DNA of 46,662 nt, taken from NCBI GenBank assembly GCA_000991135.1, contig LBST01000006.1, positions 1 through 46,662 of the forward strand, given 5' to 3'. The notes beneath the pieces were generated by a model that worked only from the letters and a program-made list of their open reading frames with translations, searched no databases and was not told where the DNA came from. A program made the position numbers and the translations under genes. Source of the DNA: Candidatus Roizmanbacteria bacterium GW2011_GWC1_37_12 (GTDB taxonomy: Bacteria; Patescibacteriota; Microgenomatia; UBA1406; GWC2-37-13). Shown here piece by piece: positions 1 to 46,662 of the stretch (the stretch's first letter is position 1; the number at the start of each line of letters is the position of its first letter).

Positions 1-1
1 T

Positions 2-76
2 TTTAGGAGAGTAAAAAAACGTCAAGATCTTAAAAGATTATGGGATAGTCTAAAAAACAAAATTTGCCGTTTATAG
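2..76 (+). CDS. Possible 3' end of a gene cut by the window edge
   Basis: An open frame enters from the left edge and stops at 74-76, giving about 24 lysine- and arginine-rich residues ending in NKICRL. It could be the basic C-terminal tail of a protein that begins outside the window. The fragment is too short to assign a family and may be chance. Confidence 0.25.
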   Translation, partial: FRRVKKRQDLKRLWDSLKNKICRL

Positions 77-111
77 ACCCATTATTTGAAACATAAACTG
101 GCTTACTTGCA

Positions 112-270
112 ATGGTTATGGTATTTTTCCTAACTGCATATAGATATCATCGTTTAGCGAACAGAGTCCAGGATCTTCAAGAGGCTGAAAAAGAACTAAA
201 CAAAGAGAGAACTTTTCTTAAATATTTTGGTCCAACAATCCCGATTTATAAAAGACCGAAAGATAACTAA
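112..270 (+). CDS. Small putative membrane protein, 52 residues
   Basis: An ATG-started frame encodes 52 residues: a short hydrophobic start (MVMVFFLTAY), then a charged, probably helical or coiled-coil stretch (RVQDLQEAEKELNKE), then a tail with KYFGPTIPIYK. No Shine-Dalgarno site is visible. It converges on the metalloprotease gene that ends at 313. The amphipathic composition looks protein-like and the frame fills an otherwise empty stretch. I do not recognise a family, and it could be a chance frame. Confidence 0.35.
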   Translation: MVMVFFLTAYRYHRLANRVQDLQEAEKELNKERTFLKYFGPTIPIYKRPKDN

Positions 271-312
271 TTCACTTAATATGAAGGTTTGAAATTCGAA
301 AATTTAATAGAT

Positions 313-1095
313 TTACTGGTTATATATAGTGTAGGCGCCAATTTTATCTCCGTCTGTCAAGGTAGTTTTTTTTACTTCCATTTTACTTCCGTATCCATAC
401 ATCGTCGCATCTTGATAACTTAATTCATACATGTCATCAAGCCCGATCCAATGGCCGAGTTCATGGGTAAGGATATTTTCGGCATCATAAGAATTTTGAT
501 AAGCACAGGTCATCGAATTGCTCCAGCTCCAAGGAAACTTATTATTCATAATGGTATCGACATCAACCACTAAATTATTATCAGGATAGTAACGGATATA
601 AGTGACCGCCAAAGCCGTACCAGAAGTCCTTCCCCAAGCAACGACATTTTGATAGTCTAAAGACTGACGATTGGTGGTTGAGTTAGTTCCCTTGGTAAAG
701 ATTATCCTATTGCCGGTAGCCTGCGACCAGCTTTCAAAGTCATTTTCTGCCATGATAGTCAAGTTGTCTTTTCCAACGGTCGAAGGAACACTGTCTGGGT
801 TCAAATTGTAGGTCCATTGAACTGGAAGTAACCAGTTTTCGGCTGCGACTTGGCTTGATGATTCTGGATCGGGCAGCTGACAAATCAGTGGATTAGGAGG
901 CGTTGGCTTACCTTTTTCTGGCTTTATCCGGTGGACAAAAACTCTCACCCTTACTCCAGGATGGTCAGGGTCATTATAAGTGCCTGCGACTTCCGGAATA
1001 TCAGAATTTTTTGCAAAAACAGGAAAGAAAGAACCAATAAGGATGAAGCAAAAAATAAAAAGAAAAACTCTTTTAATCATAATAAACTTTATCAA
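313..1095 (-). CDS. Secreted matrixin-like zinc metalloprotease
   Basis: A 260-residue exported protein. Residues 1-28 form a signal peptide with a basic start, a long hydrophobic core and a VFA cleavage-like site. The catalytic signature is HELGHWIGLDD at 211-221: His211, Glu212 and His215 with Asp221 in the third zinc-ligand position, the metzincin pattern HExxHxxGxxD. A Met-turn follows at Met232 (ATMYGYG), and the ending LTDGDKIGAYTIY resembles the matrixin C-terminal helix. It should therefore be a secreted zinc endopeptidase; the substrate is unknown. The start could be Met1 or Met6 (MIKRVF), both leaving a usable signal. It lies 17 bases downstream of the sortase gene and is probably the last gene of the surface-protein operon, so it may process surface proteins (inference). 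Confidence 0.85.
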   Translation of the reverse strand: MIKFIMIKRVFLFIFCFILIGSFFPVFAKNSDIPEVAGTYNDPDHPGVRVRVFVHRIKPEKGKPTPPNPLICQLPDPESSSQVAAENWLLPVQWTYNLNPDSVPSTVGKDNLTIMAENDFESWSQATGNRIIFTKGTNSTTNRQSLDYQNVVAWGRTSGTALAVTYIRYYPDNNLVVDVDTIMNNKFPWSWSNSMTCAYQNSYDAENILTHELGHWIGLDDMYELSYQDATMYGYGSKMEVKKTTLTDGDKIGAYTIYNQ

Positions 1096-1112
1096 GTTTA
1101 AACCTATAAAAA

Positions 1113-1751
1113 CTATTTGTCAAGTGTCTTGATTTTCGCTTGAATAATCAGCCTTTTTAGGGTAGTTCCCGGCGGCCAACACGTCATCAGGGTCAAGACT
1201 GACCCTGACTTTGTCAAAGGATCTAAATGCGAAACATCCGAGGCTTCAACCATCTTTTTCTCGCTTACCTCATACACATATTTCTTTTTCTTGTAATACA
1301 TCTCTATCTTGTCTCCTTTTTCCAGCTTATTAAGTAAATAAAAAACAGAGTTATAGCGATTGGCGATGTACCAGTCGACACTGGAGTGGGCAAAGATAAA
1401 AGTGTTACCGGCGTGACCGGGAAAAGCAGTCCCTTTAGCATGGGCGACCCCCTTGGTTAAAGCATACTGATAATCTTTACTGTCATAAGGATCAACATTG
1501 GAAATAACTTTAGCGTTGGCATTAATCTTAGGAATAACAATTCCAAATTCTTCATCAATTGGCTTTATTGGCTTATTGGTTAAATTGGTGCGATTGGTCA
1601 AATTGGTTAAATTATATTTTGTCTCCTGCCAAAGAACTCGATAGAAGCTAAAGAAAAACAAAGCTAATCCTGTTAAAAAGAGAGTAAAACCGATTCTCAA
1701 AAAAATCTTAGACAGTTTGCTTCCTTTTTTTGATGAAGTAGTAGATGCCAT
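1113..1751 (-). CDS. Sortase family transpeptidase
   Basis: A 212-residue membrane-anchored sortase. There is a basic N-terminus, one transmembrane helix at about 18-38, a polar repeat linker (residues 47-60), then the catalytic beta-barrel. The expected active-site residues are all visible: His122 in FIFAHSS, Cys191 in TLMTCWPPGT, and Arg200 in LKRLI. Sortases cut LPxTG-type signals and transfer the protein to an amine acceptor at the cell surface. The first 44 bases overlap the 3' end of the giant surface-protein gene, which carries an LPATG signal and is the obvious substrate. The subclass cannot be fixed by eye; the compact form with a TLxTC motif would fit class D or E. Confidence 0.92.
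   Translation of the reverse strand: MASTTSSKKGSKLSKIFLRIGFTLFLTGLALFFFSFYRVLWQETKYNLTNLTNRTNLTNKPIKPIDEEFGIVIPKINANAKVISNVDPYDSKDYQYALTKGVAHAKGTAFPGHAGNTFIFAHSSVDWYIANRYNSVFYLLNKLEKGDKIEMYYKKKKYVYEVSEKKMVEASDVSHLDPLTKSGSVLTLMTCWPPGTTLKRLIIQAKIKTLDK
1578..1613 (-). repeat. Four 9-base in-frame repeats in the sortase linker
   Basis: Four consecutive 9-base units (AATTTAACC and close variants) encode Asn-Leu-Thr, Asn-Leu-Thr, Asn-Arg-Thr and Asn-Leu-Thr in the stalk between the transmembrane helix and the sortase domain. Because the unit length is a multiple of three, copy-number change would alter stalk length without breaking the frame. Confidence 0.75.
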
Positions 1752-4700
1752 AACCTAATACTGCTACACCGGCGAGAATTAGTAAAGTTAATTTCTTTTT
1801 CTTTGTAACAAAATCGACAACTCCCAAGACAGCTCCCTTTGCTTTATTGGTTTCAATCACCTCTGGTTTGGCTGTCGGAGTGGCTTCTTCGCCTTCCTTG
1901 ACTTCCTCGCCCAAGACTTCTCCGCCTCCTGTGCCTCCGCCAGGCAGCGTCACGCCCTCAACCGGAATTGCCCCACCTTCGGTTGTCATTGTTGATGTCG
2001 TCACAGTCACGGCTGAATCGCCGACCGGTCCAGAAGGATTGCCGGCGCTGTTGAAGGAACGGATCACATAATAATAGGTTTTATTGCAGTCTGGGACAGA
2101 CTCTGTGAATGAACCGTCTGTATTTGGACCTATAGTGATGTCTCCGACTCTGGTAGATCCGTCAAGGTTGAACGAGGTCGAATCCGATCGGTAGACCTCG
2201 ACTCTTGACGTCAATCCATCGTCAGCCGTCTTAAAGGTAATTTTATATTGACACGAAGAAATTTTCTCTTTTTTGTAGTTTGAAGGCGGTGTCGGGTCGC
2301 CTTGAGTGTTGTAACCCACCGAGATTATTCCTTCAGTTTCGCTTGTTGCTGTCTCTGAACCATTGCTGGCTGTGGCATAAAATTGGTAAGTACCGTTGGT
2401 ATTTACGAAGTTAGAAACACCTGTACAATCACCGCTGTTGCCGCCGGCCGAGACTGCGATGTCTGATCCAAACTGGCTATATCCACCGTCTGACGGGCCT
2501 TTTTTGAAACATTTGACGGTTATGGCGGCTGGCGACTCGGAAAGATCCATGACGGTAAAAGTTATATTAAAGTTATTATTTGAAGTCGGGCTTTTTGGTT
2601 GTTCCAAACGGATTATCAGATCTCCGGCAGCTGCTTCAGCTTTAACAGGATAGAATAAAAGACTTAAGGCTAAGATAAGACCGAATAAGGCTTTTTTTAC
2701 GAGGAATCTTTTTCTTTTAAGAATTAAACCTAGACCCATAAAAATTAAGCCCAAAATTGATAATACCGACGCCAATATTACCCAGATGACATTGCCCCCT
2801 GTTGCAGGAAGTGATGTCGAGGCTCCTAAGACTTCTCCGCCGATTTCGAAATTGCCGCCTTGCGTAAGGTTGGCATTGACGTTGACGCTCGAACCGACAA
2901 AGTTAGTCGTTACAAATCCTTCTGGTTGTGCCAAAGCTAAAACTCGGTTATCAAGGACGTCTTTCCCATATGCATAAGCCATATCTTTGTAAAGGCCAGG
3001 GTCAACCGAACTTACTTTGGCTGAATATTTGATGACTATTACATCGTCTGCATCCATGTCTCCCAGGTTATATGTTCCCGGAGAAGCATAATGAGGGTCG
3101 CCAACAATTGCTGTTAGATCGATTGAACCGTTTTTGATGATTGAGATAACGTTTTGGAAGCTGAAGCCATTTGGTAAAAGATCCTTGAGAACAACTCCCA
3201 AAACCTGGCTGTCTAGAGCTTTAACTGTAATAGTATATATAACGGTATCACCTAGACTTTTGTCTCCAGAAGCGTCATTAGACTTTGAGATCTGTAATTC
3301 TGGATTTACTGGCTGATTTCCGATGTAACAGGTAATTTCCTCACCCGCGCCTACTTCAAATCTAAGGCTGTTATTTTCTCCTGTTAATTCTCCATCGAGA
3401 CAAGAGATTTCTGTCTGAATATAACCTGGTTTAAGAGTTTCCGAAAGCTCATAACCGCCCGGTGTGATATCTTCGAACAACGCTTCTCCGTCGACGTTTG
3501 TTGTCTCATTTAGACTTCCTAAAGAGATGTCCCAACCCTCAAGAGTTGATTCGTCTTGGTCAAATTGACCATTCCCGTTGTCGTCTTGGTATTTGACTAC
3601 GGTAACATCAGCTTGTTCCTGGTTACCGAAGTCGCACCTGATACCGCCGCCATCAGTGCTATTTATTTCCCTTGAAGGAATACACGTATTAGGACCGTTG
3701 GGCAACTCTACCGTATGACACGCAGGGCTTGAGGTCTGGGTCCAACCATCCTGGGACTCTTCACAGACGCTATACGTGCCCGGGAACAAGTGTTCAAACC
3801 AATACCAGCCCAGTTCATCACCAGAGTCGGTGAACATAGATTTTTCCCCGTCATCCCATGTTTGATTATCATTTTCATCAATAAATATTCTCCATCCGCC
3901 CAAAAAGTCTTCGCCTTCGTCTCTGGCTCCGTTGCCGTCTAAATCGCTCCATTTTTGGCCATGGATAGCGCCGTTAGGGCTGTTGTAAAAAGTACAAGTA
4001 GTGGTTGAATCTTTTTCAACTTCCAATCCATCAATACTGTCGCTTCCGTCAAAATCTCCACTTTCATTATCACAGATCGCCTCAACGAGATCATAACCGT
4101 CTTGAGTCGTTTCTATAGCCGTATACTCTCCTGTATTAAGTGAAGAAAATGTGACCAAACCATTAGAACCAGTTGTATCGGCCGGCGCATCGGTCGTGTC
4201 TCCAGACCAGCCGTCAACGTCAAACTGCCAAGATTCTCTTTGTGTTTGATCAGTTTCAGTTCCCAAATCACCATCGGCATCAATAATTTTGTGAACAATA
4301 ATTGTTCCGGTATCACGAGTATTGGTTATTGTACAAGTAGTCTCCTGATCTAGATCTAAAACTATTACGTTTCCTTGGACTCCGGTATTATCACAGCTCC
4401 AGTTTCCAGCTGTATAATCTGAAGGACCTGATTCTAATAACCTATAACTTTTACCTGCATCAAGAGGATGGAAATCTGTTGAGTCACCACTGTCAGAGAA
4501 TCCGCAAGCTGGATCAGTGTTGCCAAAAGCACACAAAGTTCGAGCTCTTAATGTCCAATCACCTGGAGTTGAACTTCCTCCTTCGACTACCTTGACTAAT
4601 CTAAGAGTTGGAGCGATATCATCATTTGTTATCGTACAAGTCACCTCTTCATCTAAACCAAGTGTTAGCTTGTTGCCATTAAGAATTCCGTCATCACAGT

Positions 4701-7700
4701 TCCATGAACCAGCTGCATAGCCTGTTGGACCGGATTCAAATAGGGTATAGACAGTACCGGCTAAAAGAGGATGAAATTCAATTGAATCACCGGTATCTGA
4801 AAATCCACAGTCTGGATTGGTATCACCTACAGCACATAGTTTTCTAGCTCTTAGTGTCCAATTACTGGCAACTGCATCTCCACCATCATCATTAGTAACG
4901 TCTTTTACTAATTTCAAAGTCGGAGCAATATCATTGTTCGTTATTGTGCAGGTAGCTGATCCGCCGTTGGGAACGAAAATATCATCACAATTATCGTAAG
5001 TAGTTTCATAACCTGGCGCATCATCTTCAATGATTGTGTAATCTCCTGAATCGACTGTTTCTTCATTCTGTCCGTCGGCTTCAAAAAACACTGAAGGTCC
5101 GTCGTCGACTGTATAAGAAAAATCTTCATTATTTAAATCTCCGCCGTTGTCATTGATCAAAACTTTCACCACTACCAATCTTCCTGTCTGGTCGTCATTG
5201 GTTATCGTGCAGGTTACATCTTCATTAAGTCCTAAAGTCACTGTGCTATCAACCAAGTTTCCACCGTCACAGTTCCAAGACCCTTCTGAATATCCGGAAA
5301 CAGTTGATTCTGATAGATCATAACTAACATTTGCATAGATAGTTTCAAAACTGCCAGAACCACCGAGATTACTGAAATTTCGATCGTCATCTGGCGCATC
5401 AGCATCAGCCGTCAATGTCCAATCATCAGCTATAGCAGACCCACCATTATCAGTAACAACCTCTTTCACCAGCTTTAAAGTCGGAGCGATGTCGTCATTG
5501 GTAATCGTACAAGTGATATTTTCACCCTCATCAGCTGTCACATTACCAGCAAGAACATCTGGACACTCTGGATCACCCGTAATAAAAACAAATTGATATC
5601 CAAAAGAACCAGCTTCATCGACTTCATAAGCTGTATTTGACTCGACTGTTGTTGCGACACCACTTGTTACTGAGTTATTTCCAAGCGAAAGAATAAAGTC
5701 GTCTACTTGAGCATTTCCACCATCATCATTAATAACTTCTTTAATAAGAGTAACTGTTGGAGCAATATCATCATTTGTGATTGTACAAGTAACTGAACCT
5801 CCATTTGGAACAAAGATGTTGTCACAGTTGTCATATGTAGTTACATAACCTGTTTCTGAATCTTCGACAATTGTATAGTTTCCAGAATCAACTAAGGATT
5901 CATTTTGTCCGTCGGACTCGAAAAATACTGAAGATCCGTCATTAACTTTATATGAAAAGTCATCTTTAGTAGCATTTCCACCGTCATCATTGGTTAAAAC
6001 TTTGACCACTATTAATCTTCCTGTTTGGTCATCATTAGTGATCTCACAGGTTTTTGATTCCCCTGGGCCGAGAGTGACATTGCCTTGAGCATCACAATCG
6101 TTGCTCCAACTTGAGGCAGAATATCCTATTAATGTATCTTCGGAAACAACATAAGAGTCAGGATCAACATCGTGTGAACCCCAGGCTGTTTCGACTCCGT
6201 CAATATAAACGTTAAAGTTATCTTCGACTGCGGTTCCGCCATTATCATTGGGCAGGTGTTTAATCAAAGTTAAATTAGCCGTTAACTGACGGTTGGTTAT
6301 ATAAACATTATTTGTATTACCGCTCGTCACCGCTACTTGGCCATCAGGAGTTGATGCATCATCATCAGTAATGGAAACTAAAGCATAACCCGTTGGTAAA
6401 GTATCCTCAGTTACCGTATAGGTTCCCGGAGTTAATTCATCATAAGTGGCATTTGTTCCTTCGGCAACTGTCTTTGGGTCACCATCATTAAGAAGAGCAG
6501 TAAATGTCGTTGAATCAGATACCTCTGTGGTTCCGTCTGGTTTAACGACATTTTTATGAACAATAATAGTGGCATTTTCAAAGTTAACAAAATCGTTGTC
6601 TGTACTTTCTTCACCTGGTGACAAATCAACTTCAATTCCATCGCCTGTTGGGAAAATCTTTGTCCAACCGCCTAGAAGTTGCTCACGAAGCTGGTAAATA
6701 CCAGGAAGTAAGTTTTCGAAAGAGAAGAATCCATTGCTGTCGGTTGTATCTGATTCACCCGTATCTACAAACGCATCAGTAATCCATTTCCAAAGCTCTA
6801 TTACCCAACCTTGAAGTGGATTTTGGGTTCCATCTTCATATTTGTGACCGGAAATTGAACCTCTCTGTGTATTGGTGAATGTACAAGTAACCGTTTCACC
6901 TGCACCAACGTCGATACTCTCGGGTGTCTCTCCCTGATCACAAGTAGCTGAAGTAAGATCCCATCCTGTAGGAACGGTTTCGGAAACAGAGTAAGCACCT
7001 GGTGTTACCTCCTGGTTATTTGGAGTAGCTGAATCAGTCAAGCTAAAGTTAGCATATCCGGACCCTGAAGTAACAAAATCAAAACTCTGATTTGATCCCG
7101 AGGGATCTGTTACTTTGTCAACAATAATATGACCACTGTTAACAGTATTTAATACTGTACAGACAATGTCGTCATCTTCATCAACATCGACGTTTAATGG
7201 ACCAGCTCCACTTTGAGTTAAGGCTGCCCCACCATCAAAAGTTGTTAATCCTCTATCAACACATGAAATAGACGTCGCATAATCACTAAGATTTGTGCTT
7301 GGATCAGTACATGCTGTTTCACCGACTGTATGAGTCGCACCCGGATTTGCGCTTGTACCGGCACCAACTGTTACCTGACCAGTCGTTCCAGTATCACCCA
7401 CACAAGAAGCTTCATCGCTACCATTAACCTGTAAATTAAACCTTCCTGGATCGCTGCCTGGATTTAGATCTTTAACAACTTCTATATTCGCTTCAAAGGG
7501 GACTGTAATGGGGACTTCAAAACCATCTTGACAGTTACATTTTGAAGGAGATCCTGGTACAGCTTCTGAAGGAACAGAACAAGCAGTATTATCATTTTGT
7601 GCCCAGCTCGTACAATATGGAAGGTTCAGAAAATTATCACCATCAGGATCTTCACACTGAACAGTCATTGTAATAACTGGATTTACTGGAGCAGCGCTAC

Positions 7701-9099
7701 TTATATCACCACAGGCGTTTCCGTCAAAATTATAGTTAGGGGGCACCGGCGAATTAGCCAAAGTTGATACCGAACAAGAACCAGTTAAGGCGCTAGATTG
7801 ACCTTCCCCAGCAAAGTAAAGACCTATATTATATCGTTCTGTGGCTGTTGATTGAACATTCCAAGTTGCCGTAAAAGAAACTGTATCGCCTGGGAACTGA
7901 CAACCGTCATCTAGAATATTGACATCTGTAACATTGGCAATTGAAACATCGTTAGCAGTACAGTTTAGTCCAAAATCAACCGCGTCTTGAACACAACTAC
8001 CAATAACTGTTTGTACAGATGAAGGAGTTGAATACAAGATTGTATCACTATCTGCTTTTGTTTCTGAACCATGTTTTGTTTCAACGCAGACTTTACGTGT
8101 GTCATCACTTCCTACTTCTAAAACCCAAGATTTCGTAGCCGTATTTCCACCTAGATCAGATATCGCTTCCCAAGCAGTCCAAGAACCTGTGCCTAGGTTA
8201 CTACAGTTGTTTCCTGTTGTTGTGTCATTTGCATATCTTGCTTGAGTTGGGTCAGTGCTACCAGTCCATGAAATATTTAAAGTAACATTAAGTGAGTTTG
8301 TCGTAGCATCATCATTGTTTATTTTTACTTCCATTCCAGAATGATCTAAAAATGTAGTTGTGGCGACGATAAATCCTGAAGAATCATATAGTTCAACCGT
8401 GTAGTTTGGCCTGTAAGTACCATCAAGCTGATAACTATAGGTAAAACTACCGTTTTCATCAGTTGTTATCTGGTAGGAGACATCAACTGCTGGTTCGTCT
8501 GACGAATAGATCCTCAAAGTATATTGCGTATTCGGAGCAAAACCATATCCGGTAATAACAACTACTTCTGTTGGCGCGTAATCGGCTTTGTCTGTTGCTA
8601 GACAACCGTTTAACGAGTCTGCTCGGCAAGAATAAGATTCTACAACTGTCGTATCAACGTGGCCGTTCGGAGTCATTAAAGGTTCTGGGGTCGGGGAAGT
8701 CTGAACATCCATTCCTGGCGCAGGACTGGTCGCCTCCGCTGAAGTTTCAACCGAGTTTGACTCGGCTTCGGCGCCCGAAGGCGGAGAGGGGACAGAGGGC
8801 GCTTCGGTTGGCTCTAAAGTCGGTTCGACTGCCGGACTGGTTTCCTCAATAGGTGTCACCTCGACTGTTGGAGTAACGCTAACTGCTTCCGTCGGGGTAA
8901 CATCTTGAGTAGGGCTAACCTCAACAGTTGGTGTCGGCGTTGATTCATCCGGTGTCGGAGTAATTGTTTCTTCAGCAGGAGGAGGTGTGACGTCTTGAGC
9001 TTTGACAATAGATAAGGATACAAAAGGAGCTAAGTTATTAAAAACTAAGTTTACAGAAAGAATTATTGAGATGATTCTTTCCCCTAATTTGTTTTTCAT
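1708..9099 (-). CDS. Giant cell-surface repeat protein with internal LPATG signal
   Basis: A 2463-residue exported protein. In order: signal peptide (1-35, ending VKAQ); a Pro/Thr/Glu-rich stalk (about 36-150); an Ig-like region containing DKADYAPTEVVVITGYGF; a Cys-containing region; about thirteen prealbumin-fold (SpaA/Cna-B or SdrD-B-like) repeats at about 655-1931; a DUF11-like domain from about 1932; then LPATG at 2097-2101 followed by a hydrophobic helix and KRKR. This is a complete sortase signal, yet the frame continues for about 360 residues. The extension has a second signal-like segment (about 2135-2158, ending VKAEAAA), an FN3-like secreted part, and a final membrane helix with a KKRK tail. 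It heads an operon with the sortase and the metalloprotease. It is either a natural fusion of two surface proteins or two genes joined by a frame change in an A7 tract. The role is probably adhesion or a stalk (inference). Confidence 0.9.
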   Translation of the reverse strand: MKNKLGERIISIILSVNLVFNNLAPFVSLSIVKAQDVTPPPAEETITPTPDESTPTPTVEVSPTQDVTPTEAVSVTPTVEVTPIEETSPAVEPTLEPTEAPSVPSPPSGAEAESNSVETSAEATSPAPGMDVQTSPTPEPLMTPNGHVDTTVVESYSCRADSLNGCLATDKADYAPTEVVVITGYGFAPNTQYTLRIYSSDEPAVDVSYQITTDENGSFTYSYQLDGTYRPNYTVELYDSSGFIVATTTFLDHSGMEVKINNDDATTNSLNVTLNISWTGSTDPTQARYANDTTTGNNCSNLGTGSWTAWEAISDLGGNTATKSWVLEVGSDDTRKVCVETKHGSETKADSDTILYSTPSSVQTVIGSCVQDAVDFGLNCTANDVSIANVTDVNILDDGCQFPGDTVSFTATWNVQSTATERYNIGLYFAGEGQSSALTGSCSVSTLANSPVPPNYNFDGNACGDISSAAPVNPVITMTVQCEDPDGDNFLNLPYCTSWAQNDNTACSVPSEAVPGSPSKCNCQDGFEVPITVPFEANIEVVKDLNPGSDPGRFNLQVNGSDEASCVGDTGTTGQVTVGAGTSANPGATHTVGETACTDPSTNLSDYATSISCVDRGLTTFDGGAALTQSGAGPLNVDVDEDDDIVCTVLNTVNSGHIIVDKVTDPSGSNQSFDFVTSGSGYANFSLTDSATPNNQEVTPGAYSVSETVPTGWDLTSATCDQGETPESIDVGAGETVTCTFTNTQRGSISGHKYEDGTQNPLQGWVIELWKWITDAFVDTGESDTTDSNGFFSFENLLPGIYQLREQLLGGWTKIFPTGDGIEVDLSPGEESTDNDFVNFENATIIVHKNVVKPDGTTEVSDSTTFTALLNDGDPKTVAEGTNATYDELTPGTYTVTEDTLPTGYALVSITDDDASTPDGQVAVTSGNTNNVYITNRQLTANLTLIKHLPNDNGGTAVEDNFNVYIDGVETAWGSHDVDPDSYVVSEDTLIGYSASSWSNDCDAQGNVTLGPGESKTCEITNDDQTGRLIVVKVLTNDDGGNATKDDFSYKVNDGSSVFFESDGQNESLVDSGNYTIVEDSETGYVTTYDNCDNIFVPNGGSVTCTITNDDIAPTVTLIKEVINDDGGNAQVDDFILSLGNNSVTSGVATTVESNTAYEVDEAGSFGYQFVFITGDPECPDVLAGNVTADEGENITCTITNDDIAPTLKLVKEVVTDNGGSAIADDWTLTADADAPDDDRNFSNLGGSGSFETIYANVSYDLSESTVSGYSEGSWNCDGGNLVDSTVTLGLNEDVTCTITNDDQTGRLVVVKVLINDNGGDLNNEDFSYTVDDGPSVFFEADGQNEETVDSGDYTIIEDDAPGYETTYDNCDDIFVPNGGSATCTITNNDIAPTLKLVKDVTNDDGGDAVASNWTLRARKLCAVGDTNPDCGFSDTGDSIEFHPLLAGTVYTLFESGPTGYAAGSWNCDDGILNGNKLTLGLDEEVTCTITNDDIAPTLRLVKVVEGGSSTPGDWTLRARTLCAFGNTDPACGFSDSGDSTDFHPLDAGKSYRLLESGPSDYTAGNWSCDNTGVQGNVIVLDLDQETTCTITNTRDTGTIIVHKIIDADGDLGTETDQTQRESWQFDVDGWSGDTTDAPADTTGSNGLVTFSSLNTGEYTAIETTQDGYDLVEAICDNESGDFDGSDSIDGLEVEKDSTTTCTFYNSPNGAIHGQKWSDLDGNGARDEGEDFLGGWRIFIDENDNQTWDDGEKSMFTDSGDELGWYWFEHLFPGTYSVCEESQDGWTQTSSPACHTVELPNGPNTCIPSREINSTDGGGIRCDFGNQEQADVTVVKYQDDNGNGQFDQDESTLEGWDISLGSLNETTNVDGEALFEDITPGGYELSETLKPGYIQTEISCLDGELTGENNSLRFEVGAGEEITCYIGNQPVNPELQISKSNDASGDKSLGDTVIYTITVKALDSQVLGVVLKDLLPNGFSFQNVISIIKNGSIDLTAIVGDPHYASPGTYNLGDMDADDVIVIKYSAKVSSVDPGLYKDMAYAYGKDVLDNRVLALAQPEGFVTTNFVGSSVNVNANLTQGGNFEIGGEVLGASTSLPATGGNVIWVILASVLSILGLIFMGLGLILKRKRFLVKKALFGLILALSLLFYPVKAEAAAGDLIIRLEQPKSPTSNNNFNITFTVMDLSESPAAITVKCFKKGPSDGGYSQFGSDIAVSAGGNSGDCTGVSNFVNTNGTYQFYATASNGSETATSETEGIISVGYNTQGDPTPPSNYKKEKISSCQYKITFKTADDGLTSRVEVYRSDSTSFNLDGSTRVGDITIGPNTDGSFTESVPDCNKTYYYVIRSFNSAGNPSGPVGDSAVTVTTSTMTTEGGAIPVEGVTLPGGGTGGGEVLGEEVKEGEEATPTAKPEVIETNKAKGAVLGVVDFVTKKKKLTLLILAGVAVLGYGIYYFIKKRKQTV
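2692..2811 (-). other. Internal sortase signal followed by A7 tract and second signal-like segment
   Basis: The LPATG codons occupy 2797-2811. Downstream in the gene are a hydrophobic helix, the KRKR stop-transfer sequence and then an A7 homopolymer at 2692-2698, immediately before a new hydrophobic segment. Removing one A would stop the protein eight codons past the tract, and adding one would also give an early stop. Either change would produce a normal-length LPxTG protein. Confidence 0.8.
3307..7137 (-). repeat. Tandem prealbumin-fold domain array inside the giant surface protein
   Basis: Residues 655-1931 contain about thirteen units of roughly 80-110 residues. Most start with a beta-strand holding a lysine (for example LKLVKEV), often followed by NDNGG, carry an acidic pair near the middle (SES, VED, FES), and end with TCTITNDD. 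Lysine, glutamate and asparagine in these positions match the pattern of self-formed isopeptide bonds in SpaA/Cna-B domains. Several pairs of units (starting TGRLIVVKV and TGRLVVVKV) are very alike in protein but differ at many synonymous sites, so the duplication is not recent. Confidence 0.8.
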
Positions 9100-9114
9100 G
9101 AAAAGTTAAGCTTT

Positions 9115-9142
9115 ATTTTAATCTATTTATTGCAAATGTCAA
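9115..9142 (-). promoter_or_regulatory. Promoter of the surface-protein operon
   Basis: Reading on the minus strand, TTGACA (9142-9137), a 16-base spacer and TAAAAT (9120-9115) lie 15 bases upstream of the start codon of the giant gene. The -35 is a perfect consensus. Confidence 0.65.
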
Positions 9143-9154
9143 GTCTTATCGGCT

Positions 9155-10096
9155 TTAAGGGAAGATCCAAGCAGCGTAAGAAAAACCTAGATATAGAGTA
9201 ATTCCTATAGTTAATAACCAAAAATATTTTGGTTTGACTATTGCCAAAAACGGCATAATCCATGATAAATATTGGATAGAGAAATTGGTCGTAAAAACAA
9301 AAAAGAAAATCAAAAGATTAAAAGCTTCTTTAATAATATTTTTTTTATTTTTAATAAGAGAGTAGAGGAAAAAAACTATTAAAAATATTATCGTAGAAAG
9401 TTTCTGCCATCTCAACCGCCAATCACCCAATAAGGCCCATATTCCCCATATGCCCCATAACCCCTGATAACTGATAAGCGTCTTTCCGATGTCTAGAAAA
9501 GACGCCTTGAATAATAAGATGTATATAATAATCGACAACAGAGGAAAAACTGGAATCAAAAGAATCAGTTTTTTATTTTTTAATCGCTTATATAGGCTGA
9601 TGATAAATAACAACGGCCAGGTCTTAATCATTACCGCCAAAGAAAAAACTAAGATCGAAAAGGCCCCTTTTTTCACTTTAATTAAATAAAGTGAGTAAAG
9701 CAGAAAAAACAAAGGAATCGCATCGAACTGCCCATGTAAACAAAAGATCAAAATTGAAACCGGATTAACTGCGTATAAGAAAGAGGCTTTAAGATTTTTT
9801 TTTGACAAAAGATAAACCAGATAAAGATTTCCCAGATCAAATATAATATTTATAATTTTTATAATTATTATGGCGTTTATTTTAGATTGTCCAAACCAGT
9901 ACGATATCGCCTCGAGATAAAGAAAAAAAGGAAAATACGGATGGTGAAGATTTGCTACTTTTGGATAGATATTAATTCCTTTTAAGGTTAACTCTCCGAC
10001 TTGAAGATACGATTGTAAATCATAGTTATCGACATTACGAAATAAAAAGATTCCTAATAAACGAAGAATCAATGCTAAAAAAATAATTTTCTTCAC
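9155..10096 (-). CDS. GT-C fold membrane glycosyltransferase
   Basis: A 313-residue polytopic membrane protein with about eight to ten hydrophobic segments. The first extracytoplasmic loop carries an acidic pair (Asp23 and Asp26 in NVDNYDLQSY), as in GT-C transferases that use polyprenyl-phosphate sugars. The loop motif FCLHGQFDAIPLFFLL is typical of mannosyl- and glucosyl-transferases of the GT87 or Alg/PIG-M type. The protein is shorter than most GT-C enzymes. It probably adds a sugar to a lipid- or protein-linked glycan at the outer membrane face; the donor and acceptor are unknown. The start is a GTG at 10096. It follows tRNA-Val and has its own promoter carrying the dispersed upstream element. 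Confidence 0.75.
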   Translation of the reverse strand: MKKIIFLALILRLLGIFLFRNVDNYDLQSYLQVGELTLKGINIYPKVANLHHPYFPFFLYLEAISYWFGQSKINAIIIIKIINIIFDLGNLYLVYLLSKKNLKASFLYAVNPVSILIFCLHGQFDAIPLFFLLYSLYLIKVKKGAFSILVFSLAVMIKTWPLLFIISLYKRLKNKKLILLIPVFPLLSIIIYILLFKASFLDIGKTLISYQGLWGIWGIWALLGDWRLRWQKLSTIIFLIVFFLYSLIKNKKNIIKEAFNLLIFFFVFTTNFSIQYLSWIMPFLAIVKPKYFWLLTIGITLYLGFSYAAWIFP

Positions 10097-10127
10097 TCAT
10101 CTTTATAAACTTTATAACTTAATGAAC

Positions 10128-10156
10128 TTTATAAACTATGTAAGATTGTTTGTCAG
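10128..10156 (-). promoter_or_regulatory. Promoter of the glycosyltransferase gene
   Basis: On the minus strand CTGACA (10156-10151), a 17-base spacer and TATAAA (10133-10128) lie about 31 bases upstream of the GTG start. The -35 is directly preceded by the dispersed element TTTGTAGCATATAGTC. Confidence 0.6.
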
Positions 10157-10220
10157 TAGACTATATGCTACAAAGAGAGGTTTTTAGATTGTTAGGAAAG
10201 TAAAATTTTCTCGATATGCC
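10151..10220 (-). repeat. Dispersed two-part promoter element, copy 1
   Basis: On the minus strand GGCATATCGA (10220-10211) is followed after exactly 36 bases by TTTGTAGCATATAGTC (10174-10159) and then the -35 box. The same two parts with the same 36-base gap occur upstream of both TrpR-like genes. This copy also shares AACAATCTAAAA, at the same distance from the second part, with the copy near 39.15 kb. Confidence 0.7.
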
Positions 10221-10230
10221 ACACGTGAAG

Positions 10231-10302
10231 TGGATCGTGTAGGATTTGAACCTACGACCCCTTCGATGTGAACGAAGTGCTCTACCACTGAGCTAACGAT
10301 CC
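10231..10302 (-). tRNA. tRNA-Val, anticodon CAC
   Basis: A full 72-base cloverleaf on the minus strand. The acceptor GGATCGT pairs with ACGATCC, the D-arm has GCTC/GAGC, the anticodon stem CTTCG/CGAAG encloses the loop TTCACAT (anticodon CAC, reading GUG), and the T-arm is GTAGG/CCTAC around TTCAAAT. The discriminator is A and no CCA is encoded, so CCA must be added after transcription. A TATAAT-like sequence lies just upstream. Confidence 0.97.
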
Positions 10303-10331
10303 TCTTTATAATGTATATTATATATAATCTC

Positions 10332-10360
10332 TTGTTTTTTAGCTCTGATTTCCTTACAAT
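10332..10360 (+). promoter_or_regulatory. Promoter of lepB, apparently leaderless
   Basis: TTGTTT, a 17-base spacer and TACAAT end 8 bases before the lepB ATG, so transcription would begin at or next to the start codon. Confidence 0.6.
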
Positions 10361-10368
10361 AAAAAACT

Positions 10369-10941
10369 ATGCTGAAAAGCTTAAAAGCCGTTATAGATTT
10401 TGTCATGGATATCCTTGAGACGGTGGTTTTCATCGGATCGATGTTTATCGTTGTCTACCTTTTCATCCTTACGCCAAACCAAATCAAAGGCGCTTCGATG
10501 GAGCCGACTTTCCAATCAGGTGAATATATCTTGACAAGCCGTATTACCTATAAATTCAGAAAAATGGTTAGGGGAGACGTAGTTGTCTTCAAGTCGCCCA
10601 AAAACCCTGATATAGAATATATTAAAAGAGTCATCGGTCTCCCCGGCGATATCGTGACCATCACCGACGGCAGTGTCACCGTCAATAATAATTTGCTGGA
10701 GGAAAAATATATCTCTGCCAAAACCAATCTCTGGGAAGGCGGCTGTATTAAAGATGGAATTTCTTATACGATACCATTTGACGAAGTTTTTGTCATGGGG
10801 GATAACCGTCCCCGGTCGTCTGACTCAAGAGAGTTTTGCTCTGTCCCTGTACAAAGCCTGATCGGCCAAGTCTTTTATCGCTATTTTCCCGCAAACAAGG
10901 TCGGGAAGATCGCAAATCCCCTTCCCCGCTCTATTCGCTAA
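10369..10941 (+). CDS. lepB: Signal peptidase I
   Basis: A 190-residue type I signal peptidase, which removes signal peptides from Sec-exported proteins at the outer face of the membrane. One N-terminal helix (about 13-35) anchors it. The catalytic serine is Ser43 in KGASMEPTF and the general-base lysine is Lys86 in EYIKRVIGLPGD. The conserved box MGDNRPRSSDSR lies at 143-154. The length is normal for the short bacterial form. The start follows the promoter by 8 bases with no Shine-Dalgarno site. The 3' end overlaps the convergent ParB-like gene by 11 bases. The signal peptides of the giant surface protein and the protease are plausible substrates. Confidence 0.95.
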   Translation: MLKSLKAVIDFVMDILETVVFIGSMFIVVYLFILTPNQIKGASMEPTFQSGEYILTSRITYKFRKMVRGDVVVFKSPKNPDIEYIKRVIGLPGDIVTITDGSVTVNNNLLEEKYISAKTNLWEGGCIKDGISYTIPFDEVFVMGDNRPRSSDSREFCSVPVQSLIGQVFYRYFPANKVGKIANPLPRSIR

Positions 10942-11461
10942 TTGACCGTTCCAATTCTTTCACAAATTTAGTTGTCTTCTCTAAGTTCCCTTTTATTTCA
11001 AAAATAATCTTTGCTCTCATTCTAGTTTGACTGATATTTACTTCAAGATCTGGATATTTTTTTTCAAAATTTTCTATCAATTCCCTTTTGTCTTTGACTT
11101 TAAGATAGCTTCCTTTAGTTTTTATTTCGTACAGAACTTCTCTTATCAACTCTTCTGTTTGCCTGATTGTTAAATTATCAGTCAAAACTTTTTCATAAAT
11201 TTCTATTAATTTTTTTTTATCTTTTATTCTTGAAAGAAGAAAGAGATGGCTAATATTAACCAATTTAGAATAATAGCCGTCGACGATTATCTCTGACAAA
11301 CTATTCAGCCTGTTTAAATGACAGATATAAGAAGAAGTCAGATCTAGTTTTTTGGCAAGATCGATCACTTTGAAATTTTTTTCCCTTAAAAGATAGCGAA
11401 TTAGTTTAGCCTTGGCAAAAACGTCTGTTTCATTTTTTATCTTCTCAATCGTCTCATCCAT
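10931..11461 (-). CDS. Orphan ParB-type HTH DNA-binding protein
   Basis: A 176-residue protein. Residues 30-115 match the central HTH domain of ParB/Spo0J/KorB: VIDLAKKLDLTSSYICHLNR as the recognition HTH, then LSEIIVDGYYSKLVNISHL, then DNLTIRQTEELIREV, which corresponds to the usual LSVRQTE element. The N-terminal CTP-binding/nuclease domain of ParB, with its GERR box, is missing, and there is no parA nearby. The C-terminal 60 residues are charged and may form a dimerisation or tail domain. It may be a nucleoid-associated or regulatory protein derived from ParB; the DNA target is unknown. It lies just downstream of the YCII gene on the same strand (gap 16 bases) and may be cotranscribed with it. 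Confidence 0.7.
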   Translation of the reverse strand: MDETIEKIKNETDVFAKAKLIRYLLREKNFKVIDLAKKLDLTSSYICHLNRLNSLSEIIVDGYYSKLVNISHLFLLSRIKDKKKLIEIYEKVLTDNLTIRQTEELIREVLYEIKTKGSYLKVKDKRELIENFEKKYPDLEVNISQTRMRAKIIFEIKGNLEKTTKFVKELERSISE

Positions 11462-11477
11462 GAAGATATTTTACAAG

Positions 11478-11819
11478 TTATTTACTAATTTTGCTTCTTT
11501 CTTCAAAGAAAGATTGGGGTCGATTAAATTTCCAAGGCCTTTTGACATTGCATTTATAAACTTCAATTGTTTGCCAGACTTTATTAAATACGTAAGGTTC
11601 TTTTTTAAGCCATTCTTTTAATTCTTTTTCTGATGGAAAATCCATTACTGCCATTGATCCAATCATTTTACCGTTATCATCCAACATCACAGATCCATAC
11701 CATCGTTCACCTGACGCCTCCATCTCATCGCCTAATTTTAAATGCGCCTCCCTCGCAACCGTTCTTCTCTCTATCGCCTTCTCATCTTTTCCATCTTTAC
11801 CAATAACAATAAATTGCAT
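11478..11819 (-). CDS. YCII-related domain protein
   Basis: A 113-residue cytoplasmic protein resembling the YciI/YCII family. Features are a short beta start (MQFIVIGKDG), His26 in AREAHLKLGDEM, the pattern GERWYGSVMLDDNGKMIGSM, and a C-terminal WLKKEPYVFNKVWQTIEVY that corresponds to the usual DPF...G...EI end of the ferredoxin-like fold. Functions in this family are poorly known; some members are dimeric enzymes acting on small cyclic compounds. The extra C-terminal tail (from about residue 92) is rich in Arg, Lys and Phe. A palindrome matching the neighbouring TrpR-like repressor's operators lies about 180 bases upstream and may control it (inference). Confidence 0.6.
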   Translation of the reverse strand: MQFIVIGKDGKDEKAIERRTVAREAHLKLGDEMEASGERWYGSVMLDDNGKMIGSMAVMDFPSEKELKEWLKKEPYVFNKVWQTIEVYKCNVKRPWKFNRPQSFFEERSKISK

Positions 11820-12050
11820 AAACCTATTATACCTATCTTACTCCTGTTTGAAGTCCGAAAGGACGAAAAAGCGGATTAGATCACTGGAAATATAATTACT
11901 AAATTTCCAGTGTAAAGGGTTTATACTGTAAATTGCTTTGGCAACATGTATGGATACTGAAACAACAATGCACAAACCTGAGTTGTTTTAGTATATAATC
12001 CACTTTAATTAATTAAAGTGGATAGCTTGAGTTTTTTTTTGATTTTTTAA
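11820..12050. other. Intergenic region with hairpins and a palindrome
   Basis: No gene is visible. The region holds a perfect 10-base stem (11882-11891 with 11903-11912, CACTGGAAAT / ATTTCCAGTG), a small GTCC-GAAA-GGAC hairpin near 11853, a TATAAT sequence at 11994-11999 on the plus strand, and a 26-base palindrome at 11998-12023. Neither hairpin is followed by a clean T-run, so a terminator is not supported. Confidence 0.6.
11998..12023. promoter_or_regulatory. Palindromic operator downstream of the first TrpR-like gene
   Basis: A perfect 26-base palindrome with half-site ATCCACTTTAATT. It shares the core CTTTAATTAATTAAAG with two further sites around the same gene. It begins inside a plus-strand TATAAT. 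It is probably a binding site of the TrpR-like protein encoded at 12051-12488. Confidence 0.75.
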
Positions 12051-12488
12051 TTAAAATCCTCTGGCTTTTCGTTTTTCATAGTCAATTTTTTGTCTCCATG
12101 CCGATTTCCAATTGACCCCGTAGGTACCAGGACCCCTTAAATCAAGGTAAAGCTTTTCTAAAAAATCTTTTACTTTTTCATTACCAACAATTCCTTTTAA
12201 GGCATTTTTAATAGCTTTGCCTTTTAACATAATCGAATGAAATTTAGCGATTGTTGTTGAGGAAACCTTGAGTACGTCTGAAATATTTGAATAGTCAATC
12301 TTTTTCATAAGTAAATAAATTATTGCTACTCTTTTAGCAATCATTATCCTTTCTGTTGGAGATAAGAGTTCGTTTATTATTGAAGAGAATTCCTCTTCTT
12401 CATCCATACAATTAACTACCTCAAACATTAAATAATAAAGTTTCTCTAAAACCGCATCCTCAACCGGGAAACGGGAAATTCTAGTCAT
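12051..12488 (-). CDS. TrpR-superfamily (YerC-like) repressor, paralog 1
   Basis: A 145-residue all-helical DNA-binding protein. The core LLSPTERIMIAKRVAIIYLLMKK followed by the HTH IDYSNISDVLKVSSTTIAKF is the Trp-repressor/YerC fold. A tail ending in a WKSAW motif and KRKARGF extends past the usual TrpR end. The ATG at 12488 is preferred over the GTG at 12497. The second paralog aligns from this Met (M.R.SRF), and the -10 box would overlap the upstream codons. Perfect or near-perfect palindromes lie upstream and downstream, one across its own -10 region, so autorepression is likely. The ligand is unknown; no tryptophan genes are nearby. Confidence 0.85.
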   Translation of the reverse strand: MTRISRFPVEDAVLEKLYYLMFEVVNCMDEEEEFSSIINELLSPTERIMIAKRVAIIYLLMKKIDYSNISDVLKVSSTTIAKFHSIMLKGKAIKNALKGIVGNEKVKDFLEKLYLDLRGPGTYGVNWKSAWRQKIDYEKRKARGF

Positions 12489-12493
12489 ATAAG

Positions 12494-12515
12494 TCACTTT
12501 ATTTAATTAAAGAGA
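12494..12515. promoter_or_regulatory. Operator overlapping the TrpR-like gene 1 promoter
   Basis: The sequence CTTTATTTAATTAAAG (12497-12512) differs by one base from the perfect core of the two flanking palindromes. It covers the -10 box and much of the spacer, so a bound repressor would block RNA polymerase. Confidence 0.7.
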
Positions 12516-12525
12516 GACTTGTCAA
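12496..12525 (-). promoter_or_regulatory. Promoter of TrpR-like gene 1, apparently leaderless
   Basis: On the minus strand TTGACA (12525-12520), an 18-base spacer and TAAAGT (12501-12496) end 7 bases before the ATG at 12488. Confidence 0.6.
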
Positions 12526-12589
12526 GGGACTATACGCTACAAAAGTATTGATTTATACTGTCATATCAAATTATTTACTTCGATATGCC
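12520..12589 (-). repeat. Dispersed two-part promoter element, copy 2
   Basis: On the minus strand GGCATATCGA (12589-12580), then exactly 36 bases, then TTTGTAGCGTATAGTC (12543-12528), then CC and the TTGACA -35. Both parts and the gap match the copy upstream of the glycosyltransferase gene. Confidence 0.7.
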
Positions 12590-12594
12590 ACTAA

Positions 12595-12616
12595 CTACTT
12601 TAATTAATTAAAGTAG
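12595..12616. promoter_or_regulatory. Distal palindromic operator upstream of TrpR-like gene 1
   Basis: A perfect 22-base palindrome with half-site CTACTTTAATT. It contains the same 16-base core as the palindrome at 11998-12023. It lies about 100 bases upstream of the gene, between it and rpmA. Confidence 0.75.
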
Positions 12617-12679
12617 ATAATTTAGGTAGAATTATAAATAAGTGCCTCTTAACAATAAGAAATAATAAAATGGAAGATT

Positions 12680-12925
12680 TTATATGACACTTACGTAGGC
12701 TTCGCCCTGTTTTTGAAAGAATTTCACGGTACCTTTCTTTAGAGCCATGATTGTAAAATCACGCCCCAGCATCGTTCCTGGCCCGGCGTTAACCTTGCTT
12801 CCTCTTTGGCGAATAATTATGTTGCCTGGAATGACAACGCTGCCGCCATAGACCTTGACCCCCAGCCTTTTTGACCTTGAGTCTCGATTTCCTTTAACTG
12901 TCTTTTGAGCTTTTGTATGTGCCAT
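12680..12925 (-). CDS. rpmA: 50S ribosomal protein L27
   Basis: An 81-residue L27, a component of the large ribosomal subunit near the peptidyl-transferase centre. The family core is clear: RDSRSKRLGVKVYGG, GNIIIRQRGSKVNAG and GMLGRDFTIMAL-like GTMLGRDFTIMAL. The N-terminus (MAHTKAQK) is the mature type without a cleaved leader. It follows rplU by 6 bases in the usual rplU-rpmA order and shares its promoter. Confidence 0.97.
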   Translation of the reverse strand: MAHTKAQKTVKGNRDSRSKRLGVKVYGGSVVIPGNIIIRQRGSKVNAGPGTMLGRDFTIMALKKGTVKFFQKQGEAYVSVI

Positions 12926-12931
12926 AGCGGG

Positions 12932-13243
12932 TTAAATTTTAATAATTCTTAATGTTGTTAAAAACGGTCTAAATCCTCTTACTTTTCTATATCTAACTTT
13001 AGCCTTAAATCTCGCCACTCTAATTTTATCACCTTTTGAATGAGAAATGACTTCGGCCTGGACTTTTTTAGCTAAATCGGGCATTCCTAAATCGACTGTT
13101 TTCCCTTCTTCGTCAAAAGTCATCAAAGTTTCAAGCTCAATTTTTGATTTCTCTTTATCTCCTAAACGATCAACAATAACTTCTGATCCTTCTTTAACTA
13201 AGTACTGTTTTCCTCCGGTTTTAATTACTGCGAAAGTTGCCAT
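12932..13243 (-). CDS. rplU: 50S ribosomal protein L21
   Basis: A 103-residue L21, which binds 23S rRNA. It begins MATFAVIKTGGKQYLVKEG, the family's N-terminal signature, and ends with the basic RNA-binding part KVRYRKVRGFRPFLTTLRI. It is full length. It heads the rplU-rpmA operon. The ATG lies 8 bases after a TATAAT box with no Shine-Dalgarno site. Confidence 0.97.
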   Translation of the reverse strand: MATFAVIKTGGKQYLVKEGSEVIVDRLGDKEKSKIELETLMTFDEEGKTVDLGMPDLAKKVQAEVISHSKGDKIRVARFKAKVRYRKVRGFRPFLTTLRIIKI

Positions 13244-13251
13244 AAGTTTAA

Positions 13252-13279
13252 ATTATACCTTATTAAAAGCAATTTTCAA
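13252..13279 (-). promoter_or_regulatory. Promoter of rplU-rpmA, apparently leaderless
   Basis: On the minus strand TTGAAA (13279-13274), a 16-base spacer and TATAAT (13257-13252) end 8 bases before the rplU ATG. Confidence 0.65.
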
Positions 13280-13384
13280 TTTTAAATTTTCAATTTACAT
13301 TGAATTTTCAATCATCTAATTTTTATTTGATAATTGAAACATGGCAAATTTATTGAAAATCGTAAATTGCAAATGGAAAATTGT
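13262..13384. repeat. Degenerate AT-rich intergenic repeats between rplU and rodA
   Basis: Repeated variants of CAATTTTCAATTTTAAATTT and their complements (AATTGAAAATTG) fill this stretch, with the left and right parts partly complementary. No gene is visible. The same style of sequence occurs inside several coding regions in this window. Confidence 0.55.
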
Positions 13385-14416
13385 TTAAGGAAGCAAGGCA
13401 AACCCTATCAACAGCGCTAAAACCGACGAGCCTCCATAGGAAATAAACGGGAGAGCGACTCCGGCAACCGGCAGCAAACCCATATTCATTCCTACGTTAA
13501 CAAAAACCTGGAAAATCAAATAAGTCAAAAATCCAAGGCAAAAAAGAAACTTGCTTTTATTTCCTTCTCTTTTCTCAAAATAAAACTTGATCGTCCTTTT
13601 GGCAACATGATAAATCAGGAGGGAATAAAAAAATATCACCATCAAACCGCCAAAAAATCCAAACTGTTCAACAAGCGAAGCATAGGCAAAATCAGTCGTA
13701 TTCTCGGGCAGAAAATATAGACGAGATTGAGTTGCAAGTCCCAAACCGCGGCCCAAGAATTTTCCGCTGCCGATCGTTATTATCGATTGGATCATATTAT
13801 ACGCTGTTCCTTGGGTATCAAGCTGAGGATTAAAAAAACTCAAAATTCTTGCTTGTTGATAATCTTTCAAAACAAACCATCCTAGGGGTAGGAAAAACGC
13901 TATTAGAGCAAAAAAATATGTCAGATACTTCTTAGGTATATTTGAGAAAAAAACGACTATGAGATAAATGACAAAAAATGTAAAGGCATTGCCTAAATCA
14001 GGCTGTTTAAAGATAATAAAAAACGGTACTAAAAAATATAAAAAACTTTTTAAAAAAAGATTGGCATTATTTTTGAAAACATCCTCGCTCTCCAGATAAT
14101 GGGACAAAAAAAGAACAAAAAAAGGCTTAAAAAACTCGCTCGCCTGGAATCTGAAGAAATAAAAATCGAGCCACCTCCGGCTTCCCTTTACTTCAACACC
14201 GATAATATAAGTTATTACTAAAATCGCGATAAACAACCAATATAAAACCTTAGAGTTAGTTTGGAAAAAATGTCGCCCGATCGATTTAATCAAAAAGAAA
14301 GCAGCAAAACCCATAAAACAATAAATCAGCTGGCGAAAAAACAACCCTTGATCAAGGCCAAACAAATTAAATAGACCAAAAAAAGCAAGAAAAATTGAAG
14401 GAATGATTAGATTCAT
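13385..14416 (-). CDS. rodA: SEDS glycosyltransferase, RodA type
   Basis: A 343-residue polytopic SEDS protein, the peptidoglycan polymerase that works with a class B PBP in wall elongation. Family motifs include EVKGSRRWLDF, QPDLGNAFTF, GLGLATQSRLYFLPENTTDFAYA and the ending PVAGVALPFISYGGSS. Ten or so membrane segments are present. It starts at the ATG overlapping the last 4 bases of ileS. It is called RodA because a separate FtsW sits in the dcw cluster and because of the closer motif fit. No mreBCD genes are in the window, so its elongasome partners must be elsewhere or absent. Confidence 0.88.
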   Translation of the reverse strand: MNLIIPSIFLAFFGLFNLFGLDQGLFFRQLIYCFMGFAAFFLIKSIGRHFFQTNSKVLYWLFIAILVITYIIGVEVKGSRRWLDFYFFRFQASEFFKPFFVLFLSHYLESEDVFKNNANLFLKSFLYFLVPFFIIFKQPDLGNAFTFFVIYLIVVFFSNIPKKYLTYFFALIAFFLPLGWFVLKDYQQARILSFFNPQLDTQGTAYNMIQSIITIGSGKFLGRGLGLATQSRLYFLPENTTDFAYASLVEQFGFFGGLMVIFFYSLLIYHVAKRTIKFYFEKREGNKSKFLFCLGFLTYLIFQVFVNVGMNMGLLPVAGVALPFISYGGSSVLALLIGFALLP

Positions 14417-17400
14417 TTATTTTTTATCATCAGTCTTTTCCTAATCAATAAGGCGTCTTTGAAAAATTTTTCCGGAATTGCGAATTCAACGTAGTCTGTC
14501 GCCTTAAGACCCATTTCTTTACGTTTGATTTGTACGGATCTCATAAATTCTCTTAACTCTCCTTCTTTAATTAATTCTGGAGTTAAATTTGTATCAAATC
14601 CACCATAAAAACTTCCAATTTTTAGATTTTCCCTCTGTTGAAACTCTTGAAAAATAAGATTTTTAACATTAAGTTCTTGTTTTATAATTTCTTCATAGAC
14701 TTTAATATTTATTGAGTCTTTAAAACTAAAATTCTTTGGCAATTCTAATGTAAATGATAATAAAGGCTGTCTTATTTTTATTTTATTGAGCTTTTTTTCC
14801 TCTATTCTAACGCTGTGCCCGAATTCACAAATCTTTCTTGTCAAAATCATGTCCTCTTCAAGGTTTTTGTCAATTAATTTTTTGCTAGTGTTTGGCCAAG
14901 TTTCAAGATGAACCGATTCCTTTCCTGTTAAATTAACGTACATCTCCTCGCTAATAAACGGCATAAAAGGAGAAAGAACAATCGATAGATTGACTAAAAC
15001 ATAATAAAGAGTCGAATAAAAAGCTTCTTTGTCAGTTTTATTTTCAGAATTTAGCCAAACCCTATCCCGACTTCTCCGGATATACCAAGTGGAAAGATCG
15101 GAAACAAATTTTTCAATTTCTAAGGCAGAATCCTTAGCATTGAACTCTTTAAGATTTTTTTCTACCAGCGTTACTAAACTAACAAATCTACTTAATATCC
15201 ACTTATCAAGAATATTTTTTGATTCTTGTACGGAACGCGTATATGCGTTCCCTACTTTAAATTTATCTAAATTCGCATACTCCACAAAAAACTTATATAT
15301 ATTCCAAAGCATTAAATAAAACTGCCTTCTTACTTCATCAGCTTTTCTGTAACCAAAAAGCAAATTATCAGCCGGATTCTGACGGCTATACATCCATCTC
15401 ATTACGTCGACGCCAATTTTATCAGCCCCCTCGTTAAACTCGATCGCATTTCCCCAGCTTTTGTGCATCGGACGGCCATCTTCTCCTGTAAGAGTTCCAA
15501 AACCTAGTACTCGTTTAAACGGTGGTTCGTTTTCTAAAACAGTCGATTCTGCGATTAAAGCATAAAACCAGTTCTTGAACTGGCCGGGAAAAGACTCGGT
15601 GATAAAATCAGCCGGAAACCAATTTCTCCACTCTTTTTTGTTTTTTGTATATAAAGGTTCGCCCTGATTATTTTCTGCAATTGTCGAATAAGCAACAATT
15701 CCTGCATCAAGCCAGGGATTGCCGACGTCATTAATCCGTGAAACCGGCTTTCCACAATTGACGCATTTTATCTTTACTTCGTCAATGTATGGTTTATGAG
15801 GCGTATGACCTTCGAATTTATCCCAACCGGAAATTGATTTTTTCTTTAATTCTTCTTTTGACCCGATGACTTCAAAATTTTTACAACTTTCGCATTCATA
15901 GATCGGTAGAGCTAATCCCCAATACCGATTCTTTTTGGAAATCAACCAATCGTGCATGTTCTTTAGCCAATCCAGCTCTCGATCCAATCCAAACTCCGGC
16001 ATCCATTTTATTTTCTTTGCCACCTCCATCATTCTTTCCCTTAATGTAGACTTTTGACTTCGCGATGGTAAATCCATCGCGATGTACCACTCATCCTCGA
16101 CTTTCCAGACGAGTTCGGCTTTGCATCTCCAGCACGCCGGGTATCTGTGCTTGTATGAAAAAATATTAAAAACACAGTCATTGCCTTTTTTATGTTCTTC
16201 TTTCAAAAAATTAAGGATTATTTCTGGATGTTTCTTTGCATTTTTCCCAGACAAAAATCCTAATCCAGGTAAATAATCAGCATTATCAGAAATTACTGGA
16301 ATCATCGGTAATCCTAGTTTTTTTCCTAAAAGAAAGTCCTCTGTTCCTGCAGAAACTGCTGTATGGACTAAGCCTGTTCCTTCAGTATTAGAAATAGGCA
16401 TAATAAGTGGATCGGTTGGAATTACTTTATGAAATTTTTCAGGCTTTTTTTCAGCTGTTTCTTTTACGGCTGGTAAAATATCAAACGGCGAACTATATTT
16501 TAGACCAACAAGCTCTTTACCCTTTACTGTTTTAATGATTTTTTCATAACCTTGAGTAAAAACTTTATCAATTAAATCCTTCATTACCCAAAAATAAGAA
16601 TCTCTACTGACCTTTCCTTGCACTAAACAATAATCAGCCTTTTCATCAACGGCCACGGCAATATTAGCAGGAATTGTCCATGGTGTCGTTGTCCAGACAA
16701 GCAGTTTTTCTTTTATTTTTTGATTTTGAATTTTAGATTTATTTGAGATTTCGGATTTAGGATTTAGGATTTGGAACTCAAGAATTACCGATTCGTGTAC
16801 GAGTTCCTTATAGTCTTCTGTCAGCATCTCATGTTGAGAAATGGCAGTCTCGCACCTTGGGCACCAAGGTACAGATTCGCGGCCTTTATAAATCCAACCG
16901 TTATCATAGCATTTTCTCAAGAAAAGCCAGATCATGTAGTTGTTTTCGTCGCTCATCGTAAAGTACGAGTGATCCCAGTCGGCAAAATAACCAAGCCGTT
17001 TTGACTGTTCTGTCTGTATTCCGGAAAATTTCTTAACTCGGTCGCGGCAGAGGTCGACGAATTTGGCGATAGAAGCTTTTGCATCTCCGGGAACTAAGTT
17101 TTCAATGTCTTTTTTTGTTCTCAACCCCAATTCTTTCTCTACTTCGACTTCGACCCAAAGTCCCTGGCAGTCAAAACCGTTCTGAAATCGTTCTTGATAA
17201 CCTAAGAGGTTATAAAATTTCGGCCAAAGGTCTTTGTATGTCCTTCCCCAAGCGTGGTGAACTCCCATGGGATTGTTGGCAGTAATCGGCCCGTCGAGGA
17301 ATGAAAAATATATCTTAGATTTAATATTCTTATTCAAATATTTTTTGACGATTCCCCTTCCATACCAATGCTTCAACCACTTCTTCTCCATCTCGGGGAA

Positions 17401-17430
17401 ATTTTGATTGCTTTCGACCGATTTAAACAT
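14413..17430 (-). CDS. ileS: Isoleucyl-tRNA synthetase, divergent class I form
   Basis: A 1005-residue class Ia synthetase that charges tRNA-Ile. The Rossmann core, editing domain (TTPWTIPANIAVAV and GTGLVHTAVSAG), anticodon-binding region and Zn-type Cys pairs (WCPRC, CWRC, CESC, CVNC) are present. The two catalytic signatures are unusual: the HIGH position reads GVHHAWGR (about 57-63), and the KMSKS position reads PMHKSWGN (654-661). I have seen this combination in a divergent IleRS-like group, so loss of function is not implied. Two in-frame insertions are visible (16719-16778 and 15228-15255). The start follows an extended -10 by 8 bases, and the 3' end overlaps rodA by 4 bases. Confidence 0.9.
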   Translation of the reverse strand: MFKSVESNQNFPEMEKKWLKHWYGRGIVKKYLNKNIKSKIYFSFLDGPITANNPMGVHHAWGRTYKDLWPKFYNLLGYQERFQNGFDCQGLWVEVEVEKELGLRTKKDIENLVPGDAKASIAKFVDLCRDRVKKFSGIQTEQSKRLGYFADWDHSYFTMSDENNYMIWLFLRKCYDNGWIYKGRESVPWCPRCETAISQHEMLTEDYKELVHESVILEFQILNPKSEISNKSKIQNQKIKEKLLVWTTTPWTIPANIAVAVDEKADYCLVQGKVSRDSYFWVMKDLIDKVFTQGYEKIIKTVKGKELVGLKYSSPFDILPAVKETAEKKPEKFHKVIPTDPLIMPISNTEGTGLVHTAVSAGTEDFLLGKKLGLPMIPVISDNADYLPGLGFLSGKNAKKHPEIILNFLKEEHKKGNDCVFNIFSYKHRYPACWRCKAELVWKVEDEWYIAMDLPSRSQKSTLRERMMEVAKKIKWMPEFGLDRELDWLKNMHDWLISKKNRYWGLALPIYECESCKNFEVIGSKEELKKKSISGWDKFEGHTPHKPYIDEVKIKCVNCGKPVSRINDVGNPWLDAGIVAYSTIAENNQGEPLYTKNKKEWRNWFPADFITESFPGQFKNWFYALIAESTVLENEPPFKRVLGFGTLTGEDGRPMHKSWGNAIEFNEGADKIGVDVMRWMYSRQNPADNLLFGYRKADEVRRQFYLMLWNIYKFFVEYANLDKFKVGNAYTRSVQESKNILDKWILSRFVSLVTLVEKNLKEFNAKDSALEIEKFVSDLSTWYIRRSRDRVWLNSENKTDKEAFYSTLYYVLVNLSIVLSPFMPFISEEMYVNLTGKESVHLETWPNTSKKLIDKNLEEDMILTRKICEFGHSVRIEEKKLNKIKIRQPLLSFTLELPKNFSFKDSINIKVYEEIIKQELNVKNLIFQEFQQRENLKIGSFYGGFDTNLTPELIKEGELREFMRSVQIKRKEMGLKATDYVEFAIPEKFFKDALLIRKRLMIKNK
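15228..15255 (-). repeat. Palindromic repeat inserted in frame in ileS
   Basis: A 7-base stem (GGAACGC / GCGTTCC) with a 6-base loop is flanked by GTA/TAC. It encodes VGNAYTRSV at residues 726-734. The form resembles short palindromic elements that are usually intergenic. Confidence 0.65.
16719..16778 (-). repeat. AT-rich degenerate repeat inserted in frame in ileS
   Basis: Variants of GATTTAGGATTT and GATTTTGAATTTTAGATTT in tandem encode a Lys/Ser/Asn/Gln-rich stretch (LNPKSEISNKSKIQNQK) at about residues 218-240, inside the editing domain. Confidence 0.65.
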
Positions 17431-17438
17431 ATCGAATA

Positions 17439-17447
17439 ATTATATCA
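17439..17447 (-). promoter_or_regulatory. Extended -10 promoter of ileS
   Basis: On the minus strand TGATATAAT (17447-17439) is a perfect extended -10 (TGnTATAAT) that ends 8 bases before the ileS ATG. No good -35 is visible. This implies a leaderless transcript. Confidence 0.6.
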
Positions 17448-17474
17448 TCTCAAGAAATTAGATTCACCAATATT

Positions 17475-17625
17475 ATAAACAGTTAAACAGTTAAAACCTA
17501 AACGGTTAAAAAAACTATAAAACAAAACTTAAAAACATTTAAACTATTTTCATATGTTTAATAGTTTAACCTTTAATAGTTTTTTTAAGGTTTAGCCGTT
17601 TAAGGTTTAACAGTTTTTAAAGAGG
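17475..17625. repeat. Long imperfect inverted repeat upstream of ileS
   Basis: The left arm carries ACAGTTAAAACCTAAACGG and TTAAAAAAACTAT. The right arm carries ATAGTTTTTTTAA, GGTTTAGCCGTTTAAGG and TTAACAGTT. The whole could fold into a long AT-rich hairpin. A related sequence fills 36700-36827 upstream of murA, and a shorter one lies at 42103-42128. No gene is visible here. Confidence 0.6.
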
Positions 17626-17629
17626 TTGT

Positions 17630-17764
17630 CTATGGACTATAACCTACAAATCCACCCCCATCTTCAGGATCTTCAGGATTAGGTAATACACCGTTCAAGC
17701 ATAATCGATAGTCTCTTTTTAAAATGGGAGCATGGAAACTATAAATCCATTCTTTTCCCTCATC
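17630..17764 (-). pseudogene. Possible gene remnant ending in NPEDPEDGGGFVGYSP
   Basis: On the minus strand an open stretch of 44 codons with no start codon ends at TAG (17632-17630). The translation (EWIYSFHAPILKRDYRLCLN, then GVLPNPEDPEDGGGF) looks protein-like. Part of it is repeated at 22654-22692, where the same frame reads LYCLNVVLLNPEDPERLL before a stop. It may be the 3' remnant of a decayed gene, or a regulatory repeat that happens to be open. The evidence does not decide. Confidence 0.3.
17663..17701 (-). repeat. 39-base module-flanking repeat, left copy
   Basis: It matches the right copy at 22654-22692 at 35 of 39 positions. On the minus strand it contains the tandem AATCCTGAAGATCCTGAA. 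Both copies lie about 20-30 bases upstream of a TATAGT-type element and a -35-like box on the minus strand. Confidence 0.75.
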
Positions 17765-17801
17765 TTAGTAATTTCGTTTTTCTTTTTTATTTATCGTTAA
17801 T

Positions 17802-18008
17802 TCAAATGGAGGGAATTGGATCAAAAGTATTATTTCCAACAGCTTTTAACAAATCGAATTGTGTAAGATCTCTTGGTTTTTTCCTAAGTGATAGCGCTAA
17901 CTTAGAAAGTTGAATTAAATATGCATCTGCGAATCTATGAAACTTTAAGTCTTCGCTAACCTCAAAATGGTCACCTATAGATTCTCCTGTACGTATAGCG
18001 GCAGCCAT
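17802..18008 (-). CDS. Small hypothetical protein, 68 residues
   Basis: The frame encodes MAAAIRTGESIGDHFEVSED followed by a helical, positively charged middle (LSKLALSLRKKPRD) and a hydrophilic end. The ATG at 18008 has GGAGG two bases upstream, which is close for a ribosome site. An in-frame TTG at 18017 is the alternative start. No family is recognised. It stands divergent from the ATPase/winged-helix gene at 18094 and might belong to that module, or be a decayed gene with the remnant downstream. Confidence 0.35.
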   Translation of the reverse strand: MAAAIRTGESIGDHFEVSEDLKFHRFADAYLIQLSKLALSLRKKPRDLTQFDLLKAVGNNTFDPIPSI

Positions 18009-18032
18009 CGCCTCCAAATATTACAACTGAAC

Positions 18033-18061
18033 TTGATTTTTACTGTATTGAGTTATAGAAT
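18033..18061 (+). promoter_or_regulatory. Promoter of the ATPase/winged-helix gene
   Basis: TTGATT, a 17-base spacer and TAGAAT lie 32 bases upstream of the ATG at 18094. The leader between them carries the AATTCTGAAAATCCTGAA copy. Confidence 0.55.
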
Positions 18062-18076
18062 ATAAAATCCTTACCT

Positions 18077-18094
18077 AATTCTGAAAATCCTGAA
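18077..18094 (+). promoter_or_regulatory. Third copy of the AATCCTGAA tandem motif at the regulator's start codon
   Basis: AATTCTGAAAATCCTGAA matches the tandem core of the 39-base repeats at 16 of 18 positions and runs into the ATG. Tandem direct repeats of this size are the kind of site that OmpR/PhoB-type winged helices bind, so autoregulation is a reasonable inference. Confidence 0.5.
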
Positions 18095-19410
18095 TGAAAA
18101 ACCAGAATTCGGTTACATTGCCGGAGGACTTCTTAGCTAAATTTGCCAGCGATATTTTTGTTCCTTTAAAAAGAGGAGAATGCGTTTCCTGTATGTTTGC
18201 TGCTGGCGGTGGAAAAAGAACCATCTTTAACTATCTTCTTTCCAAAGAAACTATCTTAAAAAAGATTTTTAAAGAAATCTATAAAAAAACCTTATTTGTC
18301 TATATTGATCCAAATGAAATCTTAAATATTTCGACCGAAGCCTATCTTCACCTTATTCTTGAAAATCTAGTTTTTAAAATGAAACAAAAAAAGATTAAAA
18401 CTGTTACAGAAACGATTTCTAAAAATCCATTGGTTCTTATAAAAAAGAATCTTGAAAATCTCGTTCTAAAAGAATACCATATCATATTTATTCTTAATGA
18501 TTTTGAATTTACTCTTTCTTTACCTTTAAGTATTTATTTGAACTTAGAGTCGATTATGTCTATAGATAAGTCAAGAATAGTCTATCTATTTTTATCAACG
18601 ATTAATCTTTTTGATGAGACGGTGCTTCGAAATCTTCAAAATCTTAAACATGCTATATCGCGAAACGTCAGATTCTTTTCTCTATTAAATCAAGATGCGG
18701 CAAATTATTTAATCGACCGATTTCGCGAAAAAACTAAGACAAAAATCACCCATAGAGTAAAAGATGTCCTATTCGAATTATGCGGAGGTCACCCTCAGTT
18801 ATTAAAATACTCTTTTAATAATCTACGTCAGCAAGGTCAGGAATTTCTTGAAGATTATAGAAAATCAACTTCATACCTCATCAGTCACTATCAATTAAAT
18901 ATTGTTTGTGCCGATATTTGGAACTTTCTGTCCGAGAAAGAAAAAGAAGCGATTATTTCTGTTGTTACAACCGGAAATTTTTTACCTTCTCTAAAGGAAT
19001 CTGTTGACTATCTTATAAATTTGGGACTCATTAAAAAAATTACCGATCAAAAATATCAATTATTCGGAATCCTCTTTGAACAATTTATTAAAAATAAACT
19101 TCCGAAGCATAAGTTAATATTTAATAGTAATAATAAGAAACTTTATTATGGCGGACAAAGTTGTGAAGATAAGTTTACCTATCAAGAGTTTAAACTCCTT
19201 ACGTATTTTATCACTCATGAAAATGAATTGGTCACTCGAGATCAAGTTGCCGAGGCAATTTGGGGAAGGCATTATCTTGAAAAATATTCAGACTGGTCTA
19301 TCGATAAAAGTATCTCGATATTAAGAAAAAAACTTGATGCTTTGGGTTTTCGCTCAGAATATCTTACGACTTTAAAGAAACGTGGGTTCAGTTTTTCTAA
19401 TCCTGAATAA
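18094..19410 (+). CDS. ATPase with C-terminal OmpR/PhoB-type winged helix
   Basis: A 438-residue cytoplasmic regulator. The N-terminal half looks like a STAND/AAA ATPase: a P-loop-like AAGGGKRT (36-43), a Walker B-like IIFILNDFE (130-138), and a later GGHPQLLKYSFNNL that matches the sensor/lid region of such ATPases. The P-loop is degenerate, with GGGKRT in place of GxGKT/S. Residues about 345-438 form a Trans_reg_C winged helix (FTYQEFKLLTYFITHENELV, IWG, SIDKSISILRKKL, TTLKKRGFSF), the DNA-binding part of OmpR/PhoB proteins. There is no receiver domain. It would bind tandem direct repeats. The 3' end overlaps the convergent 1065-residue gene by 14 bases, and the pair shares repeat motifs. 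Confidence 0.75.
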   Translation: MKNQNSVTLPEDFLAKFASDIFVPLKRGECVSCMFAAGGGKRTIFNYLLSKETILKKIFKEIYKKTLFVYIDPNEILNISTEAYLHLILENLVFKMKQKKIKTVTETISKNPLVLIKKNLENLVLKEYHIIFILNDFEFTLSLPLSIYLNLESIMSIDKSRIVYLFLSTINLFDETVLRNLQNLKHAISRNVRFFSLLNQDAANYLIDRFREKTKTKITHRVKDVLFELCGGHPQLLKYSFNNLRQQGQEFLEDYRKSTSYLISHYQLNIVCADIWNFLSEKEKEAIISVVTTGNFLPSLKESVDYLINLGLIKKITDQKYQLFGILFEQFIKNKLPKHKLIFNSNNKKLYYGGQSCEDKFTYQEFKLLTYFITHENELVTRDQVAEAIWGRHYLEKYSDWSIDKSISILRKKLDALGFRSEYLTTLKKRGFSFSNPE

Positions 19411-22400
19411 GATTATGAATTTTCTCTGCAAGCGCTTTATTTATAGATCTAAAATCAATCGAGGCAAATCTCTCATCAAGTTTCCTTAATTTTCTTGCTA
19501 ATTCAGGATTTTTGGAATTATTGATCAATCTCCACTCTTCTTCACGACACCAAATCGGTCTAAGAAGCATAAAAGCTAATGCCGCATTGTCTTCTACCAA
19601 TTCAAACAAAAAGTCATAAAAAAGCCTTCTTCCGGGTATCCCATGATAATATCTTTTTTCAGGAGGATTATCCAGACTATTGACATATTTAAAAACTTTT
19701 GCTTTTAGTCGTTTTAATACATCAGGATTTTCTAAAAGTTTTCCGATTTCGGGAAACCAGCCTTTTTCAGCAAAAACTCCGAAAGGATATACATTTATGT
19801 TTGTGGCAAAGAGTTCTTTGTTCCCTTTGATAAAGGATTCACCTTCAGGAAGTACTCTAAGAATAGATGCTAAGTCGCCGTCAAAAGCTATCCCCAAGTC
19901 CGTCAATATTGAGATGCCGTTTTTCAGCCTTTGAGATCTATAACCTATAATATAGTCATTTTTCCTTGCTTCCTCTGCAATGGGTTGAATTACTTCGTAG
20001 GTAAAAAATTCCTGTGTTTCTTTAGCCAGTCTGTTTAATGTATCTATATCATCTAATTGCTCCTCTGTAATAGGTCTATCATCTAGACTTACTATCGGGT
20101 GCTTTCCGCCATAGCCCCAGTCTCGGAAATCATGCCTGAAAGCATACAAAGTTTGACTAAATGAACTGCTTAAAAATCGTCTTTTAGAAAACGGGTAGTA
20201 AGCCACAACAAAAGGATTGTCTAACCAGTATTGATTTAAAAGTCTGTGTTTTGATAAATTCTCATAACCTCGAAATGGAGTCATACCCATACCGGATATC
20301 AAGGTCCTTTTCTCGCCATTTTTATGAAAAGTGTACGGCTCCAATTTTAAGACAATGTTTTCTATTGATGCATCTTCCATCATATGGATCAGCAATGGAT
20401 TATCGGCTTTATATTTTCCTCCTCTAACCGGATTAAAAATCTGCATCCATGATCTGTTTTTTTTGCCTATGTTACCTTTTGTTCCTATATCCAAGTAGTT
20501 GAATTCATCGCGCCTGCTGCTGGTTTTCTTTTTTATGGAATACTCTTTTCCTGGAAATAATCTTTTTAAGTATCTTTCCATCTCATCAGGACCGGGGCCG
20601 TTCACAGCTACTATATCAATATCGCTGTTCGGGAGATAATTTTCAGCATTTTCATCCTTACCTAATTTCGTTAACCAGTCCCTGATGGAAGAAAAACGGT
20701 TTGCCTTAATATCCAGAAATTCCTTTCTTCTGAATCTGGTAGTCTTTATACCGGTAATATCTTCCGCTCTCCCTAAAACAATAAACATCGACATATCTGG
20801 AAACCTGTTCAAAAGTGCCAAAATAATTTTACCCCTATCAGTAATGTCCCACGAAGTTGATGCTTCCGGCGACTCTTTCAATCTATGGGGTGCGCTCAAG
20901 CCGAACATTTCTTCTGCCATATAGAATCTATAATCAAAATACTTCCCAATTCCTCTTTTGTCCATCAGTTTTTGAACTTTTAACCTGATAATCTTTTCAA
21001 GTCCAGGGATATTGCGTTCATTAGGTTGACTGGGTAAATTAAGCTCATCCATTACCTCTTGAAAACAATCGCTTATTACCTTTAACACCTCTGTTTCCCT
21101 TTTTTTATCCAGAAGCTGAATTAAATCTCTATACCCAGCTTTGTACAAATCTCTGGCATAAACCCTAAGCTCTTTAGGCAACCATTCAAAAGAGGGAAAT
21201 TCTTTAACTTCCGGCATTTCTACAGGCTCTTTTTTCAAAAATAAAGGAGTATTTATGTCTATCATTTCCAAAAGTTGATCAAGCAAACCAAATGCAGTTT
21301 TAAAAGAACTGACATTTCTTTTTTCATCTTGGACTAATAACTCTCTGATGTTCTTTAGGATAAATTTCTTTTCTATTCTGCCTTCTTTTGGAATTGTAGT
21401 ATACCGCCATCTTTTTAGCTGTCGCGGTACAGATTTTGGCTTTGAAATATCTATTTTTCTATCTCTTGTTAAATCAAGATCTATTCTAATAAGACTAAGA
21501 ATTTCATTCTCCGACTTAGTTAAGAGTAGGTTCAATAATTTATCTTTGTCGTTTTTAAATCGTTTTTCAAACAACGAGTAAATGTGATTTTCTGTTCCCT
21601 GCACCCACGGTGATCCGCTGAAAAAAAGTCTTAATACCATATGCATTAAGTAAACTTGTGCTATGAATTCGCCGTCAAAGATCATTTTGAGTTCCTTTTT
21701 TAATCCGCCGTTAACTTTTTTGTCAACAATCGCTAGTTTAACGACATTCACCGATATAAGATCGGTAATTTTTTTCCTTTGATTATCGGTTTCCGGCAAA
21801 TAGAAAGGGGTGCCTTTTAACAACGCATTAGTAACTCCCAAGAGACTCTGAACAACTAAGTTTATCTTTTCCTCAAAAGGCATGTTTTCATCGATCTTGA
21901 ATATCCGTATCAATTCGGTGAAATCTCTGACTGTGTATGATAACCAGTCAAACGATGCTGCCTCGTTTCCCTTTTTTAATAATTGACCAAGAAGCGTCCT
22001 CCCGGAAATTGCATCTTCGGTTATTTGACGAAGTTTTTCTATCTTAATACCAACTCTTTCATAATAATTTTGCGTTTCCGTATTAAAAACCATCTCTCTA
22101 AATCTATCATAATTCGGGTCACCTCTTAAGACACCAACCAACACCTCATCTTCGTGGTATTTTTTTCCTCCTATTTCTAACCTTTTGTGAAAAACGCCTT
22201 GGAGCGGTAAGGTGAAAAAATCATGCAGTCTTTCTACTTCTGAACTATATAGTATTGTTTCTTTAGGCGTCAGATCATATTCTTTTATTAACTCTTTGAA
22301 AAGAACGGGTTGTTTCCTACATAAATGAAGAAGAGTATTGGAAGATAATTCCATCACATCACGGATATGGTCACCCCTTGAAAAATCATATCTCAAAACT

Positions 22401-22594
22401 TTTTCGGCAATCGGACTGACGTTATTCATGCGAAATAATCTTTCCATTGACTTAAGTTTTAGGCTTTCTAAAGTAGGTAAAGCTTTTTCTAGAATAATAT
22501 TGCCTGCATTTTTAAGCTTTAAACCTGAAGCTGCAAAAGAAATTTTATTAGAGAGGTGACCGTGCCAATCCGATGACTTAAATAATTCAACCAT
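19397..22594 (-). CDS. Large protein of unknown function with nucleotidyltransferase-like DxD motif
   Basis: A 1065-residue soluble protein without signal peptide or membrane helices. I do not recognise the family. It is mostly helical to about residue 560. The middle contains LPNSDIDIVAVNG with Asp658 and Asp660, the Dx[DE] pattern of Pol-beta-type nucleotidyltransferases. A further acidic residue follows in FNYLDIGTKG as a possible third carboxylate. The usual GS motif just upstream is not evident, so the call is tentative. Past this lie unusual conserved-looking blocks (FRDWGYGGKHPIVSLDDRP, RYYHGIPGRRLFYDF). It has its own promoter with the repeat motif upstream, and it converges with the ATPase/winged-helix gene. 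No hint of a wall or ribosome role is visible. Confidence 0.6.
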   Translation of the reverse strand: MVELFKSSDWHGHLSNKISFAASGLKLKNAGNIILEKALPTLESLKLKSMERLFRMNNVSPIAEKVLRYDFSRGDHIRDVMELSSNTLLHLCRKQPVLFKELIKEYDLTPKETILYSSEVERLHDFFTLPLQGVFHKRLEIGGKKYHEDEVLVGVLRGDPNYDRFREMVFNTETQNYYERVGIKIEKLRQITEDAISGRTLLGQLLKKGNEAASFDWLSYTVRDFTELIRIFKIDENMPFEEKINLVVQSLLGVTNALLKGTPFYLPETDNQRKKITDLISVNVVKLAIVDKKVNGGLKKELKMIFDGEFIAQVYLMHMVLRLFFSGSPWVQGTENHIYSLFEKRFKNDKDKLLNLLLTKSENEILSLIRIDLDLTRDRKIDISKPKSVPRQLKRWRYTTIPKEGRIEKKFILKNIRELLVQDEKRNVSSFKTAFGLLDQLLEMIDINTPLFLKKEPVEMPEVKEFPSFEWLPKELRVYARDLYKAGYRDLIQLLDKKRETEVLKVISDCFQEVMDELNLPSQPNERNIPGLEKIIRLKVQKLMDKRGIGKYFDYRFYMAEEMFGLSAPHRLKESPEASTSWDITDRGKIILALLNRFPDMSMFIVLGRAEDITGIKTTRFRRKEFLDIKANRFSSIRDWLTKLGKDENAENYLPNSDIDIVAVNGPGPDEMERYLKRLFPGKEYSIKKKTSSRRDEFNYLDIGTKGNIGKKNRSWMQIFNPVRGGKYKADNPLLIHMMEDASIENIVLKLEPYTFHKNGEKRTLISGMGMTPFRGYENLSKHRLLNQYWLDNPFVVAYYPFSKRRFLSSSFSQTLYAFRHDFRDWGYGGKHPIVSLDDRPITEEQLDDIDTLNRLAKETQEFFTYEVIQPIAEEARKNDYIIGYRSQRLKNGISILTDLGIAFDGDLASILRVLPEGESFIKGNKELFATNINVYPFGVFAEKGWFPEIGKLLENPDVLKRLKAKVFKYVNSLDNPPEKRYYHGIPGRRLFYDFLFELVEDNAALAFMLLRPIWCREEEWRLINNSKNPELARKLRKLDERFASIDFRSINKALAEKIHNLIQD

Positions 22595-22605
22595 TATAAG
22601 GCCTG

Positions 22606-22634
22606 ATTTTATAATTTTTCTCTCTATTATTCAA
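22606..22634 (-). promoter_or_regulatory. Promoter of the 1065-residue protein gene
   Basis: On the minus strand TTGAAT (22634-22629), a 17-base spacer and TAAAAT (22611-22606) end 11 bases before the ATG. TAGCCTATAG precedes the -35, resembling the dispersed TAGCGTATAGT element. Confidence 0.65.
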
Positions 22635-22653
22635 CTATAGGCTATAGTAACCT

Positions 22654-22692
22654 TTCAGGATCTTCAGGATTGAGTAATACAACATTCAAGCA
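22654..22692 (-). repeat. 39-base module-flanking repeat, right copy
   Basis: It is identical to the left copy at 35 of 39 positions. Its tandem core AATCCTGAAGATCCTGAA starts 20 bases upstream of the -35 of the 1065-residue gene, a typical activator position. Confidence 0.75.
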
Positions 22693-22908
22693 GTATAAGT
22701 TTTCTTGATGTAAATTGTCTTTATATGATAGTAGTTTATACAACTTTTTTTATAATTTACGGCCTGATAGTGTTTTGCTTGTTAAAAGGTCCGACCGATT
22801 CCGACTAAAATGAATAAATATCAACTGCAAATTTTTTTGGTAGGCCTTCAGCCTTATTATTTTATTTTGTTTTCTATCCTAGACTTATTTCTATTCTAAC
22901 GATCTAAC

Positions 22909-22917
22909 TGCTATAAT
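22909..22917 (+). promoter_or_regulatory. Extended -10 promoter of the CNNM/CBS gene
   Basis: TGCTATAAT is a perfect extended -10 (TGnTATAAT). It ends 9 bases before the ATG at 22927, again implying a leaderless message. Confidence 0.6.
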
Positions 22918-22926
22918 TTATTTAAT

Positions 22927-24222
22927 ATGGATTTTATAGTTATTTTTCTACTTATCATTTTTAACGGTTTTTTTGCCATGGCTGAGATTGCTATTGTTTC
23001 CTCGAGAAAAAGTAAGCTAAAAAATATGGCAATGAGCGGAAGAAATAAAGAAAGAACTGCGTTTAATTTAGCCGTAAACCCCAATATGTTTCTGTCCAGT
23101 GTTCAGATTGGAATAACCCTAGTTACCGTCCTTGCAGGTGCAATAGGTGAAGACATGTTTATGGCAAGACTCTCTCCTTTAATTAAGCTTCTGCCTTTTA
23201 TTGGAATATATCACCAGCAAATTTCGTTTATTTTGATTATCACTGTAATTACCTATTTATCTATTGTAATAGGAGAACTTGTGCCTAAAAGAATTGCCCT
23301 TAATAATCCCGAAAAAATTGCTATATTCGTCGCCCCTATAATTAAACTTATTTCTAATGTAACTTCACCGATTGTACGTTTGTTAAGTGTCTCAACCGAA
23401 TTTGTTTTTAAGCTTTTTGGGCTAAAACAAACTTCCCCTTCTCTCATTACCGAGGACGAGGTACATATCCTTATTAGAGAAGGTGCAGATATGGGAATTT
23501 TCAGCCGTACCGAAAAGAAACTGATTGAGCGGGCACTTTTATTGGATGATTTGCGAGTGGGAATGCTTATGACACCTAAACATAAAATGACGATAGTCAA
23601 TATTGATAAATTTGCCGATAAACCAAAACAGTTTCTTAAAAATTATCCTCATTCTCGGTTAATCTTTACCGAAGGAAAAGATAACAAAATATTCGGCGTT
23701 ATTCATGTTAAAGATCTATTATCTTACTCCTTTGATGACAGCGAGTTCGATATTGAGAAATTAAAAAAAATCACCAATAAACCACATCTTATCCCTGAAT
23801 CAATGAAAGCCATCAAAGTTCTTGAATTATTTCGTCATTCACCTATTCATATTGCTTTGGTATTGGACGAATTTGGCAATATTCAAGGTTTGGTGACTTT
23901 AAATGATATCCTTGAGGCGCTTGTAGGTGAAATTAGGTCGCAATCGATTCAAGTACCTTTGATTATTCAAAGAGACGACGGATCATTTCTTGTTGATGGA
24001 GTATTAACGATATATGAATTCAAAAAGAAACTTAAGCTTAAAGAATTGACAAATAAAGACCTTACTAACTACCAAACCGTTGCTGGCTTTATAATCGCTC
24101 ATCTTGAAAAAATACCTAAAACAGGAGACATTTTTGAAAAATCCGGCTACAGATTCGAAATAATCGATATGGACAACAACAGAGTAGACAAAGTTTTAAT
24201 TACACCATTACCTAAAAATTGA
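22927..24222 (+). CDS. HlyC/CorC-family CNNM membrane protein with CBS domains
   Basis: A 431-residue protein of the hemolysin C/CorC family, thought to act in magnesium or other divalent-cation transport. An N-terminal CNNM (DUF21) membrane domain spans about 1-180 and has the family motif VIGELVPKRIAL. A CBS pair spans about 200-335 (LMTPKHKMTIV, HIALVLDEFGNIQGLVTLNDILEALVGEI). A CorC_HlyC domain lies at about 345-428 (DGSFLVDGVLTI ... TVAGFIIAHLEKIP). The length and order are normal for the family. It converges on ftsZ with an 19-base gap and no clear terminator. Confidence 0.93.
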   Translation: MDFIVIFLLIIFNGFFAMAEIAIVSSRKSKLKNMAMSGRNKERTAFNLAVNPNMFLSSVQIGITLVTVLAGAIGEDMFMARLSPLIKLLPFIGIYHQQISFILIITVITYLSIVIGELVPKRIALNNPEKIAIFVAPIIKLISNVTSPIVRLLSVSTEFVFKLFGLKQTSPSLITEDEVHILIREGADMGIFSRTEKKLIERALLLDDLRVGMLMTPKHKMTIVNIDKFADKPKQFLKNYPHSRLIFTEGKDNKIFGVIHVKDLLSYSFDDSEFDIEKLKKITNKPHLIPESMKAIKVLELFRHSPIHIALVLDEFGNIQGLVTLNDILEALVGEIRSQSIQVPLIIQRDDGSFLVDGVLTIYEFKKKLKLKELTNKDLTNYQTVAGFIIAHLEKIPKTGDIFEKSGYRFEIIDMDNNRVDKVLITPLPKN

Positions 24223-24241
24223 TTGATTTAGAGAATTCTAT

Positions 24242-25375
24242 TCATTTCTTCCTTAGGAAAGCGGGAATGTCAAACTCTGAAGTATCGTCCAAAAACTCCT
24301 CATCCTCTTTAATATCTTCTTCCACTTTTCCTTCGCCTCGCCGAAGTCCCGGCTCGGAAGGAACGGAGGCGGGCTCCTTTTCAATCTCTTCTCCCTTTTT
24401 AAATCGGAAAAGTCTCAATTTATTATCGTCAAACTTTGTGGCAATGATCGTCACCTTGATCTGATCCATAAGGCGCTCATCGATAACCGCTCCGAAAATG
24501 ATATCTGCGTCAGGGTCAACAGACTTGGCGATGATTGAAGCCGCCTCGTCAATTTCAGCCATAGTCAAATCAGGTCCGCCAACGACATTGAAAAGAACAC
24601 CGCGGGCGCCTTCAATTGAGACGTCAAGAAGCGGTGAGGAAATTGCCTGCTTGATCGCAGCGATCGCCCGCTTGTCTCCGCTGCCGATTCCCATTCCCAT
24701 CAAAGCCGTCCCGGAATTGCTCATAATCGATTTAACGTCGGCAAAGTCGACGTTGATCAGTCCCGGAGTAGTTATAAGCTCGGCAATCCCTCTGACTCCT
24801 GAAGTCAAAACAGTATCAATCTTTCTGAAAGCTTCAAGTATCGGCGTTTTTTTATCGACGATATTTAAAACGCGCTGGTTTGGAACAATAATCAGAGTGT
24901 CGACCTTCTCTTTTAGTCTAGAAATGCCGTCTTCGGCGGTAAATTTCCTCTTCACCCCTTCAAATTCAAAAGGTTTAGTGACAACAGAAACCGTCAAGGC
25001 ACCAGTCTCCCGAGCAATCTCGGCAATAATCGGAGAAGCACCCGTTCCAGTCCCACCGCCTTCGCCGCAAGTGATAAAAACCATGTCAGCGCCAGTCAAA
25101 TCTTCTTTTAATCTTTCTCTCGACTCTTCAGCAGCCTGCCTTCCGATTTCCGGGTCGCCACCCGAACCCAATCCCTTAGTCAGGTTTTCACCGATCTGAA
25201 TCTTAATCGTCGCTTTGTTATTGAGAAGCGCTTGGGCATCGGTATTGACGGCAACAAATTCAACTCCGGGGATACCGCCTTCGGCAATCATCGACGATAT
25301 CGCATTTCCGCCGCCTCCACCGACGCCAACGACTTTTATTCTTGCCGCTTGTCCAGCTCTTGGTTTTATTAACAT
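24242..25375 (-). CDS. ftsZ: Cell division GTPase FtsZ
   Basis: A 377-residue FtsZ, the tubulin-like GTPase that forms the division ring. It has the N-terminal GVGGGGGNAI loop, the GTP-binding GEGGGTGTG at 104-112, and the T7-loop NVDFADVKSIM that completes the neighbour's active site. A disordered linker and the C-terminal peptide FDIPAFLRKK, which contacts FtsA, follow. The linker contains a GC-rich palindromic stretch (24335-24370) unlike the neighbouring sequence. It follows ftsA by one base and is the last gene of the dcw cluster. Confidence 0.98.
   Translation of the reverse strand: MLIKPRAGQAARIKVVGVGGGGGNAISSMIAEGGIPGVEFVAVNTDAQALLNNKATIKIQIGENLTKGLGSGGDPEIGRQAAEESRERLKEDLTGADMVFITCGEGGGTGTGASPIIAEIARETGALTVSVVTKPFEFEGVKRKFTAEDGISRLKEKVDTLIIVPNQRVLNIVDKKTPILEAFRKIDTVLTSGVRGIAELITTPGLINVDFADVKSIMSNSGTALMGMGIGSGDKRAIAAIKQAISSPLLDVSIEGARGVLFNVVGGPDLTMAEIDEAASIIAKSVDPDADIIFGAVIDERLMDQIKVTIIATKFDDNKLRLFRFKKGEEIEKEPASVPSEPGLRRGEGKVEEDIKEDEEFLDDTSEFDIPAFLRKK
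24335..24370 (-). repeat. GC-rich palindromic insertion in the FtsZ linker
   Basis: GCCTC (24335-24339) and GAGGC (24366-24370) close a structure that also pairs CCG with CGG inside. It encodes a proline/glycine/arginine stretch at about residues 336-347. It is much richer in GC than the rest of the gene and is in frame. Confidence 0.6.
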
Positions 25376-25376
25376 G

Positions 25377-26639
25377 TCATGGTATGAATTGTTTAAAAAA
25401 ATTCTTTAAATTTCCAAAAGTATTTCCCAACTTAAAATCTTTCAAAACTCTGCCAAAATTTTTAAATCCGGCTCCTTCATCAGTCATTATATTTTTTAGA
25501 CCGTACAAAAGCAACCCGCTAGTTGATGAGTATTGAGGATCAGTCGTCTCGTCGACCAGGCCTGTTACTTTATCCGGGATGCCAATCCTTATTGGCAAGC
25601 CGACGACGCGTTTACCAGTCTCAAGCATCCCGACTGTCAGCGCCCCGCCTCCAGTAATTACCAATCCAGCCGGCACCTGTTGTCCGAAATTGCTTTTTTC
25701 AATCTCTTCAAAAATTAATTTGAATATTTCTTCAAGCCGGGGAGCGATAATACCGTCGACTAATGTTTTTAAAGAAACTTCGGTAACATTCTCGGGCAAA
25801 TTTAGTTCGTTTAAATTTATCTGCGGAGTCTTTTTTTTGGAAGAGTTTAGATTTTTGCTCAAATAAAGTTTTATTTTTTCGGCCGAGTCCAAAGAGACGC
25901 GCAAACCAACAGCAATATCATTGGTAATGTGCCTGGCGCCGATTGGGATCGAGGAAGAATAGGACAAGGCGCCGTCAGCATATATCGCCGTATCAATCTT
26001 GCCGCCGCCAATATCGACCAAAACTACTCCCAACTCTTTTTCAGTATTGGTTAAAACTGCCTCCGCAGACGCCAAGCCGGAAAAGACAAATCCCCGGTTT
26101 TCAATTCCCAAATCATCAAGTACTCGATCAATATTTTTTAAATTAGTTGACGAGGCAGTAATAATATGGGTCTCCACTTCAAGCCTTACTCCGCTCATCC
26201 CGACCGGGCTCTTTATCCCCGGCTGGCCATCGACGATATAGTCTCTTGGAATGGCTTCTATGATCTGGCGGGTGGTCGAGAGGGAGATCGCTCGAGCAGC
26301 TTCAATCACTCTCTCCACATCTTCTTCGGAGATCTCCCCCTGCGGGTTGGAAACGGCGACGATGCCGTGAGAATTTAAAGAAGAGATATGGGGTCCTCCG
26401 ACAGTGACAAAAGCATGGTCTATTTTATGCCCGGCCATTCTTTCGGCCTTTTCCACGCTGTCTTCTACAGCATCAGTCACTTCTTTTATATCAACTATCA
26501 ATCCTTTTCTAATTCCTCGGGCAACTGTGGTATTAAATCCGATTATTTTTAACTCATCAATCTCGCCAGATTTTATTCCCACGATAGTGGCGATTTTGCT
26601 GCTGCCGATGTCAATACCGCAAATTAGTTGGTCTGTCAT
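25377..26639 (-). CDS. ftsA: Cell division protein FtsA
   Basis: A 420-residue actin-fold ATPase that tethers FtsZ to the membrane. Motifs are the phosphate-1 loop CGIDIGSSKIATIVG at the start, the 1C domain (AERMAGHKIDHAFVTVGGPHISS), phosphate-2 VVLVDIGGGKIDTAIY, and adenosine GLVITGGGAL. The C-terminus (KLGNTFGNLKNFFKQFIP) is an amphipathic helix, the expected membrane-targeting element. It sits between ftsQ and ftsZ in the usual order with very short gaps. Confidence 0.97.
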   Translation of the reverse strand: MTDQLICGIDIGSSKIATIVGIKSGEIDELKIIGFNTTVARGIRKGLIVDIKEVTDAVEDSVEKAERMAGHKIDHAFVTVGGPHISSLNSHGIVAVSNPQGEISEEDVERVIEAARAISLSTTRQIIEAIPRDYIVDGQPGIKSPVGMSGVRLEVETHIITASSTNLKNIDRVLDDLGIENRGFVFSGLASAEAVLTNTEKELGVVLVDIGGGKIDTAIYADGALSYSSSIPIGARHITNDIAVGLRVSLDSAEKIKLYLSKNLNSSKKKTPQINLNELNLPENVTEVSLKTLVDGIIAPRLEEIFKLIFEEIEKSNFGQQVPAGLVITGGGALTVGMLETGKRVVGLPIRIGIPDKVTGLVDETTDPQYSSTSGLLLYGLKNIMTDEGAGFKNFGRVLKDFKLGNTFGNLKNFFKQFIP

Positions 26640-26646
26640 TTATAAT

Positions 26647-27366
26647 TTAGAATCTAACAACAGGTTTGTCATAACGCAAATCGATTTCCTTAAATGCTCT
26701 TCCTTCTACTTTAAACTGTTTTACTATCTGCTGCAACTGAAAAAGTTGTGAACCCGCTTCTTTTTCGCTGCTGAAAATGATTTTTTTTTCTCCTACGTTA
26801 AATAGTAACATATTGACTCCGCTTATATCAATATAAACTATTTTAAAACCCAGATCGATGACTCCAATGATCAAATCAAGCGTCAACTTTATGTCCTTAT
26901 ACGTCAATACGTTTCCAGCGCTGTAAGACTGAAAATTAAGTTTTTGATAATAATTAATTATCGGCAATTCCTTAACTGGATTTTTGGATTTTAAGAGGAT
27001 TTTTCCAAAAGACGAAAGATAAAAATAACCTTGATTGACTAATAAATTGGCAATTGGTCTTTCTATTTTGATTTTTAAGATTAGCGTCGACGGGTATTCT
27101 TTTTCTATGGTTACTTTATCGACTTCAGGGTTTTTTTTGATAATCAATTCTTTTATTTCTTTTTGGGAAATAAAAATTAAATTGCTTTTTTTGAGCTCTT
27201 GAATGCCGATTAAGTCTTTTTTATCGCTTTCTATCTCAATATCTTTAATCGCGAAAACATTGTTTAAAGTATAAAAAAATATAAAAATCAATAAACAAAC
27301 AATAACAAAAAAAACAAATGATCTTATTTTATCTAAAAACTTCCTCGACGATAAATTGGCTGGCAT
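26647..27366 (-). CDS. ftsQ: Divisome protein FtsQ with POTRA domain
   Basis: A 239-residue bitopic membrane protein that links early and late divisome proteins. A short basic cytoplasmic part is followed by one membrane helix (about 16-36). A POTRA domain begins at FAIKDIEIES and includes KNPEVDKVTIEKEYPSTLILKIKIERPIA, then the FtsQ beta domain ends with FKEIDLRYDKPVVRF. The last motif is the family signature. The first 38 bases overlap the end of murG. The start at 27366 leaves a sensible cytoplasmic tail. Confidence 0.9.
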   Translation of the reverse strand: MPANLSSRKFLDKIRSFVFFVIVCLLIFIFFYTLNNVFAIKDIEIESDKKDLIGIQELKKSNLIFISQKEIKELIIKKNPEVDKVTIEKEYPSTLILKIKIERPIANLLVNQGYFYLSSFGKILLKSKNPVKELPIINYYQKLNFQSYSAGNVLTYKDIKLTLDLIIGVIDLGFKIVYIDISGVNMLLFNVGEKKIIFSSEKEAGSQLFQLQQIVKQFKVEGRAFKEIDLRYDKPVVRF

Positions 27367-28429
27367 CGTTTTTATAAAAATAACTTAACGATCTAAAATT
27401 GCTTTTATAGCTTTTGATGTTCTCTAAAATTTTGTTGATCAACCTAAATAGCTTTTCGCTAGTTTCTATCTGATGAAATATTTCGCCGACTCCTGCCTTG
27501 GCAAAAATCTCAGCGTGAAAGAACTGTTCTTTACCAGACGCCCAAGGCAGGGGAATGAATATGGCTGGTTTTTTTAATTTCAATAGCTCAAAAAAAGTGT
27601 TTGCGCCGGCGCGGCCAACTACGATATCGGCCAAAGAATAAATGTAGCCTATTTCATCTTCGTAAAAATGTTTTGCTAAAAAATATCTATCAGCTAGTTC
27701 TTTAGAAAGATTCTTTTTTATTTTCAACAAACCATCATAATCGTGATATTCCTTAGTCTCTCCAGTTTGATGTATAACAATATAACTATTTAACAATTTA
27801 ACAATTATCTTCTTGACGTGTTCATTCACGCTATGACTTCCAAGGGTACCACCGGTGATATAAACAACCGGCCTGTCTTTTTTTGCTGAAAAAGGTTTCT
27901 TTTTGGCAATGAACACGGATTGCCTAATCGGATTTCCAGTAATAATGGTTTTTTTGGCCGGGAAATATTTTTTTGCTTCCTCAAAAGCAATAAAGATTTT
28001 TTTTGAAAAAAAGCCTATGATTCTATTGGCCAATCCCGGATTAATGGTCTGTTCATGGGTAAATACAGGAATCCTAAAAATATAACCCCAGAAAACCAAA
28101 GGAAGAGCTAAATACCCGCCAAAAGACATTATGCGATCCGGTCGATACTGATTAATAATAAAAAAAGCCCGATAAAAACCCAAGGGAACTCGAAAAAGAC
28201 TCCTCAACGATTTTATCGACAAAACTCTTGTCAGTCTGCCAGCCTGTAGGGGAATAAACAAAATTTTTCTTCGATTGATTTCTTTGAATTCCAAAGAAGT
28301 TGTTTTCTCTGAATCGAGCGCATATTTCCGGCCGACAAAAATAATTTCCACATTTGGTTTGGTTTTTTTTATTTCATCGATAACGGCTAAAGCTGGGGCT
28401 AAATGTCCACCGGTGATTAAAATTTTCAT
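27329..28429 (-). CDS. murG: UDP-GlcNAc:undecaprenyl-PP-MurNAc-pentapeptide GlcNAc transferase
   Basis: A 366-residue GT-B glycosyltransferase that converts lipid I to lipid II at the inner membrane face. Family motifs include FVGRKYALDSEKT, FGGYLALPLVF, FTHEQTINPGLANRI, ITGGTLGSHSVNE, and GRAGANTFFELLKLKKPAIFIPLPWASGKEQFFHAEIF, the donor-binding region. The N-terminal glycine loop is shortened: ILITGGHLAPA in place of the usual GGTGGHxxPA. The stretch encoded at 27778-27805 (LLNSYIVI) looks repeat-derived. The start lies 7 bases downstream of the ftsW stop. Confidence 0.93.
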   Translation of the reverse strand: MKILITGGHLAPALAVIDEIKKTKPNVEIIFVGRKYALDSEKTTSLEFKEINRRKILFIPLQAGRLTRVLSIKSLRSLFRVPLGFYRAFFIINQYRPDRIMSFGGYLALPLVFWGYIFRIPVFTHEQTINPGLANRIIGFFSKKIFIAFEEAKKYFPAKKTIITGNPIRQSVFIAKKKPFSAKKDRPVVYITGGTLGSHSVNEHVKKIIVKLLNSYIVIHQTGETKEYHDYDGLLKIKKNLSKELADRYFLAKHFYEDEIGYIYSLADIVVGRAGANTFFELLKLKKPAIFIPLPWASGKEQFFHAEIFAKAGVGEIFHQIETSEKLFRLINKILENIKSYKSNFRSLSYFYKNDASQFIVEEVFR

Positions 28430-28436
28430 AGTATTA

Positions 28437-29528
28437 TTATACTTTCACCCTCTTCTCTATATTCAATAAAATTCCTATTAAAGCAAAAGAAATAAGTAAA
28501 TTGCTTCCCCCATAAGAAATAAAAGGCAAAGGTACGCCGGTCAAAGGAAATAGACCAACCATTCCTGCCAAATTAATGATGATCTGCAGATTAAAAAAGG
28601 CGAAGACTCCCGCGGCGATCAATTTTGACAGTTTATCTGGCGACAATCTTATCAGGTGGTAGATTTTATAAATAAAAATAAAATAGAGAATAATTAACAT
28701 TAGAGACCCAACAAATCCGTATTCTTCGGCGATGATGGCAAAGATGGAGTCAGTATGGGCCTCTGGCAAAAATAAATATTTTTGACGGGAAGAGCCAAAC
28801 CCTTGACCAAACAACCCTCCCTGGGAAAGTGATATTAATATTTGGTTGATGTGATAACCGATTCCTTGTGGATCGGTCGACGGATTCAAAAAGGCTGTTA
28901 GGCGGTTTAGTCTGTAGGGCGCAGCTTTGATCAATAAAAAAAATCCAGCGGCCGCAACCGGTATCAGCAAAAATAAGTTGAATATATTCATTCCCGCAAG
29001 GTAATAAATAATCAAGCTCAATAAAAAAACGATAATCGCCGTACCCATATCGGGCTGGAGAATTATCAAAAAAATTAAAAATCCGACCAAAGTGAGAAAA
29101 GATAAAAATCGCCTTTTCTCTCTATGAATAAACCATGAAGAAAGATAGATAATGACGGAAAATTTGGAAAGCTCGGTCGGTTGGACATTAAACCAGCCAA
29201 AGTCAATCCACCGCCTGGCTCCTCCTGCCTGAAGGCCAATTCCGGGAATCAAAACGATCATCAAGAGAAGAATTGTCACTCCCAAAGATATGAATGAAAA
29301 AAAATAGAGCTTTTTGTAATCAAAGTAGGAAAAAAACATCATGACGAAAAAACCGATCGCCAACCAAATCGCTTGGTATTTAAGATAATGCAGACTGTCT
29401 CCAAAAGCGCTGACCGATCTTATCGCCGAAGCTTCAAAAATAAAAACCAGACCGATTAAAGACAATATTATCGGTATAGTGACTAAAGGTACAAAAAATT
29501 TATTTCGAATTAGAAGTTTTTTAACCAT
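28437..29528 (-). CDS. ftsW: SEDS peptidoglycan glycosyltransferase FtsW
   Basis: A 363-residue polytopic SEDS polymerase for septal wall synthesis, partner of FtsI. It has the SEDS motifs GARRWIDFGWFNVQPTELSK, LQPDMGTAIIVF, FGSSRQKYLFLPEAHTDSIFA and TGVPLPFISYGGSNL. Its position between murI and murG identifies it as FtsW rather than RodA. The start codon overlaps the murI stop by 8 bases. Confidence 0.94.
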   Translation of the reverse strand: MVKKLLIRNKFFVPLVTIPIILSLIGLVFIFEASAIRSVSAFGDSLHYLKYQAIWLAIGFFVMMFFSYFDYKKLYFFSFISLGVTILLLMIVLIPGIGLQAGGARRWIDFGWFNVQPTELSKFSVIIYLSSWFIHREKRRFLSFLTLVGFLIFLIILQPDMGTAIIVFLLSLIIYYLAGMNIFNLFLLIPVAAAGFFLLIKAAPYRLNRLTAFLNPSTDPQGIGYHINQILISLSQGGLFGQGFGSSRQKYLFLPEAHTDSIFAIIAEEYGFVGSLMLIILYFIFIYKIYHLIRLSPDKLSKLIAAGVFAFFNLQIIINLAGMVGLFPLTGVPLPFISYGGSNLLISFALIGILLNIEKRVKV

Positions 29529-30297
29529 TCAAAAATAATTTTGTCAATTTTTTGTAATCAGACCTAGGATCTGTGAAATGAAATTCAACTTTTTTTTGTT
29601 TATCTAACTTTCTTTCTATTTTAGGATGGCGCTTTAAATAGTCCTTTAGTTTTTCTGCTACTATTCTTTCTTCCGATATCACATCAATATTCGACCCAAC
29701 AATATTTTTTATCTCTTTTTCTATAATTCCATAATGAGTACAAGCTAAAATAAGACTATTTATTTTTCTTTTTATCAACGGGTCAAGATATTCTTTAAGT
29801 AGTAATTGAAGAACTTTTTTATTTCGCATCGAATCTTCGATATAGGGAACAAGAAGCGGGCAAGGCTGTTGAAAAACAATGGCTGTTGGAATAACTTTTT
29901 TAATCTCATGAATAAAAGCTTCCGATTTGATCGTCGCCTTAGTACCGATGATGCCTATTCTTTCTAACCTACTATCTTTTAATTTTTCTATTACCGGTTT
30001 AATAACACCCAAAACTCTTAGATCCGGATAAAATTTAGGTAAATATTCGCGTTGGATTTTTCGAAGAGAAGTCGACGTCGACGAATTACAAGCGATAATG
30101 ATTAACTGGCACTTTTTTTTAAACAAAAAATCAACTGCTTCTTTAGTAAATTGGTAGATGATTTCTGGCGACCGGTTTCCATAAGGCACTCGAGCATTAT
30201 CTCCAAAATATATGTAATTATATTGGGGAAGCTCTTTGCGCAAAGCTTTAAAGATTGTCAATCCGCCAAGTCCCGAATCAAAAACACCTATATTCAT
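29521..30297 (-). CDS. murI: Glutamate racemase
   Basis: A 258-residue racemase that makes D-glutamate for the peptidoglycan stem. It begins IGVFDSGLGGLT, the family signature. The two catalytic cysteines are Cys70 (IIIACNSST) and Cys186 (LILACTHYG), and FGDNARVPYG is also conserved. The length is normal. It lies directly downstream of murD (4-base overlap), whose enzyme uses the D-glutamate. Confidence 0.96.
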   Translation of the reverse strand: MNIGVFDSGLGGLTIFKALRKELPQYNYIYFGDNARVPYGNRSPEIIYQFTKEAVDFLFKKKCQLIIIACNSSTSTSLRKIQREYLPKFYPDLRVLGVIKPVIEKLKDSRLERIGIIGTKATIKSEAFIHEIKKVIPTAIVFQQPCPLLVPYIEDSMRNKKVLQLLLKEYLDPLIKRKINSLILACTHYGIIEKEIKNIVGSNIDVISEERIVAEKLKDYLKRHPKIERKLDKQKKVEFHFTDPRSDYKKLTKLFLNG

Positions 30298-31736
30298 ATA
30301 TCTATTATTTTTTTAACTATTCTATTGAATTCGTCGCCTCTGTGAAACTCATTATTAAACATGGCAAACGAAGTCGCCCCAGGAGAAAATAATACCACTA
30401 TCTTGTCATTCCGATATTTTTTGTCATTCAGGCGAAGGCCGGAATCCAGACTCTTACACAACCTATAGGCTTCTATAACTGCCTCTTCTAAATTATCATA
30501 AACCTTTTTACTAATCTTTTCAGGTATGGACTCCCTAAGGATGTCCAATATCTGATCTGTGAACGAACCTGCCAATAAAACAATTTTTTCTACTTCGATT
30601 AAACGTTTAATTAAAGTATTAAAGGGAAGATTTTTTGAATTACCTCCTAAAATGAGAATGATTTTTTTATTTTTGAAAGAATCAATTGCTTTGATAGTAG
30701 CAATTGGCGTTGTTGAAGTAGTGTCATTAACAAAGACAACACTGTTTTTTTCTCCAACAATTTCTTGTCTAAAAGGCAGACCTTTAAAACTTGAAATAAT
30801 CTTGACAGCTTTTCGCTCATTAATCTTTAGAATCTTCGCTACCTGCAAAGCGGCCGCAGCGTTTTCCAAATTATGATCTCCCATGAGGTATTTAAGTTTA
30901 TTGGGAAAATCTTTTTTAGAAAAAAATATTGTAGATGAGGTGACAAATTTCTTTTTACTTTCGAGGGGACCCCGACCTTGGCGGAGTGAGACTCTCGTGT
31001 AAAAAAAATTTGGCACCGAATCTAACAAGCTAGAATTGATTATTAAATAATTACTCTCTTTCTGATACACAAAAATTGCTTTCTTATCATATAAATACTC
31101 ATCCATGTTTTTATAATAGTTCAAATGGTCTGGATAAATATTAGTAAAGAGGGCTATGTGTGGGCTGATTTTTTTCCGGTGAAATCCGGATAACGCCCAC
31201 GAAGAAATCTCCATCACTACCCAATCATTTTCTGTTAAAGTTTTTAAATAATTAGTAGTCGAGATTCCTGGTAATCCTCCTCCCAAATAAACTGAAAAAT
31301 CAGATAGTTTTAGTAGGTTAAATATTAACTGGGTAGTCGTCGACTTGCCTCGAGTCCCTGTAATGCCAATAATTTTTCCTGGAAAGACAGAGGCAAAAAA
31401 AGACAGTTCCATCTCAATCGGAATTCCCTTCTTTTCTGCCTCAACAATTTCCGGCATAGACCATAAGACAGAGGGTCCTTTGAAGATTACATCCGCCTCA
31501 AGAAAATCTGACAATTGATGTCCACCGAGATGAAAATTTACCGGTAGATCCGACAGTCTATTAATAGACTGTAGTAATTTTTCTTTCGGCTTTTTATCAG
31601 TCACTGTTACATTAGCTCCCAAGTCTGCGAAGAATCTGGCGATACCTACTCCACCACCCTGAAGACCCAAACCAACTACCAAGACTTTTTTTCCTTGATA
31701 TTTCTTCTTCAAAGAATCAATAATATCCTTTGGCAT
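30294..31736 (-). CDS. murD: UDP-MurNAc-L-alanine:D-glutamate ligase
   Basis: A 480-residue Mur ligase that adds D-glutamate. A Rossmann-like N-domain carries VVGLGLQGGGVGIARF. The ATP loop GITGTRGKSTTTQL is at about 124-137. The central domain has NIYPDHLNYYKN, MGDHNLENAAAAL and VNDTTSTTPIAT, and the C-domain has LILGGNSKNLP and LFSPGATSFAMFNNEFHRGDEF. Two GC-rich repeat-like insertions lie within it, near residues 246-258 and 430-438. They fall in loops and keep the frame. It overlaps murI by 4 bases. Confidence 0.96.
   Translation of the reverse strand: MPKDIIDSLKKKYQGKKVLVVGLGLQGGGVGIARFFADLGANVTVTDKKPKEKLLQSINRLSDLPVNFHLGGHQLSDFLEADVIFKGPSVLWSMPEIVEAEKKGIPIEMELSFFASVFPGKIIGITGTRGKSTTTQLIFNLLKLSDFSVYLGGGLPGISTTNYLKTLTENDWVVMEISSWALSGFHRKKISPHIALFTNIYPDHLNYYKNMDEYLYDKKAIFVYQKESNYLIINSSLLDSVPNFFYTRVSLRQGRGPLESKKKFVTSSTIFFSKKDFPNKLKYLMGDHNLENAAAALQVAKILKINERKAVKIISSFKGLPFRQEIVGEKNSVVFVNDTTSTTPIATIKAIDSFKNKKIILILGGNSKNLPFNTLIKRLIEVEKIVLLAGSFTDQILDILRESIPEKISKKVYDNLEEAVIEAYRLCKSLDSGLRLNDKKYRNDKIVVLFSPGATSFAMFNNEFHRGDEFNRIVKKIIDI
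30423..30447 (-). repeat. Palindromic repeat inserted in frame in murD, C-domain
   Basis: The plus strand reads GTCATTCAGGCGAAGGCC followed by GGAATCC. This is a variant of the common bacterial palindrome GTCATTCCCGCGAAGGCGGG. It encodes part of DSGLRLNDKKYRND. Confidence 0.65.
30962..30997 (-). repeat. GC-rich insertion in murD, central domain
   Basis: A GC-rich stretch (CGAGGGGACCCCGACC, then TTGGCGGAGTGAGACTCTCG) in an AT-rich gene encodes RVSLRQGRGPLE. The ends CGAG and CTCG are complementary. It lies in a loop between an ordinary TRVS strand and the MGDHN motif. Confidence 0.5.
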
Positions 31737-31748
31737 AATCTTATTTTA

Positions 31749-32789
31749 TCATTTCATAAAAGCAATCATCAGGCCGAAGATGACGAAGATAATGGAAATC
31801 AGCCAGAGGCGCATGACAATTTTTGGCTCTTCCCAACCTTTATTTTGCAGATATAAATGAAAAGGAGCTACAGGAAATATCTTCCTTTTTAAAAACTTCT
31901 TACCCATTAGTTGAATCAACGACGATCCAATCTCAATGACAAATACTCCACCCATAATCGGCAAAGCAAACGCCTTACCCAAAATCAACCCTATGACAGC
32001 AAAAGTAGCGCCAAATGAAAGAGCCCCGGTATCGCCCATAATGACGCGGGCCGGCCAGATATTGAAATAAAGAAAAGCTAATAGACCACCTAACCAAGCA
32101 GCGATAAAAAGGGAGGTCGGAACATCCAAAATCGATCGGGAAACCACCCAAAAACCAATCAAGGCAAAAGTAAGGATGCCCGATGCCAATCCATCGAGGC
32201 CATCGGTAATATTGACGGCATTGGCAAAAGCGACAATAATAAAAGAAGAAAATAAGATATAAAAATAGTTCAAATTAAAGACGCCAAAAAAAGGCACGTG
32301 CATAAATTGAATTTTTAGATCGCTGAATAGCCAATAAGAAATAACTAAAGAAAGGATAACTTCTATGATGAATTTATGACGCATTCTTAAACCAAAAATT
32401 CCCGTTTTTGTCCAAAGAAACATTTTATTCAGATCATCATACAAACCCAAAAACCCAAAAGAAATAAAAGTAAAAAGGATTATTTTTATTTCCGAGGCGA
32501 TCGACGGATAATTGGTTAGGATTTTTTTTTGAAAAAACCAATACAAAAAAATAAAAAGACAAAATACAAAGACTGTCGTTGCCAAAATCAAAATTCCCCC
32601 CCCGACTGGTGTACCCTTTTTATGGACATTAAATTTATCAAAGATCGGCGTCGGTTTGTTAAAGACGTCTCTTGTCTTTTGATGGGCTCTTTGAAACTTG
32701 AGGTGATAAAGAAAATCAATAAAAGGAACGATCAAAAAAAAATTCAAAACAAAAGAAGCAAAAACGGCAAAAAGATAAATGGAAGTCAT
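31749..32789 (-). CDS. mraY: Phospho-MurNAc-pentapeptide transferase
   Basis: A 346-residue polytopic enzyme that transfers phospho-MurNAc-pentapeptide to undecaprenyl phosphate, giving lipid I. Conserved acidic motifs are FLGLYDDLNKMF, NAVNITDGLDGLASG and ARVIMGDTGALSFGA. The cytoplasmic loop equivalent to the HHH motif reads FHLYLQNKGWEEPKIVMRLW, so part of the histidine cluster is replaced. Overlap with dgkA by 4 bases and the gap of 12 bases to murD fit a single operon. Confidence 0.95.
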   Translation of the reverse strand: MTSIYLFAVFASFVLNFFLIVPFIDFLYHLKFQRAHQKTRDVFNKPTPIFDKFNVHKKGTPVGGGILILATTVFVFCLFIFLYWFFQKKILTNYPSIASEIKIILFTFISFGFLGLYDDLNKMFLWTKTGIFGLRMRHKFIIEVILSLVISYWLFSDLKIQFMHVPFFGVFNLNYFYILFSSFIIVAFANAVNITDGLDGLASGILTFALIGFWVVSRSILDVPTSLFIAAWLGGLLAFLYFNIWPARVIMGDTGALSFGATFAVIGLILGKAFALPIMGGVFVIEIGSSLIQLMGKKFLKRKIFPVAPFHLYLQNKGWEEPKIVMRLWLISIIFVIFGLMIAFMK

Positions 32790-33136
32790 AATATTTTTGG
32801 CAAAAAAATCATACCGGCTATGATAGTGGCACCGATTGCATATATCAACATTGCTGCCGCGGCGACGTCTTTGGCGATTTTTATGTCTTCTCTGATTTTT
32901 TTATCGATGGCGTCGGTCGTCTGCTCGAGGCCGGTATTTATAGTCTCAATTACTAATCCAACGGTAATCAAAAAGACAATTAATAAAAACTCCAGATAAC
33001 TTATTTTGAGAATAAATGCTCCAAAAATAGACAGAGTTGACAAAAAAAGATGAATTTTATAGTTTGGCTGGGTTTTTAAAGCCCAGATCAAACCGTCAAC
33101 GGCGTGTCTAACGGAAATGGTATGATGTTTAAGCAT
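32786..33136 (-). CDS. dgkA: Diacylglycerol/undecaprenol kinase family protein
   Basis: A 116-residue membrane kinase of the DgkA family with three helices. Conserved pieces are HAVDGLIWALKTQPNYKIH, the core ETINTGLEQTTDAIDKKI with the catalytic-type Glu, and a long helix with KDVAAAAMLIYAIGATIIAG. In Gram-positive bacteria these enzymes phosphorylate undecaprenol for wall-lipid recycling, which suits its place between mraY and yvcK. It overlaps both neighbours by a few bases. Confidence 0.92.
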   Translation of the reverse strand: MLKHHTISVRHAVDGLIWALKTQPNYKIHLFLSTLSIFGAFILKISYLEFLLIVFLITVGLVIETINTGLEQTTDAIDKKIREDIKIAKDVAAAAMLIYAIGATIIAGMIFLPKIL

Positions 33137-34100
33137 TAAATATTTTGTTCAAAACTTCGGCAACTTTTTTCGAATCGTGCCTCAAAATGCTTCGATATAA
33201 GACATCAGATGAGTTCGTCTCCACCTGTTTATTGTCGATCAAATCTCCCTTGATAACCTTATAACCATTATGATCTTTTAAATCGTTAATTGCTTCTTCT
33301 TCATTATACTTTTTGTAGGAATTCAAAATATCCGCTGTAATCTGCGTATTGTTTATGAGAATAAAGTCAGGATCTTTTCCGAGATATTTTTTTAAATCCA
33401 AAAGGTGATCCGATGCTTTATATTTCGTCGTCTGTCCGGATTTAGTCATCAAATTCATGATGAAAATTATTTTTGCTTTGCTTTTCATAATCGCCTCACC
33501 GATGCCTTCAACGAGGAGTACAGGTATGATACTTGTATAAAGATCTCCTGGTCCAACAATAATATAATCGGAATTTTCTATTGCTTCGACTGCTTTAACA
33601 TTGGCTGTTCCGCTGGGCGTCAAATAAGCTCTTTTAATCCTTGAGGATTCTGCATGATTTTCGTCTATTAATCCTTCTCCGGTAACGATTTTACCGTTTT
33701 CATACTCGGCTGCCAAATGCAGTTTATCATGAGTGACGGGAAAAACTTTTCCTTTCGTCTTTAAAACATATGATGCTGACTGAATTGCCTCGTCGTAAGA
33801 TGTGCTAACTTTTTCAAGCGCAGCCAAAAAAAGATTGCCGAAGTTATGTCCTTTAAAATCTCCTGTTTCAAATCGATATAAAAAAAGTTTTCTCCATAAT
33901 ATAGGAGCGTCGGACAAAGCCACCAAGCATTGGCGAAGATCTCCCGGTGGTAAAACACCTAGCTGATCCCGAAGTTTACCAGTTGACCCACCCGAATCCA
34001 TCATGGAAACAACAACAGAAAGATCGAGCTCGTAATCTTTAAGTCCCGACAAAACGACAAAAGTTCCAGTGCCTCCACCAATAACAGTAATTTTTTTCAT
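33129..34100 (-). CDS. yvcK: YvcK/GluM family protein (CofD-like)
   Basis: A 323-residue protein of the YvcK (gluconeogenesis factor) family, a CofD-like Rossmann fold that binds UDP-sugars and influences wall synthesis in Firmicutes and Actinobacteria. Signatures are ITVIGGGTGTFVVLSGLK at the start, SMMDSGGSTGKLRDQLGVLPPGDLRQCL, GHNFGNLFLAALE, GPGDLYTSIIPVLLVEGI and IIFIMNLMTKSGQT. Its place among murein genes matches its role in other phyla. It overlaps the glmU-like gene by 4 bases. Confidence 0.93.
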   Translation of the reverse strand: MKKITVIGGGTGTFVVLSGLKDYELDLSVVVSMMDSGGSTGKLRDQLGVLPPGDLRQCLVALSDAPILWRKLFLYRFETGDFKGHNFGNLFLAALEKVSTSYDEAIQSASYVLKTKGKVFPVTHDKLHLAAEYENGKIVTGEGLIDENHAESSRIKRAYLTPSGTANVKAVEAIENSDYIIVGPGDLYTSIIPVLLVEGIGEAIMKSKAKIIFIMNLMTKSGQTTKYKASDHLLDLKKYLGKDPDFILINNTQITADILNSYKKYNEEEAINDLKDHNGYKVIKGDLIDNKQVETNSSDVLYRSILRHDSKKVAEVLNKIFNA

Positions 34101-35344
34101 ACTTTTAAATTAACCTTTTCTTTCCCATCACTAAAATATACTTTATCTTTTACGTCCTGATTTACGACTTCACCGGAGTTGATCCAAGTTTTTTTGCCAA
34201 TCTTCACTCCCGGAGTGAGCGTAGCATTGACGCCTATTTTTGATTCCTCACCAATAACTGCTCCTAATTTTGACAAATTTGTTTCTTTTACTGTTTCTCC
34301 GTCAAATCTCAAGTTAGCCGTTACCGCTTGAGCTCCCATCATCGCTTTGTCTGCCAAAACAGAGTCGCCGACATAATTCCGGTGGAGAAAAACTTTGTTA
34401 CCGATGCTCGATCGGGCAATCTCCGAGTAAGATCCAATCAAGCAATCTTCTCCAATCTGGCTTTCCCGTATCAATGAATAATCGCCGATGATGCTATTAT
34501 CTCCGATAAAAACTGGTCCGGAAATTTTTACAAAATCTCCGATTACCACATCATCTCCGATGATGACTGGACCGACAATAAGTGCTTTTTTAGATATGCG
34601 GGCCGACGAGGAGATTTTACTGGCTTTGATTGTAGCCAAAAACAATTTCGTCATTAGCAAAACATGCCAAGGGAACTTAAGACTCTGCCAATAACCGTCA
34701 TATATAAAGTACTCTCTGTCAATTTCCGTGGAAAGTAGTTGGCTCAAGGCGACTTCATAATGATCGTCGTTGCTAGTTTTTACTTTTTCTAAGGCTTTAG
34801 TCAAGTAATCGATGTCAGAGTAATAGTCAATCACCAACTTAGTGATATTTGAGGGAATTTTGTCTTTTCTGGGTTTCTCGATAATTGCCATGAGTTTTCC
34901 TTTAGCGTCAAACTTGAAGTATCCGCCAGGAAAATATTCGCTGATTTTTTTTCCAAAAAGAATAACTTTATTTTCTTGCTTTGCGGTTTGTACGATCTTT
35001 TCAAGAATTTTAAAATCAAAAATGTCATTGGCGTTGATAATCAAAACTTCTCCCTTAACCAAATTTTTAGCCGATAATACTGCCCCTGATTGCCCGTCTA
35101 AATCATCCTGAATAATAACTTGATATTTTGACGCTCCTAACGAAGCTTCGATCAAACGATTGAGGGGAGCTGCGTTTTTTTTACTGGCAATGACCGTTAT
35201 TTTTTCACAGTAATTTGACAGTTCTTCTAGCTGGTAAAGAATCAATGGTCTGCCCAAAAAAGAAAAAAGATTTTTCTCTTCAAGAGGCCAAAATCTCGTA
35301 CTATCGCCACCCGCCAGTATTAATCCATTCTTTATCTTCCTCAT
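34097..35344 (-). CDS. GlmU-like sugar nucleotidyltransferase with left-handed beta-helix
   Basis: A 415-residue two-domain protein. Residues 1-230 are a nucleotidyltransferase (NGLILAGGDSTRFWPLEEKNLFSFLGRPLI), the GlmU-type pyrophosphorylase fold. Residues about 245-400 are a left-handed beta-helix with many hexapeptide repeats (IVGPVIIGDDVVIGDF). The nucleotidyltransferase motif is variant (GGDSTRF for GxGTRM), so the substrate may be UDP-GlcNAc as in GlmU or another sugar. The end is shorter than in E. coli GlmU. The place directly before the murein genes fits supply of UDP-GlcNAc for MurA, but this is inference. Confidence 0.8.
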   Translation of the reverse strand: MRKIKNGLILAGGDSTRFWPLEEKNLFSFLGRPLILYQLEELSNYCEKITVIASKKNAAPLNRLIEASLGASKYQVIIQDDLDGQSGAVLSAKNLVKGEVLIINANDIFDFKILEKIVQTAKQENKVILFGKKISEYFPGGYFKFDAKGKLMAIIEKPRKDKIPSNITKLVIDYYSDIDYLTKALEKVKTSNDDHYEVALSQLLSTEIDREYFIYDGYWQSLKFPWHVLLMTKLFLATIKASKISSSARISKKALIVGPVIIGDDVVIGDFVKISGPVFIGDNSIIGDYSLIRESQIGEDCLIGSYSEIARSSIGNKVFLHRNYVGDSVLADKAMMGAQAVTANLRFDGETVKETNLSKLGAVIGEESKIGVNATLTPGVKIGKKTWINSGEVVNQDVKDKVYFSDGKEKVNLKV

Positions 35345-35361
35345 AAGCTTATTTTATCAAA

Positions 35362-36684
35362 TTAAATCTTCTTAATCTCTCCCCCTAAATTTCTGACTTT
35401 TTCTACAAAATCCTCATATCCCCGCTCGAGGATCGAGACACCGTTGACGACTGATTCACCATCGGCTACCAAAGCGGCTGTCGCCAGGCTGGCGCCGGCG
35501 CGAAGATCAGCGATATTCAAAGCTCCACCATGAAGACTCACCGGACCATCAATCTCGATAACCTGGTTATATTTTTTCCCTCTTACGTAGTTAAAGTAAT
35601 AAAAGTCTTTTGGATTTTCAACTTTTTTTTCCAGAAACCTTATTTTTGCTCCCAACTTTTTTAATTCCGACACATAAGAAAATCTATTTTCAAAAACGCG
35701 CTCGTTTACAGTTGATTTTCCTTGAGCTTGAGTCATTAAAACAGCCCAATTAGGCTGCCAATCGGTCATAAAACCCGGATGCGGAGTTGTTTCAATATTA
35801 ACGCTTTGAAGCGATTTACCTCTGGAAAAGAAAATCCCGTTATTCGAAGTCTTGATCTTAACCCCGGCTTGCTTTAGTTTTTCAACAAAGATAGTGATGT
35901 TTTCTAACAGTAAATTCTTTAGGCTGATACTCCCACCTGTTGCTAAAGCTAGACAAATATAAGTAACAGCTTCGTTGCGGTCGGGGATGATTTTAAAAGG
36001 TTCTTTGAATTTGAGTTTTTCGACTCCATCTATTTCGATTAGGCTGTTTTCTTTGACAATTCTCGCCCCGCTTTGATTCAAAAAACTAATCAGGTTATCA
36101 ATCTCCGGCTCGTTGGCACAGTTTTCTAAAACGATTTTGTCTTTTCCGAAAACCGAAAGCATGATGAGGAGTTCTGTCCCAGTATGGCTTGGCTTGCTGA
36201 ACCTAAAAATACCCCTAGGTTTATCAGGCATTTTTGCCTCATAGAAACCTGTTCTTGAAATATATCTGATTTCCACTCCCAGGCTTTTCATTCCTTCAAC
36301 AATCCTATCGATGGGCCTGGCGCCGATCCGGCATCCGCCTGGATTGGGAACAAAACAACTCCCGAATTTATGAAGAAGAGGAGCAAAAAGCATGAAAGAA
36401 ACCCTGATTTTTGAAGCATGAAGTAAATCAACTTTATTTTGATTTAAAGAGGTCGGATCGATTTCTACTTGGTTTTTGTCAACAAAATCAACTTTTGCTC
36501 CCAACGATTTGATTAGATGCAAAAGCTCGATGACATCATTGATTCGGGGAATATTTTCTAAAACGACTTTTTCGTCAAATAAAAGAGAAGCGATGATCAT
36601 CTTTAATGCGGCATTTTTAGCCCCAGAAAGCTTTACTTCACCTGATAACTTTTTTCCGCCCTTGATGATATATGAATCCTCCAT
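35362..36684 (-). CDS. murA: UDP-GlcNAc 1-carboxyvinyltransferase
   Basis: A 440-residue enolpyruvyl transferase that commits UDP-GlcNAc to peptidoglycan. It begins YIIKGGKKLSGEVKLSGAKN, contains the catalytic-loop Cys118 in PNPGGCRIGARPID (so fosfomycin-type sensitivity is conceivable), and has GFMTDWQPNWAVLMTQAQG and LRAGASLATAALVADGES near the end. The length is normal. The gap of 143 bases to murCB is filled by an AT-rich hairpin, which may contain the promoter or a structured mRNA element. Confidence 0.97.
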   Translation of the reverse strand: MEDSYIIKGGKKLSGEVKLSGAKNAALKMIIASLLFDEKVVLENIPRINDVIELLHLIKSLGAKVDFVDKNQVEIDPTSLNQNKVDLLHASKIRVSFMLFAPLLHKFGSCFVPNPGGCRIGARPIDRIVEGMKSLGVEIRYISRTGFYEAKMPDKPRGIFRFSKPSHTGTELLIMLSVFGKDKIVLENCANEPEIDNLISFLNQSGARIVKENSLIEIDGVEKLKFKEPFKIIPDRNEAVTYICLALATGGSISLKNLLLENITIFVEKLKQAGVKIKTSNNGIFFSRGKSLQSVNIETTPHPGFMTDWQPNWAVLMTQAQGKSTVNERVFENRFSYVSELKKLGAKIRFLEKKVENPKDFYYFNYVRGKKYNQVIEIDGPVSLHGGALNIADLRAGASLATAALVADGESVVNGVSILERGYEDFVEKVRNLGGEIKKI

Positions 36685-36697
36685 AATTAAATCTTAA

Positions 36698-36827
36698 ACT
36701 GTTAAACAGTTAAAACCTAAAAAAACTTATTAAACATTAAAACCTTAAACATTAAACAAAATGTTTTGTTTAATACTTAACCGTTTAATAGTTTTTTTAA
36801 CTGTTTAAGTTTTAATATTTAACTGTT
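36698..36827. repeat. AT-rich imperfect hairpin between murCB and murA
   Basis: The core TAAACAAAA-TG-TTTTGTTTA is a perfect 9-base stem. Both arms extend with TTAAACAGTTAAAACC- and GTTTAAGTTTTAATATT-like sequences related to those upstream of ileS. No gene is visible, and no clear T-run terminator follows on either strand. Confidence 0.6.
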
Positions 36828-39086
36828 TTATATTACTATTACTTCTTCTTCCAACTCTATGTCGAATTTTTCTTTAACCTTATTCTTTATTATACCCAAC
36901 AGTTTAATAAGGTCTTTACTCTTGCCTTTGCCTTTGTTGATGATAAAATTGGCGTGAATTGGTGAGACAAAATAATCTCCAACAGCATAACCTTTTAATC
37001 CTACCTTATCAATTAAATATCCAGCAGATATTTTTCCTGGGTTTCTGAAAAAACAACCGGATGAAGCAATTCCAAACGGCTGGGTTTTCTTTCTATATAA
37101 AAGGGCCCAATCGGCTTTTTCTTGTAATATCTTAGCGTTGGATTTTTTGAGTTCAAAAATGCCTTCGAGGACGATCTCTTTGGTTTTTTGCAAGATAGAA
37201 TAGTCATAAGCAAATTTGAAATAATCTCTATTAACCTTTTTAACTTCTCCGCGATTGTTGACAAGATACGCATAGACTAAGCTGTCGCCAAAGTAGATCG
37301 GAGGTTTTGTCCATTTCGAATTCATGTAAATTGCTCCACCGACCGTCCCTGGCAAACCCTTATGATACTCAAATCCCTCCCACCCGGCAGCAATTGATTT
37401 TGCGACCAGCAAAGAAACCGGGTATCCTGAAGACACAGAAATGGTAATTTTGTTTTTGCTTTCTTTAAGAATCTTCAAATCTAAATAATTATTTTTTACT
37501 ATCAATCCTTCTATTTTTTCTTTTATGATTGCCAAATTACTTCCCCCGCCTAACATAAATAGAGGCAGTTTGTTTTTTAAACAATATTTTTTCGCCTCGA
37601 TTAAATCACCTCTTGTCCTCGCTTCCAAAAAATACTCCGCTTTTACTTGATTTCTTAAAGTTAGATAATGTGATAAGTCTTTGTTTTTTTCAATCCGTAA
37701 TCCGTAATTCGTTAATCCGTTAATTGTCTTGATAATTTTGTCTTTTAATTTATAAACATCCCCTGCCCCCATCGTAAAAATTACATCGCCTTTTTTTACA
37801 AATTTTTCCAACCGATTAATCAACTGTACGCTCGATTCTACATAATAAAGATTTTTTTTGCCTTTGACAATATCTTGTGAGTCGATCTTAAACTGACGAC
37901 TGTTTTCTCTTGCTGAAGCAAAAATTGGAAGGATAAATCCTATATCTGCTGATGATAAACCCTCTTTAAATTTATTTAACAAGAAGTTTGTTCTGGAATA
38001 AGTGTGAGGTTGGAAAATAATTATTATTCGTCTACCACCAAATCTATCGCGGGTTGATTTAATCGTTGCTTCGATTTCCGCTGGATGATGGGCATAGTCA
38101 TCGAAAAGATAGGTGTCATTATTTTTGTAAACTAATTCAAATCGCCTTTGGGCACCTTTAAAACCCAATAATGCTTTTTTAATTTTTCCCGCTGTAAAAC
38201 CTAACTGTAATAATTGAACGATAACTGCAGCTGCATTGGAAATGTTATGTTTACCAAACAAAGAAATTTTAAAACTGTCCGTTCCTTTAATACTAAATAC
38301 TGAACCATCTTTGTCTATTTTCCAATTAACTATTTGATAATCTGCTTTTTCTGAAAAACCATAAGTAATAATTCTCCTAGACTTTAGTGTATTAATAGAC
38401 TGTAGTATTTTCGTATCGTCAATATTCAAAATTAACTTTTTCTCACCAAAAAATTTGACAAACGCTTTTCTAGTTTCTTCAATGTTTTTGTAGACGTCTG
38501 GATGATCAAAATCAATATTAGTACAAATAATCCAGTCGGGGTTTAATTTGAAAAACTTTGGCGTTTTATCACTTGGTGGATTAATTCCATACTCATCCGC
38601 TTCGATGACAAAATATTTTTTTTCTTGGTAATCTGCTCCCTGATAATCAGTAAAAAAAGGAACACCAACAAAATAAGAAGGTTTGGCGTTAAGTTTATTC
38701 AACGCATAACTTAATAAAGAAGCAGTTGTTGTCTTTCCGTGACAGCCAGCAACAGCAATCTTGGTCTCAAATCCAAGCATCAATTCACCCAATAAACCAG
38801 CCTGGGAAATAACATTTACTTTTCTTTTCTTTGCCTTAATAATAAGAGGATTACTCAACCCTTGATGAGCCGCAGAGTAAACCATTAGATCGATATTTTT
38901 AGGAAGATCCTTAAAACCCACCTTCCAGGTAATCTTATTATCTTTAAGAAGCTTATCAGTAATAAATTCTTCTTCCACATCGCATCCTGTGACGTTTTTG
39001 CCCATTTTCTTCAATACCACTCCCAAATTCGCCATCGCCACACCCTTTATGCCGACAAAAAATATATTTTTAGCCTGTTTTAACAT
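36828..39086 (-). CDS. murCB: MurC-MurB fusion protein
   Basis: A 752-residue fusion of two murein enzymes. Residues 1-about 450 are UDP-MurNAc:L-alanine ligase: IKGVAMANLGVVL, ATP loop AGCHGKTTTASLL (about 111-123), ADEYGINPPS, IDFDHPDVYKN, and DDYAHHPAEIEATI. After a linker at about 450-470 comes UDP-enolpyruvyl-GlcNAc reductase: FMLGGGSNLAI near 513, YHKGLPGTVGGAIYMNS, and the active-site serine in ASSGCFFRNPG near 675. A C-terminal Glu-rich end (ELEEEVIVI) supplies the usual acidic residue. MurB acts just before MurC in the pathway, so the fusion would couple consecutive steps. The linker is encoded by a repeat-like sequence (37691-37727). Confidence 0.95.
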   Translation of the reverse strand: MLKQAKNIFFVGIKGVAMANLGVVLKKMGKNVTGCDVEEEFITDKLLKDNKITWKVGFKDLPKNIDLMVYSAAHQGLSNPLIIKAKKRKVNVISQAGLLGELMLGFETKIAVAGCHGKTTTASLLSYALNKLNAKPSYFVGVPFFTDYQGADYQEKKYFVIEADEYGINPPSDKTPKFFKLNPDWIICTNIDFDHPDVYKNIEETRKAFVKFFGEKKLILNIDDTKILQSINTLKSRRIITYGFSEKADYQIVNWKIDKDGSVFSIKGTDSFKISLFGKHNISNAAAVIVQLLQLGFTAGKIKKALLGFKGAQRRFELVYKNNDTYLFDDYAHHPAEIEATIKSTRDRFGGRRIIIIFQPHTYSRTNFLLNKFKEGLSSADIGFILPIFASARENSRQFKIDSQDIVKGKKNLYYVESSVQLINRLEKFVKKGDVIFTMGAGDVYKLKDKIIKTINGLTNYGLRIEKNKDLSHYLTLRNQVKAEYFLEARTRGDLIEAKKYCLKNKLPLFMLGGGSNLAIIKEKIEGLIVKNNYLDLKILKESKNKITISVSSGYPVSLLVAKSIAAGWEGFEYHKGLPGTVGGAIYMNSKWTKPPIYFGDSLVYAYLVNNRGEVKKVNRDYFKFAYDYSILQKTKEIVLEGIFELKKSNAKILQEKADWALLYRKKTQPFGIASSGCFFRNPGKISAGYLIDKVGLKGYAVGDYFVSPIHANFIINKGKGKSKDLIKLLGIIKNKVKEKFDIELEEEVIVI
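37691..37727 (-). repeat. Repeat-like linker sequence at the MurC-MurB junction
   Basis: Variants of AATCCGTAATCCGTAATTCG and GTTAATCCGTTAATTG encode NGLTNYGLRIEK, the link between the two enzyme domains. The periodic sequence resembles other AT-rich insertions in this window. Confidence 0.55.
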
Positions 39087-39096
39087 TCTATATCTA

Positions 39097-39102
39097 ATTA
39101 TA
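39097..39102 (-). promoter_or_regulatory. -10 box of murCB
   Basis: TATAAT on the minus strand ends 10 bases upstream of the murCB ATG. A TTATAA about 17 bases further upstream is a weak -35. Confidence 0.5.
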
Positions 39103-39136
39103 CTATTCTTTCCTTTTATTTATAACTGCAACTTGT

Positions 39137-39206
39137 TAGATATCGCAAAAATTTGGCCGTTACAACAATCTAAAATACCTGTTTTGTAGCGTATAGTCTA
39201 TAGACA
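39137..39206 (+). repeat. Dispersed two-part promoter element, copy 3, and -35 of TrpR-like gene 2
   Basis: ATATCG (39140-39145) is followed by the same 36-base gap and TTTGTAGCGTATAGTC (39183-39198), then TAGACA (39201-39206). A 17-base spacer leads to TAATAA (39224-39229), 8 bases before the ATG. Both parts and the gap match copies 1 and 2. Confidence 0.7.
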
Positions 39207-39211
39207 TTCTC

Positions 39212-39237
39212 ACTACATTATATTAATAAATTGTAGT
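39212..39237. promoter_or_regulatory. Operator overlapping the TrpR-like gene 2 promoter
   Basis: A 26-base near-palindrome starting ACTACATTATATT and ending AATTGTAGT differs from the perfect copy downstream at two positions. It covers the -10 box and ends immediately before the ATG at 39238. Confidence 0.75.
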
Positions 39238-39675
39238 ATGGTCAGAAATTCTCGTTTTCTACTACAGAAAGATCTTTTAGATAAATTATTTAATCTATTT
39301 TTTGAAGTAATGGGCAAAAAATCCTCTAAGGAAGAGTTCATGAAAGTTGTGTTTGATCTATTATCGCCAGCTGAAAGAATTATGGTAGCTAAACGTGTTG
39401 CGATTATTTTTCTTTTAATGAAAAAGATTGATTATTATAATATCTGTGAAAAACTGAAAGTTTCCCCCTCTACAGTTGCTAAATTCGCTCTTCTTATGGA
39501 AAAAAGCGAGGGGATAGTCCCGACTTTTAAAAATATCGTAAAAATTGAAAAGGTAGCTTTGTTTTTAAAAGAAATATTTAACGAAATTTATCATCCCGGA
39601 TTACATGGAATCGATTGGAAATCAGCCAGGGAAAGAAAAATAAGTTTAGATAAGGAAAAAACCTTCGGTATTTGA
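39238..39675 (+). CDS. TrpR-superfamily (YerC-like) repressor, paralog 2
   Basis: A 145-residue paralog of the protein at 12051-12488, with the same core (LLSPAERIMVAKRVAIIFLLMKK), HTH (IDYYNICEKLKVSPSTVAKF) and tail (GIDWKSARERKI). The HTH recognition helices differ, which fits the different palindromes around the two genes. The start codon abuts the upstream palindrome, and a second perfect copy follows the gene. It stands on the opposite strand to the surrounding dcw genes and is followed by a GNAT gene, which it probably controls along with itself. The effector is unknown. Confidence 0.85.
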   Translation: MVRNSRFLLQKDLLDKLFNLFFEVMGKKSSKEEFMKVVFDLLSPAERIMVAKRVAIIFLLMKKIDYYNICEKLKVSPSTVAKFALLMEKSEGIVPTFKNIVKIEKVALFLKEIFNEIYHPGLHGIDWKSARERKISLDKEKTFGI

Positions 39676-39679
39676 TCAC

Positions 39680-39705
39680 ACTACATTATATTAATATAAT
39701 GTAGT
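39680..39705. promoter_or_regulatory. Perfect palindromic operator between TrpR-like gene 2 and the GNAT gene
   Basis: A perfect 26-base palindrome with half-site ACTACATTATATT. It lies 7 bases upstream of the acetyltransferase ATG, so it could control that gene. Confidence 0.8.
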
Positions 39706-39712
39706 AAAGAAT

Positions 39713-40216
39713 ATGGAATCAGTAAATATTATAAAAAGAGAGCTTAAAGACAAAGAAATTAGTCTTTTAATTAACGAGATTAGAGGTTTTTCAGCTCCAT
39801 TTTATGTCAAGTATAAAGTTTGGAAGTCTTTTAAGAACAACTATATATTGCTTATTAACAATAAATTCGCTGGAGTTTTTGTTATTAATATATATAAAGA
39901 TTGGATAAAACTTGGTCCTTTTGTACTACTAAAGGAGTTTCAAGGAAAAGGATTCGGTACTAAGATATTCAAATTAATTTTACGTGACTACAAAAAAGAT
40001 AAGTTATTTATAGTTACACCGAGTCTAGCTGTTAAAAAAATAGTAAAAAAATTACAGTTTAATCAGGTCAAAAACTACTTTTCTTTACCTCTACAAATAA
40101 AAATTTTTCTGATAATACAGTTAGCTTCTTATTTAAATTTAACTTTTATTAAAGAATTTATCAGAAAAACAATATTTTTAAAAAGGGAAAAACCCGAATA
40201 TTTCATCAAAAATTAA
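39713..40216 (+). CDS. GNAT-family acetyltransferase
   Basis: A 167-residue acetyltransferase. The acetyl-CoA-binding motif A is LGPFVLLKEFQGKGFGTKIF (about residues 70-89; the Q-x-x-G-x-G core is QGKGFG). It is preceded by the beta-strand NKFAGVFVINIY. The C-terminal part beyond about 125 is hydrophobic and basic and departs from ordinary GNATs, so it may contact a membrane or partner. The substrate is unknown. It lies behind the second TrpR-like repressor with a palindrome just upstream. Its 3' end is 1 base from the convergent pgeF gene. Confidence 0.75.
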   Translation: MESVNIIKRELKDKEISLLINEIRGFSAPFYVKYKVWKSFKNNYILLINNKFAGVFVINIYKDWIKLGPFVLLKEFQGKGFGTKIFKLILRDYKKDKLFIVTPSLAVKKIVKKLQFNQVKNYFSLPLQIKIFLIIQLASYLNLTFIKEFIRKTIFLKREKPEYFIKN

Positions 40217-40217
40217 G

Positions 40218-40955
40218 TTAAGTCTTTAAAATAAAGCTGAACATCTCTCCGTATTGTTCGGTTTTTTTGCCTCTTCTGAAGGAAAAAAACCTTTCTTTAT
40301 CACACTTAGTGCAGAAAGGAAAATAATCGATGTTTTCTTTTTTGACTCCTTTTTCAACTAAAAGAAGATAGTTTAACAAGGCTAGATTCAAGTGCCTCCT
40401 TCCACCTCGGAGGTGGAATATTTTAGCAGAATAACCGTCAAATTCTTCTCTAAATTCATAGTACCTATCTTCATCGACATCATAACAACATTCTCCAATT
40501 GACGGGCCAATAGCAACCTTTATTGTTTCAATACTGGCGCCTATTTTGATCATTCTGTCTAACATCTTCTGCGCCATTCTTTTGACGCTCCCACGCCAGC
40601 CCTGGTGAGAAATACCGACGATGCCATTAGTTTTATCGCCAAAGACTAGAGGCGAACAATCGGCGGTAACTACAGTTAAAACCACTCCCTTCTCTTTAGT
40701 GATAACGCCGTCTGTTTCAGATATTTTTTCTAAATTTTCCTTTGACTTTGATTCAAATACTTCAATATTGACGGAGTGAATCTGCTCTGGAATAACCATT
40801 TTCTTATAGGACAAATTATTACTTGTAAAAAAATTTAAAATATTTTCTAGTTTTCTGCCATCTCCTAAGAATTTTGTTCCAAAACCAGAAAAATAACGAC
40901 TGTCGTTGAGCAATGAAGAAGAAAAGATTTTCAAATTAGAATCGTAAATAATCAT
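40218..40955 (-). CDS. pgeF: Peptidoglycan editing factor PgeF (YfiH, laccase domain)
   Basis: A 245-residue protein of the YfiH/PgeF family, which in E. coli prevents incorporation of L-serine in place of L-alanine in the murein stem. Metal-site motifs are PEQIHSVNIEVF, TADCSPLVFGDKTNGIVGISHQGWRGS and GPSIGECCYDV. The C-terminus has FPFCTKCDKERFFSFRRGKKTEQYG, normal for the family. It overlaps murE by 4 bases, a fitting neighbour for a precursor-editing function. It contains a small palindrome at 40400-40418. Confidence 0.93.
   Translation of the reverse strand: MIIYDSNLKIFSSSLLNDSRYFSGFGTKFLGDGRKLENILNFFTSNNLSYKKMVIPEQIHSVNIEVFESKSKENLEKISETDGVITKEKGVVLTVVTADCSPLVFGDKTNGIVGISHQGWRGSVKRMAQKMLDRMIKIGASIETIKVAIGPSIGECCYDVDEDRYYEFREEFDGYSAKIFHLRGGRRHLNLALLNYLLLVEKGVKKENIDYFPFCTKCDKERFFSFRRGKKTEQYGEMFSFILKT
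40400..40418 (-). repeat. Palindrome inserted in frame in pgeF
   Basis: The 19-base sequence TTCCACCTCGGAGGTGGAA is a 9-base stem around a single central base. It encodes FHLRGG at 180-185 and is GC-rich compared with its flanks. Confidence 0.6.
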
Positions 40956-42100
40956 AAATTTAGCGCTTTTTTAACTGCTTCATGTTCGCTCCAAGGATAT
41001 TCGATTTTTCCCCTACAAAGGCTTTTCTCATGACCTTTACCAGTAATAACTACTAGATCACCTTTTTTTGCCATTTCAATCGCTTTATTAATCGCCTGTT
41101 CACGCCTATTCACAATCTTATAGCGATTATTTTCTATTCCCGAGGTAATCTGACCACAGATGTCTTCAAGTCTTTCTGTCCGGTAATCTTCTTCTGTCAA
41201 AATAATATAGTCCGAATATTTACTACTGGCTTCTCCCATTAATGGCCTTTTTGTTTTATCCCTTAAGCCGGCAGATCCAAAAACATGAATCAGTTTTCCC
41301 CCTTTATCCAAATATAAACGCCTTAGCTCTGGTAGTAAACTGGCAAAAGCATTAGGAGTATGAGCAAAATCTATTATTACCTTAAAATCTCTATCATAAA
41401 CTACCTCTAATCTTCCTTTAGGAAGATTAAAAGTCTTTATAGCGCCTAAAATCTCTCTGTCTGATAATCCTAATTGTCTACAAACTGTATAAGCCGCTGC
41501 ATAATTATATTGATTAAATTTTGGCAGATTAAATGTTTTTTCTACAGTTTTAAGATTTGAGATGTAGTTTTGAGATTTGAGCTTTGAGTTTTGAGATAAA
41601 TATTTGTAAGACTCATTGTCTTTATTAATAATCCCTATTTTCGACATTCCTAATAACTTTTCCTTACTTCTGACATAGTCTTCATATGTCCGATGATAGT
41701 CTAAATGTTCATGAGTGATGTTTGTGATGACTCCAATTTCGAACTTTGTTCCGAATAGTTGGTTCTGATCTAAACGATGAGATGTTGTTTCAAGAATAAA
41801 GTATTCGTCTTTTTGGTCGGCTGCCATTCTAATGTATTTCGGTATTAATATGGCGTCTGGTGTAGTAACGTGAAATCCGGTATCGTATTCGTGTCCGGCA
41901 ACGAGCGCGTAGACCGTCGAAATCATGGAAACCTTTTTGTCTGCATGTTTTAAAATGTGGTAAATAAGATGGGTCGTAGTAGTCTTCCCGTCAGTCCCGG
42001 TAACTCCTATCATCTTTATCCGACGGGAAGGAAAGCCATAATAAAGATTGGCTAAAAAAGCTCGGATGAGGTGGTAGATATTTTTTATTTTTTGAAACAT
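40952..42100 (-). CDS. murE: MurE-type Mur ligase lacking the N-terminal domain
   Basis: A 382-residue Mur ligase, against about 490 for usual MurE. It starts almost directly with the ATP loop GVTGTDGKTTTTHL (32-45), so the N-terminal UDP-binding domain is missing. The central domain has TTSHRLDQNQL and NITHEHLDYHRTYEDY, and the C-domain has HTPNAFASLLPELR, FGSAGLRDKTKRPLMG and TGKGHEKSL. The motif that reads DNPR in diaminopimelate enzymes is TEEDYRTERLED here (near residue 300), so the third amino acid cannot be read from it. It overlaps pgeF by 4 bases. It probably adds the third stem residue. Confidence 0.85.
   Translation of the reverse strand: MFQKIKNIYHLIRAFLANLYYGFPSRRIKMIGVTGTDGKTTTTHLIYHILKHADKKVSMISTVYALVAGHEYDTGFHVTTPDAILIPKYIRMAADQKDEYFILETTSHRLDQNQLFGTKFEIGVITNITHEHLDYHRTYEDYVRSKEKLLGMSKIGIINKDNESYKYLSQNSKLKSQNYISNLKTVEKTFNLPKFNQYNYAAAYTVCRQLGLSDREILGAIKTFNLPKGRLEVVYDRDFKVIIDFAHTPNAFASLLPELRRLYLDKGGKLIHVFGSAGLRDKTKRPLMGEASSKYSDYIILTEEDYRTERLEDICGQITSGIENNRYKIVNRREQAINKAIEMAKKGDLVVITGKGHEKSLCRGKIEYPWSEHEAVKKALNL
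41541..41600 (-). repeat. AT-rich degenerate repeat inserted in frame in murE
   Basis: Tandem variants of TTTGAGATTTGAG and TTTTGAG encode SQNSKLKSQNYISNLKT at about residues 167-183, a polar loop between the central-domain strands. Confidence 0.6.
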
Positions 42101-42128
42101 GTTTAAGTTTTAACCGTTTAATTGTTTT

Positions 42129-43787
42129 TTATTGTTCTGGTGTAATACCATAGTATACTATAAGATCTTTTGCGATCTCAAAAAAAATCGGTGCTGCTGT
42201 CTCTGACCCCCAAGGCGAAGTCTTTGGTTCTTTGAGAATCACAAGGGCGATAAACTTGGGTTTATCAGCTGGTGCAAAACCTATAAATGAGGCATTGGTA
42301 AGAGACGGGTCGTAATGGCCTTGGATGGCGATCTGGGCCGTCCCAGTCTTACCGCCGATTTTATAGTCTTTTGGCCGATCCCATACGGCTTCGGCATTTT
42401 CAATCGTTGAAACGAGCATTTTTTTTATTACCTCCGACGTAAAGCCCGAAATTATTCTTTTTTCCACTCTCGGCTTAATTTTTGTTTCTTTGCTCGAGGA
42501 GACAATTTTTTCAACAACATAAGGTTTCATTAAATAACCGCCGTTGATGAGCGAGGCAAAAGCCCTAATCATCTGAATTGGCGTCAAAGCGATGCCTTGA
42601 CCAAAAGTCACTGTAGAAAAATCAATCGGGTACCAAGAAGACTTTGGTTTAAAATAAGCGGAATTTTCACCTTGAAGATCAACCCCAGTCAATTCTCCAA
42701 ATCCATATTTCTCTAAATATTGATAAATTTTATCTTTACCCAGTTTTTCACCTATGTAAACCATACCTACATTTGACGATTTTTCCAATATTCTCGTCAT
42801 GGAAATTTTGCCTTCATATTTATTATTCCAGGTTTTTATCTGATATTCTCCTATCTGAATCGGGCCTTTTTCATCATAGATATCTTGGGGTTTGACTTTT
42901 TTTTCTTCTATAGCCGCCGCCATTATTAAGGGCTTAAAGATCGACCCAGGCTCGTATAGATCAGAGATCGCCGGATTCTTAAAATAGTTTTCGGAAAATT
43001 GATAGTATTTTTCAAGGTCATAGTCGGGCAGACAAACTAAGGATAAAATCGCCATTGTATTGGGATCGGCGATGATGACACAGCCTTGTTTGGCTTGGTA
43101 GCGGCTTAGACCCTCAAGTAGTCTTTTTTTTGCTATTTCCTGGACGGTTTTGTCGATGGTCAAAATCAGATCTCTGCCGTTTTCTGGTTCGACCTTGTTT
43201 TGAATTCCTAAAAATATCGGCCGGCCGATAATATCCCGTTCAGAATCCAGCAAACCAGGCAGTCCAAACAGATCTTTATCATAATAACCCTCAAGTCCAA
43301 AATAACCGATATCTTCGCCATCCTTATCTTTGCCGACAAAACCCAAAAGATGGGCAGATAAGGAAGCTTCCGGGTAAGATCTCTTCATCTGGTTTTCAAA
43401 TCCTATCCCTGATATTTTTAAGTTTTCAATTTCTTTTTTTTTCTTTTCGTCAACATTGTTAGTAATTGAAATCCAATCTTTGCTCTCGTCTATTCGCGCC
43501 GAAAGCGAAGCTTCGTTGATCTCCAGTTTTTCACTCAAAAATTTCACTAGCTTTAGTTTGTCGGTAATTTTTTTTGGTTCAAGATAGAGAAGATAAGAGT
43601 TCTGATTGAGAACAAATGGAGTCTTATTGCGGTCATAAATTCGACCTCTCTCTGGTAGCAATCTCTGGGATTTCAGGTATAAATTTTTATTTACTTCTTG
43701 GGGCGAGATAATCTGTAGATAGAAAAGTTTTCCGACTATTCCTAAATAGAATAATAAAAAAATGATGAAAAGAAACTTCGTCTTCAT
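42129..43787 (-). CDS. ftsI: Septal transpeptidase FtsI (class B PBP3)
   Basis: A 552-residue class B penicillin-binding protein that cross-links septal murein. A membrane anchor (about 4-24) is followed by a pedestal domain containing RGRIYDRNKTPF. The transpeptidase domain has the catalytic SxxK (Ser282-Ile-Phe-Lys285 in EPGSIFKP), SxN (Ser337-Ser-Asn339) and KTG (480-482 in GGKTGTAQ). TVTFGQGIALTPIQMIRAFA is also typical. No PASTA domains follow. It overlaps ftsL by 4 bases and starts the step catalysed with FtsW. Confidence 0.96.
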   Translation of the reverse strand: MKTKFLFIIFLLFYLGIVGKLFYLQIISPQEVNKNLYLKSQRLLPERGRIYDRNKTPFVLNQNSYLLYLEPKKITDKLKLVKFLSEKLEINEASLSARIDESKDWISITNNVDEKKKKEIENLKISGIGFENQMKRSYPEASLSAHLLGFVGKDKDGEDIGYFGLEGYYDKDLFGLPGLLDSERDIIGRPIFLGIQNKVEPENGRDLILTIDKTVQEIAKKRLLEGLSRYQAKQGCVIIADPNTMAILSLVCLPDYDLEKYYQFSENYFKNPAISDLYEPGSIFKPLIMAAAIEEKKVKPQDIYDEKGPIQIGEYQIKTWNNKYEGKISMTRILEKSSNVGMVYIGEKLGKDKIYQYLEKYGFGELTGVDLQGENSAYFKPKSSWYPIDFSTVTFGQGIALTPIQMIRAFASLINGGYLMKPYVVEKIVSSSKETKIKPRVEKRIISGFTSEVIKKMLVSTIENAEAVWDRPKDYKIGGKTGTAQIAIQGHYDPSLTNASFIGFAPADKPKFIALVILKEPKTSPWGSETAAPIFFEIAKDLIVYYGITPEQ

Positions 43788-44065
43788 TGAATTGGATTAA
43801 AAGCATACTTTAATTTTTCAAGGTAATTTGGCTGTGATTTCTCGGTAAACTCAAGGCTTTTTGCCAGTTTTTGTGCGTATTTTAAAGACGATACATCGGC
43901 CAGCTCTCCTTCTAAATTTAAATTTTCGCGATGAATCTTTTGTATCTTTGCTTCAAATGTCGAAATTTCATCACCCAATTTAATTGATGAATAAAAAAGA
44001 AAGATATTTGCTGTGACTAATCCTATCATCACTAACCAAATTGTTGGATTGATTATTTTTTTCAT
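43784..44065 (-). CDS. ftsL: FtsL-like divisome protein
   Basis: A 93-residue bitopic protein with a short basic start, a membrane helix (about 8-26) and a coiled-coil (FEAKIQKIHRENLNLEGELADV). Size, topology and the place between rsmH and ftsI, with 4-base overlaps at both ends, match FtsL, which binds FtsB and FtsQ. Sequence similarity in this family is weak, so the call rests mainly on context. Confidence 0.8.
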   Translation of the reverse strand: MKKIINPTIWLVMIGLVTANIFLFYSSIKLGDEISTFEAKIQKIHRENLNLEGELADVSSLKYAQKLAKSLEFTEKSQPNYLEKLKYAFNPIQ

Positions 44066-44871
44066 TTGATTATAGTTCTTAACTTTGCGCTCCGTTCAAA
44101 CAACCTGATACCTCTAATTGGTTTTTTTTTCAAAAATCTTAAATCGGTGTTTCTGACAAAATTTTTAACGATTCTGTCTTCAAGCGAATGAAAACTGACA
44201 ACAACTATTCTTCCCTCTTTTTTTATGACTCTAACCGCTCCCTCTAGCCCTTTCTTTAAATTTTCCAATTCGTCATTGACTGAAATTCTTAGAGCTTGAA
44301 ATATCCTCGCATAGGTCGAATTGCTTTTAAAACCCAAGACTCTATCAATCGCGCTTGTCAAATCATAAACTATCTCTATTCTTTTTCTTCTTTTCACTTC
44401 ACGAGCAATTTCTCTTGACTTGAGTTCCTCGGAATTCTTGGCAAAGATCTCATACAACTCGTTCTCATTTAGTTTTTTGATCAAGTTGAGAGCTGTCAAC
44501 TCGCTATCCAAACTCAACCTCATATCCAAAGGTTCGTTCGGCTTGTTATATGAAAAGCCCCGCCCCGATTCATTTATCTGTCTCATCGAAAGGCCGAGGT
44601 CAAAAACAACGCCGTCGGCTGGAAAAAAATTGTTTTTTTTGGCAAGCTTCTCAATGTCAGCAAAATTCCCTTGAATCAAATTTAGATTTTGGATTTTAGA
44701 TTTTTGATTTTTGATTTGATTAATATCTAAATCTATTCCTAAAACTCGCCCTCCCTGTTTGATAATCTCCTGACTGTACCCACCTTCGCCATACGCCGCG
44801 TCAATATATTTACCTCCGGATTTGACATTTAAGTTTTCAATCGCTTGTTGTAAAAGTACTGGTGTATGCAT
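44062..44871 (-). CDS. rsmH: 16S rRNA m4C1402 methyltransferase RsmH (MraW)
   Basis: A 269-residue SAM-dependent methyltransferase that modifies C1402 of 16S rRNA. It starts HTPVLLQQAIENLN; the SAM site is YIDAAYGEGGYSQEII with LGIDLD; FDLGLSMRQINESGRGFSY and NEPLDMRL are family signatures; and VVSFHSLEDRIVKNF ends the fold. It is shorter than the common 310 residues, mainly in the insert domain and C-terminus. A repeat-derived stretch lies at about 50-66. It overlaps mraZ by 1 base and ftsL by 4. Confidence 0.95.
   Translation of the reverse strand: MHTPVLLQQAIENLNVKSGGKYIDAAYGEGGYSQEIIKQGGRVLGIDLDINQIKNQKSKIQNLNLIQGNFADIEKLAKKNNFFPADGVVFDLGLSMRQINESGRGFSYNKPNEPLDMRLSLDSELTALNLIKKLNENELYEIFAKNSEELKSREIAREVKRRKRIEIVYDLTSAIDRVLGFKSNSTYARIFQALRISVNDELENLKKGLEGAVRVIKKEGRIVVVSFHSLEDRIVKNFVRNTDLRFLKKKPIRGIRLFERSAKLRTIIK
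44676..44723 (-). repeat. AT-rich degenerate repeat inserted in frame in rsmH
   Basis: Tandem variants of GATTTTTGATTTTTGATTT and TTTAGATTTTGG encode NQIKNQKSKIQNLNLIQ just after the SAM-binding Asp loop. The style matches the insertions in ileS and murE. Confidence 0.65.
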
Positions 44872-45263
44872 TAATTTTTAACTTTTTTATATTCCTGCCA
44901 ATTCTTATCACTCCAAATTTCAAAATGGTCGCCAACACCGATGATAACCGCTTTTTCTTTTAATTGGCCGTAATCGAGCAGATTCTTTGGGACGACAAAA
45001 CGACCCTGATCGTCGATTTCCAAATAAGCCAATGCAGAAAAAATTGATCGACGCTGATCGATGTCATTGGGTTGTAGTAAAGATGGGTTAAGCAGTTCTA
45101 TTGCTCTTTTTTCCCAGTCGTCTTTGTCATAACCTGACAAGCAGTTGTTAAAACCTTTTGTCAGTATAAAAGTATTGCCTTTGAGAAGTTCTCTAAGTCT
45201 TTTTGGCAAAAGTAAACGGCCAGACCCGGAGAAGTTAACCTGATATTCACCAAAAAACACCAT
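44871..45263 (-). CDS. mraZ: Transcriptional regulator MraZ
   Basis: A 130-residue protein with two SpoVT/AbrB-like domains, the regulator at the head of dcw clusters. The paired motifs are GSGRLLLPKRLRELL and DQGRFVVPKNLLDY. It is slightly shorter than the usual 143-150 residues. MraZ binds direct repeats upstream of its own gene; CCA-type repeats spaced 10-11 bases lie across its start and promoter (see 45250-45283). The ATG lies 9 bases after the -10. Confidence 0.95.
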   Translation of the reverse strand: MVFFGEYQVNFSGSGRLLLPKRLRELLKGNTFILTKGFNNCLSGYDKDDWEKRAIELLNPSLLQPNDIDQRRSIFSALAYLEIDDQGRFVVPKNLLDYGQLKEKAVIIGVGDHFEIWSDKNWQEYKKVKN

Positions 45264-45301
45264 ATACTATCCATTACACACCATTTTCCGCCCTATGTCA
45301 A
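45250..45301 (-). promoter_or_regulatory. mraZ promoter with candidate MraZ boxes
   Basis: On the minus strand TTGACA (45301-45296), a 17-base spacer and TGTAAT (45278-45273) end 9 bases before the ATG. Four TGG triplets occur at 10, 11 and 10-base spacing (plus-strand CCA at 45250, 45260, 45271 and 45281), three of them TGGTG. This matches the helical repeat pattern known for MraZ boxes. Confidence 0.55.
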
Positions 45302-45400
45302 GGGGGATATACCATTCGGTATTCCCCCGCCGACCCCGTAGACTCGCCCCTCGGAAGCGTGGACATAGACCACGCGACGAGGCAAGAGTTCTTCGGGGTC
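45302..45400. other. GC-rich structured element upstream of mraZ
   Basis: About 100 bases, much richer in GC than the surroundings, fold into two parts. The first is an 11-pair hairpin with one bulge (45302-45313 with 45318-45328). The second is a long hairpin of stacked stems: GACCCCG/CGGGGTC (45332-45338 with 45394-45400), GACTC/GAGTT, CCTCG/CGAGG, and a terminal GCGTGG/CCACGC (45357-45362 with 45370-45375). On the plus strand a weak ATAAG-ATT-CTTAT hairpin with T8 follows at 45412-45431. It could be a small RNA, a leader element or a dispersed palindromic repeat. The minus strand also reads open (ending GGGIPNGISPLT), so a coding remnant is possible. It matches no RNA family I know. Confidence 0.55.
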
Positions 45401-45429
45401 AAGTGAATTTTATAAGATTCTTATTTTTT

Positions 45430-45651
45430 TTAAGATCGAGGAAAACCTCCTCCTGGTGTAAAATCGTGATCAGTATTGAGTGGAGATTGAGCTGCTAATG
45501 GTGTTGTATTTTTATTAATGTCTTCTCGTTGTCCGTTGCTTCTGGTAAAACTTCTCTTTAAGAGTGGCTTAACAAATCCGAAATACAATAAGGCAAGACT
45601 AGATAAAGTTAAACCTACATATGCAGCTATTTCTCTAAATCTCTCATCCAT
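45430..45651 (-). CDS. Small single-helix membrane protein, 73 residues
   Basis: A 73-residue protein with a cytoplasmic start (MDERFREIAAYVG), one membrane helix (about 10-29), a basic stop (KPLLKRSF) and a polar tail ending TPGGGFPRS. It has one of the few convincing ribosome sites in the window (AGAGGT eight bases before the ATG). A consensus promoter lies upstream, so it is very likely expressed. No family is recognised. It sits between murJ and mraZ, divergent from murJ. Confidence 0.7.
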   Translation of the reverse strand: MDERFREIAAYVGLTLSSLALLYFGFVKPLLKRSFTRSNGQREDINKNTTPLAAQSPLNTDHDFTPGGGFPRS

Positions 45652-45675
45652 AAAATTTTACCTCTTTGACCGTTG

Positions 45676-45704
45676 ATAATACACAAATGCTAATTTTTTG
45701 TCAA
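45676..45704 (-). promoter_or_regulatory. Promoter of the 73-residue membrane protein gene
   Basis: On the minus strand TTGACA (45704-45699), a 17-base spacer and TATTAT (45681-45676). It lies 24 bases upstream of the ATG and, unlike most promoters here, is followed by a leader with a ribosome site. Confidence 0.7.
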
Positions 45705-45761
45705 TCTTTACCATTTTAGTATAAGTTTGAATAAAATAAATTAAGTTTTCAGCGAATAATG

Positions 45762-45767
45762 TATAAT
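45762..45767 (+). promoter_or_regulatory. -10 box of murJ
   Basis: TATAAT ends 7 bases before the murJ ATG at 45775. No good -35 is visible. The message would be leaderless. Confidence 0.55.
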
Positions 45768-45774
45768 CTATTCA

Positions 45775-46662
45775 ATGGAACGATTTATTAAGAAGACTTC
45801 TAATTTCATTTTTTCAAAGCAAACCAGTATTTTTTCTTCGGCGATGCTTCTTTCCTTCATGATTATTTTAACCAATCTGTCAGGCTTCTTGCGCTACCGC
45901 GTCCTGGCAGGATACTTTAACAAAGAACAACTCGACATTTTTTTTGCTTCTTTCCGAATCCCCGATCTCATCTTTGAGATACTCATCACCGGAGCCCTAA
46001 CTACCACCTTTATCCCCATTTATTTGCGCTACAAAAATAACAAAACAGAGCTTAGCGAGAATATTTCCTCGATCATCAACTTTATCCTTCTTCTTTTGAC
46101 AATTTTTGTATGCGTTGCCGCTATCTTCATCGACCGCCTGATTCCTCTGCTTACTCCCGGATATAGCCTGGAAAAAATCGAGAAGATTATTTATTTCTCC
46201 CGCCTTCTTCTCCTTGGCCAACTACCTTTTTTTGTCGTCGGCAATTTTCTGACAGGCATAGGCCAAGCTAACAAAATTTTTTTCCTTTCTGCCTTAGCCC
46301 CGATTATTTATAACCTATCTATCATCATAACGACAATCCTCTTTAATCAGACTCTGTCCTTGACCGCGCCCATTTGGGGAGTTATTTTTGGCGCCGTACT
46401 TCTTTTTGTTGTTCAACTCCCGCTACTTTTCTTTTCAGGCTTTGATTACAAACTAGTTCTTAAAAAAACTAAAGGTTTAATCGAGTTTATTAGGCTCGTT
46501 ATCCCAAGAACCTTCACAATCATCGTCGCCCAGATCGACGCCACCATCGATCTTACCTTGGCGACCCTTTTAGGAAGCGGCGCCTATACTGTCTTTTATT
46601 TAGCACAGCACCTTCAACTTCTGCCGGTTTCGGTAATTGGAATGGCTTTTGGCCAAGCTTCC
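45775..46662 (+). CDS. murJ: Lipid II flippase MurJ (5' part)
   Basis: The frame starts at 45775 and runs off the window after 296 codons. It matches the MurJ/MVN family: SSAMLLSFMIILTNLSGFLR at the start (the family's first membrane helix with a conserved R), FFASFRIPDLIFEILITGAL, then TTTFIPIY. Several further membrane helices follow. MurJ flips lipid II across the membrane, the step after MurG. It stands divergent from the dcw block, behind its own -10. Confidence 0.93.
   Translation, partial: MERFIKKTSNFIFSKQTSIFSSAMLLSFMIILTNLSGFLRYRVLAGYFNKEQLDIFFASFRIPDLIFEILITGALTTTFIPIYLRYKNNKTELSENISSIINFILLLLTIFVCVAAIFIDRLIPLLTPGYSLEKIEKIIYFSRLLLLGQLPFFVVGNFLTGIGQANKIFFLSALAPIIYNLSIIITTILFNQTLSLTAPIWGVIFGAVLLFVVQLPLLFFSGFDYKLVLKKTKGLIEFIRLVIPRTFTIIVAQIDATIDLTLATLLGSGAYTVFYLAQHLQLLPVSVIGMAFGQAS

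Follow-up and report, generated by a model that had tools for sequence, protein, structure and literature searches.

The sorting signals recognized by sortase stand, by definition, at the C-terminal end of a surface protein, which is where annotation tools search for them. In the window, that is, the whole stretch of 46,662 nucleotides analysed here from the genome of a Candidatus Roizmanbacteria member of the Microgenomates (Patescibacteria), tiny bacteria that are uncultured, the first-pass annotation pointed to a full sortase signal in the middle of an open reading frame (ORF) and listed a polyprotein-like arrangement, a fused gene pair, slippage and a sequencing error as explanations. The question raised by this locus is what such a frame encodes and how its product would be processed. 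We consider the most probable answer, at roughly 0.72, to be a natural exported polyprotein in which a giant LPxTG surface adhesin (A) is fused to a second exported protein (B), and which sortase and signal peptidase would cut.

The A-B ORF occupies positions 1708..9099 of the minus strand and is a single frame of 2463 aa in the ORF list of the window; all of its parts given below lie on the same strand. It consists of a signal peptide, about 2060 aa of SpaA/SdrD_B-type beta domains, an internal sorting signal, an internal signal peptide, a tandem FN3-fold ectodomain and a C-terminal membrane helix. The A half (2812..9099) carries the N-terminal signal peptide and prealbumin-like repeats, with Pfam matches to PF19403 (10 stretches), PF17802, PF24514, PF17210 and PF20674. 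The sequence GEVLGASTS stands just ahead of the internal sortase motif LPATG (residues 2097–2101, positions 2797..2811), which is followed by the sorting-signal helix TM1 (about 23 aa, 2722..2790, predicted by AlphaFold2) and by the charged stop-transfer sequence KRKR (2707..2718). The full sortase signal is thus present, as annotated at first, in the order motif, hydrophobic helix and basic residues (residues 2097–2131), but it is not C-terminal: the frame runs on for 363 residues beyond LPATG.

Beyond KRKR come a linker with an A7 tract (2692..2698) and TM2 (2632..2703), identified from sequence and AlphaFold2 as an internal signal peptide with a signal peptidase I (SPase I) type site AEA/A, the predicted cleavage point lying between 2632 and 2631 in the context VKAEA/AAGD. 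This site, the one that would release the second half, was absent from the first-pass annotation. The B ectodomain (1996..2631, about 210 residues) contains, according to AlphaFold2 and fold search, two FN3-fold domains, in which Cys pairs are conserved, and a Thr/Ser/Gly-rich linker connects it to TM3, which ends in a KKRK tail and is without LPxTG (1711..1797, sequence and AlphaFold2). The AlphaFold2 model, computed for a 427-aa stretch with a 19-sequence alignment, places TM1 at residues 68–90, TM2 at 97–112 and the C-terminal helix at 399–426, with beta domains from TM2 to the C-terminal helix at pLDDT of about 65–94. The signal-like segment and membrane anchor annotated in the second half therefore hold, while the "FN3-like domain" becomes two domains. 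For B, no Pfam or NCBIfam family scored over its cut-off and no PDB sequence match was obtained; the fold search of the PDB with the B model returned tandem FN3 domains in general and gave no functional hint. Four Cys residues are invariant in the main clade of B sequences. B is a conserved Patescibacteria family that has no Pfam entry.

The comparison with relatives proposed in the first-pass annotation was made at three levels. Among 72 genomes of the family, nine relatives with B were found, in at least seven genera; the frame is unbroken in eight of them (914–2586 aa, with LPxTG just ahead of the second signal), and the ninth match lies at a contig edge. The class-wide search found B in 70 of 373 genomes, and the 64 class loci examined divide into 30 fused and 34 split. 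Outside the class, the phylum-wide search yielded 17 loci of the fused and 2 of the split type, from families f84 and f64, together with one broken or ambiguous case (L156). The continuous A-B ORF is thus present in 47 genomes of 32 genera, 30 in the class of the window's organism (itself included) and 17 outside, a recurrence far beyond chance. In 36 genomes (34 in the class, 2 outside), A and B are separate neighbouring genes, so that the two parts of the single ORF correspond to two distinct proteins in these relatives. The relatives with names include Roizmanbacteria, Levyibacteriota and Gottesman-, Shapiro-, Chisholm- and Collierbacteria MAGs.

Both predicted cutting sites are largely preserved at the junction of the fused ORFs. 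LPxTG is kept in 39 of the 47, a count of sequences that are not phylogenetically independent, and an SPase I type site (small residue, x, Ala) closes the internal signal sequence at the end of TM2 in 47 of 47, a sequence pattern likewise counted without regard to shared ancestry. Some rows for both sites were scored by eye where the window of the automated count missed them. In 32 fused ORFs, mean pairwise identity is 0.91 for the pentapeptide motif and only 0.24 for the spacer from the motif to B, whereas B itself reaches 0.41 and the stretch of A ahead of the motif 0.34. A diverged spacer between two kept sites is what would be expected of a discarded spacer, without being proof of it. Taken together, the retained LPxTG, the retained SPase I type site and the divergence between them suggest that the junction is still in use, which favours the polyprotein-like arrangement proposed at first.

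The reading that competes best is that the fused product stays one multi-pass membrane protein, in which LPATG and the AxA site are uncut relics of a two-gene ancestor. It draws on a divergent clade (L117–L132), whose fused ORFs have GAATG (4), LPAAG (3) or LPATG (1) at the motif. We regard it as unlikely, since LPxTG is present in 38 of the 39 other fused ORFs (21 of 22 in the main clade, MPATG being the exception, and all 17 outside the class) and the two sites flank diverged sequence, and since a sortase gene lies directly 3' of B on the same strand at every main-clade locus (48/48) and every locus outside the class (20/20). In the divergent clade, the sortase gene is found upstream of A, mostly by a few kb, or elsewhere; loss of sortase from the genomes with GAATG or LPAAG was considered and ruled out, as sortase genes are present in them. 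Judging from these motifs, sortase cutting in this clade may have been altered, possibly in specificity, or lost. Four members (L117, L118, L119, L129) read VLGAATG in place of LPxTG, though their genomes have sortases.

The preferred reading, processing of a polyprotein by two enzymes, would proceed as follows. Sec would export A from the N-terminal signal peptide until TM1 and KRKR halt transfer, and translocation would start again at TM2, which would serve as an internal signal peptide. Signal peptidase I would cut after AEA, at the conserved site, and free B, which TM3 would hold in the membrane. The downstream sortase would cut LPAT/G, where motif and enzyme are both conserved, and join A to a cell wall precursor. 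A hairpin of about 55 residues (TM1, linker, TM2) would be left over, and A and B would be produced at the same place in a constant 1:1 ratio, as gene overlap would likewise provide in the split relatives.

Genes for both enzymes are close at hand. The sortase gene (1113..1751, minus strand), which from its first ATG overlaps the end of the A-B ORF by 44 nt, matches PF04203 well above the Pfam gathering score (90.7 versus 26.6 bits) and has the motifs FAHS and TLMTCWPPGT..R, with the catalytic His, Cys and Arg in FAHS, TLMTC and KR. It is one of three PF04203 genes in the genome and the one directly downstream of A-B. PF10502 has a single match in the genome, the signal peptidase I gene (10369..10941, plus strand), which lies 1.3 kb from the A-B ORF and whose product would make the cut after TM2; L013 and L016 likewise have a gene similar to PF10502 signal peptidase in the vicinity of the locus. 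The window contains a cell-wall and division cluster (murC-murB, mraY, murD, ftsW, murG, ftsQ, ftsA, ftsZ and a PBP gene), and with these peptidoglycan genes lipid II should be available and is a plausible acceptor.

Beside the sortase gene lies a gene for a matrixin-like exported metalloprotease (313..1095, minus strand, PF00413), which among the loci scanned is found only in G000, G024, L021 and L128. It is rarely present at the locus and hence probably no core part, and its absence from most relatives scanned rules it out as a constant one. The LPXTG profile TIGR01167 is too weak on these genomes for counting sortase substrates. Elsewhere in the window, a 752-aa ORF (36828–39086, minus strand) matches MurC-like Mur ligase domains as well as the FAD-binding and C-terminal domains of MurB and is a MurC-MurB fusion, and a 1065-aa ORF (19397–22594, minus strand) has no Pfam match at 1e-5.

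The acceptor of A could also be sought in B itself. Class C sortases use lysines in a Y-x-K context in pilins, and 60 of 64 B sequences retain a Y-x-K. According to this alternative, sortase joins A to the lysine of B and not to peptidoglycan, the two-helix hairpin is spliced out, and A becomes linked to membrane-held B, which would resemble a basal pilin. The best PDB sequence matches of the sortase include class C pilus sortases, and class C is also its best NCBIfam class, but at 63.8 bits against a cut-off of 160 the sortase is far below this and every other class cut-off. Three fused relatives that have LPxTG and a sortase (L076, L078, L087) have Arg at the lysine position and could not accept A, and the peptidoglycan genes in the window make another acceptor plausible. 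Mainly because of these three relatives, we rate joining of A to B as slightly less likely again than an uncut protein. Its fullest form, a sortase-mediated protein splicing in which A is transferred onto the B lysine of the same or a neighbouring polyprotein and signal peptidase removes the hairpin, seems to us marginally more doubtful still; if true, one gene would yield a covalently joined surface fibre that is rooted in the membrane without peptidoglycan attachment.

Slippage on the A7 tract, which would give two products, one ending soon past KRKR, is very improbable. The tract reads A_AAA_AAA in the correct frame for slippage and both alternative frames meet stops shortly afterwards, but G024 and G016, the two closest relatives of the window, lack the tract and are nevertheless fused, which rules it out as a conserved device and runs against the slippage suggested by the first-pass annotation. 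An error of sequencing or assembly that joined two genes, for which the homopolymer at the joint and the existence of separate-gene relatives might speak, has a negligible probability and is refuted by the relatives, given continuous ORFs in 47 genomes, one of them with a B 76% identical to that of the window, and a third-base codon-position bias that persists on either side of the joint in the comparison of the window with its two nearest relatives.

The number of continuous ORFs, the missing A7 tract in the nearest relatives and the separate, typically overlapping genes in 36 genomes together indicate that A-B is a true in-frame fusion of an adjacent gene pair whose translation is coupled, so that the fused gene pair suspected at first is borne out by two overlapping or abutting genes in relatives. 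In the split relatives, the sorting signal is at the C-terminus of A, which ends a few residues past TM1 (e.g., ...KRRYHA*, ...LRRKYA*), and B has an ordinary N-terminal signal peptide. The ATG of B overlaps the last codons of A by exactly 8 nt in 20 of the 34 split pairs of the class, and in many split pairs a Shine-Dalgarno sequence GGAGG lies within the codons for the RR of A; as read from these sequences, the GGAGG stretch is stop-transfer code and ribosome-binding site at once. A one-base change in the overlap would fuse the two genes, as would loss of the stop codon where the frames agree (L094).

On the tree of B, the fused and split states change at least seven times by parsimony, and at least two of these changes are forced by strongly supported branches. 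A single fused clade was rejected by the AU test (p = 5.8e-30), which rules out a single origin of the fusion. The change between fused and overlapping genes has happened more than once, and fusion, fission or both have recurred.

It was also considered whether B of the fused ORFs is generally made from a conserved internal start. This is ruled out by three fused ORFs (L082, L088, L122) whose spacer contains no ATG, GTG or TTG, so that B in these genomes can come only from the fused chain. In L103, an in-frame ATG where TM2 begins is preceded, at a distance of four bases, by GGAGG, and L073 and L080 have a Shine-Dalgarno-like sequence, less clear than that of L103, before an in-frame ATG at the junction; in these three, B could have a separate start beside the fused protein. 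The benefit of the fusion is probably fixed stoichiometry and co-localisation, both already given by the tight overlap in the split relatives.

The contact of Patescibacteria with host cells is poorly understood, and the present data single out B as the companion of giant, sortase-anchored proteins at their surface. For one Microgenomates genome a sortase, though not its substrates, has been described (PMC7143001). Our literature search, in which subscription journals were thinly covered, yielded no account of LPXTG signals in internal positions or of Microgenomates LPXTG proteins, and no paper on engineered hybrids with an embedded sorting signal.

Among known systems, the Gram-positive LPXTG surface proteins resemble A in their signal peptide, large beta-rich repeats, LPATG, helix and basic residues with a sortase gene nearby, but in A-B the sorting signal is internal, and the same frame goes on to encode a second signal peptide and an exported membrane protein of about 300 aa. 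Like the A-B locus, sortase-assembled pilus operons encode SpaA-type domains, a sortase and a pair of exported subunits within a single operon, and the A-B sortase is nearest to class C by sequence; they differ in that the A-B sortase lies below every NCBIfam class cut-off, B is without LPxTG and the subunits are in one chain. Navarre and Schneewind reportedly constructed hybrids of surface proteins in which a sorting signal was placed between two domains and was cut by sortase in this embedded position; these hybrids were artificial and their downstream domain reportedly stayed in the cytoplasm, whereas A-B is natural and a new signal peptide follows.

We know of no natural polyprotein in which sortase and signal-peptidase cuts are combined; A-B would be a natural and widespread exported polyprotein with the two sites back to back. 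Exported polyproteins that signal peptidase cuts at an internal signal are known from the cytochrome b/c1 precursor of Bradyrhizobium (fbcH) and from the structural polyproteins of flaviviruses and alphaviruses. A-B is like these in having one chain with an internal signal at which signal peptidase would separate the halves, and it differs from them in the second cut, that by sortase.

Follow-up and report, generated by a model that had tools for sequence, protein, structure and literature searches.

A putative self-regulated module in Candidatus Roizmanbacteria pairs a STAND-like winged-helix regulator with an exchangeable giant protein

The window, a stretch of 46,662 nucleotides from contig LBST01000006.1 of Candidatus Roizmanbacteria bacterium GW2011_GWC1_37_12, contains two intact convergent open reading frames, one on the forward strand (18094–19410) and one on the reverse strand (19397–22594), whose 3′ ends overlap by 14 bases, exactly as the initial annotation had placed them. 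The first encodes the regulator P0001 (438 amino acids), and the second encodes the large partner P0002 (1065 amino acids). Their neighbors are ileS, a CNNM-type transporter gene, and ftsZ, and Rfam and tRNA searches found no RNA genes in the module. A promoter-like sequence, assigned by consensus match only, precedes the regulator (TTGATT-17-TAGAAT, 18033–18061, forward strand), and another precedes the large gene (TTGAAT-17-TAAAAT, 22606–22634, reverse strand). The latter begins 19 bp downstream of a 39-bp element (22654–22692, reverse strand), so placed that the element lies upstream of the −35-like box. The other outer copy of the element is on the ileS side (17663–17701, reverse strand), 233 bp from ileS and followed by no good promoter. 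Additionally, a partial inner copy (18071–18094, forward strand) lies between the −10-like box and the start codon of the regulator and is a candidate autoregulatory site. Two further features lie between the regulator and ileS. One is an open frame of 72 codons (17802–18020, reverse strand) with protein-like sequence, perhaps a gene remnant, which has no relative in the 82 other genomes of the order. The other, situated between the module and ileS, is one copy of a palindromic element of approximately 140 bp, present in the window at 17478–17622 and 36694–36829 (fold z-score −4.2). Approximately 20 copies of it are dispersed over the genome of 1 Mb, a pattern resembling that of miniature inverted-repeat elements.

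The C-terminal end of P0001 is formed by an OmpR winged helix (Pfam PF00486, 7e-15, residues 361–434), and this domain (Trans_reg_C) is present in 41 of 41 members of the regulator family. In Pfam, P0001 matches neither BTA nor any C-terminal repeat-sensor family (TPR, LRR, WD40), and an AAA+ fold takes the place of the receiver domain found in two-component OmpR response regulators. This AAA+/STAND-like core covers approximately residues 10–335 and has a degenerate P-loop. In the AlphaFold model, computed from eight sequences with a mean pLDDT of 89.7, residues 2–360 match archaeal AAA+ ATPases, ORC/Cdc6, CED-4, and plant NLRs by Foldseek and VIA-align. The best structural matches, over residues 2–334, are PABY2304 (2qen, VIA Z 18.6) and SSO1545 (2fna, Z 16.9), to which P0001 is only approximately 10–12% identical and from which it differs in its additional OmpR winged helix and the absence of Walker A. 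The AAA+ core and following domains of CED-4 and plant NLRs also align with P0001 (Z approximately 16–17), and MalT, a STAND protein, is among the Foldseek matches; in contrast to all of these, P0001 has neither a repeat sensor nor a canonical nucleotide-binding motif. The modeled arrangement, an AAA+/NOD core followed by a winged-helix-type domain, is a STAND-type architecture. The canonical Walker A motif GxxxxGK[ST] occurs in 0 of 41 family regulators of the order, P0001 having AAGGGKRT at this position; we therefore call P0001 STAND-like rather than a STAND ATPase. With its P-loop lost, the regulator is unlikely to hydrolyze ATP in the ordinary way. Collectively, the degenerate P-loop and the OmpR/PhoB-type winged helix proposed in the initial annotation were both confirmed, and structure prediction supports the STAND-like ATPase fold.

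Among known systems, P0001 resembles AfsR and the large SARPs, which likewise join a STAND-type ATPase to an OmpR-type winged helix in a transcription switch and recognize direct repeats in DNA that adjoin or overlap the −35 region (PMC10936776). In AfsR, ATP binding relieves inhibition (PMC10936776). In contrast to these proteins, in which the winged helix is N-terminal, that of P0001 is C-terminal, and P0001 lacks the BTA domain, the TPR sensor, and the canonical P-loop.

The large partner yielded nothing above the cut-off in Pfam, NCBIfam, PADLOC, PHROGs, or PDB sequences. Its halves are neighboring separate genes in genome G001 (444 and 751 amino acids), from which we conclude that P0002 is a fusion of an N-module and a C-module; genome G013 carries the C-module alone (773 amino acids). 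The N-module (residues 1–455; 21230–22594, reverse strand) is 37% identical to the product of L039:11121–12455 in G001 and has no Pfam match and no recognizable family. The C-module contains a nucleotidyltransferase (NTase)-like core at approximately residues 559–743 (20366–20920, reverse strand), with GRA at residues 608–610, D658-x-D660, and D702. GRA and both aspartates of the DxD motif are invariant in the three homologues, the third acid is D, D, or E, and a long insert accompanies the GRA where NTases have GS/GG before DxD. A model of the C-module from three sequences was poor overall (pLDDT 44.7). With this low-confidence model, the top Foldseek matches were RelP, SAS1, Cid1, and OAS1 (E 0.02–0.14, none below 0.001); RelP and SAS1 lead at E 0.02, and a Pfam RelA_SpoT match is absent. 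The VIA list for the same low-confidence model is almost wholly of NTase fold (Z 5.7–7.7, approximately residues 559–743) and includes GLD-2, Cid1, CutA, CdnB, CCA enzymes, TdT, and cGAS. The DxD motif and the third acid are as in Pol β-type NTases (GLD-2/Cid1, CutA, CD-NTase, CCA enzyme, RelA/SpoT synthetases), and the low-confidence model suggests a similar core topology, but P0002 has no sequence-level match to them and is 1065 residues long with an N-module of no recognizable family. P0002, described at the outset as being of unknown family, indeed belongs to no database family, but motifs and modeling indicate that its C-module is probably an NTase.

Two known NTase-containing systems do not fit the module. 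In HEPN/MNT toxin–antitoxin systems a small MNT protein stands beside a HEPN protein, whereas P0002 has 1065 residues and Pfam matched HEPN in neither gene. For CBASS, no PADLOC model matches P0001 or P0002, and the neighbors are ileS, the CNNM-type transporter gene, and ftsZ. In the literature collection searched, no paper ties Roizmanbacteria to nucleotidyltransferases. Separately, the C-module protein of G001 (L039:8832–11087) has two extra C-terminal winged-helix domains (HTH_24 and others), which suggests that this partner may itself bind DNA.

The two full copies of the 39-bp element, which start at 17663 and 22654, differ from each other at only four positions (35 of 39 identical); between Markov shuffles of the two intergenic regions (60 trials), the best 39-mer match averaged 24 and never exceeded 28. 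No third match of this kind occurs in the genome, which has 994,505 bases. The partial copy at 18071–18094 matches in reverse complement at 22 of 24 positions and ends on the A of the regulator ATG. Both the near-identical repeats and the partial repeat at the start codon, noted previously, are therefore real features of the locus. The consensus of the element is TGCTTGAnnGnTATATTACCTAATCCTGAAGATTCTGAA, with 18 of 39 columns invariant across 11 full copies from six loci. It contains tandem TCCTGAA half-sites, 9 bp apart at this locus; the tandem direct repeats, TCCTGAAGATCCTGAA, are candidate OmpR/PhoB-type sites. For comparison, AfsR and other OmpR-fold activators of the SARP type recognize repeats with a spacing of 11 bp (PMC10936776). 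Seven of seven regulator orthologues carry a leader copy (CCTTACCnAATTCTGAAAATCCTGATG), degenerate in L039; it is a short form situated between the −10-like box and the ATG, and by inspection the orthologue leaders show −35/−10-like sequences at the same position. Recurrence at orthologous regulators supports the earlier suggestion that the repeats resemble winged-helix binding sites. One strand of the repeats can be read as protein (…NPEDPE…), and we dropped the idea that they are coding remnants, their bases being conserved at promoters and leaders.

The placement of the full copies is also informative. Five of them are followed, after 4–20 bp, by a sigma-70-like promoter with a score of 9/12 or more, for which P is 0.074 per random 70-mer. 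In the window this promoter is that of the large gene; in G013 the promoters are those of the C-module operon and of the regulator, and in both L040 and L041 it is that of ileS. Upstream of the C-module operon of L036, the layout is like that of the large gene in the window, with the element followed by a promoter-like sequence. Counterparts of the outer copy on the ileS side are found 22–50 bp upstream of ileS in L037, L040, and L041. Other copies abut the regulator at its 3′ end, antisense to it and with no promoter (L037:10247, L038:9058, L040:8131, L041:8540), and these are not explained by a pure operator model. A pattern search of 83 genomes gave 15 matches, 14 of them at regulator loci; the 15th is within the chance level, because a reversed control pattern gives five.

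The module occupies a defined chromosomal slot. The regulator is found between ftsZ and ileS in five genomes, among them that of the window, and in seven genomes of the same genus without an orthologue, ftsZ is followed by ileS across a gap of approximately 17–97 bp that contains no element. These empty sites, with the two genes adjacent and no repeat, identify the module as an accessory unit inserted at a constant position between two essential genes. The adjacency of ftsZ and ileS in genomes without the module, together with the same orientation of the outer-end copies in the window, L037, L040, and L041 and the promoterless 3′-end copies, might instead mean that the 39-bp copies are the ends of a mobile cassette, either recombination sites or homology arms, with the regulator and its partner as cargo. 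We consider this unlikely. The element is absent from the empty sites and from the order's other genomes that lack a regulator orthologue, so that there is no attB, and attachment sites as such were rejected for the same lack of any copy at empty sites. Moreover, the module has no recombinase, the copies of L036 are inverted in orientation, the regulator leader of every orthologue holds a third copy, promoters are among the places where copies sit, and the tandem half-sites fit OmpR binding. A further and quite improbable reading is that the exchangeable cassette captures an essential gene, ileS being cut off from the cell-division cluster and given an element-linked promoter in several genomes. 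If true, a cell that lost the regulator would run short of isoleucyl-tRNA synthetase, and different giant NTase-like effectors would be swapped in behind one switch and its sites.

Relatives of the C-module were found in three of the 83 genomes of the order, adjoining a regulator orthologue at all three loci; a single-sequence search of the remaining genomes in a phylum sample of 380 gave none, and the module proteins have no relative in phage, plasmid, or viral collections. The C-module gene is convergent with the regulator in the window and G013 and on the same strand in G001, and the three loci span two chromosomal contexts and two gene orders. The named contigs belong to Candidatus Roizmanbacteria and other Patescibacteria. 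Of seven close regulator orthologues, three have a P0002-type partner, two have another giant protein of approximately 1020 amino acids that is found nowhere else in the order, and two have no large partner. Because the P0002-type loci do not form one clade in the regulator tree, partners must have been replaced or lost. Profile comparison between the different giant partners gave nothing significant, except for L069 with a 479-amino-acid group. The predicted co-occurrence thus holds in one direction: the C-module always adjoins the regulator, in two contexts, while four of the seven regulators lack a P0002-type partner. Since the C-module occurs only beside the regulator, the notion of a self-contained pair is supported.

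The frequent occurrence of the regulator without a P0002-type partner is what could be expected of chance neighbors with no functional link. Adjacency at three of three loci in two unrelated contexts with different gene orders, and the element shared by the loci, make such an explanation hardly credible. It is likewise very improbable that P0002 is a diverged housekeeping enzyme, such as a GlnE-, poly(A)-, or CCA-type NTase, standing beside a local regulator. Large NTase proteins with housekeeping roles do exist; nevertheless, this one is present in three of 83 genomes of the order, matches no family, and in close relatives is either missing or has a different protein in its place, and such a patchy distribution disfavors a housekeeping role.

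To place the pair in its wider family, approximately 50 further regulator loci were read, inside and outside the order. Within the order, most regulators abut large hypervariable proteins without Pfam matches, and some adjoin deaminases or known enzymes. Some genomes have several regulator copies. A DxD-type motif was present in 15 of 40 large open reading frames adjoining regulators and in six of 86 others (p = 5e-5), with the pattern chosen after reading the sequences and kinship among these related loci uncorrected. For this pattern there was no enrichment outside the order (3/18 vs 3/43, p = 0.35); there, the partners in L059, L122, L123, and L130 show textbook-like NTase motifs by eye, and other family members adjoin genes of other kinds. 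As a broad claim from these sequences, the regulator family appears repeatedly, though not always, to partner NTase-like giants in Roizmanbacteria. The distant regulators of the order have tandem CTTGAC-n-YCTGAC sequences in their own promoters, often 11–12 bp apart (20 observed vs 1–2 expected; 15 at regulator genes), and the element is absent from the promoters of their convergent partners. Several individual loci were recorded in the survey. The genome of the window has a second regulator of the family at L042:7375–11064 (G000:C9), convergent and overlapping with an unrelated 837-amino-acid protein, and this pair recurs in L044 and in L074. Cytidine/dCMP-type deaminases lie beside distant regulators or next to their giant partner (L062:7483–8271, L067:2637–3380), and AbiEii-like nucleotidyltransferase genes, recognized by eye, are near two regulator loci (L036:5402–6058, L042:6079–6549). 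In other orders, the neighbors of the family's regulators are large gene sets found again from genome to genome, and some of them show signal-peptide-like starts (L124–L128, L132, L135).

The gene pairing, the predicted regulator fold, the conservation and position of the element, the insertion, and the partner exchange are each backed by sequence comparison or modeling. From these we infer DNA binding, activation and repression, NTase catalysis, a signal, and a biological role as a conflict or stress effector. We give an even chance to the reading that the two genes form a self-regulated module, in which a STAND-like switch acts on the 39-bp element and the output protein is most likely an NTase. 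In such a module, P0001 would bind the element through the tandem TCCTGAA half-sites. At the site immediately upstream of the −35 box it would activate the large gene, whereas at the site between the −10 box and the start codon of its own gene it would hold down its own expression. P0002 would be the output, an NTase that might move a nucleotide onto a target or make a nucleotide signal, and the module might thereby answer some stress or conflict. Against this reading count the poor C-module model, the lack of significant profile matches among the different giant partners, the DxD enrichment that did not recur outside the order, the promoterless 3′-end copies, and the convergent partners of distant regulators, whose promoters lack the element.

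A stress or defense response had been raised as a possibility in the initial annotation, and nothing specific supports either. In a defense or growth-arrest system, the regulator would sense an invader or stress and induce a toxic NTase. One conserved switch with patchy, hypervariable, exchangeable large proteins, the STAND-like fold, the several regulator copies in some genomes, the deaminase genes adjoining some regulators, and the AbiEii-like genes seen by eye near two loci are all consistent with such a role. BrxR (WYL) regulators form a conserved family beside varied phage-defense systems and have their own local sites (PMC9122601), and the likeness to them lies in one conserved regulator family next to exchangeable effectors. 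However, BrxR belongs to an unrelated protein family, its sites are inverted whereas those here are tandem, and defense was shown in the BrxR case. No PADLOC match scored credibly, relatives are absent from phage, plasmid, and viral collections, and the locus neighbors are cell-division and translation genes. A defense role is therefore a tentative possibility, somewhat doubtful on present evidence.

A switch gene and a giant NTase-like partner with their own 39-base control sites are undescribed in the collections searched. Relatives keep the switch and sites and swap or lose the giant partner, which gives the module the appearance of a self-contained, exchangeable response system. Candidate-phylum bacteria have genomes of approximately 1 Mb, and few of their regulatory or conflict systems have been described. 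A family of ATPase-fold switches that have lost the P-loop, with recognizable DNA sites and recurrent neighbors that are huge, rapidly changing, and probably transfer nucleotides, provides a handle on proteins that databases cannot place. Furthermore, the conserved element makes the proposed regulation testable in a heterologous host, with no need to grow the organism itself.

Two other features of the window were recorded. Small paralogous proteins (n = 2) that are 49% identical are encoded at 12051–12497 and 39238–39675, and a 2463-codon open reading frame with a signal-like N-terminus spans 1708–9099.
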